Positions 1 to 27,722 of a DNA stretch of 27,722 nt are shown here, piece by piece. A model generated the notes under the pieces. It ran no database searches. It saw nothing but the letters and a program-made list of their open reading frames with translations, and was not told the origin of the DNA. The first letter of the stretch is position 1. Every line of letters starts with the position of its first letter. The position numbers and the translations under genes are program-made. Location: positions 1 through 27,722 of the IMG/VR virus record IMGVR_UViG_3300023180_000314. One strand, 5' to 3'. Source of the stretch: a virus.

Positions 1-30
1 TGTGTCGTTTCTGCGTAGTTGTAGTTTCAT
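1..30 (-). CDS. Partial CDS, N-terminus only (leaves the window)
   Basis: An ATG overlaps the TGA of the next gene upstream in an ATGA arrangement, the usual sign of translational coupling in phage operons. A weak purine-rich site (GTGGAG) precedes it. Only ten codons (M-K-L-Q-L-R-R-N-D-T) lie in the window before it runs off the left end, so nothing can be said about function. Confidence 0.45.
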   Translation of the reverse strand, partial: MKLQLRRNDT

Positions 31-539
31 TTGTCGGTCTCCACAAAGCGGCAGCCAGCGTCGTACAGCTTGCCAGCGAAAATAAGGTCGTCTGTATCTG
101 CTTTTGGTAGTTTTTTCTTTACTGAATCAAAAAACAAATCACGCTCTGATTTGATTGGGCGGAATTGATCGACAAAGCGAAGGCTCCTGCCTGCAACCAA
201 GCAAGCAAACTCGCCAGCACTTATCTCTTTTAGTGGTTCCACTTTTCGCCATTTCCAGATATCTGCAAGATCAGTAGTAAAGCCCTCACACTCAACACCC
301 ACCTCCGGTACAAATGCTGCCTTAGTTGGGCGTTTGGCTAGTGGAACCCAGTAGTCGCGCCCCAATGCAAGGCTCTCTTCGCAACCTGTCTCTCCATATT
401 TGTTTGCAAACTCAACGGAACCTACATACTTGTTATTCCCCTGCCAGTCTGGGCCAGTTGTAAATGCGTAGTCATGCGCAGGGTCTACATTCTCATTCCA
501 CCATGCGGGATCGTTTAGTTGTTCTTGTGTCGGTTTCAT
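27..539 (-). CDS. Hypothetical phage protein, 170 aa
   Basis: I do not recognise a family. The protein is acidic and soluble, with no membrane segment. Its start is firm: a strong ribosome-binding site, AGGAGGA, lies just upstream of the ATG. The N-terminal part is rich in W, Y and G (around residues 13-65), and two Cys occur close together near residue 52. It follows the small-gene array in the early left operon and is separated from it by the last attC-like element. Its stop overlaps the start of another gene, so the operon continues out of the window. Its AGGAGGA site is the best match in the window to the loop of the candidate small RNA at 10525-10638. Confidence 0.75.
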   Translation of the reverse strand: MKPTQEQLNDPAWWNENVDPAHDYAFTTGPDWQGNNKYVGSVEFANKYGETGCEESLALGRDYWVPLAKRPTKAAFVPEVGVECEGFTTDLADIWKWRKVEPLKEISAGEFACLVAGRSLRFVDQFRPIKSERDLFFDSVKKKLPKADTDDLIFAGKLYDAGCRFVETDK

Positions 540-564
540 TTGTCGGTATCCTCCTCTTTCCGCT

Positions 565-606
565 CATAATTACGGACGCTAAGCGCCGTTTATTTCAATG
601 TTATTT
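565..606 (+). other. attC-like site 8 (degenerate left end of array)
   Basis: On the + strand the arms ACGGACGCT and AGCGCCGT pair with one unpaired extra A in the left arm, as in integron attC L-boxes. The right end is GTTATTT, a good cleavage-box match. The left end is CATAATT, where CATAAC would be expected, so the R'' box is degenerate. The TAA stop of the 60-aa gene at 601-783 is read from this GTTA. There is no U-tract, so a terminator is unlikely. Seventeen bases of the core (571-587) recur with one change at 889-905. Confidence 0.5.
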
Positions 607-783
607 AATTGCGGCTAACTGACTGGCACAAAATCGAATAATACTTTTATATGCTTCGACACGTCCGCAATATCGTCCGTCACCATGGTCTGCCTGTCCG
701 TCATCTTCATATGTGTCAATGTCGTCCTTGGCCGTTTTGATTTGCTCTTTAGCCCATTCTATCGTTCTAATTAGTTCTTCCAT
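601..783 (-). CDS. Small cassette gene, 60 aa, hypothetical
   Basis: The start is the ATG at 783, preceded by AAGGCGAG at good spacing. An in-frame TTG further upstream lies inside the neighbouring attC-like element and is less likely. The product begins M-E-E-L-I-R-T and is helical, with an acidic, Asp/Gly-rich middle (D-D-G-Q-A-D-H-G-D-G). No family is recognised. The gene is a clean single-ORF unit: an attC-like element lies just upstream of its ribosome-binding site and its TAA stop lies inside the next element. This is the layout of an integron-type gene cassette. Confidence 0.7.
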   Translation of the reverse strand: MEELIRTIEWAKEQIKTAKDDIDTYEDDGQADHGDGRYCGRVEAYKSIIRFCASQLAAIK

Positions 784-798
784 TTTTCTCGCCTTATT

Positions 799-861
799 AA
801 ATAACAAATAATTCAAAGTGGACGTTCGTTCGACTCACGCCCTTTAATAACTGGGTTATAT
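799..861 (+). other. attC-like site 7
   Basis: The ends are AATAAC and GTTATAT. Inside, CAAAGTGGACGT on the left pairs with ACGCCCTTT on the right, leaving one unpaired T and one G.T wobble. Further out, AATTCAAAG pairs with CTTTAAT, leaving an unpaired C. Both extra bases are in the left arm, as in known attC sites read in their top-strand direction. The outer sequences (ATAACAAATAATT ... AATAACTGGGTTAT) are shared with sites 3 and 5. The gene at 601-783 starts 16 bases beyond its left end. Confidence 0.6.
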
Positions 862-884
862 GTCTGTTGATTACTACCCCTAAA

Positions 885-923
885 ATGATACAGACGCTAA
901 GCGCCTTGGGTTGTGTTGTTAAC
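885..923 (+). other. Truncated or rearranged attC-like site
   Basis: The right half is intact: GCGCC arm, then TTGGGTTGTGTTGTTAAC. It closely resembles the right half of site 4 at 3068-3119 (CCTTGGATTGTGTTGTTATAC). The left end lacks a TAAC box. The core TACAGACGCTAAGCGCC matches site 8. The TAA stop of the gene at 919-1125 lies in its GTTAAC. It abuts site 7 after about 23 bases of unassigned DNA, so two elements stand side by side here. A past recombination or deletion between two sites is the simplest explanation. Confidence 0.45.
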
Positions 924-1125
924 TATCCATCTTGTCTGCAAGTGCGCGGAAGTGAATTGCATCGAGTTTCATACCTTCGTGAAGTGCTTCCAGATAATTT
1001 TCAAGTTTTGCGGTGCTGATGGTTTTCTGTTTTTCGCAGATTTCATAAAGCCCTTTCAGTCGTGTGCCATCAGCTAGTTTAGCGGCTTTTTGTATCGTGT
1101 TTCGCTTGTCGTATGGTGATTCCAT
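919..1125 (-). CDS. Small cassette gene, 68 aa, hypothetical
   Basis: The ATG at 1125 is preceded by GGAG six bases upstream. The longer reading from a TTG at 1137 would use that same GGAG as coding sequence and is rejected. The protein (M-E-S-P-Y-D-K-R-N) is charged and predicted helical, with a single Cys and no membrane segment. I recognise no family. It lies between attC-like site 6, just upstream, and the truncated site, which supplies its TAA stop. Like its neighbours it is a single-gene unit in the leftward early operon. Confidence 0.7.
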   Translation of the reverse strand: MESPYDKRNTIQKAAKLADGTRLKGLYEICEKQKTISTAKLENYLEALHEGMKLDAIHFRALADKMDS

Positions 1126-1139
1126 TTTAATCTCCAAAT

Positions 1140-1187
1140 AGTTAACAAAGCATTACACGGGATAAACCCGTGAATGTGGGGTTATTC
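1140..1187 (+). other. attC-like site 6
   Basis: This is the most compact and convincing stem in the array. The ends are GTTAAC and GTTATTC. The arms CATTACACGGG and CCCGTGAATG pair perfectly except for one unpaired A in the left arm, closing a five-base loop (ATAAA). The unpaired extra base and the unpaired spacer between R and L boxes are attC hallmarks. The TAA stop of the gene at 1182-1487 is formed by its GTTA box. No U-tract follows in either direction. Confidence 0.65.
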
Positions 1188-1487
1188 ATCTAGGTCTTTA
1201 AATTCTGCCCTAGGTAAAGACTGATATTCACCAGCCCGAATAGCCGCAGCTAATCTTTCTAGCCAGTCGGCCATTTTAAGCGCAGCGTTTTTCGGTGTTT
1301 CTTGTGGTGGGAAATCATCTAGCGCAAGTTTTGCCACCCATTTAGGATTAAACAGACCGTCAACGCTGCTAATAGTTAATAGCTGATCAACACTGGTCGA
1401 ACCATTGTTTTGCTCAATCATGTACTCGAAAACCTGTGCGTCTTTACCCTTGGTGTACTTGTGTAACTCTACTTTCCCTTTATTCAT
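1182..1487 (-). CDS. Small cassette gene, 101 aa, hypothetical
   Basis: The start is well supported: GAGGT lies seven bases before the ATG, which is only 14 bases from the end of attC-like site 5. The product is 101 residues (M-N-K-G-K-V-E-L-H), soluble, with a central segment resembling phage-encoded unknowns, including a W-L-E-R-L-A-A-A-I-R-A helix near residue 75. No catalytic motif is visible. It is flanked by sites 5 and 6, and its stop codon TAA is inside site 6. It fits a stand-alone accessory gene. Confidence 0.75.
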   Translation of the reverse strand: MNKGKVELHKYTKGKDAQVFEYMIEQNNGSTSVDQLLTISSVDGLFNPKWVAKLALDDFPPQETPKNAALKMADWLERLAAAIRAGEYQSLPRAEFKDLDE

Positions 1488-1500
1488 TTTTACCTCGGAT

Positions 1501-1562
1501 GAATAACAAATAATTGAATTAGAGCCTCGCGGGACTCAGCCAAATTAATAACTGGGTTATGC
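1501..1562 (+). other. attC-like site 5
   Basis: The ends are GAATAAC and GTTATGC. The outer arms AATTGAATT and AATTAATAA pair with an unpaired G on the left arm. The inner arm GAGcC/GaCTC forms the central hairpin. It is almost the same sequence as site 3 at 3300-3362, including much of the loop, which shows that the two are copies. The TAA stop of the gene at 1557-1775 is inside its GTTA box. Confidence 0.6.
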
Positions 1563-1775
1563 GTGATAGCTATTGTACTTCTCAATAGCTATAAGTGGGT
1601 CACTGTAACTATTGCTTGTTTGTATATGTCCATCATGAAACTTAACTCTGTATCTTAGTTGTGCAGGGTTAAAACTGAGGTATTTAGCTTTATGTGTTTT
1701 TGCGCTACAGCTACTAGCCAATACAATTTCTTTGTCCATTGCAGGCATTACTTCATCTAATGTTACTGTGTGCAT
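1557..1775 (-). CDS. Small hypothetical protein, 72 aa
   Basis: The ATG at 1775 has CGGAG upstream at normal spacing. The protein (M-H-T-V-T-L-D-E-V) is predicted mostly beta and has one Cys; no family is recognised. It lies downstream of ninG with an 85-base gap that carries one copy of the 18-bp operator-like sequence (1830-1847) and an AT-rich stretch (TATATATA), so it may have its own regulated promoter. Its stop is inside attC-like site 5. With the 57-aa membrane gene, ninB and ninG it occupies the one multi-gene interval between two attC-like sites. Confidence 0.7.
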   Translation of the reverse strand: MHTVTLDEVMPAMDKEIVLASSCSAKTHKAKYLSFNPAQLRYRVKFHDGHIQTSNSYSDPLIAIEKYNSYHA

Positions 1776-1829
1776 TTTATTTCTCCGTTAGTTGATATAT
1801 ATAGATTAACAGCATCTTTGTTTTATTCA

Positions 1830-1847
1830 TTGGCAAAAACTACCAAA
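1830..1847. promoter_or_regulatory. Operator-like 18-mer, single copy
   Basis: TTGGCAAAAACTACCAAA is an interrupted dyad (TTGG-N9-CCAA) and is an exact match to the copies at 7841 and 12496. It lies between the ninG stop and the start of the gene at 1557-1775. The recurrence at gene boundaries on both arms of the phage suggests the binding site of one phage-encoded regulator. Confidence 0.55.
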
Positions 1848-1860
1848 TAAAGCTAAATCA

Positions 1861-2484
1861 TTAGCCTAATAGCTCAATTTTCTTTTTCAGATCGTTGGCC
1901 TTCTTCCTGTACCTGGCTTTGATCTCCTTTAAATCTTCAATTGTGTAATTCTTGGGCTTATGTGGGCCTTCTAGCCATTCAACCCTGTTAAGTCCGATTT
2001 TATCTATTAGTTTTTCTCTATATCTAGTAGCAACTGATCTTGCCTTGTGTGCAAATTTCTTTGAGCCTGCATTGCATGACTTGCACTGTCTACTCGCATT
2101 ATCTTCCTCGAACCTTAATTCGTAGTGGCTCCCAACGCTTAGATAGTGCCCACAATCCCAAGCCCCGCCGACCTTCCACCCCTGATCTGATTCTATAATC
2201 TCTATCGGGGTATCGCAGCTAATACAACATTCTCCCCAATCCCTGAGCCTAACAAATCTATTAAACTCGGTCTGCGCCTCTTTTACCCATTCCCTTTTTG
2301 TCTTTAGTTTCTCTTTTCTGGCCTTAATTTCTGCCTTGTCCTGCTTTTCCTTTGTCTTTCGCGCCTTTTCTAATCCGTACTTTGCAGCATGGTCGAACGT
2401 GCAAAAGCCTTTTGCTTGTATCGGTTCTGAGCAGTCTTTAACCGATGGCAGCTCATTTTTACAGTATCGGCATTTACGGGCCAT
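1861..2484 (-). CDS. ninG: NinG/Rap-type recombination protein, 207 aa
   Basis: NinG (Rap of lambda) is a structure-specific endonuclease that resolves recombination intermediates in phage crosses. The protein has the family layout. An N-terminal zinc-binding cluster has C5, C8, C18 and C28. A long Lys/Glu-rich helical linker follows (about residues 40-75). The HNH-like core has C87-x2-C90, C111-G-H113 and C134-x2-C137 with the asparagine after it. A basic helical tail closes the protein. Length is typical. The ATG has GAGGGGG upstream and overlaps the ninB stop by one base (TAATG), so the two are translationally coupled. The ninB-ninG order matches the nin regions of lambdoid phages. Confidence 0.9.
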   Translation of the reverse strand: MARKCRYCKNELPSVKDCSEPIQAKGFCTFDHAAKYGLEKARKTKEKQDKAEIKARKEKLKTKREWVKEAQTEFNRFVRLRDWGECCISCDTPIEIIESDQGWKVGGAWDCGHYLSVGSHYELRFEEDNASRQCKSCNAGSKKFAHKARSVATRYREKLIDKIGLNRVEWLEGPHKPKNYTIEDLKEIKARYRKKANDLKKKIELLG

Positions 2485-2882
2485 TATTCCCCCTCACTTG
2501 GCCATGGCACACTAATCCCTAACTTTTGAGCTGTGTGCCTGTTTAGTGTTTCGTATATTTTCGGGTAGTCAGCCCGTTTAACTTTTGCAGTGCTCTCTAT
2601 GCTAAACATAGCCTTCTGAATTGGCCGCCACATGTATGCTTTGCACAAGTCCGGCGTCCAGCAAATATCAACATCCTGTTTTAGTGTGCGCTTCATATCA
2701 TACCCTGCTTCGTTTAGCGCATCCGCCAGCATTGCTAGATATTTATGCAAAGCCCTATTTTGCCGCCCTGATCTCGTCCTACCCTTTCGTTTAATGTCTA
2801 GCTCAAGATAGCGCGAATCTTCAAAGTCTTTTCTTAGCTGTGTTATGGCAGCGTCTAGGGATGATTGGTTATTAATAATCAA
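2484..2882 (-). CDS. ninB: NinB-like recombination protein, 132 aa
   Basis: NinB-type proteins bind single-stranded DNA and act in RecF-like phage recombination. The diagnostic R-T-R-S-x2-Q-N-R-A-L-H stretch (about residues 36-46) and the C-terminal S-T-A-K-V ... Y-x2-L-N-R-H ... W-P pattern fit this family or a close sister. The start is uncertain. I chose TTG at 2882 because it overlaps the TGA of the upstream membrane-protein gene (TTGA) and gives an N-terminus (M-I-I-N-N-Q-S-S-L) like those of relatives. The ATG at 2915 would add a hydrophobic extension and lacks a ribosome-binding site. The stop overlaps the ninG start. Confidence 0.75.
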   Translation of the reverse strand: MIINNQSSLDAAITQLRKDFEDSRYLELDIKRKGRTRSGRQNRALHKYLAMLADALNEAGYDMKRTLKQDVDICWTPDLCKAYMWRPIQKAMFSIESTAKVKRADYPKIYETLNRHTAQKLGISVPWPSEGE

Positions 2883-3052
2883 GAGAAGGCCCAATAGATA
2901 ACGAAATAAGGCCATGCCACAAAAAGTACAAAAGGCATTGTATTTTTGACTGAATTACTAGGATATTTAACATTGTGCTTACCCATTTTTGCCTGAACAT
3001 ACACATAACAGACAAACCAACAAATAACCCAAATTATTGAAAACTCTTTCAC
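2879..3052 (-). CDS. Small two-helix membrane protein, 57 aa
   Basis: GTG at 3052 has AGGAG six bases upstream. The product (V-K-E-F-S-I-I-W-V-I) has two hydrophobic stretches: about residues 4-20, and 39-56 (F-V-L-F-V-A-W-P-Y-F). A short basic loop joins them, typical of a small inner-membrane protein. It is the first gene after attC-like site 4, and its TGA overlaps the proposed TTG start of ninB. Function is unknown; a superinfection-exclusion or lysis-timing role is only a possibility. It is short and uses a GTG start, so gene finders could easily miss it. Confidence 0.6.
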   Translation of the reverse strand: MKEFSIIWVICWFVCYVYVQAKMGKHNVKYPSNSVKNTMPFVLFVAWPYFVIYWAFS

Positions 3053-3067
3053 ACTAATCTCCTTTAT

Positions 3068-3119
3068 CTATAACACTGTAATGCCAAGGACTCGATAGCC
3101 TTGGATTGTGTTGTTATAC
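3068..3119 (+). other. attC-like site 4
   Basis: The ends CTATAAC and GTTATAC pair over seven bases (TATAACA with TGTTATA). The inner arms TAATGCCAAGG and CCTTGGATT pair with one unpaired G in the left arm. An unpaired spacer separates R and L boxes, and the loop is nine bases. This is a textbook attC outline at 52 nt. The TAA stop of the gene at 3114-3287 sits in its GTTA box. Confidence 0.65.
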
Positions 3120-3287
3120 GGCTTTAACGTACCCTTCGTTGACGTCAATTAATCCTTCATCTTGCATTTGGCTTATGGTTCTCCGCTGAACAACAAACGG
3201 GATCCTGTAAAACGGTACAAATCCCCAAGTAAAGCTTTCTTGATTCTCTTTTAACCAATCATAGACTCTTTTATGGGATTTCTTCAT
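3114..3287 (-). CDS. Small cassette gene, 57 aa, winged-helix-like
   Basis: The ATG at 3287 begins M-K-K-S-H-K-R-V-Y-D-W-L. A TTG at 3308 would start inside attC-like site 3 and is rejected. The ribosome-binding site is weak. The basic N-terminal helix, the segment V-V-Q-R-R-T-I-S-Q-M-Q-D-E-G-L-I (residues 34-49) and a short beta tail resemble a compressed winged-helix DNA-binding fold, but this is only a visual judgement. It is a single-gene unit between sites 3 and 4, with its TAA inside site 4. Confidence 0.65.
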   Translation of the reverse strand: MKKSHKRVYDWLKENQESFTWGFVPFYRIPFVVQRRTISQMQDEGLIDVNEGYVKAV

Positions 3288-3299
3288 TTGATTCGGGCC

Positions 3300-3362
3300 G
3301 TATAACAAATAATTGAATTAGAGCCTCGTGCGGCTCAGCCAAATTAATAATCTGGTTATTGC
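3300..3362 (+). other. attC-like site 3
   Basis: The ends are TATAAC and GTTATTGC. The inner hairpin GAGCC/GGCTC is perfect, and the outer arms AATTGAATT and AATTAATAA pair with an unpaired left-arm G. It is nearly identical to site 5 along its whole length (ATAACAAATAATTGAATTAG is shared). Conserved copies of one site within a genome are typical of chromosomal integron arrays. The TAA stop of the P-loop gene lies in its GTTA box. Confidence 0.6.
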
Positions 3363-3592
3363 TCACTAATAACCCACGTCGTTTTGTTCACCATGTCCTT
3401 CTGCCAATCATCTAATTTGTCATAATCATTGCCTTTGCGTTCTATTCGCAAGTCTTCGCTTACGACATTAGCCCCAAACTCAGACTTAAGTGCCTTCTCG
3501 ATTCTATCCATGACAATAGATTTACCACACTGAACAGGGCCAGTAATAAGAATGTGCGCCACATTAGGAACTTTTATTTTTAATTCAGCCAA
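3356..3592 (-). CDS. Short P-loop protein in a cassette, 78 aa
   Basis: Residues 18-25, G-P-V-Q-C-G-K-S, form a clear Walker A motif preceded by a hydrophobic strand (H-I-L-I-T). At 78 residues it holds only the first P-loop half. There is no evident Walker B, though W-V-I-S-E-Q at the end could be a truncated strand with a catalytic-type acid. The start is TTG at 3592, eight bases after GGAGG. Reading further upstream would run through attC-like site 2. I recall similar small phage proteins of this layout but know no function. It is a single-gene unit between sites 2 and 3. Confidence 0.65.
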   Translation of the reverse strand: MAELKIKVPNVAHILITGPVQCGKSIVMDRIEKALKSEFGANVVSEDLRIERKGNDYDKLDDWQKDMVNKTTWVISEQ

Positions 3593-3609
3593 AACAATGC
3601 CCTCCGCGA

Positions 3610-3674
3610 GCAATAACAAATATTTAAAAGAGGAAGCTCGTTGAGACTCGCTCCCGTTAAAATTGGGGTTATGC
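3610..3674 (+). other. attC-like site 2
   Basis: The ends are GCAATAAC and GTTATGC. The arms GAGGAAGC and GCTCCC pair with one unpaired A in the left arm, enclosing a loop with its own small GAG/CTC pairing. The outer AAATATTT and AAAATT segments pair loosely. The TAA stop of the gene at 3669-3860 is in its GTTATGC box, and the ribosome-binding site of the P-loop gene begins a few bases beyond its left end. Confidence 0.6.
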
Positions 3675-3860
3675 GTAAAAATTGCCAATTGCAGCAATGC
3701 CGGAACAAACAATGGCGAACGCTATTGCCACTTCCCATCTAGCGAGGCTTTTACCATTCCTGTAACCATCCCAGTAATCAGCACTTTTGCCTTTCGCCTT
3801 GTACCCCATTTCAGCCATATCAACCCTTAGCTGATCAGTTATTCGTTCCATATCTGGCAT
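3669..3860 (-). CDS. Small cassette gene, 63 aa, one membrane helix
   Basis: The ATG at 3860 has AGAGGTG seven bases upstream and lies 22 bases from attC-like site 1. The soluble N-terminal part (M-P-D-M-E-R-I-T-D-Q) is followed by a Y-W-D-G-Y-R-N-G-K segment and a C-terminal hydrophobic helix, about residues 43-60 (V-A-I-A-F-A-I-V-C-S-G-I-A-A-I). It is probably a small inner-membrane protein with its N-terminus in the cytoplasm. No family is recognised. Its TAA stop is inside site 2. Confidence 0.7.
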   Translation of the reverse strand: MPDMERITDQLRVDMAEMGYKAKGKSADYWDGYRNGKSLARWEVAIAFAIVCSGIAAIGNFYA

Positions 3861-3881
3861 AAATCACCTCTTTAATTAATC

Positions 3882-3944
3882 GCATAACAACTAGCAGCAA
3901 ACGGACTGCGCGGCAAACCTCTTGCCTTTGTGCAAAGGTTATGC
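3882..3944 (+). other. attC-like site 1 (right end of array)
   Basis: The ends GCATAAC and GTTATGC are perfect inverted repeats. The inner arms GCAGCAAACGG and CCTTTGTGC pair with two unpaired bases (G and C), both in the left arm, as in classical attC sites with two extrahelical bases. A small GGCAA/TTGCC hairpin fills the top. No gene stop is embedded here. The next gene in transcription order upstream ends at 4001, so this marks the boundary between ordinary phage genes and the array. Confidence 0.65.
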
Positions 3945-4000
3945 CCTGCCACTCACCCACGGGCCATGGGTCAACTATGCCTGAGTGACTAGGCTAGGGA

Positions 4001-4339
4001 TTAATATCCGTTAGTTTGCTGGCCGTATGGCTGGCCTTGTGGGTATGCCTGCGGCTGCTGTTGAGGCTGCGCGTATTGCTGAGGTTGCTGCGCTGGCGGC
4101 TGTTGTAGCTGGTTTTGCATATCCTGCGTGCGAGGCTCAAACATAGAGCACATTACAGTGTCTCGGTTTTCTGGATTCGGCACGCCAGCTGGGTTGAATG
4201 TTGTTTTCAGTAGCATGAACTGGCCACCGTCATCACCCTGCATTACCGTTCCAATGTTCTCGTATCGGTTTTTAGTCTCGCCTTGGTTGTTTGTGTATGA
4301 GCCAGTTTTTACACATACATCATAGAGTTTAGTCGCCAT
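4001..4339 (-). CDS. SSB-like phage protein with Gln/Pro-rich tail, 112 aa
   Basis: The first 70 residues (M-A-T-K-L-Y-D-V-C-V-K-T-G) look like a compact beta-rich OB-type domain seen in phage proteins beside recombination genes. The last 40 are low-complexity Q/P/Y/G repeats (Q-Q-P-Q-Q-Y-A-Q), as in the flexible tail of single-strand DNA-binding proteins. The acidic D-D-x-P-F tip of bacterial SSB is missing. It follows the annealing protein and Gp157 in the same operon, which supports a DNA-recombination role. The start has GGGGAT upstream. The call is an inference from architecture and context. Confidence 0.6.
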   Translation of the reverse strand: MATKLYDVCVKTGSYTNNQGETKNRYENIGTVMQGDDGGQFMLLKTTFNPAGVPNPENRDTVMCSMFEPRTQDMQNQLQQPPAQQPQQYAQPQQQPQAYPQGQPYGQQTNGY

Positions 4340-4424
4340 TTTTGAGTATCCCCATTTTAGTTAATTGGCTAATAGTGTCTGCCGCCATTTCTGACAGCAG
4401 GGCTTGAACTTCTTTTTGTGTCAC
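4329..4424 (-). CDS. Tiny coupled ORF, 31 aa
   Basis: GTG at 4424 overlaps the TGA of the Gp157 gene (GTGA), and its TAA overlaps the start of the SSB-like gene by 11 bases. It therefore bridges the only gap in this part of the operon. The predicted peptide (M-T-Q-K-E-V-Q-A-L-L) is an amphipathic helix. There is no strong ribosome-binding site, so it may only carry ribosomes across to the next gene. It could also be a chance reading frame. Confidence 0.35.
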   Translation of the reverse strand: MTQKEVQALLSEMAADTISQLTKMGILKNGD

Positions 4425-4912
4425 GAAAATTTTAAACCCGCTTTTGATTCACCGATGTGCGCGCCCTCAATCTCCTTTCCGTCTTTCAACTCGTCAAGGA
4501 TTCGCTTTTTGTCTAGTGACGTTGTTACTTTAATAGATCGGTAATCGCTACCAATCGCATCCTCATCGTCAACCACCAGCATAGGCTTTGGCTTAATGTA
4601 TGATGCGGTCATTAGGTCGTTTGCAACCTTAGTCTTGCCAGTCTCGGCCATGTTGCGTACTAGGTATTCTTTCAGCCCATCAAGCTGATTTTCAATTGTT
4701 TTCCGGCGTTGAGCCAGTCGCTTTTCTTCAGACTTGATCGACTCAATGCTAGATTCCATGTTTTTCAGAATAAACAGGATATTGCCCGCCTTCTCCTCGA
4801 ACGCCTCATCTATATCATTGATCGCGTCTTGCAGTTGTTCGGGGTCTGCCCCTTCTGCAATCATCTGTTCAACTTGTTTTAGGTTCTCTGTTATGTTGTA
4901 TAGTTGCATCAT
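4421..4912 (-). CDS. Siphovirus Gp157-like protein, 163 aa
   Basis: This is a confident family match by eye. It has an N-terminal L-Y-N-I-T-E-N-L, a long acidic helix pair, the K-A-G-N-I segment, then the basic coiled coil E-E-K-R-L-A-Q-R-R-K-T-I-E-N and the Y-I-K-P-K-P ending. Gp157 proteins accompany phage annealing proteins and SSBs. Their biochemical role is not settled, although phage resistance of hosts carrying one has been reported for a streptococcal homologue. The start overlaps the upstream stop as ATGA and is preceded by GGCGGAAA. Confidence 0.85.
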   Translation of the reverse strand: MMQLYNITENLKQVEQMIAEGADPEQLQDAINDIDEAFEEKAGNILFILKNMESSIESIKSEEKRLAQRRKTIENQLDGLKEYLVRNMAETGKTKVANDLMTASYIKPKPMLVVDDEDAIGSDYRSIKVTTSLDKKRILDELKDGKEIEGAHIGESKAGLKFS

Positions 4913-5667
4913 TTTCCGCCTAGTCTTTTCTGAACTTCAAAATATTTTGCATCCAATGGGCCGATAGCCTGAGCTGGGTCGATCTTTAACGCCTTGGCCA
5001 ATAGTTCTGCCTTGTGTCGTGCTTTGGCGTACACCTTGCCCACTGCATCCATATTCGGGCAGCTATCCATCAAGGTATTGTGCTGGCCAATGTGATCGTT
5101 TAGTTCTTGCGTGCGCTTCTCAATCTCCGCAGCTTGGTCATCTGCCTTCTCGATTGCCAGTTCAACCTGTGCCGCCTCTCTGTACTCAATATCGTCAAAC
5201 TCACCCATGTAAACGTCAGAGCACACACCGACTAATGATAAACATTTCGTCATCGCGTCCGTAATGGATTTCTTCCCATATTCATGATCAACGAAAAATT
5301 TACCCGTTTTTGTCATGTACGAATACTTTGTATGGCCGTATTGAGTGAATGTGTTTTCTTTACTCCCTATCCACATCTCCATTAATACCGTGTGGGTTTT
5401 TTCCCATACCATCTGGCCGTTGTCAGTCAAATATACTGGCGCTACGCCTTGCGCCTTATTCCCCTCAATTAAAACGATTGGGCATGTGTTATCAAAACGC
5501 TCTTCTAAAATACGATACCCCCAGCCCTCGCCAATTGGGCCTAGCACCTGTGTGGCCAGCTTAACCATGTAAATAGGCGTAATGGCCGTTGATTTGCGGC
5601 CACCTTCATTGTTTTGCTTTGTGTACTTCTGATCTGTCTTTGGGAATCTATCCCAGTAATTGTTCAT
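4909..5667 (-). CDS. Rad52/ERF-like single-strand annealing protein, 252 aa
   Basis: The N-terminal half has features of phage annealing proteins of the ERF/Rad52 group: Y-M-V-K-L-A-T-Q-V-L-G-P-x-G-x-G-W-G-Y (about residues 33-51), then K-K-S-I-T-D-A-M-T-K-C-L-S-L-V-G and the acidic V-Y-M-G-E-F-D-D ending the core near residue 160. The C-terminal part is a charged helix, probably for ring assembly or SSB contact. Such proteins anneal complementary strands during phage recombination and replication. The ATG has GGAGG upstream. It heads the recombination set (annealing protein, Gp157, SSB-like, then NinB and NinG). Which sub-family it belongs to needs a profile search. Confidence 0.65.
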   Translation of the reverse strand: MNNYWDRFPKTDQKYTKQNNEGGRKSTAITPIYMVKLATQVLGPIGEGWGYRILEERFDNTCPIVLIEGNKAQGVAPVYLTDNGQMVWEKTHTVLMEMWIGSKENTFTQYGHTKYSYMTKTGKFFVDHEYGKKSITDAMTKCLSLVGVCSDVYMGEFDDIEYREAAQVELAIEKADDQAAEIEKRTQELNDHIGQHNTLMDSCPNMDAVGKVYAKARHKAELLAKALKIDPAQAIGPLDAKYFEVQKRLGGK

Positions 5668-5684
5668 TTCAAAGCCTCCATTAT

Positions 5685-5981
5685 CTAATTATCGTAATGC
5701 GATGTATAAACCGTTAGCGCCAGATCATAAATCGCTTCATTGACGCATTTAGCCAGCGCATTGGCGTTTTCAAGCGTAGGATTTCTGGCAATTTCAATCA
5801 TCATCGCGTGATATTCGCCACTAAACACAAGATTACCCATAACATCATCTGTGAAGTTGTAGCTGCATGGTTTTTTATGATCTACAACCCAGTCACCGCC
5901 GTTGGCTATAGTCTCAACGATGCTGCTAACAATTCGCTGCTTGTTTTCGTTGTACTCCATCTCTAGTTCGTATTCGTTCAT
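5685..5981 (-). CDS. Hypothetical phage protein, 98 aa
   Basis: I chose the ATG at 5981 (M-N-E-Y-E-L-E-M-E-Y), preceded by GGCGG. The upstream TTG at 6020 would add an unlikely leader. The protein is acidic and helical, with a W-V-V-D-H motif near residue 32 and no recognised domain. The pair of operator-like 18-mers at 6039-6086 lies just upstream. This gene, the annealing protein, Gp157 and the SSB-like gene may therefore form a separately controlled transcription unit. Confidence 0.7.
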   Translation of the reverse strand: MNEYELEMEYNENKQRIVSSIVETIANGGDWVVDHKKPCSYNFTDDVMGNLVFSGEYHAMMIEIARNPTLENANALAKCVNEAIYDLALTVYTSHYDN

Positions 5982-6038
5982 TTTTCCGCCATTTGCTAGT
6001 TGATGAGCACATCCTATCAATCGAGCGCGGTTAAATCA

Positions 6039-6086
6039 TTGGCCAAAACTACCAAATTAGTTGGCGTGTTTGGTAGTTTTTGCCAG
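6039..6086. promoter_or_regulatory. Inverted pair of operator-like 18-mers
   Basis: Two copies face each other with a 12-base spacer: TTGGCCAAAACTACCAAA (6039-6056), and its reverse complement form ending in TGCCAG (6069-6086). The spacer is exactly the same length as in the pair at 12496-12543. The pair lies between two leftward genes. It could also fold as a long hairpin, but it lacks a U-tract and single copies exist elsewhere, so protein binding is more likely. Confidence 0.6.
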
Positions 6087-6087
6087 T

Positions 6088-6405
6088 CTACAGCCCATCA
6101 GCCCACGATATGTCTGTCACTCGATCAGCTATCGTAGTCTGCTTGGCGTGATCTCTCTGGCTCATTCCCGACTGATTCACGGTAGGCCTTGCAGCATTTA
6201 GCCATGAATTAATGCTGCGTTTGATCCCCCTCCTTGTTTTTCGTCTAGACTCGTTTGAAAAGTGCCATGCAACCATTTTGCCCAGTTCTTCTCGTACATT
6301 TATTCGAGGGTAGGCCATCTCAAACATTATTACCATTTGCTCGTCTACATCAAATAAAGTTCCATCTTTCAAAATAATTTTATAGGACGTTGTCTGTAAG
6401 TTCAT
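6088..6405 (-). CDS. Replication-associated C-terminal-type domain protein, 105 aa
   Basis: The central part A-Y-P-R-I-N-V-R-E-E-L, followed by K-M-V-A-W-H-F-S-N-E-S-R-R-K-T-R-R-G-I-K-R and a W-L-N-A-A-R helix (about residues 31-73), is the pattern often found at the C-terminus of phage replication/initiator proteins. Here it stands alone with a short N-terminal beta part and a polar tail, so it may be a detached module that binds a replication partner. The start ATG overlaps the small coiled-coil gene upstream. The ribosome-binding site is poor, suggesting coupling. Confidence 0.65.
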   Translation of the reverse strand: MNLQTTSYKIILKDGTLFDVDEQMVIMFEMAYPRINVREELGKMVAWHFSNESRRKTRRGIKRSINSWLNAARPTVNQSGMSQRDHAKQTTIADRVTDISWADGL

Positions 6406-6538
6406 TTATAACACCCATTAATCTTTTGTTTTCTTCTATTAATTCATTCACCATCGCTCTGACTTTCGCCATGTCGCAAACTGTTTGGCAGCAATAGCTC
6501 ATCTCTACTTCTAACTGTTCAATTTGTTCTTGTTCCAT
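6380..6538 (-). CDS. Small coiled-coil protein, 52 aa
   Basis: The ATG at 6538 is preceded by GGGGGAAAA. The product (M-E-Q-E-Q-I-E-Q-L-E) is almost wholly helical with leucine/isoleucine heptads and two adjacent Cys at residues 16-17. The reading frame overlaps the start of the next gene by 26 bases, a compact arrangement typical of phage early operons. Short length explains why it is easily missed. No function can be assigned. Confidence 0.6.
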   Translation of the reverse strand: MEQEQIEQLEVEMSYCCQTVCDMAKVRAMVNELIEENKRLMGVINELTDNVL

Positions 6539-6589
6539 TTTTCCCCCAAAAAATCCCCGTTGATGCTATCGCTGGGGCAAAGTGAAGAT

Positions 6590-6649
6590 CACAACTGCGA
6601 TCTCTAACCATTCACATAGGCTCCTATATTTATGGTTAGATTAGTTGTG
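6590..6649. other. Long symmetric hairpin in an intergenic gap
   Basis: Three nested stems lie in one 60-base span. CACAACT/AGTTGTG is outermost (6590-6596 with 6643-6649). CTAACCAT/ATGGTTAG is next (6604-6611 with 6632-6639). Innermost is ATAGG-CT-CCTAT, with a 4/4 internal loop between the last two stems. It fills the gap between two small leftward genes. No U-tract follows it. It may be an mRNA structure that controls translation or decay of the operon, or a protein site. Confidence 0.45.
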
Positions 6650-6662
6650 TATCCCGAAGGAT

Positions 6663-6842
6663 TCAGAATAGACTACCCTGATACTCATTTTCTTCTATCT
6701 TATCGCTGGGCAGTCTTAGTTTTGTTATCTGGCCATTCCCGTTTAGTTTAAAACCTAGTTTTTTAAAACATTCAGGCCCGTAGGCTACTCCATTATAGAA
6801 GTAGCCTTTTCTTAGTTTTCTCCCGCAATTAAAACAGATCAT
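6663..6842 (-). CDS. Small Cys-containing protein, 59 aa
   Basis: The ATG at 6842 overlaps the end of the methyltransferase gene by 14 bases. The product starts M-I-C-F-N-C-G-R-K-L, a C-x2-C knuckle, with a third Cys at residue 25 (P-E-C-F-K-K) and a charged tail ending in G-S-L-F. It resembles half of a zinc ribbon; the usual second C-x2-C is incomplete. There is no independent ribosome-binding site, so translation would be coupled. I know of similar short phage proteins but no function. Confidence 0.6.
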   Translation of the reverse strand: MICFNCGRKLRKGYFYNGVAYGPECFKKLGFKLNGNGQITKLRLPSDKIEENEYQGSLF

Positions 6843-7788
6843 ATTGAGAGGCTTTTGCCTGCTCTAAATTGCGTACAGCCAACTTAAAATAAGACGGCTT
6901 TAATTCCGCCCCGATGAACTTCCGGCCTGCTTTCAATGACATATAACCTTCAGATCCAATACCTAAAAACGGACTCCAAACAATATCATTAGGATTCGAC
7001 CATAGCTGCAAGCATCGCTGGATAACATCCAATTGAAGTGGGCATATGTGGCGCTCATCGTCGCTGTCTCGGCCTTCTCGGAAATTTAAAGTATCAGTCT
7101 GGTTTATATCCATCCAAACTGGCGATGCGTAGCGCTGCCACACATCCACGCTCGTATTGTGAGAACCTTCAACCACCGTCCACGCTTGACGCCCATCATC
7201 CCACTCATGGCGTGCAAATCCACTGGCAGGCTCATCTCCTACGTAATATTGAAACTCTCCTGATATTGGGTCTTCATTATCACCAGGTTTACGCATCATC
7301 ACCAATGTATCAGGGATACCCATGCGGCTCATGGAACTATCTTTTTTAATAGTCTTATGTAAAAGCCCTAGAGCTTTAGTGCGTTGCATGGCCACTACTG
7401 GATCTTTCCAGATCACCACCTCAGAATGATAGATGAATCCCGCTTCTTGATAAGCTCGGATAATCTCGCCTCGAAAATCTCGAATACCAATAAACCCATC
7501 TCGCACTTTTGATGTCGGTAGATTCATGCAGTGTATGGCTACAATGCGCCCTTTTTTCATGACACGGAATTGCTCTTTAATCAAATGCTTGTAATGCTCC
7601 CAAAACTCCTCAGTGCTTGAGCTGTTGCCCATGTCACGGTCAGAATTTGAGTATGTGTAAAGCGACTCAAATGGCGGACTAAATACCGAAAACCCAACAC
7701 TCTCATCCGGTAGGCTCTGAGCAACCTCAACAGTATCAGCATTGTAAATTGCATAATCGTTTGTTAGCACTTGATCTAGAACATTCAT
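6829..7788 (-). CDS. DNA methyltransferase, N4/N6 type, 319 aa
   Basis: This is an SAM-dependent DNA methyltransferase acting on an amino group of cytosine or adenine. The catalytic motif IV is S-P-P-F (residues 37-40), near the N-terminus. The SAM-binding motif I F-L-G-I-G-S-E-G (274-281) is near the C-terminus, followed by R-K-F-I-G-A-E-L. This circular order is that of the beta class, and S-P-P-F rather than D-P-P-Y leans towards N4-cytosine or the related phage group. I chose the ATG at 7788, eight bases after GAGG; the upstream TTG has no such site. It follows the SNF2-like helicase. The pair may protect phage DNA from host restriction or mark it. Confidence 0.88.
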   Translation of the reverse strand: MNVLDQVLTNDYAIYNADTVEVAQSLPDESVGFSVFSPPFESLYTYSNSDRDMGNSSSTEEFWEHYKHLIKEQFRVMKKGRIVAIHCMNLPTSKVRDGFIGIRDFRGEIIRAYQEAGFIYHSEVVIWKDPVVAMQRTKALGLLHKTIKKDSSMSRMGIPDTLVMMRKPGDNEDPISGEFQYYVGDEPASGFARHEWDDGRQAWTVVEGSHNTSVDVWQRYASPVWMDINQTDTLNFREGRDSDDERHICPLQLDVIQRCLQLWSNPNDIVWSPFLGIGSEGYMSLKAGRKFIGAELKPSYFKLAVRNLEQAKASQYDLF

Positions 7789-7840
7789 ATTTTTATCCTC
7801 GGTTTTCTTCACATTGTTCAACTATTTGCTTTTTTTGTCA

Positions 7841-7858
7841 TTGGCAAAAACTACCAAA
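7841..7858. promoter_or_regulatory. Operator-like 18-mer, single copy
   Basis: This is an exact TTGGCAAAAACTACCAAA. It lies in the 72-base gap between the helicase stop and the methyltransferase start, ending two bases before the helicase stop codon. Its position suggests control of the transcription unit that begins with the methyltransferase. Confidence 0.55.
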
Positions 7859-7860
7859 TC

Positions 7861-9225
7861 TTATAGCCATTCTGGTAATTTAAACTCAACATCACCTAGG
7901 TATTCCGCCTTTTCAATCGCGGCTGCGAATATCTCTTTTTCCATGACTGTTTTCATGTGCTCAACCATAGATACCCCAAGTTCTTGATTCTGAGCGTCCT
8001 TTCTCTTGATATTCTCAATCACCGCGCCTTCTGTATCTGCGCTGATAACATGCACATTTACTGGTTTTGTTTGGCCGAATCGCCAACATCTGCGAATAGC
8101 CTGGTAGTACATTTCCCAACTATCCGACAGACCGACAAATATCATGTTTTGACAGTTCTGCCAGTTCATCCCGAACCCAGCGATTTTGGGCTTGCTCACT
8201 AGGCATTTAACTTCATTATGCGCAAATCCCAATAGCGTTTTCTCTTTATGTTCCGGCTTATCCGCGCCTTTAACCTCAACAGCATCTACAATACTTTTTG
8301 TTAAAAGTTCGCTCTCGTCATTCAGATTACACCAAACCAATACTGGCCCTTCGATGGTATTCGCCAAATCTGCGGCCTTCTGAACACGATCAATGACTGA
8401 ATCTTTACGCGCCTTGTTTCTATCCTGTAAACCTTGGGCTGGCTCCACAAATAGCTGGTCTGTAGGGTCTGTTTCAATCACATGCTCATGATAAATCAGC
8501 GGCGGTAGCTCATGGCGCGAACCATCAAAACCTAAATCAGATGGGTTGCGAATTACTACCGACCATGTAGCCAGCCACTCAAAGAACTTCTTCTGCCCAT
8601 GGCCCTTTAAACGCCATTTTGACGTATCTGAACCATCGTGAATAAAAAACATGGCCAGCATCTCAACTTGACTCATAATCCCCAGAAACTCTGATTGAGT
8701 CCCCAACTCCATAAAATCATTAGGGCTAGGCGTGGCGGTACAACTCAACCGATAGGGAATGGTTGATGCAAAATCTGTTATCTCCTTGCGTCTAGCTCCC
8801 ATCATGCCCTTTAGGATTGAACTTTCATCCAGAGCCACACCTTGGAATTGATCTTGTTTAACCTTATGCAATTGCTCATAGTTTGTGATGTAAATGTTCG
8901 GGCCGAATACATCATCCGATGGGTTTAGCTTCTCAACGTGAATGCCGTATTTCGCCCCTTCCTCAACTGTCTGACTCGATACCGCCAGAGGCGCTAGGAT
9001 AAGGACTGGATGGCCTGTGTGCTTTGCTACGCTATCAGCCCAAGATAACTGCATGATTGTCTTACCTAAACCCGTATCGGCGAAGATAGCCGCCTTACCT
9101 CGCTTTAGCGCCCACTTAACAATGGGCTGCTGGTAGTCAAATAGCGGATATCCAGATATATCAGCGTCAAATCCCGCTGAATCCTGCTTAAATTGTTTGC
9201 CGCTTATAAAATCTTGATAGTTCAT
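7861..9225 (-). CDS. SNF2-like DEAD/DEAH-box helicase, 454 aa
   Basis: This is a superfamily 2 ATPase. Walker A is A-D-T-G-L-G-K-T (residues 49-56), motif II L-D-E-S (132-135), motif III S-C-T-A-T-P-S (161-167), and motif VI Q-A-I-R-R-C-W-R-F-G-Q (375-385), the last with the SNF2-type spacing. It would translocate on or remodel DNA with ATP, probably in phage replication or protection. The ATG at 9225 overlaps the TGA of the upstream small gene (ATGA), which decides it over the GTG 15 bases earlier. Phages often carry this helicase next to a methyltransferase, as here. Length is normal for the compact phage type. Confidence 0.88.
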   Translation of the reverse strand: MNYQDFISGKQFKQDSAGFDADISGYPLFDYQQPIVKWALKRGKAAIFADTGLGKTIMQLSWADSVAKHTGHPVLILAPLAVSSQTVEEGAKYGIHVEKLNPSDDVFGPNIYITNYEQLHKVKQDQFQGVALDESSILKGMMGARRKEITDFASTIPYRLSCTATPSPNDFMELGTQSEFLGIMSQVEMLAMFFIHDGSDTSKWRLKGHGQKKFFEWLATWSVVIRNPSDLGFDGSRHELPPLIYHEHVIETDPTDQLFVEPAQGLQDRNKARKDSVIDRVQKAADLANTIEGPVLVWCNLNDESELLTKSIVDAVEVKGADKPEHKEKTLLGFAHNEVKCLVSKPKIAGFGMNWQNCQNMIFVGLSDSWEMYYQAIRRCWRFGQTKPVNVHVISADTEGAVIENIKRKDAQNQELGVSMVEHMKTVMEKEIFAAAIEKAEYLGDVEFKLPEWL

Positions 9226-9380
9226 TTTAAACCCATCCACTTACCGTTATGATCAAACCCTCTATTCCTTAATTCCATTTCTGCGATCAATTTAATATCA
9301 ATCTCACCACTTACAATCTTAACTAGCAATTCATTAGCGGTCAGTCTAAAAATAAGTTCTTCGTTTTGCTCGTCTTTCAT
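9222..9380 (-). CDS. Small hypothetical phage protein, 52 aa
   Basis: The ATG at 9380 has a strong AAGGGGA site, the same as the GIY-YIG gene and the gene at 12595. The peptide (M-K-D-E-Q-N-E-E-L-I) has an N-E-L-L-V-K-I-V-S-G-E-I-D helix and an L-R-N-R-G-F-D-H-N-G-K-W ending. This matches a short protein type I have often seen beside phage replication genes (A-x2-E-L-x-N-R-G-x-D-x-N-G-x-W). Its stop overlaps the helicase start. Function is unknown. Confidence 0.7.
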   Translation of the reverse strand: MKDEQNEELIFRLTANELLVKIVSGEIDIKLIAEMELRNRGFDHNGKWMGLK

Positions 9381-9433
9381 ATGTTTCCCCTTAGTTGGTA
9401 GTGCCTATTTTCCAGTTATTCCGCTATTTGTAA

Positions 9434-9490
9434 TTGGCAAAAAATACCAAAATTAATGTATTTTTAAGTTTGTTTGGTAGTTTTGGTCAA
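9434..9490. promoter_or_regulatory. Inverted pair of operator-like 18-mers
   Basis: TTGGCAAAAAATACCAAA (9434-9451) faces a TTTGGTAGTTTTGGTCAA copy (9473-9490), spacer 21 bases. That is nine more than in the other two pairs, close to one extra helical turn. On the minus strand the second copy contains TTGACC, with TAAAAA 18 bases on, a possible promoter for the helicase unit with the operator inside it. The second copy overlaps the last codons of the GIY-YIG gene. Confidence 0.55.
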
Positions 9491-10057
9491 TTGCTTTCGA
9501 TACCCTGTAACGTGCTTTTTCCGCATTCTATCGAGCTTGGCCCTAGTCGCACTTTTTAGCTTAGGCTTATATGAGACCACCAAATCCAGTGACTCAATGT
9601 CAAACCACTCACCCCTGATATGATGCTTATTGCAAAGCCTGTGAAGCCTTCTCTCGGCTGTCTCTGCTATCGACCTGTCAGAACCAACATAAAACTTCCA
9701 CACCAATGAGACCTCGTCCGCATTGGCTGTTTGAATGCTTTTGATTCTTTTTTGGATATTGGTGCTATGACCTATCTTCACCCTATCACCGCATGTTAGT
9801 GCGTATAGGTAGTATTTTTTTTGAATTGGGCTTTGATCTTCGGACTTCTTTAAATCTCTTGAAAATCCACTTATTAGGGAGTCGATAAGCTCTGTCTGCT
9901 TGTAAGTCCATTGTTGGTAGCTCATAAAACTACTGATAAGCGACATGCTCACACCTGAGTTTTTGTGACCTGATTTAACTATTTCATGAAGCCATTCAAG
10001 GCGCTTTTCATTCTTTAATATTTGGTTGTTTTTCGTACTTTTATTTATTTTAGGCAT
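9464..10057 (-). CDS. GIY-YIG/T5orf172-type nuclease-like protein, 197 aa
   Basis: The C-terminal half carries the GIY-YIG-like core of the T5orf172/MUG113 group. It has Y-L-Y-A-L (residues 83-87), then V-K-I-G (93-96), an R-I-K-S-I-Q-T helix with Arg104, then A-E-x-A-E-R-R-L-H (about 131-139) and G-E-W-F (149-152). The N-terminal half is helical and basic, perhaps DNA-binding. The start is ATG at 10057, with AAGGGGAAA upstream; the ATG of the longer frame lacks this. It is the first gene of the leftward operon. It could be a DNA-processing enzyme or a selfish nuclease; context does not decide. Confidence 0.75.
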   Translation of the reverse strand: MPKINKSTKNNQILKNEKRLEWLHEIVKSGHKNSGVSMSLISSFMSYQQWTYKQTELIDSLISGFSRDLKKSEDQSPIQKKYYLYALTCGDRVKIGHSTNIQKRIKSIQTANADEVSLVWKFYVGSDRSIAETAERRLHRLCNKHHIRGEWFDIESLDLVVSYKPKLKSATRAKLDRMRKKHVTGYRKQLTKTTKQT

Positions 10058-10322
10058 AGTTTCCCCTTTTCCCATAAAGAGGTATATCCCAACTAGACTA
10101 TATGGCCTGTATTCCGGATATATCTTTTACGGTACTTGAATTCCCTCATAATGACCTAGATACAAAGGTTAAGCATTGCTAGGATTTATAAGCCGTATTT
10201 ATTCTCTTGCTTCCTGAGTCAAATAGAACTTTGCCTATTTCTTTGGGTCGCACTAATTGGGATAGGGAGTGCACTGCATCATAAACCTGATGGCAGCGAG
10301 AGATATGAATAAAAGACTGGCG

Positions 10323-10448
10323 AAAAAAAAGACTTTGATTTTGTGTAACTTAGGACAATGTGAACTCGCCAGAATTCGAAACCTAAATTACACAAATCAA
10401 AGCCTTCTCTAACATTGTAGTTTTACTCATGGCTCTGGCAAACCATAT
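10323..10448 (-). ncRNA. Candidate small RNA, leftward, about 125 nt
   Basis: On the minus strand a perfect TATAAT (10460-10455) lies about seven bases before the proposed start. The unit ends in a near-perfect 21-bp stem (10382-10402 paired with 10333-10354, one bulged base) followed by eight U (10330-10323), a strong intrinsic terminator. The 27-base loop holds CTGGCGA, which can also pair with a sequence just past the U-tract. A second hairpin (CTCAT...ATGAG) lies near the 5' end. No convincing protein is encoded. An attenuated leader for the leftward operon is the main alternative. Confidence 0.45.
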
Positions 10449-10454
10449 GAGCGG

Positions 10455-10483
10455 ATTATAACAACTCAGTCTATTAAATAAAA
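10455..10483 (-). promoter_or_regulatory. Leftward promoter with perfect -10
   Basis: The -10 is TATAAT (10460-10455). At 17 bases spacing the -35 is TTTTAT, which is weak, so an activator or extended contact may be needed. It lies back to back with the rightward promoter at 10490-10518. Confidence 0.45.
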
Positions 10484-10489
10484 CCCCTA

Positions 10490-10518
10490 TTTCAACTCGC
10501 ATCGTTTTGGGGTATACT
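10490..10518 (+). promoter_or_regulatory. Rightward promoter of the candidate small RNA
   Basis: TTTCAA, 17 bases, then TATACT at 10513-10518, preceded by GGGG. The sequence GGGGTATA recurs at 10724-10731, before the Rha gene, so the two rightward promoters may share a control protein. Confidence 0.5.
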
Positions 10519-10524
10519 GCCCTC

Positions 10525-10638
10525 GTTCAGTTGGTATTTTGTATCGCCTCCTCCTTGGTGATTCAAAGTCAAAGTCTGATGTTAGCGCATCAGACACCAA
10601 TAAAAACCCGCTACTTCATTGATTTAGCGGGTTTTTTT
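10525..10638 (+). ncRNA. Candidate small RNA with anti-Shine-Dalgarno loop
   Basis: A promoter at 10490-10518 and an intrinsic terminator at 10602-10638 bracket about 114 bases. First comes a hairpin ATCGCC/GGTGAT (10543-10548 with 10557-10562), whose eight-base loop is UCCUCCUU. This is complementary to AAGGAGGA ribosome-binding sites and the same as the core of the 16S rRNA 3' end. Second is a perfect eight-pair hairpin GTCTGATG/CATCAGAC (10574-10595). Third is the terminator. Three hairpins with an exposed C/U-rich loop are typical of regulatory RNAs. A short peptide is not excluded, but no good start signal is seen. Confidence 0.5.
10602..10638 (+). terminator. Intrinsic terminator
   Basis: CCCGCTA (10607-10613) pairs with TAGCGGG (10625-10631), followed by seven T. 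A run of five A before the stem could extend pairing into the T run. It ends the candidate small RNA before the Rha promoter. Confidence 0.8.
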
Positions 10639-10723
10639 ATGGTCGTTTTCTGTATGTCGGCTAATGATGCTGAGCGTTTTTGTCTATTTGTGAGCGGTTT
10701 TGTGTGTTGTCCTGAGTGTAATC

Positions 10724-10813
10724 GGGGTATATAGTTCTTCTATCGGTAGTCGCGCACTGATAAAAAGTTATGCTGGCAGTTTGTAGGGGTTTAATCTCTT
10801 TACCCGCGCGACT
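10724..10813 (+). promoter_or_regulatory. Promoter and structured leader of the rightward operon
   Basis: GGGGTATATA (-10 TATATA at 10728-10733) is the likely promoter, with only weak -35 matches. The following leader has a perfect inverted repeat, AGTCGCGC (10748-10755) with GCGCGACT (10806-10813), enclosing 50 bases. It lies about 35 bases upstream of the Rha start and could fold in the mRNA or bind a repressor. Confidence 0.4.
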
Positions 10814-10847
10814 GCAAACGTAAGCCCAGCACCATAAGAGATTTCAC

Positions 10848-11474
10848 ATGAATATAATCAACACGCCTAAAACCATGTCGAGCCGCGAGATAGCCATACT
10901 GGTTGAGTCTCGCCATGACAACGTAAAACGAACCATTCAACGCCTCATCGAATCGAACACAATTCAACCTACTCCATTGGAGGAAGTTAAAAATCAAAAG
11001 GGCCAGACTGTAACCGAATACAGGATTGGAAAGCGTGACAGCTATATTGTCGTAGCTCAGCTATCCCCTGAGTTTACCGCTCGCCTTGTTGATCGCTGGC
11101 AAGAGCTAGAAGAAAAAGAGGCATTCAAAGTGCCTACCAACTTTATAGAAGCGATGGAGTTGGCAACAGAACAAGCTAAGCAATTAGAAGCTGCTCGCCC
11201 CAAGCTTGAGGTATATGAGGCACTAGCAGATAGAAAAGGCGATGTAAGTACTACGCTAATAGCCAAACAGCTAGGCATGACAGCAATTAAGCTGAACAAG
11301 TTCCTGCGCGAAAAAGGCGTTAAATGGGAAAAGGCGGATTTACCAAAGGCGGGGTATCAAGATTGGTTCAATGTTGTCGCCGATACTCGCAATGGGCATG
11401 AGTACACCCAGTGCCTAGTAACCCCATTGGGACAGATTGAAATTGCCAAGCTAATCAATAAGGATGGTAAATAA
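10848..11474 (+). CDS. rha: Rha-family antirepressor/regulatory protein, 208 aa
   Basis: The N-terminal domain (about residues 8-95) has the pRha pattern: M-S-S-R-E-I-A-I-L-V-E-S-R-H-D-N-V-K-R-T-I, then a Y-R-I-G-K-R-D-S-Y strand and L-S-P-E-F-T-A-R-L-V-D-R-W. The C-terminal part (about 125-205) looks like the KilA-C/ANT domain of P22-type antirepressors (T-T-L-I-A-K-Q-L-G-M-T, G-x2-W-x2-Y and T-P-L-G-Q). Such proteins modulate the lysogeny decision by binding repressors or DNA. A TAAGAG site precedes the ATG. It is the first gene of the rightward operon, and its stop overlaps the next start (TAATG). Confidence 0.85.
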   Translation: MNIINTPKTMSSREIAILVESRHDNVKRTIQRLIESNTIQPTPLEEVKNQKGQTVTEYRIGKRDSYIVVAQLSPEFTARLVDRWQELEEKEAFKVPTNFIEAMELATEQAKQLEAARPKLEVYEALADRKGDVSTTLIAKQLGMTAIKLNKFLREKGVKWEKADLPKAGYQDWFNVVADTRNGHEYTQCLVTPLGQIEIAKLINKDGK

Positions 11475-11791
11475 TGCGCGATATTGAATTTAGAGCTTTT
11501 ACAAGTGATGGAATGGTCACACCATATATGTGGATATGCAAAGATAACCTTCCATGTTATAAACTTGTATCATCTCCTAAAGCCCCATTAATGCAGTACA
11601 CCGGACTAAAGGACTCGAAAGGCGTTAAGATTTTCGAGGGGGATATTGTTTACCTTGCTGGCTATGGTGATTATATTTGCGAGTTTCCATTTATTGGCCT
11701 ATTCGAAGCTTACATGGAATCTGGCATTGGTGAAATTAGAGGCAATATATACGAGCACCCACACTTGATAGAGAAAACCGAAAGTGAGTGA
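11474..11791 (+). CDS. YopX-like protein, 105 aa
   Basis: The YopX pattern is clear: I-E-F-R-A-F near the N-terminus, M-Q-Y-T-G-L-K-D-S-K-G-V-K-I-F-E-G-D-I-V in the middle (residues 36-55), and a short E-I-x-G-N-I-Y-E-H-P-x-L-I-E end. These small beta-rich proteins are common in temperate phages, with no established activity. It is coupled to Rha by a one-base overlap. The region between here and 11877 contains only a weak GTG-started 22-codon frame (11784-11852), which I do not call. Confidence 0.85.
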   Translation: MRDIEFRAFTSDGMVTPYMWICKDNLPCYKLVSSPKAPLMQYTGLKDSKGVKIFEGDIVYLAGYGDYICEFPFIGLFEAYMESGIGEIRGNIYEHPHLIEKTESE

Positions 11792-11876
11792 GTTTAACCC
11801 AGAACTAGAAAGCGCCATAACAAAGCATTATGCGAAGAAGTTAAGCGCCTAGAAAGCTAATAAAGGAGAGCCAGAA

Positions 11877-11930
11877 ATGATCGACACAAGCAAGTTATTA
11901 CTGGTTCAAATAGCATTGAAGGGTAAGTAG
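11877..11930 (+). CDS. Tiny ORF, 17 aa, possible leader peptide
   Basis: The ATG is preceded by AAAGGAGAG, one of the best ribosome-binding sites in this operon, yet only 17 codons follow (M-I-D-T-S-K-L-L-L-V) before a TAG directly next to the ATG of the following gene. A strong site for so short a frame suggests either a real micropeptide or ribosome loading for the coiled-coil gene, which has no site of its own. Confidence 0.4.
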   Translation: MIDTSKLLLVQIALKGK

Positions 11931-12257
11931 ATGGACATGAAAAAAGCAAAAGAAAAGCTAAAGAAAATTGAAGAGCTGAGATTCTATGGTGTGTATATAG
12001 ATCAATCACTGGCTGGTGATTTCTCGCAGGATATTTGCTTCTACATTGAAAAGCTCCAAGCTGAAAACGAGGAGCTAATACGCGCCCTAGAGCTAAAACA
12101 CCCTGTACTAGATCACATGGAGCAGGAAATAAACAAAATCAAAGCTGATGCTATTACGGAAGCGGCCAATACATTGTGTATAAGGGGTGATTCCGTACTA
12201 CCTGTAAACTACACCCAGCTTTTAAAATACGCCAACAACCTAGAGGATAAACAATGA
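11931..12257 (+). CDS. Coiled-coil hypothetical protein, 108 aa
   Basis: The protein starts M-D-M-K-K-A-K-E-K-L-K-K and has a mid coiled coil (F-Y-I-E-K-L-Q-A-E-N-E-E-L, residues 37-49) and a helical C-terminal half with an E-A-A-N-T-L segment. That layout is common for phage early proteins with an ungrouped helix-turn-coil structure. No function is known. Its start directly follows the stop of the 17-aa frame, so it is probably coupled. Downstream, an AGCCG/CGGCT hairpin and a T7 run (12298-12304), separated by some 16 bases, may weakly end this transcript. Confidence 0.7.
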   Translation: MDMKKAKEKLKKIEELRFYGVYIDQSLAGDFSQDICFYIEKLQAENEELIRALELKHPVLDHMEQEINKIKADAITEAANTLCIRGDSVLPVNYTQLLKYANNLEDKQ

Positions 12258-12306
12258 CAGCTGTTAGCCGTGGGGCGGCTGGAATCAATTAATTCGTTTT
12301 TTTGGC

Positions 12307-12462
12307 ATAAAAAAGCCCTCAAAAGAGGGCAAAGATTCCAACTACGACAAACTTTGTGAGATTAGACGATATAAGTTAATCGAAAAAGTTTGAATCGTCC
12401 GGCGGTTTCTGCGCCAGATCAGCTCAGGTTGCTATTTTGAGACGGTTTGTCTAAATCCTGAG
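12307..12462 (-). ncRNA. Candidate small RNA, leftward, about 155 nt
   Basis: The 337-base gap 12258-12594 has no convincing rightward gene. On the minus strand an extended -10, TGGTATAGT (12477-12469), is followed by sequence with several stems: CTCAGG/CCTGAG, TCTGGCG/CGCCGGA, GACGAT/ATCGTC and CAAACTTT/AAAGTTTG. It ends in an intrinsic terminator at 12309-12330. This would be a structured transcript antisense to the operon direction. A minus-strand reading frame across 12432-12620 lacks a ribosome-binding site and is not called. Confidence 0.4.
12309..12330 (-). terminator. Intrinsic terminator, leftward
   Basis: On the minus strand GCCCTC (12330-12325), loop TTTT, then GAGGGC (12320-12315), followed by six T. 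It is oriented against the rightward genes around it, so it must end a leftward transcript starting within the 12258-12594 gap or beyond. Confidence 0.75.
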
Positions 12463-12495
12463 AACGCAACTATACCACACATCCCACCATTTGAA

Positions 12496-12543
12496 TTGGC
12501 AAAAACTACCAAAATATTTTTAACGTTTGGTAGTTTTGGCCAT
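12496..12543. promoter_or_regulatory. Inverted pair of operator-like 18-mers over a promoter
   Basis: TTGGCAAAAACTACCAAA (12496-12513) faces TTTGGTAGTTTTGGCCAT (12526-12543), spacer 12 bases as in the 6039 pair. A rightward promoter TTGAAT-N16-AATATT (12491-12518) spans the first copy. The leftward extended -10 at 12477-12469 lies just on the other side. The pair thus sits between two divergent promoters, the classical place for a repressor. Confidence 0.6.
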
Positions 12544-12594
12544 TCCGTTTTCGCGCTGCCTTTGGATAATAGGCAAAAACAAAAGGGGAAACAC

Positions 12595-12681
12595 ATGACG
12601 ATACCAGCAAAAATATTCATTATTTCAATATTCGCTATTTATTCAGCATCTATGATTGTATTGGGGGCTAATATTCTATGA
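12595..12681 (+). CDS. Single-pass membrane peptide, 28 aa
   Basis: The ATG has AAAAGGGG upstream, the same strong site used at the head of the leftward operon. The peptide (M-T-I-P-A-K-I-F-I-I) is almost entirely one hydrophobic helix. Its TGA overlaps the ATG of the next gene (ATGA). It is probably real because of the site and the overlap. It may be an inner-membrane micropeptide; function is unknown. Confidence 0.6.
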   Translation: MTIPAKIFIISIFAIYSASMIVLGANIL

Positions 12682-12971
12682 GTCTAATTTATGCCTACAA
12701 CGCGCTAGAAGTGCTGACTAATGAGGGATTCGAGAAAATGAGGCCTCCAGCAATTAAAGCTCTTTTCCTGTTATATGAAGTTGGGCCGTTAAAGATTAGT
12801 GAGATAGCAACAATCACGGGCAGGGACTGGCAGTCAACAAACGTGACAATTAGGCGCCTATCAAATTTTGGACTGGTAGTAAAAAACGATCAGGAAGTAA
12901 AGCTATCCAGCAACATTAGGGCACTATTAGAGAAGGCAATGACACCACAAGGAGCGTACAGTGAAAAGTAA
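12678..12971 (+). CDS. Winged-helix DNA-binding protein, MarR-like, 97 aa
   Basis: The sequence shows A-I-K-A-L-F-L-L-Y-E-V-G-P-L-K-I-S-E-I-A, then T-N-V-T-I-R-R-L-S-N-F-G-L-V-V-K (about residues 25-70). These are the helix-turn-helix and wing of a MarR/HTH-type regulator reduced to its DNA-binding core. It is coupled by ATGA to the membrane peptide and overlaps the next gene by 11 bases. As it lies directly after the operator pair at 12496-12543, it is one candidate for the protein that binds the 18-mers; this is inference. Confidence 0.75.
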   Translation: MSLIYAYNALEVLTNEGFEKMRPPAIKALFLLYEVGPLKISEIATITGRDWQSTNVTIRRLSNFGLVVKNDQEVKLSSNIRALLEKAMTPQGAYSEK

Positions 12972-13272
12972 TACGATAATAAAAATTAAGCTACCTAAGC
13001 ACATCACAGACAAATACGGGCTGGAAAGGGGCGCGCACAAGTGCCAAGTTTGCGGCGATTGGGCAATCAATCAGGCATACGCGACACTGATTGAGCCGTA
13101 CGGATTGGGCGTTGTTGGCCGTGGCATTGCTATCATGTGCGCTGACAATGAAGGTCTGGACAAGATCATATTTAAGGCCATTAAGGCCATTAAGGACGAA
13201 GAAAAGGCCCGCAAAGAATGGGCATTGGAGCAACTAGAACGGATTTTCGGGGGTAATTATGTTGCAGTATAA
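12961..13272 (+). CDS. Hypothetical protein with C-x2-C knuckle, 103 aa
   Basis: The start is GTG at 12961 with AAGGAG seven bases upstream. The product (M-K-S-N-T-I-I-K-I-K) has one C-Q-V-C-G pair (about residues 28-32) and a later Cys near 60 (I-M-C-A-D), possibly a zinc site, then a helical C-terminus with a K-A-I-K-A-I-K-D-E-E repeat. No family is recognised. It overlaps both neighbours, as expected of a translationally coupled operon. Confidence 0.7.
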   Translation: MKSNTIIKIKLPKHITDKYGLERGAHKCQVCGDWAINQAYATLIEPYGLGVVGRGIAIMCADNEGLDKIIFKAIKAIKDEEKARKEWALEQLERIFGGNYVAV

Positions 13273-13540
13273 AAAGCTGCCAGATGATGGGTTTTACTCA
13301 TTTTACTGGAACGGAAAGAAGATAACTAACAAGGAAGGCGCGTATTACTTCAATAGAATGGCGTCCAGTTTTAACAAGAAAGAGGAATCAGCAAGGCAGG
13401 TTATCGCTGGCCTGAACTACGAAAACGCTAAACTACAACAGCGCATAGACGAACTTGAGCATGAGATTAGGCAGGTTTGCGCTGGGTTAAAATACGCTGA
13501 ATTGAGACTACAAAGAGAAATTGAAAAGGGGGCGAAATGA
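13259..13540 (+). CDS. Coiled-coil hypothetical protein, 93 aa
   Basis: The ATG overlaps the end of the previous gene by 14 bases, with GGGGG upstream. The N-terminal 40 residues (M-L-Q-Y-K-K-L-P-D-D) are aromatic-rich. The rest is a long helix containing two copies of a similar stretch (A-R-Q-V-I-A-G-L-N-Y-E-N-A-K-L-Q and I-R-Q-V-C-A-G-L-K-Y-A-E-L-R-L-Q), an internal duplication of about 27 residues that forms a coiled coil. Function is unknown. Confidence 0.7.
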   Translation: MLQYKKLPDDGFYSFYWNGKKITNKEGAYYFNRMASSFNKKEESARQVIAGLNYENAKLQQRIDELEHEIRQVCAGLKYAELRLQREIEKGAK

Positions 13541-14052
13541 AACTAACAATAGAACAAGCGCGGGAAACTTACAAAGGCGCAGAGATTCACGAAGGCGCAG
13601 AGATTCGCGAAGGCGCAGTGATTCGCAAAGGCGCAGAGATTTACAAAGGCGCAGTGATTTACGAAGCCGCAGTGATTCACGAAGGCGCAGTGATTTACGA
13701 AGGCGCAGTGATTCGCAAAGGCGCAGTGATTCGCGAAGGCGCAGTGATTCACGAAGCCTCAGTGATTGGCGAAGGCGCAGTGATTCGCGAAGGCGCAGAG
13801 ATTTACGAAGCCTCAGTGATTGGCGAAGGAAGGAAAAACGTCAAAAACTCACTAGCCATTAATGGAATCGGAAAAACCGGAAATATAACGGCGTACCACT
13901 GCGAAGACGGGCTAATAGTCAACATTGGATGCGCAAATGACTACAAGGGTCTGCCAGTCTCTGAAATGCGTGAGCGTATCGCTGAGAAATACCCGTCCGA
14001 CCATGAGTATTTTGTAGCGATGGATTTAATCGAAAAGTGGGGATCGAAATGA
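13537..14052 (+). CDS. Hexapeptide-repeat beta-helix protein, 171 aa
   Basis: Residues 14-97 are 14 consecutive hexapeptides of the type G-A-(V/E)-I-x-(E/K), the signature of a left-handed parallel beta-helix; three repeats make one turn, so about 4.7 turns. The surface position alternates H, R, Y and G. The C-terminal 74 residues form a separate domain (N-I-T-A-Y-H-C-E-D-G-L, then helices ending in F-V-A-M-D-L-I-E-K-W). No acyltransferase active site is evident, so the helix is likely a scaffold, possibly for binding DNA or protein. The start overlaps the previous stop (ATGA). Confidence 0.8.
   Translation: MKLTIEQARETYKGAEIHEGAEIREGAVIRKGAEIYKGAVIYEAAVIHEGAVIYEGAVIRKGAVIREGAVIHEASVIGEGAVIREGAEIYEASVIGEGRKNVKNSLAINGIGKTGNITAYHCEDGLIVNIGCANDYKGLPVSEMRERIAEKYPSDHEYFVAMDLIEKWGSK
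13576..13827 (+). repeat. Tandem 18-bp repeat, 14 units, coding
   Basis: The unit is close to GAAGGCGCAGTGATTCGC and encodes one hexapeptide. Units differ at the codons for the exposed residue and at GCA-GTG versus GCA-GAG. Because 18 is a multiple of three and the unit has no stop, other frames also stay open across it. Those frames (Arg/Ser/Asp-rich on +, Cys/Ala/Phe-rich on -) are shadows, not genes. Confidence 0.9.
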
Positions 14053-14600
14053 ATACGCTAGATGGAAAGGGTCTTATAATCAATAAATTCGATGCGGGTT
14101 TAGCTGTGGGCCTGCTCGATAAATTAGAACTAATGGACGATGAGTTTACGCTAAAGAACGTGCAAGAATATTTTGGTCTGACTCCAACAAAAGCCAAAAC
14201 AATCTGTGACGCGCTGTATAAGTTTGTACTAACTCGAAAAACGGAGGATGGATGGGCGATAATGACGCGCGTTGAATCTCAATTCGAGTACGGAAAGCTA
14301 ACGGAAGTGAACCCATCTATCACGGCGTTGCAGCTGGCGGTGCTAGAAGTGGTGGATGAGCAGGTCGAAGTATGTAGAAAAGACATTAAAGAGCTAATCA
14401 AAATCAATGACGTGAAGTTTAAGAACTCTACAGCGTCGTTAAGAAAAGCAGGGTTGATTGAAATGCTCGAACCCGATTTGCACGGGCGAATCAATTACCG
14501 ACTAACAGAACTGGCAAGGGCTGCAAAACGCGAAAACATCAAATTTTCAGCAAGGCGAAAAATCTACGACACTTGCGGCACTGGCAGTGCGGGCCTATAA
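14049..14600 (+). CDS. Winged-helix protein, 183 aa, hypothetical
   Basis: The ATG at 14049 overlaps the previous stop (ATGA) and has GGGGATC upstream; a GTG 12 bases earlier is less likely. The protein seems to contain two helix-turn-helix-like parts: T-L-K-N-V-Q-E-Y-F-G-L-T-P-T-K-A-K-T (about residues 35-52), and I-N-D-V-K-F-K-N-S-T-A-S-L-R-K-A-G-L (about 119-136) followed by a wing. It may be a transcription regulator or replication-loading protein. It is the last gene of the rightward operon. Confidence 0.7.
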   Translation: MNTLDGKGLIINKFDAGLAVGLLDKLELMDDEFTLKNVQEYFGLTPTKAKTICDALYKFVLTRKTEDGWAIMTRVESQFEYGKLTEVNPSITALQLAVLEVVDEQVEVCRKDIKELIKINDVKFKNSTASLRKAGLIEMLEPDLHGRINYRLTELARAAKRENIKFSARRKIYDTCGTGSAGL

Positions 14601-14621
14601 TTATATTTCATCAGTCCCTTT

Positions 14622-14642
14622 CCCGCTTCGGCGGGTTTTTTT
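14622..14642 (+). terminator. Intrinsic terminator closing the rightward operon
   Basis: CCCGC-TTCG-GCGGG followed by seven T: a short GC stem with a very stable UUCG tetraloop. It lies between the convergent rightward early operon and the leftward late operon, and the T run touches the holin stop codon. Confidence 0.9.
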
Positions 14643-14973
14643 ATTTCTTTAGACTGTTAATCGTACCGCCAGCAAAGTAAAAGCCTAAGATGGTTAATGC
14701 GGCTATACCTAACTTACCCTCCAATATCTGCATGGGGTACGTCAAATCAATATCCGTGAATGATAGAATGAAGCAGATTAGCCAGCCAAACGCCCACGGT
14801 GGAACCACGATTAACGCTAAGAACCTCTGAGCTAGTTTGAATGGCTCATAGGCTTTTAGTAATCGAATGTGCCCTTCTGCCTTTTCTTGATCTGTATAAA
14901 AGGCGTTATCTAGCATATCCACGCCTTTATTAATCACCTTTTCAGTGCCAAATAGCTTGCCTAACCAACTCAT
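14641..14973 (-). CDS. Holin, 3TM/GTA-holin-like, 110 aa
   Basis: The soluble N-terminus (M-S-W-L-G-K-L-F-G) leads through an amphipathic helix (D-Q-E-K-A-E-G-H-I-R-L-L-K-A-Y-E-P-F) to two clear membrane segments: about residues 49-72 (A-L-I-V-V-P-P-W-A-F-G-W-L-I-C-F-I-L) and 87-105. This matches the GTA/3TM holin group. It would permeabilise the inner membrane to time lysis. It lies immediately downstream of the endolysin (TAA then ATG), so the two form a lysis cassette at the end of the late operon. No spanin genes are evident. Confidence 0.75.
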   Translation of the reverse strand: MSWLGKLFGTEKVINKGVDMLDNAFYTDQEKAEGHIRLLKAYEPFKLAQRFLALIVVPPWAFGWLICFILSFTDIDLTYPMQILEGKLGIAALTILGFYFAGGTINSLKK

Positions 14974-15321
14974 TTACCACCTCGCCTTACTGCCGCGTGA
15001 GTCCACATGGATAAAATCAGAATAAAGACCAAGGCCAGTATCAGGAAAGTTTGCATTGATAAAATTCCAAACCGCTGGCAAATCACAATCAAGCGGCACA
15101 ATATCCGCCGCCCTACCTTTAAGATGCTGGCTGGTTTTGACACCACCCACTTTCCTATTGTACTCCTCACATCGAACCCCACTTGTTATTTTTATAGGGC
15201 CGAACTTGTCTCTTACATCCTGCAAGATTCGGATTAATTCTGCATCAATTGTATCTGTTCCACACCCACACTTACATGCAAACTCTGAGCGGTTAAAATT
15301 TTCTGATAAATCCCCCTTCAC
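14974..15321 (-). CDS. Endolysin, M15-type peptidase, 115 aa
   Basis: This is a zinc D-Ala-D-Ala-type carboxypeptidase/endopeptidase of the M15_3 group that cuts peptidoglycan peptides. The zinc ligands are visible: H66 and D73 in S-Q-H-L-K-G-R-A-A-D-I-V, and H105 in F-I-H-V-D. The N-terminal F-A-C-K-C-G-C-G segment is typical. There is no signal peptide, so it depends on the holin. The start is GTG overlapping the upstream stop (GTGA), with a G-run as ribosome-binding site. Length is normal for a single-domain phage enzyme. Confidence 0.9.
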   Translation of the reverse strand: MKGDLSENFNRSEFACKCGCGTDTIDAELIRILQDVRDKFGPIKITSGVRCEEYNRKVGGVKTSQHLKGRAADIVPLDCDLPAVWNFINANFPDTGLGLYSDFIHVDSRGSKARW

Positions 15322-15467
15322 TTAGCCCCCCCGTGATTCCAATCAATGGACTTTTTGCAGTGGTCTGGGTCTACTTTCCAGATCACACCAAACCCCATCA
15401 AAAATACTGACCAGATTCTACAGGTTAGTGGATTACCCCTATCATCTGTTAGTTTTGTCTTATCCAT
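15318..15467 (-). CDS. Small protein sharing a tail motif with the 17646-18026 product, 49 aa
   Basis: The ATG at 15467 starts M-D-K-T-K-L-T-D-D-R. A hydrophobic segment (W-S-V-F-L-M-G-F-G-V-I-W) precedes the C-terminal motif D-P-D-H-C-K-K-S-I-D-W-N-H-G. The same motif, with nearly identical DNA, ends the protein encoded at 17646-18026. It is either a short membrane protein of its own or a remnant of a duplicated gene. It is coupled to the endolysin by GTGA. Confidence 0.6.
   Translation of the reverse strand: MDKTKLTDDRGNPLTCRIWSVFLMGFGVIWKVDPDHCKKSIDWNHGGAK
15339..15373 (-). repeat. 35-bp direct repeat, copy 1
   Basis: It matches 17673-17707 in 34 of 35 positions and in the same orientation. 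Both copies encode D-P-D-H-C-K-K-S-I-D-W. The tailspike gene lies between the copies. Confidence 0.85.
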
Positions 15468-15555
15468 ATTTATCCAATAGTTAAAATGGTGTTTGGTTCC
15501 TGTTATTCGTGTTTGGTAAAGTTTAGGGTCTGTTTTGGGTTGAAATTGGCTGTCA

Positions 15556-17628
15556 TCATACCACCACTAGCACACCATTATTGAGTGATACTCTCTTTAT
15601 AAGACCATCACCCTGGTCGTGCATATAGATATACTTAATACCCTCAGTAGTCCTACCAATATCAGTGGTATTGTCCGTTTGCGGTAGTATATTATTTGTT
15701 ACATTAAGAGTGCCACCAACAGACCAGTTAGCCAAACAAGCACCATTGCCTGATGCACTAAAGAACTGCATGTAGTTAGCCCCATCGCTTATCCTGCGTA
15801 GCACATAGCCTGCACCGTATTGTTGAAGTTCCCCTGAACTGCCTACACGTTTTGTGATAATCTCGCCATCATAATCATAGAGTGTTATATTACCGTCACT
15901 TACTCTCCACTGAGCCAGGATATCCCCACTATATGTTTGCAACTCTATGGCCTTCCCATCTAGGCTTGGCCTCAGTATAGTCGCGCCATCAGTGAACTGA
16001 GTAGGGAACATATCGTAATCATTAAATAACTCACGGGGCGTGAACTCAGTCCTATCCACACTAGAGGACATATAAGTATTAGTAAGCCTTAAATTCTCCG
16101 TATATCCTGACTCTGATGTATTATCATACGCAATTAGTGTGCCGTTCTCATATTGACATGCAACCAATTTAGTATCCCTACAATCGCCATATAATGTGTT
16201 CAGTTCATCCCATACTGTCTGCATCTTACAGTTAATAAACTTAATACCACGCATAGGATAACCATCCATTTCTTTTGCACCTGAAATTGGTAGCCCATGG
16301 GGTAAGTCCTGTGATGCTGTACCGCTTGAGTGTTCAAATGACGCAAAATAACAATCATTAAACACAGTACCTGAGAAGTTGTTACCTAGTGATGGAGACC
16401 TTATCACTGACACATTTGCTGGTAAATCCGGCGATACCCCTGTTAAGGTTATATCTGAGCCAGATACTGAATAACCTGTAAATGTGTAGTAAGTAGAATT
16501 ACCCACAATACGAAATTCATTCTGAGAAGTTAGTGTAAATGAGTCATAATAATCTGCTGTAATTGTCGTATTTGTATTAGAAATAACACCTATCTGAGCA
16601 CCATTTCTGATAGACAACCCTCTAATACCTTGTGAGGTTAGTTTAGAAACACGAAGCCTTTCAGGGTTATTACCTTTCTCAGTATATGTCCCATCATTCT
16701 CTGTAACTAGCGTACCAGCCATTCGCCAGTAGCCGACTGATTGAACATTGTCAATCACTGCCTCATTAGATCCCTTGCACCAAATACCAACGTCCCAATC
16801 ACTACCAATATCTGTGGTCACAAAATCATTATACCCATCAATCCCATCAAATTCAGGAACTAAGCGCAGGTTCTTTAATTGGCTGTTTTCATTTAACGTA
16901 ATTGCTACTGAGAACAACTTAGGTGTCGCAGGTGCCCCCGCTACTGAATCTTTGTCCGTGAAGTTTAAGAAATCATGGGTAAAACTACCAACAGTCTTTG
17001 GAGTTCTTGGGTTTGTGATGTTATTAAGGGAGGTATTCTTAGACCCAGTGCCTGTAAATAAAAGGTGGGTACCTTTATCCATACGTTTTAGTAGCCTATA
17101 ATCCGCAGGTCTGAATGTATCCCAGTAATCAATCCCGTCACCTGCCAAGGTTACACCGCGAGGTATATTTAATCCCTCTGATAAAATATGCTTACCTGTT
17201 GCACGAACAATACTCACATTATTAGTACTTAATCCAGCATAAGCTAAGGCAGCCTTAAATGCTTGTGTATTATCTGCTGGGTAAGGTAGCGCTCCAAAGT
17301 CTTTAACATCAACTTCCGCACCAAACCTATCAGCCAAGCTCCTAGGTGTGTTAGTACCTGTAGCTGTGACAGCCAGCCCGCCTACAGTCAATCTTTCTAA
17401 TTGATTGCCGTTAGCCATGTCAAGGTAAGAGACGCCATCATCCGTACCCGTCCCACCAGCTACCACAACATAATCAGAGCCACCTCCGTCATTGGGCGTG
17501 GAATAGCCTTTGGCCTTTACATAATTCCCAATCTTTAATCTTGTATCTGCCTTTGCGTCTGCTACATTGTCATAGCAATAAGGAAGAGTTCTAGAGCCTA
17601 GATCACCTACAATTCTCGCGTTACTCAT
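15556..17628 (-). CDS. Tailspike, pectate-lyase-like beta-helix, 690 aa
   Basis: The protein is probably the receptor-binding/depolymerising tailspike. After an N-terminal 110 residues, probably for virion attachment, comes the phage pectate-lyase entry motif V-K-D-F-G-A-L-P-Y-P-A-D-N-T-Q-A-F (about residues 112-128), then long Asn/Gly/Thr-rich beta-helix sequence. C-terminal short domains end in N-N-G-V-L-V-V-V. No catalytic residues can be named by eye. AGAGGG precedes the ATG. It lies just before the lysis genes, as in many P22-like phages, and is flanked by direct repeats. The 88-base gap downstream (15468-15555) has nothing recognisable except two GTGTTTGGT repeats. Confidence 0.8.
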   Translation of the reverse strand: MSNARIVGDLGSRTLPYCYDNVADAKADTRLKIGNYVKAKGYSTPNDGGGSDYVVVAGGTGTDDGVSYLDMANGNQLERLTVGGLAVTATGTNTPRSLADRFGAEVDVKDFGALPYPADNTQAFKAALAYAGLSTNNVSIVRATGKHILSEGLNIPRGVTLAGDGIDYWDTFRPADYRLLKRMDKGTHLLFTGTGSKNTSLNNITNPRTPKTVGSFTHDFLNFTDKDSVAGAPATPKLFSVAITLNENSQLKNLRLVPEFDGIDGYNDFVTTDIGSDWDVGIWCKGSNEAVIDNVQSVGYWRMAGTLVTENDGTYTEKGNNPERLRVSKLTSQGIRGLSIRNGAQIGVISNTNTTITADYYDSFTLTSQNEFRIVGNSTYYTFTGYSVSGSDITLTGVSPDLPANVSVIRSPSLGNNFSGTVFNDCYFASFEHSSGTASQDLPHGLPISGAKEMDGYPMRGIKFINCKMQTVWDELNTLYGDCRDTKLVACQYENGTLIAYDNTSESGYTENLRLTNTYMSSSVDRTEFTPRELFNDYDMFPTQFTDGATILRPSLDGKAIELQTYSGDILAQWRVSDGNITLYDYDGEIITKRVGSSGELQQYGAGYVLRRISDGANYMQFFSASGNGACLANWSVGGTLNVTNNILPQTDNTTDIGRTTEGIKYIYMHDQGDGLIKRVSLNNGVLVVV

Positions 17629-17645
17629 TATACAACCCTCTTATT

Positions 17646-18026
17646 TTAATTCTTGTCTTTCCAGCCATGCGACCAATCAATGGATTTTTTGCAGTGGTCT
17701 GGGTCTATCTTATCCAGCATCCAGACTAGTCGATGGACTAGCCAATTAGGCATTTTAGACGGTGCGTTATGGTGATAGATTTTACCCAATCGACTCGAAA
17801 AGGTTTCCCAACGATCACCTAGAAATACCACATTCCAGTATACATCAAACACTAGCCAAACATCTTTCACATACCCATTATCTTTACCAATCAATAGAGA
17901 CAGGATTGTTGGCGGAGTGAATAAAATCATAAACGTGCTTGTAAATGCAGCAAGAGAGATCACGCCAGAGCCTAAAACCAGTACCGACCATATTCGACGG
18001 GTTAGCCAGAATAGTTTTTCAATCAT
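17646..18026 (-). CDS. Membrane-associated hypothetical protein, 126 aa
   Basis: One or two hydrophobic helices occur in the first 45 residues (W-S-V-L-V-L-G-S-G-V-I-S-L-A-A-F and M-I-L-F-T-P-P-T-I-L). Then comes a soluble basic part (R-W-E-T-F-S-S-R-L-G-K-I, P-N-W-L-V-H-R-L-V) and the C-terminal D-P-D-H-C-K-K-S-I-D-W motif. Proteins of this outline occur beside tailspike and lysis genes in several phages I recall, with no proven role. The start overlaps the upstream stop (ATGA). Confidence 0.7.
   Translation of the reverse strand: MIEKLFWLTRRIWSVLVLGSGVISLAAFTSTFMILFTPPTILSLLIGKDNGYVKDVWLVFDVYWNVVFLGDRWETFSSRLGKIYHHNAPSKMPNWLVHRLVWMLDKIDPDHCKKSIDWSHGWKDKN
17673..17707 (-). repeat. 35-bp direct repeat, copy 2
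   Basis: This is the partner of 15339-15373, differing at one base. It lies in the 3' end of the membrane-protein gene, so recombination between copies would keep the reading frame of that C-terminus. Confidence 0.85.
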
Positions 18027-18469
18027 AGGTTTATACTCGGTATTCCCGCCTCAAATTCTTCTAATGTGATTGTTTCGCCTGACTCAATACGCGCCAATTG
18101 CTCATATCCATAGGCGTACACCAAAGAACGCCATCTTCTAAACTCAATGCCTTCCAATTGGAACTTCTCAACTATAGGCTCATCAGCATAAGTGACGGCG
18201 GTTTTTATGTTGTCATAGCCGTATTCCTTGGCTTTATTGTCTAAAGTGCTTTCTAGTATTGCACTGGCTTGATCTATTAACTGCTGCGCCTCGTATGCGT
18301 CTTTTTCGGCTTGGTCGCAGGGTTTAACGTCTGGCCAGTCGCTTTCTTCTGATAGCTCGTATTCCATAGCTGGGTCTTGAGTATGCGGAACCCACTCACC
18401 CCCCAGTAGGATTAGACAATCAGTCGAGCCGCTTACGTTTTCTTGCGCATTTTTGTATGTATATTTCAT
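18023..18469 (-). CDS. Tail-fibre-associated hypothetical protein, 148 aa
   Basis: I chose ATG at 18469 (M-K-Y-T-Y-K-N-A-Q); the TTG three codons earlier overlaps the upstream stop. The N-terminal half has small beta segments around G-G-E-W-V-P-H. The rest is acidic and helical, with a D-P-A-M-E-Y-E-L-S-E linker. Its place directly downstream of a tail fibre gene suggests a chaperone or fibre-assembly partner, but no clear family motif is seen. Confidence 0.6.
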   Translation of the reverse strand: MKYTYKNAQENVSGSTDCLILLGGEWVPHTQDPAMEYELSEESDWPDVKPCDQAEKDAYEAQQLIDQASAILESTLDNKAKEYGYDNIKTAVTYADEPIVEKFQLEGIEFRRWRSLVYAYGYEQLARIESGETITLEEFEAGIPSINL

Positions 18470-18470
18470 C

Positions 18471-19634
18471 TTATGCAACCCTTACGTACCATGAGAAATT
18501 ACCAACAGATAAAGCAAAACCTGCAACTTGCTTCCAAGTTCCTATAGGAGAAATCCCAGATGCAATCATAGTGCCTGCGCCTCCTAAGTAGGTTAACTCC
18601 AAGTTGCTCCCCGATGTAGTCGAACCGTCACCGGATGGCCCTGTGTTGTTCTTTAGAATACGAACTACGCCAATTCCCGTACCGCTAACCTCAGGCTGAT
18701 AATTCGCCCCAGTGTAGTTTACATTTCCGCCTATATGTGTCGTTTCGTTATTAAGCAACCTACCTGCAGTGGCATCTGTAGGGCTGGTTTGCACGTCAGC
18801 CTCGGCTGCTGTGCCAAGGTCTGCAAAATCAACATTATTAAAAGCAACTAATACTAGATAATCGGTATTACTAACAAGTGGCGCACTTAAAACAATCTGC
18901 GTCCCGCTTGTGCCGTCAAAGTCCACTCCTTTTACCAGCTTCGAACCATTTAAATAGGCTTCCACATAATTAGGGTCGTAATCAAAAGAGAAGGTGTCTT
19001 GCCCCATTGAATTTGTAAATCCCTGCTCACTGCGTAGGCCATTCACTGCGCTGCTTAGCGCGGCCCACTGAGTGCCGTTATAAACCAACATACCGCCGGT
19101 TGTCGTGTTAAAGTAAAGATCACCTATAGTTGCAGCTTCTCCGTTTGGACTTAATGCTGGTTCGCTAGCGTACTCCCCCCAATAGGTGTTTGTAAATTCA
19201 ACTAATGAGCTGTTTGCGCTCGCTGCACTGCTTGCGGCATTGCTTTCACTGCTTGCGGCTTGGCTTGCGCTGTTTGCTGCATCCGCCGCTGATTGCTGGG
19301 CATTTTCCGCGCTATTTGCATCAGATAAAGAATACTCCGGTATGTATGAAAGCTCTTTACCATTTTGATCAATAATTAATACCGAATAAGTATCATTCGT
19401 TACGCCAAACAATACCCCATTAATAGATTGATCAAAGACCCCGTCTGAGCTTATTGGTTGTGGGTTTTGAGCCTGAATTGTTAGGCCTGAATCCAAATAC
19501 ACTGCCTTTAATGTGGTTGGATTTTCTGGGTCAGGTCTGACGTTGGCAATACCAAAAACAACGCTACCCCCTTTTAATATCTTGCCGCCTGCTATGATTG
19601 GGTAGTTGATTGGTGCAATGATTCTATCTGACAT
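18471..19634 (-). CDS. Tail fibre with P22-type head-binding N-terminus, 387 aa
   Basis: Residues 1-105 resemble the P22 tailspike head-binding domain, which attaches appendages to the portal/tail: G-G-K-I-L-K-G-G, then D-P-E-N-P ... V-Y-L-D-S-G-L-T-I-Q-A-Q-N-P-Q-P-I-S-S-D-G. An Ala/Ser/Asn-rich segment (about 107-143) should form a trimeric coiled coil. The following T-x-G-G-M-L-V-Y-N-G-T-Q-W, typical of fibre shafts, leads to a beta-rich C-terminus. With the separate tailspike the phage seems to have two adhesins, probably an adaptor fibre carrying the spike. The start overlaps the upstream stop (TAATG). Confidence 0.8.
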   Translation of the reverse strand: MSDRIIAPINYPIIAGGKILKGGSVVFGIANVRPDPENPTTLKAVYLDSGLTIQAQNPQPISSDGVFDQSINGVLFGVTNDTYSVLIIDQNGKELSYIPEYSLSDANSAENAQQSAADAANSASQAASSESNAASSAASANSSLVEFTNTYWGEYASEPALSPNGEAATIGDLYFNTTTGGMLVYNGTQWAALSSAVNGLRSEQGFTNSMGQDTFSFDYDPNYVEAYLNGSKLVKGVDFDGTSGTQIVLSAPLVSNTDYLVLVAFNNVDFADLGTAAEADVQTSPTDATAGRLLNNETTHIGGNVNYTGANYQPEVSGTGIGVVRILKNNTGPSGDGSTTSGSNLELTYLGGAGTMIASGISPIGTWKQVAGFALSVGNFSWYVRVA

Positions 19635-21508
19635 TATTTGTCTTCCTCATCTTCTCTTAGCTGCGGAATGCCTAGTGCTGTAGCTAATGACGGGTACTGG
19701 GTTGAAAGTAAATTAACAGCGTCTTTGACCTCTGGGGATGTGTTCAACGCCCGCTTTAGTGCTCTTGCGTTTTGTGATCTCGTCCCAATTCCTGATAAAA
19801 AGTCAGCCGTAGCCGCTCCTGCGTATGGTATTTGACTCAACGCGCCCATAAGTCCAACCTTATTCATCGATTCAATGAAAAATCCAGAAGACCCCTTTGG
19901 CATAGCTCCACTAGGCGGTATTAAATCTTGAGCGTCGTCCCTTAGTTTTTTCAGTTTATCAAATTCTGACTTACTCATTACAACCTTAAGTTTGGGTTCT
20001 AACTTGTCAAATCTGCTTGCAAATGCGTTGGCACCAAAAACCTGTTCACCATTGATTTTTCTTGATTTTGCAGAGAACCCACTATCAAGCAAATCTAAAA
20101 CCATTTGAGATTTTAACTGGCTTATTGCTCTCTTGCCCTTCGTACCAGCTCGCTCCAGCGACTTCATCACTCTATCAACGCTTTCCACTGGTGTACCATT
20201 GGTCATTAGCTTTGCATAAACCTGAGATTCTTCAATCTTTGGCAATCTCGATTGATACCCTTTATTGTCAATTAATTGTTTTGTAAGCCCTTTCTCATCA
20301 AACTCTGTCTTAAGTGCTATATGGCTCAACCGTGCTTCTTTTGCTGCTCTTGAAACATCTGGCGCGCCACTTTCTTGCAGTGCTCTAGCCGCTGCATCAA
20401 ATTCAGTGTCTAGCGCGTCTTTTAGAGGCCCAGTTATAGAAGTGGTCATACCGTTAGGGTCAGCCTTCTCTATATTATTTAGCGCCTTTCTGAATTCTTC
20501 CAAGTTTGAAACAGAAAGCGGGTCAATATCATATCCAGCCTTTGCTGCTTTCTTTATTCCCTCGTCTGTTAAATCAAAGCCAAATTCATTTAACAGGCCA
20601 TCTAGAGCGCGGTATTGGTCTGGCTTTAATCGTTCAAAGTTTCGCATCTCTCTGGCATCAGGAAGCGATTCTTTGATGGCGCTTGTATTGAGTCGGAAAT
20701 CTAAATCCTTGGTTACTTCTGCCAGCTTGTTATATGCCTGCTTTCGCTTATATAGCGCGCTATTTTCCCTCAGCTCTAGCGCCTGCTTTACGCTATCCCC
20801 AACAGAATCAACTTGATCGGGAGCCACCCCTTCAAGGTAATCTCTGATTTCTCTTGATTGTGCCAGCTTCTCACCCCTCAACACATCACCAGCTTCGCCA
20901 GTCTGCTCTAGTAAGAATTGCTCTGATTTTTGCTGCGCTAGGTCTTGTGTGGCTTCTCCTACAGTTGCTCGCAATCCGGTATTTTTCAAAGTTGGTGAAG
21001 TCTCTGGAACTATATTCTTTGGGACTGCACGCCTTACCTTTGAGGTTCCTTTCAACCCTAGTAATTCCATAGCCGCTGTTGGTATTGTTGCCATGCTAGC
21101 CGCCACTGCTGGGCTTCCAGTAAGCTCATAACCAGTATCGCCAAGTGTGGTTTCAACTGCGCCAATCGCCTCACCAATAGGCTGTAGCGCCTCGCCTACG
21201 TTGCGCCGAATTGTTTGTCCGGCCTGTGTTCGTGGAGAGTACGTTAGCGCCTCACTGGTTTGCTGTATAGCGTCAACACCACCCGCCATGCCTGCATAAC
21301 CGCTAGTAGGCTCAGCTACCAAGCCTGTCAAAAATGTTAGTAGGTTTTCAGCGCCACCAATAACATTATCATTTTCAGCGAATGCGGCTAAATCCTGAAA
21401 GAATGTTCGCTTTTGGGGTTTGGGCTCAGCCTCAGTAGGCTGTACTTTTTCCCCCAGCAAATTGCGTCCTTTTTGCTGGTTTTTTCCTGCTAGTAAATCT
21501 CTAGCCAT
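19634..21508 (-). CDS. Ejection protein, gp16-like, 624 aa
   Basis: This is the third of three adjacent genes in the position of P22 genes 7, 20 and 16, whose products leave the virion with the DNA and form a conduit across the envelope. It is long and mostly helical, with a Gly/Ala-rich section (about residues 45-155) and a C-terminal hydrophobic region (M-G-A-L-S-Q-I-P-Y-A-G-A-A-T-A-D-F-L), suited to membrane insertion. Identity is inferred from gene order and composition. It overlaps the preceding gene by eight bases. Confidence 0.65.
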   Translation of the reverse strand: MARDLLAGKNQQKGRNLLGEKVQPTEAEPKPQKRTFFQDLAAFAENDNVIGGAENLLTFLTGLVAEPTSGYAGMAGGVDAIQQTSEALTYSPRTQAGQTIRRNVGEALQPIGEAIGAVETTLGDTGYELTGSPAVAASMATIPTAAMELLGLKGTSKVRRAVPKNIVPETSPTLKNTGLRATVGEATQDLAQQKSEQFLLEQTGEAGDVLRGEKLAQSREIRDYLEGVAPDQVDSVGDSVKQALELRENSALYKRKQAYNKLAEVTKDLDFRLNTSAIKESLPDAREMRNFERLKPDQYRALDGLLNEFGFDLTDEGIKKAAKAGYDIDPLSVSNLEEFRKALNNIEKADPNGMTTSITGPLKDALDTEFDAAARALQESGAPDVSRAAKEARLSHIALKTEFDEKGLTKQLIDNKGYQSRLPKIEESQVYAKLMTNGTPVESVDRVMKSLERAGTKGKRAISQLKSQMVLDLLDSGFSAKSRKINGEQVFGANAFASRFDKLEPKLKVVMSKSEFDKLKKLRDDAQDLIPPSGAMPKGSSGFFIESMNKVGLMGALSQIPYAGAATADFLSGIGTRSQNARALKRALNTSPEVKDAVNLLSTQYPSLATALGIPQLREDEEDK

Positions 21509-22496
21509 TATTTACCCCCAACGCTTCAAGCACCTGATCTCGGGTCATGTTATTTTTTCGCATAGTCTCTGAAATATCATCCTCAGTGATTTCCCCAAAC
21601 TCCGGATGACTTTCAATGATGACGTTAGTTTTTGAGTACCCTTTATACTTTGGAATGCGATTCATAAGCCGCCCTTTATCTTCAGTGCCTATTTTATCAC
21701 CATACGCCCCTAAGTATTGATCTACCGCTCTTGTAGCAGAGTCTATGGCATTGTCAGCTAGTGACTTTGAAGTGGCCACAAGATCAGCAAAACCTTCGTC
21801 TGATAGCTCACCCTCACCAAGAATCGAATTGATTTTTCCTGCTATTTGCTTGGCTGCACCCTGCGCGGCATACACTTGGCCCTGCTCTGATTCCCTGACA
21901 ACAGATGTTGGGTCAATCGATTTCATAAACGCGAAAACAGCCGCCAGCTTTGAAGCTGGAGAAGCGTTTTCTTTTAGTGTAGAGATGCTTTCGTATGACT
22001 TAACAACACCAGCAGGCTCTTTTATTAGTCCTGTTATATCGGAGTTAATCCCTTTAATGTCCGACACACCTAGCTCGTCTTTTGCTTGAGATTCCTTTTC
22101 AGCTTTTGACTGTAGGTAATCGGACACCTTTTGATCTAAACTCCAGCTATTATCATTTGGGTTAAAAGACCACCCAGCAAGCTCACCACTAGCCATTTGA
22201 TAAGGCTTTGGCTCCATGCCACCGCCTGCCATCTCCTTCTGAGTCTTAACAAACCCAGATACCCATTGAGGCGCTAATTGATACGCCTTAGCGAATAACT
22301 CCTTACCCTGCTCTGGATTTTTTGACGCTTCAGCCAAAAGAGATGCCGCTTGAGCTTGATTCTCTGATTGTTGCTGCTGTTGCTGCTTTTGGTTGCGCAT
22401 TCGCATTACGTCCGCAACGGTATTACCAAGCTGGGCAAGGCCTAGGTATGGGTTTGATTGCTGCTTGAGCGCCATAATTTCTGATAGTGTAGCCAT
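21501..22496 (-). CDS. Ejection protein, gp20-like, 331 aa
   Basis: The helical internal virion protein begins M-A-T-L-S-E-I-M-A-L-K-Q-Q, with a run of Gln (about residues 37-44), Ala-rich helices and a TPR-like stretch (E-Q-G-K-E-L-F-A-K-A-Y). It resembles P22 gp20-type DNA-transfer proteins in size, order and composition. Sequence alone does not prove it. Start and stop overlap both neighbours (TAATGG at the start), so the ejection proteins are made in step. Confidence 0.65.
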   Translation of the reverse strand: MATLSEIMALKQQSNPYLGLAQLGNTVADVMRMRNQKQQQQQQSENQAQAASLLAEASKNPEQGKELFAKAYQLAPQWVSGFVKTQKEMAGGGMEPKPYQMASGELAGWSFNPNDNSWSLDQKVSDYLQSKAEKESQAKDELGVSDIKGINSDITGLIKEPAGVVKSYESISTLKENASPASKLAAVFAFMKSIDPTSVVRESEQGQVYAAQGAAKQIAGKINSILGEGELSDEGFADLVATSKSLADNAIDSATRAVDQYLGAYGDKIGTEDKGRLMNRIPKYKGYSKTNVIIESHPEFGEITEDDISETMRKNNMTRDQVLEALGVNNG

Positions 22497-23224
22497 TAGC
22501 CTGTCGCTCCATAAATGTTTGCCATTGCGTTAATTGCTGGCAGGTATTGATTCAACCCGCCCCCAGTCATTGCAGCCTGTTGTAATTGCAGATTGCCAAG
22601 ATTTGATAAGGCATTTTGAGCCCCGCTCTGAAATTGGCCTTGGGCCTGTAGCTGTGGCCCGAACGTCTGAAATCCAATGTTTGCGCCTTGTGTCAGGTTT
22701 GCCAACTGCTGATTATATGCGTTAGAGCCAAGCTGACTGCCAAGCTGTAGAGTTTGACGAGCTAGTCTATCTTGCGTGCCGCTTGCTCCTAGTGAACCTG
22801 TGGCCGCTGCCGATTGCAGTAATTGGTTGGTGGCCTGCTCTTGTAGCTGCTGGTACTCACTGCCCTGTAGGTAATCCTGCATAAACTGTTCGCGGTATTC
22901 AGGGCTTAGCGCTTCTGTTAGCTGGGGGAGAAAGTCGGCACCAGCCTCACGATATGGGGCGATAGCCGATACAAAATCCTCATACTGTGTGCGCATAAGA
23001 TCGGTAAGCTCTTGCTGTTGCACTGCTTGCTCATCTAGCGCTTCCTCAATGGCCTCTTGCTGATCTGCATTAGTCACCCAGTCTTCTAGCTCTTCGCCTT
23101 TTTCCTTAGTCCAATCACCAATCGGCTTCTGTACCTCGTACATGCCGCCAGTGCCTAGGTTTAAAAGCCCTGTGGATGTTGTGGGGTCAAAATCAGATAA
23201 TTCTATGTCTGGCTTATCGCACAT
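22496..23224 (-). CDS. DNA-transfer/ejection protein, gp7-like, 242 aa
   Basis: The sequence is rich in Gln, Ala and Leu, with A-P-Y-R-E-A-G (about residues 91-97) and a Y-R-E-Q-F-M-Q-D-Y-L-Q-G-S-E-Y-Q-Q-L-Q-E stretch followed by G-S-L-G-A-S-G-T-Q-D-R-L-A-R. These are common in phage DNA-transfer proteins of the P22 gp7 position and related podoviral internal proteins. The ATG overlaps the end of the acetyltransferase gene. It is the first of the three ejection genes. Confidence 0.7.
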   Translation of the reverse strand: MCDKPDIELSDFDPTTSTGLLNLGTGGMYEVQKPIGDWTKEKGEELEDWVTNADQQEAIEEALDEQAVQQQELTDLMRTQYEDFVSAIAPYREAGADFLPQLTEALSPEYREQFMQDYLQGSEYQQLQEQATNQLLQSAAATGSLGASGTQDRLARQTLQLGSQLGSNAYNQQLANLTQGANIGFQTFGPQLQAQGQFQSGAQNALSNLGNLQLQQAAMTGGGLNQYLPAINAMANIYGATG

Positions 23225-23642
23225 GGTAGACAGCTCCCGTCTTAATTAAATTTAAACTCGCCGCCAGCTCTGAAAACTCGCTTTGATTTGTTCCTGTGGA
23301 TTGACTTAGGCTAATTGACTTAGCGCCGTTATTTTTTGCCCAGTTGATAAAGGTATTTATGGCACGTTTAGCCGCGCCCTTTCCTCTATGTTCTTTTTTT
23401 GTGTAAAGCAAAATATCTGAGGCGCACTTGTCATTATTAAACCATGGTTGATATATGTGGCCCATCATCAAACAGCCATCATGAAAATACAGAAACCCAC
23501 TTTTAGACACACCATCTATAAACCGCTTAATTTTATCCTCATCTGGCTCAAACTGGTTGTAAATGGTCTCATCCCGCATTTCCATTATTGTGCTGTATAT
23601 GTCATCAAGGGAGGTTCGCCCCTGTGTCGAATGTTGTTCCAT
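23214..23642 (-). CDS. GNAT-like acetyltransferase, 142 aa
   Basis: The fold is indicated by a strand pair around residues 50-80, then the acetyl-CoA loop H-R-G-K-G-A-A-K-R-A-I (about residues 85-95) and a following helix (W-A-K-N-N-G-A-K) and strand (I-S-L-S-Q-S). An R-x2-G-x-G/A type loop is present, though slightly altered (R-G-K-G-A). I placed the start at ATG 23642. It lies within the tail/ejection gene run, so it may be an acetyltransferase modifying a virion or host protein, or a moron. It overlaps the upstream gene by 38 bases. Confidence 0.75.
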   Translation of the reverse strand: MEQHSTQGRTSLDDIYSTIMEMRDETIYNQFEPDEDKIKRFIDGVSKSGFLYFHDGCLMMGHIYQPWFNNDKCASDILLYTKKEHRGKGAAKRAINTFINWAKNNGAKSISLSQSTGTNQSEFSELAASLNLIKTGAVYHVR

Positions 23643-23907
23643 CGTATAACCTACGCCACTTATCAACCCCACCGACTACCGCCGCTTCGTATGTCCCAGA
23701 ATCGAGAAAAAGAAGGCCGATTTTATTTGCTGGCAGGCTTGGGAATATTCTTACTCCCGATACCTCGCGGCAGTCGGTGACTCTATAAACTGTTGGAATA
23801 GATTTTAAATCATCTTGAATAGATTGTAACCAATTGAAGAAGCGATATGCACCACCGAACGTATTTAGCTCATCAGTGCTCAATGCGTTTTGATCTATAT
23901 TCTGCAT
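23605..23907 (-). CDS. Hypothetical structural-operon protein, 100 aa
   Basis: The protein starts M-Q-N-I-D-Q-N-A-L-S and has a W-L-Q-S-I-Q-D-D-L helix and a beta-rich C-terminal half (K-I-G-L-L-F-L-D-S-G-T-Y). Its position after the gp10-like gene is where P22 encodes the tail-needle protein gp26, but gp26 is a long trimeric coiled coil and this is not, so the role is open. It is coupled to the gp10-like gene by TAATG. Confidence 0.7.
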   Translation of the reverse strand: MQNIDQNALSTDELNTFGGAYRFFNWLQSIQDDLKSIPTVYRVTDCREVSGVRIFPSLPANKIGLLFLDSGTYEAAVVGGVDKWRRLYDGTTFDTGANLP

Positions 23908-25484
23908 TATGACCCGCCCTTACTTGTTCTAGCTAATAGCTTTAGAATCCTTGTCGGATATGGTGACATGACCCGCAGCATGACTGTAAATGCCTGCTCG
24001 ACATAGCCAATATTGAAAAACCTAGTGCGTTGTTTATAGTTGCCAGCCCCACCAACATTAGAGCTACGCTCCTGCTCAAATGAGTTGCCAAAATCATAAC
24101 TAACAGAAAGGTTTATTTTTGATTCAGACCAACCACTAACAGGCTCGGAATAATCCACCTCGCAAACTGGCTCCAGCTCGCTAACAATCATCCTGTCATT
24201 ATTTGCATTGTACGGCGAGCTAATCATTTTCCGCTCTACCAATTGTCCAAGCTCATACCCGCTATCAATATTCTTCTCACTGATGTTAGTGTTAAATGAG
24301 CCATCACCATTATCAGACCATGTATCAGAAATGAATACCGGCCCTTCTGGGGTTAGACCATACCCGACACAATCCCAGTTATCCCGTCCTTGTGTTTTTC
24401 GCTCATGCCATACCCCTGTTGATTCGCTGTACACCAAGCATATATTTGGCATGTTAAATACAATCAAATCTTGGTTGTCGTCTGACATTCTGAATACAGG
24501 TATGTAGTCCGGCCATTTTAATGCATCGCCGTTCGAGGTTGGCCCAAATGTATCGTAAACCCCATTTAGGTTTATTTGATAATCGATCTGATCACTGCTG
24601 ATTTTTTGCACCCCTCCGCCTGACAACCTATAAACCCCGTAATTATTAGAGTCTGTTTTGCCAATAAAATAGATTCCATTCGGAGTTCTAACCTTTGATT
24701 CAGGCTGATAAAGTCCAACATCTACAGAACCCACCAATTGATAAGGAATGTCAGTGTTAGCAGTTACTTGGTAAAGGTATGTTTTTGTTTCACCAAAAAC
24801 GTATAGTGTATTTGAGTGAACCTCAATGCCCTTGAGCAATCCATTATTTCCATCTGGTGATATGAAATCCAGATTAGACGCTACTGGGCTTGTTAATTCA
24901 CTATAATAAACCCTTGGGTTTGACGTGTCGTAATTGCAATACAAAAACCTACCACCAAAAAAGGCAACATCCACAATAGGCCTGTTGGATAGAGCACTAT
25001 CATGGAGCTGGAAATTAAAAGCATTTCCAGTTGCATATTGGATGTAGTAATTGTTTGACGATGTCGCCCAATCAATTCGCCCATAACCAATTATAACAAG
25101 AGTATTTGAAGAATTAGCAATCCTCACTCGCTCGTTGTTTGGTTGTACTGTGTCGGCATCATATTTTAATAGCCTGCCCTCAGTGATAGTGTTGCTTACA
25201 GCTACAACAGCCTGATCTTTAACATAAATACAAGATGGACGATTAGATAGTGTCCACTCAACTGAATTGGACTTAACCTTGTTTGACACGTCTATGTTTG
25301 TCAGTGCAAGCGGATTGAATGTCGGGTCAATGCTTTTCCCAGAATCCCTTCCACACGTTGGCATCAGGGAGAACTGAGAAAGCGCGCCACTATCTGACAC
25401 CCTAGGGATGAAATTAATACACCGCCGATCAGACAGTTTTTTTGATTCACCGGAATAGAAGCCAGTTAGTGGCAGCTCTTGCAT
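23907..25484 (-). CDS. P22 gp10-like tail/packaged-DNA stabilisation protein, 525 aa
   Basis: The N-terminus L-P-L-T-G-F-Y-S-G-E-S-K-K-L-S-D-R-R-C-I-N-F-I-P (residues 4-27), the Y-I-Q-Y-A-T-G-N-A-F-N-F-Q segment (about residues 145-157) and the many beta strands with Gly turns fit gp10-type proteins. In P22 gp10 forms the hub below gp4 that plugs the tail and holds packaged DNA. Length is close to the P22 protein. It lies two genes after the gp4-like gene in the same order as P22, with one extra gene between. Confidence 0.8.
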   Translation of the reverse strand: MQELPLTGFYSGESKKLSDRRCINFIPRVSDSGALSQFSLMPTCGRDSGKSIDPTFNPLALTNIDVSNKVKSNSVEWTLSNRPSCIYVKDQAVVAVSNTITEGRLLKYDADTVQPNNERVRIANSSNTLVIIGYGRIDWATSSNNYYIQYATGNAFNFQLHDSALSNRPIVDVAFFGGRFLYCNYDTSNPRVYYSELTSPVASNLDFISPDGNNGLLKGIEVHSNTLYVFGETKTYLYQVTANTDIPYQLVGSVDVGLYQPESKVRTPNGIYFIGKTDSNNYGVYRLSGGGVQKISSDQIDYQINLNGVYDTFGPTSNGDALKWPDYIPVFRMSDDNQDLIVFNMPNICLVYSESTGVWHERKTQGRDNWDCVGYGLTPEGPVFISDTWSDNGDGSFNTNISEKNIDSGYELGQLVERKMISSPYNANNDRMIVSELEPVCEVDYSEPVSGWSESKINLSVSYDFGNSFEQERSSNVGGAGNYKQRTRFFNIGYVEQAFTVMLRVMSPYPTRILKLLARTSKGGS

Positions 25485-26944
25485 TATCGTTCACTCAATT
25501 CAATAAATGATTCTAATTTTACAGTAAAAGAAGAAGAACCTGTAATATTTGCGATCTGAACCTTGATATAGTCGTTTGCGTCAAGGTCAATTGATTTAAC
25601 AATGTTAAAGAATGCAAGATCATCTGCGCCAACTAGGTTATTCACTGGTTTTGTCTGAGTCACAACATCAACAAACCCGCTCGCCGAATTGTCCCACTTC
25701 ACCACCTTTAAACTCAACGCCGTTCCATTTGTGCCGCCGACAGTGAAAAACAGATTTAACTTATATCTGCGAGGGTCAAATCCATCATGGCGCAATAATC
25801 CATTACTGGGGCTGGCGAAGTGCTGTAGATCAGACGCGGTAAACGTGCTAGATACATCGTAAAACGTATTTTGAACTACTGGGGTGTTTTCTGTTTCACT
25901 AGATACGGTTAGCGTTCCGCCCTCATATGTGTTTTCTAATCCTACGTTATCGCGCCATTTGGACTTTAGGCTGGACGCGCTTACGTTTGGTGTCATTGCA
26001 TCATCTGTAGGGTCTGCAACACCATTCCTAGTTATAATGGCTCCCTGAACTTGAATGGTTGATGCGTTATTGAAATTGGACTCCGAGAAGTCAAACAGCC
26101 CCGCCCCTGCTGGAATGTCCGCATTAATATCAGTCAGAAACCGACTATTCATGCTAAACCCTGCACCAGCTTTAAATAGATAACCAGTGAAGTCAGACGC
26201 AAGCCCACGAACGATGGAAGTAGTACACCGATAGCCGCCAGACCATGACCCCTTTAGCTCCAACTGAGGATACCCGCCAAAACGTCCCGTTTCAGACTCA
26301 AACCCCTGACGGTATCCATCCAAATAACCAAGTGATTTGCATCCATTATAGTTGATCGTTTGAATCTCAAATGCCTCTGTACCATTGGCCGCCTGTAGTG
26401 CATACACGGACGAGTTAGCGCCACTAACAGTGATAAACATATCACGCGCTAGCAGGTCTCCTGAGCCTCCAACAGGGCTTACAAACATCGAGTGATTGCT
26501 TGCAGAGCTAGTTAGGCCTGAGACATTGAAAGACCACCCTTTTATATTCAGGCCACCGCTAGGGACTGTTATAGTCTGGGTACCCATGTCTATAATTCCG
26601 TCAACAATATATAAAACATTGCTTTGGAGTTCTCCAGCTAAATCAACTTTAGACTTAACCAGCTTAATTGTGTTGATCTCAAGATTAGGGATGTTGGCAA
26701 AATCTAGGCTTAGTATGTTGTTGGCAATGCTGGCTATAGAGTAATCATCATTATCTATTTTGATCGTTCCGACAGACTGAGAAGCTCCGCCGTTTAAAAT
26801 AGCCTGTAGCGTGCCGGATTCAATATTGGCCTTTAGGTTTCCCCATGTTATCGATCTAGATACACCATCATTATTGGTAATAATCAGCAGAGCCTCATTG
26901 CTTAGCGAGTCCTGCTGGGTTAAGCCGCTTATTGTTATGCCCAT
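25484..26944 (-). CDS. Structural protein, beta-helix plus jelly-roll-like tail, 486 aa
   Basis: The gene sits between the gp4-like and gp10-like genes, where P22 has none. The first 50 residues (M-G-I-T-I-S-G-L-T-Q) suggest attachment. The middle is Gly/Ser/Asn-rich with regular strand-turn units like a beta-helix (residues about 90-300). The C-terminal 150 (T-E-N-T-P-V-V-Q-N-T-F-Y-D-V) resembles a jelly-roll trimer domain. A virion surface or tail accessory protein is likely. Whether it is a decoration, plug or receptor protein cannot be told. Confidence 0.6.
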   Translation of the reverse strand: MGITISGLTQQDSLSNEALLIITNNDGVSRSITWGNLKANIESGTLQAILNGGASQSVGTIKIDNDDYSIASIANNILSLDFANIPNLEINTIKLVKSKVDLAGELQSNVLYIVDGIIDMGTQTITVPSGGLNIKGWSFNVSGLTSSASNHSMFVSPVGGSGDLLARDMFITVSGANSSVYALQAANGTEAFEIQTINYNGCKSLGYLDGYRQGFESETGRFGGYPQLELKGSWSGGYRCTTSIVRGLASDFTGYLFKAGAGFSMNSRFLTDINADIPAGAGLFDFSESNFNNASTIQVQGAIITRNGVADPTDDAMTPNVSASSLKSKWRDNVGLENTYEGGTLTVSSETENTPVVQNTFYDVSSTFTASDLQHFASPSNGLLRHDGFDPRRYKLNLFFTVGGTNGTALSLKVVKWDNSASGFVDVVTQTKPVNNLVGADDLAFFNIVKSIDLDANDYIKVQIANITGSSSFTVKLESFIELSER

Positions 26945-27411
26945 TACAAGCCCTCTGCTAGCAATTCATTATTAGATTCTGTCAGGATATTAACATCATC
27001 TTGAGATTGGTATTTTGGTGACTCACCATAAAAACAATTGGATGCGCCCTGACCAATAGGCATATATGGATTTGCTGCCATACTGCCAACATCAATAGGC
27101 ACTAGGTTTTTATACGCATTGTTGGCCATGGTTCGCAATGAAGGGTCAACGGGCATTCTGAGTACATTTGAAAGCTGAACCGCCAGCGACATTACAACAG
27201 CCTGTAGGGCGTAGTCATAAATGCCGCTATCATCGTCCGGAGATGGGTCATTTTCGCTTGTAATGTATCCCGTTAGAATCCCGTCATTCTCCCATGACAA
27301 CATTAGGCGGTCTAAGTTTTTAACGCCTCTCATAATCATAGCGGACTCATAATTGCCACCAATGCCTATAGTGTCGTAGGCATCTGCAGCTATTTCGCCT
27401 TTTGTCGCCAT
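26944..27411 (-). CDS. P22 gp4-like tail accessory factor, 155 aa
   Basis: Gp4 monomers attach below the portal and carry the rest of the tail machine. The family pattern is present: M-A-T-K-G-E-I-A-A-D-A-Y, then M-I-M-R-G-V-K-N-L-D-R-L-M-L-S-W-E (about residues 25-41), the N-D-P-S-P-D-D-D-S-G-I-Y-D-Y-A-L-Q-A-V turn and a helical A-V-Q-L segment. Length is close to the P22 protein. A GAGGAT site precedes the ATG. It is the first tail gene of this operon segment; the portal gene should lie to the right, outside. Confidence 0.88.
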   Translation of the reverse strand: MATKGEIAADAYDTIGIGGNYESAMIMRGVKNLDRLMLSWENDGILTGYITSENDPSPDDDSGIYDYALQAVVMSLAVQLSNVLRMPVDPSLRTMANNAYKNLVPIDVGSMAANPYMPIGQGASNCFYGESPKYQSQDDVNILTESNNELLAEGL

Positions 27412-27454
27412 TTCTTATCCTCTTGATAATCCCCCCATTAGGAGGGATGTGCTT

Positions 27455-27598
27455 TTAGTTAATGCCTAGTTTGCGTCTAATGGCCATGGATTCTATGAGC
27501 TTACAGGCGTCATAGTTAAGACTGAGATAGTCCTCGCCTGAATCCCCAAGGTATGTGTCACCCTCAATAATCACTTCCGGCATAGTTCCAGAATCCAT
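27455..27598 (-). CDS. Small hypothetical protein, 47 aa
   Basis: The ATG at 27598 has an AGGA site in ACGAGGAAAA. The product (M-D-S-G-T-M-P-E-V-I) is acidic, with a single Cys and a helical end (C-K-L-I-E-S-M-A-I-R-R-K-L). Between it and gp4, at about 27427-27447, a stem of G and C (TCCCTCC/GGGGGGA with one wobble) without a U-tract could modulate gp4 translation. No family is recognised. It starts close to the attC-like element on its right, repeating the layout of the array at 565-3944. Confidence 0.6.
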   Translation of the reverse strand: MDSGTMPEVIIEGDTYLGDSGEDYLSLNYDACKLIESMAIRRKLGIN

Positions 27599-27625
27599 AA
27601 ATTTTCCTCGTTCTTATGGCTAACG

Positions 27626-27705
27626 TATAACGCTGATTTATGGCATCAGCGAGGCACATAACTGCACTTTATAATTGTTTAAGGTTTGTAGCAAACTTGT
27701 TATGC
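27626..27705 (+). other. attC-like element 9 (atypical)
   Basis: It begins TATAAC and ends GTTATGC. Inside is a perfect hairpin CGCTGAT/ATCAGCG (27631-27651) and a second, AAGGTTTG/CAAACTT, with one unpaired G in the left arm. A further ACATAAC box lies between them. The arrangement is not one simple attC and may be two merged sites. As in the array, the stop codon of the gene on its right is in the GTTA box and the gene on its left starts shortly beyond. Confidence 0.4.
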
Positions 27706-27722
27706 GCTCGCTACGACCATTA
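27700..27722 (-). CDS. Partial CDS, last codons only
   Basis: Reading into the window from the right, a frame ending V-V-A-S-A then TAA stops inside the GTTATGC box of the attC-like element. This is the same stop-in-box arrangement seen seven times in the 565-3944 array. Only seven codons are visible, so neither the length nor the reality of the gene can be tested here. Confidence 0.3.

Follow-up and report, generated by a model that had tools for sequence, protein, structure and literature searches.

A probable integrase-less integron-type cassette array in the nin operon of a P22-like phage

Genes and hairpin sites of the locus

The window analysed here is the whole 27,722-nt stretch of a viral record (IMG/VR IMGVR_UViG_3300023180_000314), and near its left end small genes alternate with hairpin sites around NinG and NinB (Table 1), whose profile matches bear out the nin-type operon that a sequence-only reading of this DNA had proposed. 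The small genes are 57-101 codons long, as that reading stated. For the protein encoded at 1182-1487, distant relatives occur in phages HK225 and N15 and in Vibrio phages, and no relative was found among the viral contigs searched. The lambda nin region likewise holds NinB and NinG amid small accessory genes; I know of no attC sites in lambda-type nin regions, and the structural finder used below returned none around NinG of Vibrio phage LP.2. An independent contig (L014) is 99.95% identical across window positions 2707-8274, so that the array's right half cannot be an artefact of assembly.

Read directly, all seven full sites have TAAC..GTTA ends, two-part stems, and unpaired extra bases, with inverted core boxes AAC / GTT at seven of seven and a short core of 42-58 nt. 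The R' boxes fit the 7-nt consensus RYYYAAC / GTTRRRY at bases 1-4, while position 5 is T at all seven (GTTAT.. compared with GTTRRRY in class 1). A second paired box (L) and an extra-helical base near position 13 were found on the 5' arm of the top strand, as in the sites used to train the covariance model. The sequence-only reading had counted the element at 565-606 among its complete or nearly complete ones; seven full sites were indeed read and modelled, but this one is decayed and has no R''. Its other calls held: the copy at 885-923 is damaged, and the elements at 1501 and 3300 are near-identical. The damaged copy, with a 19-nt match to 3098-3116 and a 17-nt match to 571-587, resembles a hybrid between sites of the 565 and 3071 types.

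Table 1. Features of the array and its surroundings (bits are scores of covariance model R1).
Feature	Position	Strand	Remarks
Decayed attC	565..603	+	inner stem and R' retained, R'' lost (TAAT.. not TAAC); direct reading; no R1 match
Cassette gene, 60 aa	601..783	-	stop TAA inside R' of 565-603; no family above cut-off
attC	802..858	+	extra-helical C13; 22.0 bits; site type adjoins other flanks in L016, L035, L040
Decayed or hybrid attC	885..921	+	R' retained, R'' lost; direct reading
Cassette gene, 72 aa	919..1137	-	stop TAA inside R' of 885-921
attC	1143..1184	+	extra-helical A13; 33.7 bits, E 7e-7
Cassette gene, 101 aa, phrog_1258	1182..1487	-	stop TAA inside R' of 1143-1184
attC	1504..1559	+	extra-helical G13; 15.5 bits
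Gene, 72 aa	1557..1775	-	stop TAA inside R' of 1504-1559
NinG/Rap junction endonuclease	1861..2484	-	PF05766 139.6 bits, phrog_171; core gene rather than cassette
NinB/Orf-like recombination mediator	2484..2915	-	phrog_72, E 8e-6
Small ORF, 57 aa	2879..3052	-	retained with site 3071 in L005 (window 2854-3117, 93%)
attC	3071..3116	+	extra-helical G13; 17.2 bits on +, 9.1 on -; stem covaries in relatives
Cassette gene, 57 aa	3114..3287	-	stop inside R' of 3071-3116; missing from L005
attC	3303..3358	+	extra-helical G13; 9.9 bits; 90% identical to 1503-1560
Cassette gene, ~85 aa	3356..3613	-	P-loop motif GPVQCGKS; stop inside R' of 3303-3358; missing from L005; start uncertain
attC	3614..3671	+	12.3 bits on +
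Cassette gene, 63 aa	3669..3860	-	stop inside R' of 3614-3671; missing from L005
attC, right end of array	3885..3941	+	extra-helical G13; 12.6 bits; R' is the junction to the conserved right flank
Conserved right flank	3938..3995	.	begins at R' (GTTATGCCCTGCC..); joined to differing attC sites in related phages

Identity and polarity of the sites

Covariance model R1 was trained on Vibrio, Shewanella, and class 1 attC only, with no site of the present phage group. Its top seven matches in the window were the seven full sites, all on the plus strand, the strongest at 33.7 bits (E 7e-7) and the lowest scoring including 3303 and 3614, while the top minus-strand match reached 9.1 bits; the covariance check that had been proposed for this DNA did return matches, on one strand. 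The structural finder, run on the plus strand of the 27.7 kb, returned exactly the same seven sites and nothing else, its chance rate being 0.73 matches per 27.7 kb on both strands of Markov-generated windows, and none of 300 random 3.5-kb stretches reached six finder matches. Its strand assignment was ambiguous for window site 3614 and for a few long sites (L070). Scanning naively for inverted repeats with long loops proved unspecific, and the structured finder and the covariance model were used instead. Across phages the attC stem covaries with the extra base unpaired (score 0.324 vs 0.091 shuffled, 0/500; 0.072 at most in slid controls); an alignment that mixed phage sites of different lengths was set aside because its right end was misaligned. 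No Rfam family matched the hairpins. Judged by sequence and predicted single-strand structure, the window elements are genuine integron attC sites.

With seven sites in 3.2 kb and no intI on what is a fragmentary record, the region falls under the definition of a CALIN (at least two neighbouring attC, no intI). The linked intI of a complete integron was not found: no tyrosine recombinase was detected in the window, which agrees with the earlier statement that it holds no integron integrase, and the record, a fragment, has no PF00589 or TIGR02249 match. No attI was recognised by eye.

The attC top strand is plus and every cassette gene is minus, so that each attC lies upstream of its own gene and the stop codons typically fall within R'; this polarity, the most unusual feature of the array, had escaped the sequence-only reading. 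The canonical cassette, in which the gene is parallel to and upstream of attC, is not what is seen here: in all 21 intervals the longest ORF ran opposite to the attC top strand, whereas control integrons were parallel in 24 of 26. The reversed polarity was seen again in a divergent operon of phage L049. Co-directional genes and attC, with the stops in TAAC of the minus strand, were considered and ruled out by how R1 scored the two strands, by where the extra base sits, and by crossovers falling on the R' side.

Exchange between related phages and the search for an integrase

Gain, loss, or shuffling of genes in related phages had been suggested as a further check, and it was found exactly at the G/TT of the boxes: the phages differ by entire cassettes, and the crossovers fall at G|TTA of the R' box on the plus strand, the attC top strand. 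In L005, the counterpart of window 2854-3117 (93%) runs straight into that of 3938-3995 (95%), with the junction within GTTAT and without the three window cassettes in between (3117-3937). Identity jumped at GTTA from 23-41% to 86-98% in six aligned junctions, and among related IMG/VR phages 16 ends of homology blocks fell at R' and none at R''. Some junctions have flanks that are 97-99% identical, and some of the exchange is therefore recent. Site 1504 is 96.6% identical to a site of L025 with unrelated flanks, and in L049 compared with L005 a mosaic break lies ~16 nt outside R''. The one single-cassette difference found is between an occupied and an empty locus (L056 and L059), which have flanks 95-96% identical and differ by one cassette of ~257 bp (gene plus attC 8712-8768), placed after ..TATTGTGTTG of L059. 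This unit consists of one gene with its attC on the 5' side, and hence the gene reads antisense relative to the top strand of attC; the cassette opens with the stop codon of the gene as its first codon. Phage L049 was also found to carry arrays in two separate operons. Exchange at these sites, together with the reversed gene direction, suggests a trade in gene cassettes from phage to phage.

The array-phage contigs searched, all of them fragments, encode no IntI, and their sole tyrosine recombinase is of the ordinary type. The integrase of contig G004 was rejected as an IntI candidate (17.9 bits vs a cut-off of 265). The attC type of site 1504 was found neither in GenBank phage records nor in PLSDB plasmids, and one exact pattern of the subtype occurred in none of 84,980 bacterial and archaeal species genomes. 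Searching genomes for NinG returned only a Thalassobium MAG (51%), which has no array.

Interpretation and relation to known systems

The region is very probably an integrase-less integron-type cassette array (CALIN) within the early/nin operon of a P22-like phage. The outcome named beforehand as refuting an integron, no attC matches together with a fixed gene order, was not seen, and the integron reading is supported. The host, a prophage, or a co-infecting phage would provide IntI in trans; the enzyme would bind the bottom strand in its folded form, which in this operon is the sense strand, and would excise and insert cassettes. The phage early promoter may then drive whichever cassette sits in the array, and small accessory proteins could be swapped while NinB, NinG, and neighbouring genes stay undisturbed. 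The cassette products perhaps serve host takeover or anti-defence.

Lambdoid phages are mosaic, and this mosaicism, the presence of NinB and NinG inside the array, the recurrence of several site types at many boundaries, and the L049 break outside R'' would all fit hairpins that are conserved linkers, with homologous recombination (NinB, NinG, or Red-like) shuffling the genes and no integrase involved. I consider this quite improbable: sites sharing a junction are often unrelated left of GTTA, where few common bases remain, the block ends cluster at R' and not at R'', and linkers predict neither the asymmetric extra-helical base near position 13 nor attC-type covariation. It is hardly credible that the hairpins work in mRNA (processing, translation, or termination) with gene exchange being incidental, as although the transcript has them immediately ahead of ribosome-binding sites, the constraint falls on the R boxes and the unpaired base, like in IntI substrates, Rfam has no match, and base-exact exchange at R' would go unexplained.

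A piece of a bacterial integron captured once and now inherited as an inert fossil would account for contigs without integrase and for the two decayed sites in the window, and a host-acquired origin of phage CALINs has been discussed (Qi et al. 2023, PMC9892861). A fossil is nevertheless very improbable given a polarity opposite to that of bacterial control cassettes, the recent exchange, the arrays in two operons of L049, and the clean occupied/empty pair. The absence of linked IntI from array phages also leaves room for attC-like sites that are recombined not by IntI but by another recombinase of phage or host, which I regard as unlikely. To my knowledge, IntI is the sole enzyme known to use folded attC at G|TT. 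Moreover, of six phage attC sites tested with IntI1, five were recombined (PMC9892861), and other viral contigs encode IntI, several with the same gene/attC polarity as the window.

Phage early accessory genes turn over fast, and a neat mechanism for swapping them has been an open question. If the array is of the integron type, the swap joint can be placed to the exact base and is that of an integron, which makes phage gene turnover directly testable with existing integron assays. A tentative extension, a little short of evenly balanced, is that phages keep a cassette economy of their own, in which reversed cassettes (attC, ribosome-binding site, gene) are fitted to phage operons, moved among phages by phage-encoded or host IntI, and of little use to ordinary bacterial integrons, whose promoter would, if this is true, read them in antisense. 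Reversed polarity would mark this cassette pool apart from the bacterial one and could provide a simple signature for spotting phage integrons in sequence collections, and the cassettes offer a ready set of small uncharacterised phage proteins for anti-defence and takeover screens.

CALINs with small genes are known from phage genomes (Qi et al. 2023, PMC9892861), which agrees with the earlier remark that attC sites in phages have precedent. Those CALINs resemble the window in being attC clusters with small genes and no intI, but their typical cassettes (TJE1, PH101) are described with the usual bacterial array structure, whereas the window genes are antiparallel to attC, and base-exact R' exchange between related phages goes beyond them. 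It is the antiparallel arrays exchanged between phages that look new, phage CALINs themselves being already known. The sedentary chromosomal integrons of Vibrio and Shewanella share the attC architecture (TAAC-AAA-..extra base 13..), the near-identical attC copies per array, and the single small genes of unknown function; they differ in their parallel genes, and the window in its short sites and in having no linked intI and no recognised attI.

Virus Rctr41k (KX853513), a deposited phage genome, has an IntI-like gene, annotated only as xerD-like, and attC-like sites returned by the finder. Unlike in the window, its genes are parallel to the sites, which measure 121-125 nt, and R1 had no match there, so these sites are less certain. 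Treponema integrons are likewise atypical in layout, with intI co-directional with the cassette genes and transcribed toward attI, the genes lying beyond (PMC3607928), whereas in the IntI-coding viral contigs of this analysis the gene direction is toward intI and opposite to the attC top strand. The array phage L049 shares a cassette protein family with one such IntI-coding contig, L088 (72%).

attC sites in the window and their top strand

Direct reading of the first 4.5 kb of the window revealed seven TAAC...GTTA elements on the + strand, each bounded by an R'' box (TAAC side) and an R' box (GTTA side, with the crossover at G|TTA). The covariance model R1 was built from the attC sites of three independent integrons found in other records, those of Vibrio anguillarum phage MK672802 and Shewanella phage MZ568829 and the class 1 integron in MH445380, with long loops trimmed before alignment. 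Its top seven matches were these seven sites, all on the + strand and scoring up to 33.7 bits, with a top - strand score of 9.1 bits (filters off, window 500-4050), which bears out the integron-like attC sites proposed in the sequence-only reading. Searching the whole window and two relatives with default filters gave only 1143, 802, and 1504 as window matches. My own structural finder, run on the whole window, recovered the same seven sites on the + strand and no others there, at a chance level of 0.73 expected per 27.7 kb for both strands; six sites per 3.5 kb occurred in 0 of 300 random sequences. Elements 565-603 and 885-921 were found by direct reading to keep the inner stem and R' and to have lost R'', so that the earlier description of 885-923 as a damaged copy stood, while that of 565-606 as nearly complete did not.

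attC sites and copies of the 17-nt repeat in the window
Feature	Start or span	Strand	R1 score
attC 802	802	+	22.0 bits
attC 1143	1143	+	33.7 bits, E 7e-7
attC 1504	1504	+	15.5 bits
attC 3071	3071	+	17.2 bits
attC 3303	3303	+	9.9 bits
attC 3614	3614	+	12.3 bits
attC 3885	3885	+	12.6 bits
17-nt repeat	1831-1847		
17-nt repeat	6040-6056		
17-nt repeat	6069-6085		
17-nt repeat	7842-7858		
17-nt repeat	9435-9451		
17-nt repeat	9473-9489		
17-nt repeat	12497-12513		
17-nt repeat	12526-12542		

The attC top strand is the + strand of the window, because both the placement of the extra base and the covariation of the stem fall on that strand. Vibrio, Shewanella, and class 1 sites carry an unpaired extra base at position 13 from TAAC in the 5' arm, and so do the window sites when read on the + strand. 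Among 13 phage sites of equal arm length, leaving base 13 unpaired gave a stem that was 95.9% paired and had six pairs in which both partners had changed; its covariation score was 0.324, compared with 0.091 for shuffled sets (0/500) and at most 0.072 for slid controls. The cassette genes of the window all lie on the - strand, and their terminal TAA falls within the complement of an R' box.

Polarity of genes and exchange at R'

Antiparallel polarity is systematic: with site orientation taken from the site alone, all 21 inter-site intervals in the phage arrays had their longest ORF antiparallel to the attC top strand, and 24 of 26 intervals in the control integrons had it parallel. At a convergent operon end, the R'' side of a site can adjoin a parallel neighbour gene. 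The related phage contig L049 carries a second array in a divergent operon, where the antiparallel rule is kept. Window 14641-14973 has a homologue at L049 14262-14594 (reverse complement) whose end lies exactly within an attC R box, which is not so for the window copy; within this phage group, an array can therefore also sit in a second operon.

The sequence-only reading had suggested comparing related phages for gain, loss, or shuffling of small genes at G/TT, and the comparisons below agree with such exchange. The relatives were L005 and L006 (NinG 81-83% identical) and contigs retrieved by attC and flank patterns. L005 matched window 2854-3117 at 93% and then directly 3938-3995 at 95%, lacking the three intervening cassettes, with the join within GTTAT. 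The partner joined to the flank GTTATGCCCTGCC... varies: in the window it is a site of the 3885 type, in L005 and L049 one of the 3071 type, in L040 one of the 802 type, and in L006 a degenerate end. Across six aligned junctions, identity rose from 23-41% to 86-98% at GTTA. In the contig panel, with site-confined matches left out, 16 homology-block ends lay within 4 nt of R' and 0 at R'', the 16 not all being independent events, as some contigs have one common history. The clearest case was L056 versus L059, whose flanks are 95-96% identical: L056 has an extra unit of ~257 bp, a - strand gene plus a + strand attC (8712-8768), inserted directly after ..TATTGTGTTG, with the attC on the 5' side of its gene.

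For the enzyme, timing, and benefit of exchange, I infer the following. An IntI from the host or a co-resident phage would most likely bind the folded bottom strand, here the early operon's sense strand, and carry out attC x attC recombination at R'. With the crossover adjoining the stop codon of the neighbouring gene, swaps would spare neighbouring coding sequences and bring each incoming gene under the control of the phage early promoter. Function could be assigned to almost no cassette protein.

Classification and integron integrases

I class the window array as a CALIN, a cluster of attC sites without integrase, with the sites arranged in a new way; it does not amount to a complete integron, nor do its units count as canonical cassettes. 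As the sequence-only reading had stated, phage attC sites are not wholly new: CALINs in phages, and recombination of phage attC by IntI1, were described by Qi et al. 2023 (PMC9892861). No report of reversed-polarity phage arrays or of attC cassette exchange between phages was found in the full-text literature, preprints and most subscription journals lying outside the search. Treponema integrons (PMC3607928) also have an atypical layout, but one different from these phage arrays. Phage Rctr41k (KX853513.1) has an IntI-like gene annotated xerD and attC-like sites, at 4680-5678 and 6644-8810, and its genes run parallel to those sites, unlike in the window.

IntI was found neither in the window, in keeping with the earlier reading, nor in 13 other array-phage contigs searched, all fragments. 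An IntI alignment used as the query against IMG/VR retrieved 121 relatives, of which 80 were kept, and seven examined proteins (271-436 bits) exceeded the NCBI integron-integrase model cut-off of 265. Five searched IntI-coding contigs (L063, L064, L065, L067, and L115; IMG/VR G016-G019 and G036) are probably phages or prophages, since they also carry a large-terminase match. On several contigs with terminase and IntI, intI lies downstream of, and co-directional with, early-type genes that have attC sites between them. Genes on L063, L064, L087, L107, and L115 are co-directional with intI and head toward it, while the attC top strands are directed away from intI and gene stops lie in R'. L086, L089, and L102 have parallel genes and resemble pieces of ordinary Vibrio-type integrons. 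An L049 cassette protein (phrog_12600) shares 72% identity with the product of a gene beside intI on the viral contig L088. Given this match and the IntI-coding viral contigs, the arrays may plausibly have originated from phage integrons, on evidence from contigs other than the window.

The virus and its other repeats

The record is a linear fragment of 27,722 bases, the whole IMG/VR virus record, and its gene content suggests a P22-like virus because it encodes a DNA-ejection protein, head-closure Hc3, tail spike, endolysin, Ant antirepressor, Gam, NinB, and NinG. The 17-nt repeat TGGCAAAAACTACCAAA has ten matches in the window (<=3 mismatches) against 0.13 expected, partly in inverted pairs (6040/6069, 9435/9473, and 12497/12526). 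It is present in relatives too, directly adjoining attC sites in L005, L056, and L059, and is possibly an operator or promoter element. Gene 27-539 is bordered at its two ends by a 19-nt direct repeat (95%) at 24-42 and 533-551, each copy spanning a ribosome-binding site and a start codon, which suggests a duplicated gene start. The 203-aa protein encoded at 9464-10075 (-) matched phage endonuclease and homing-endonuclease families. At 13537-14052 (+), a 171-aa ORF with more than one frame open is built from an 18-nt unit repeated ~14 times (EGAEI/EGAVI hexapeptides) and probably adopts a beta-helix fold.
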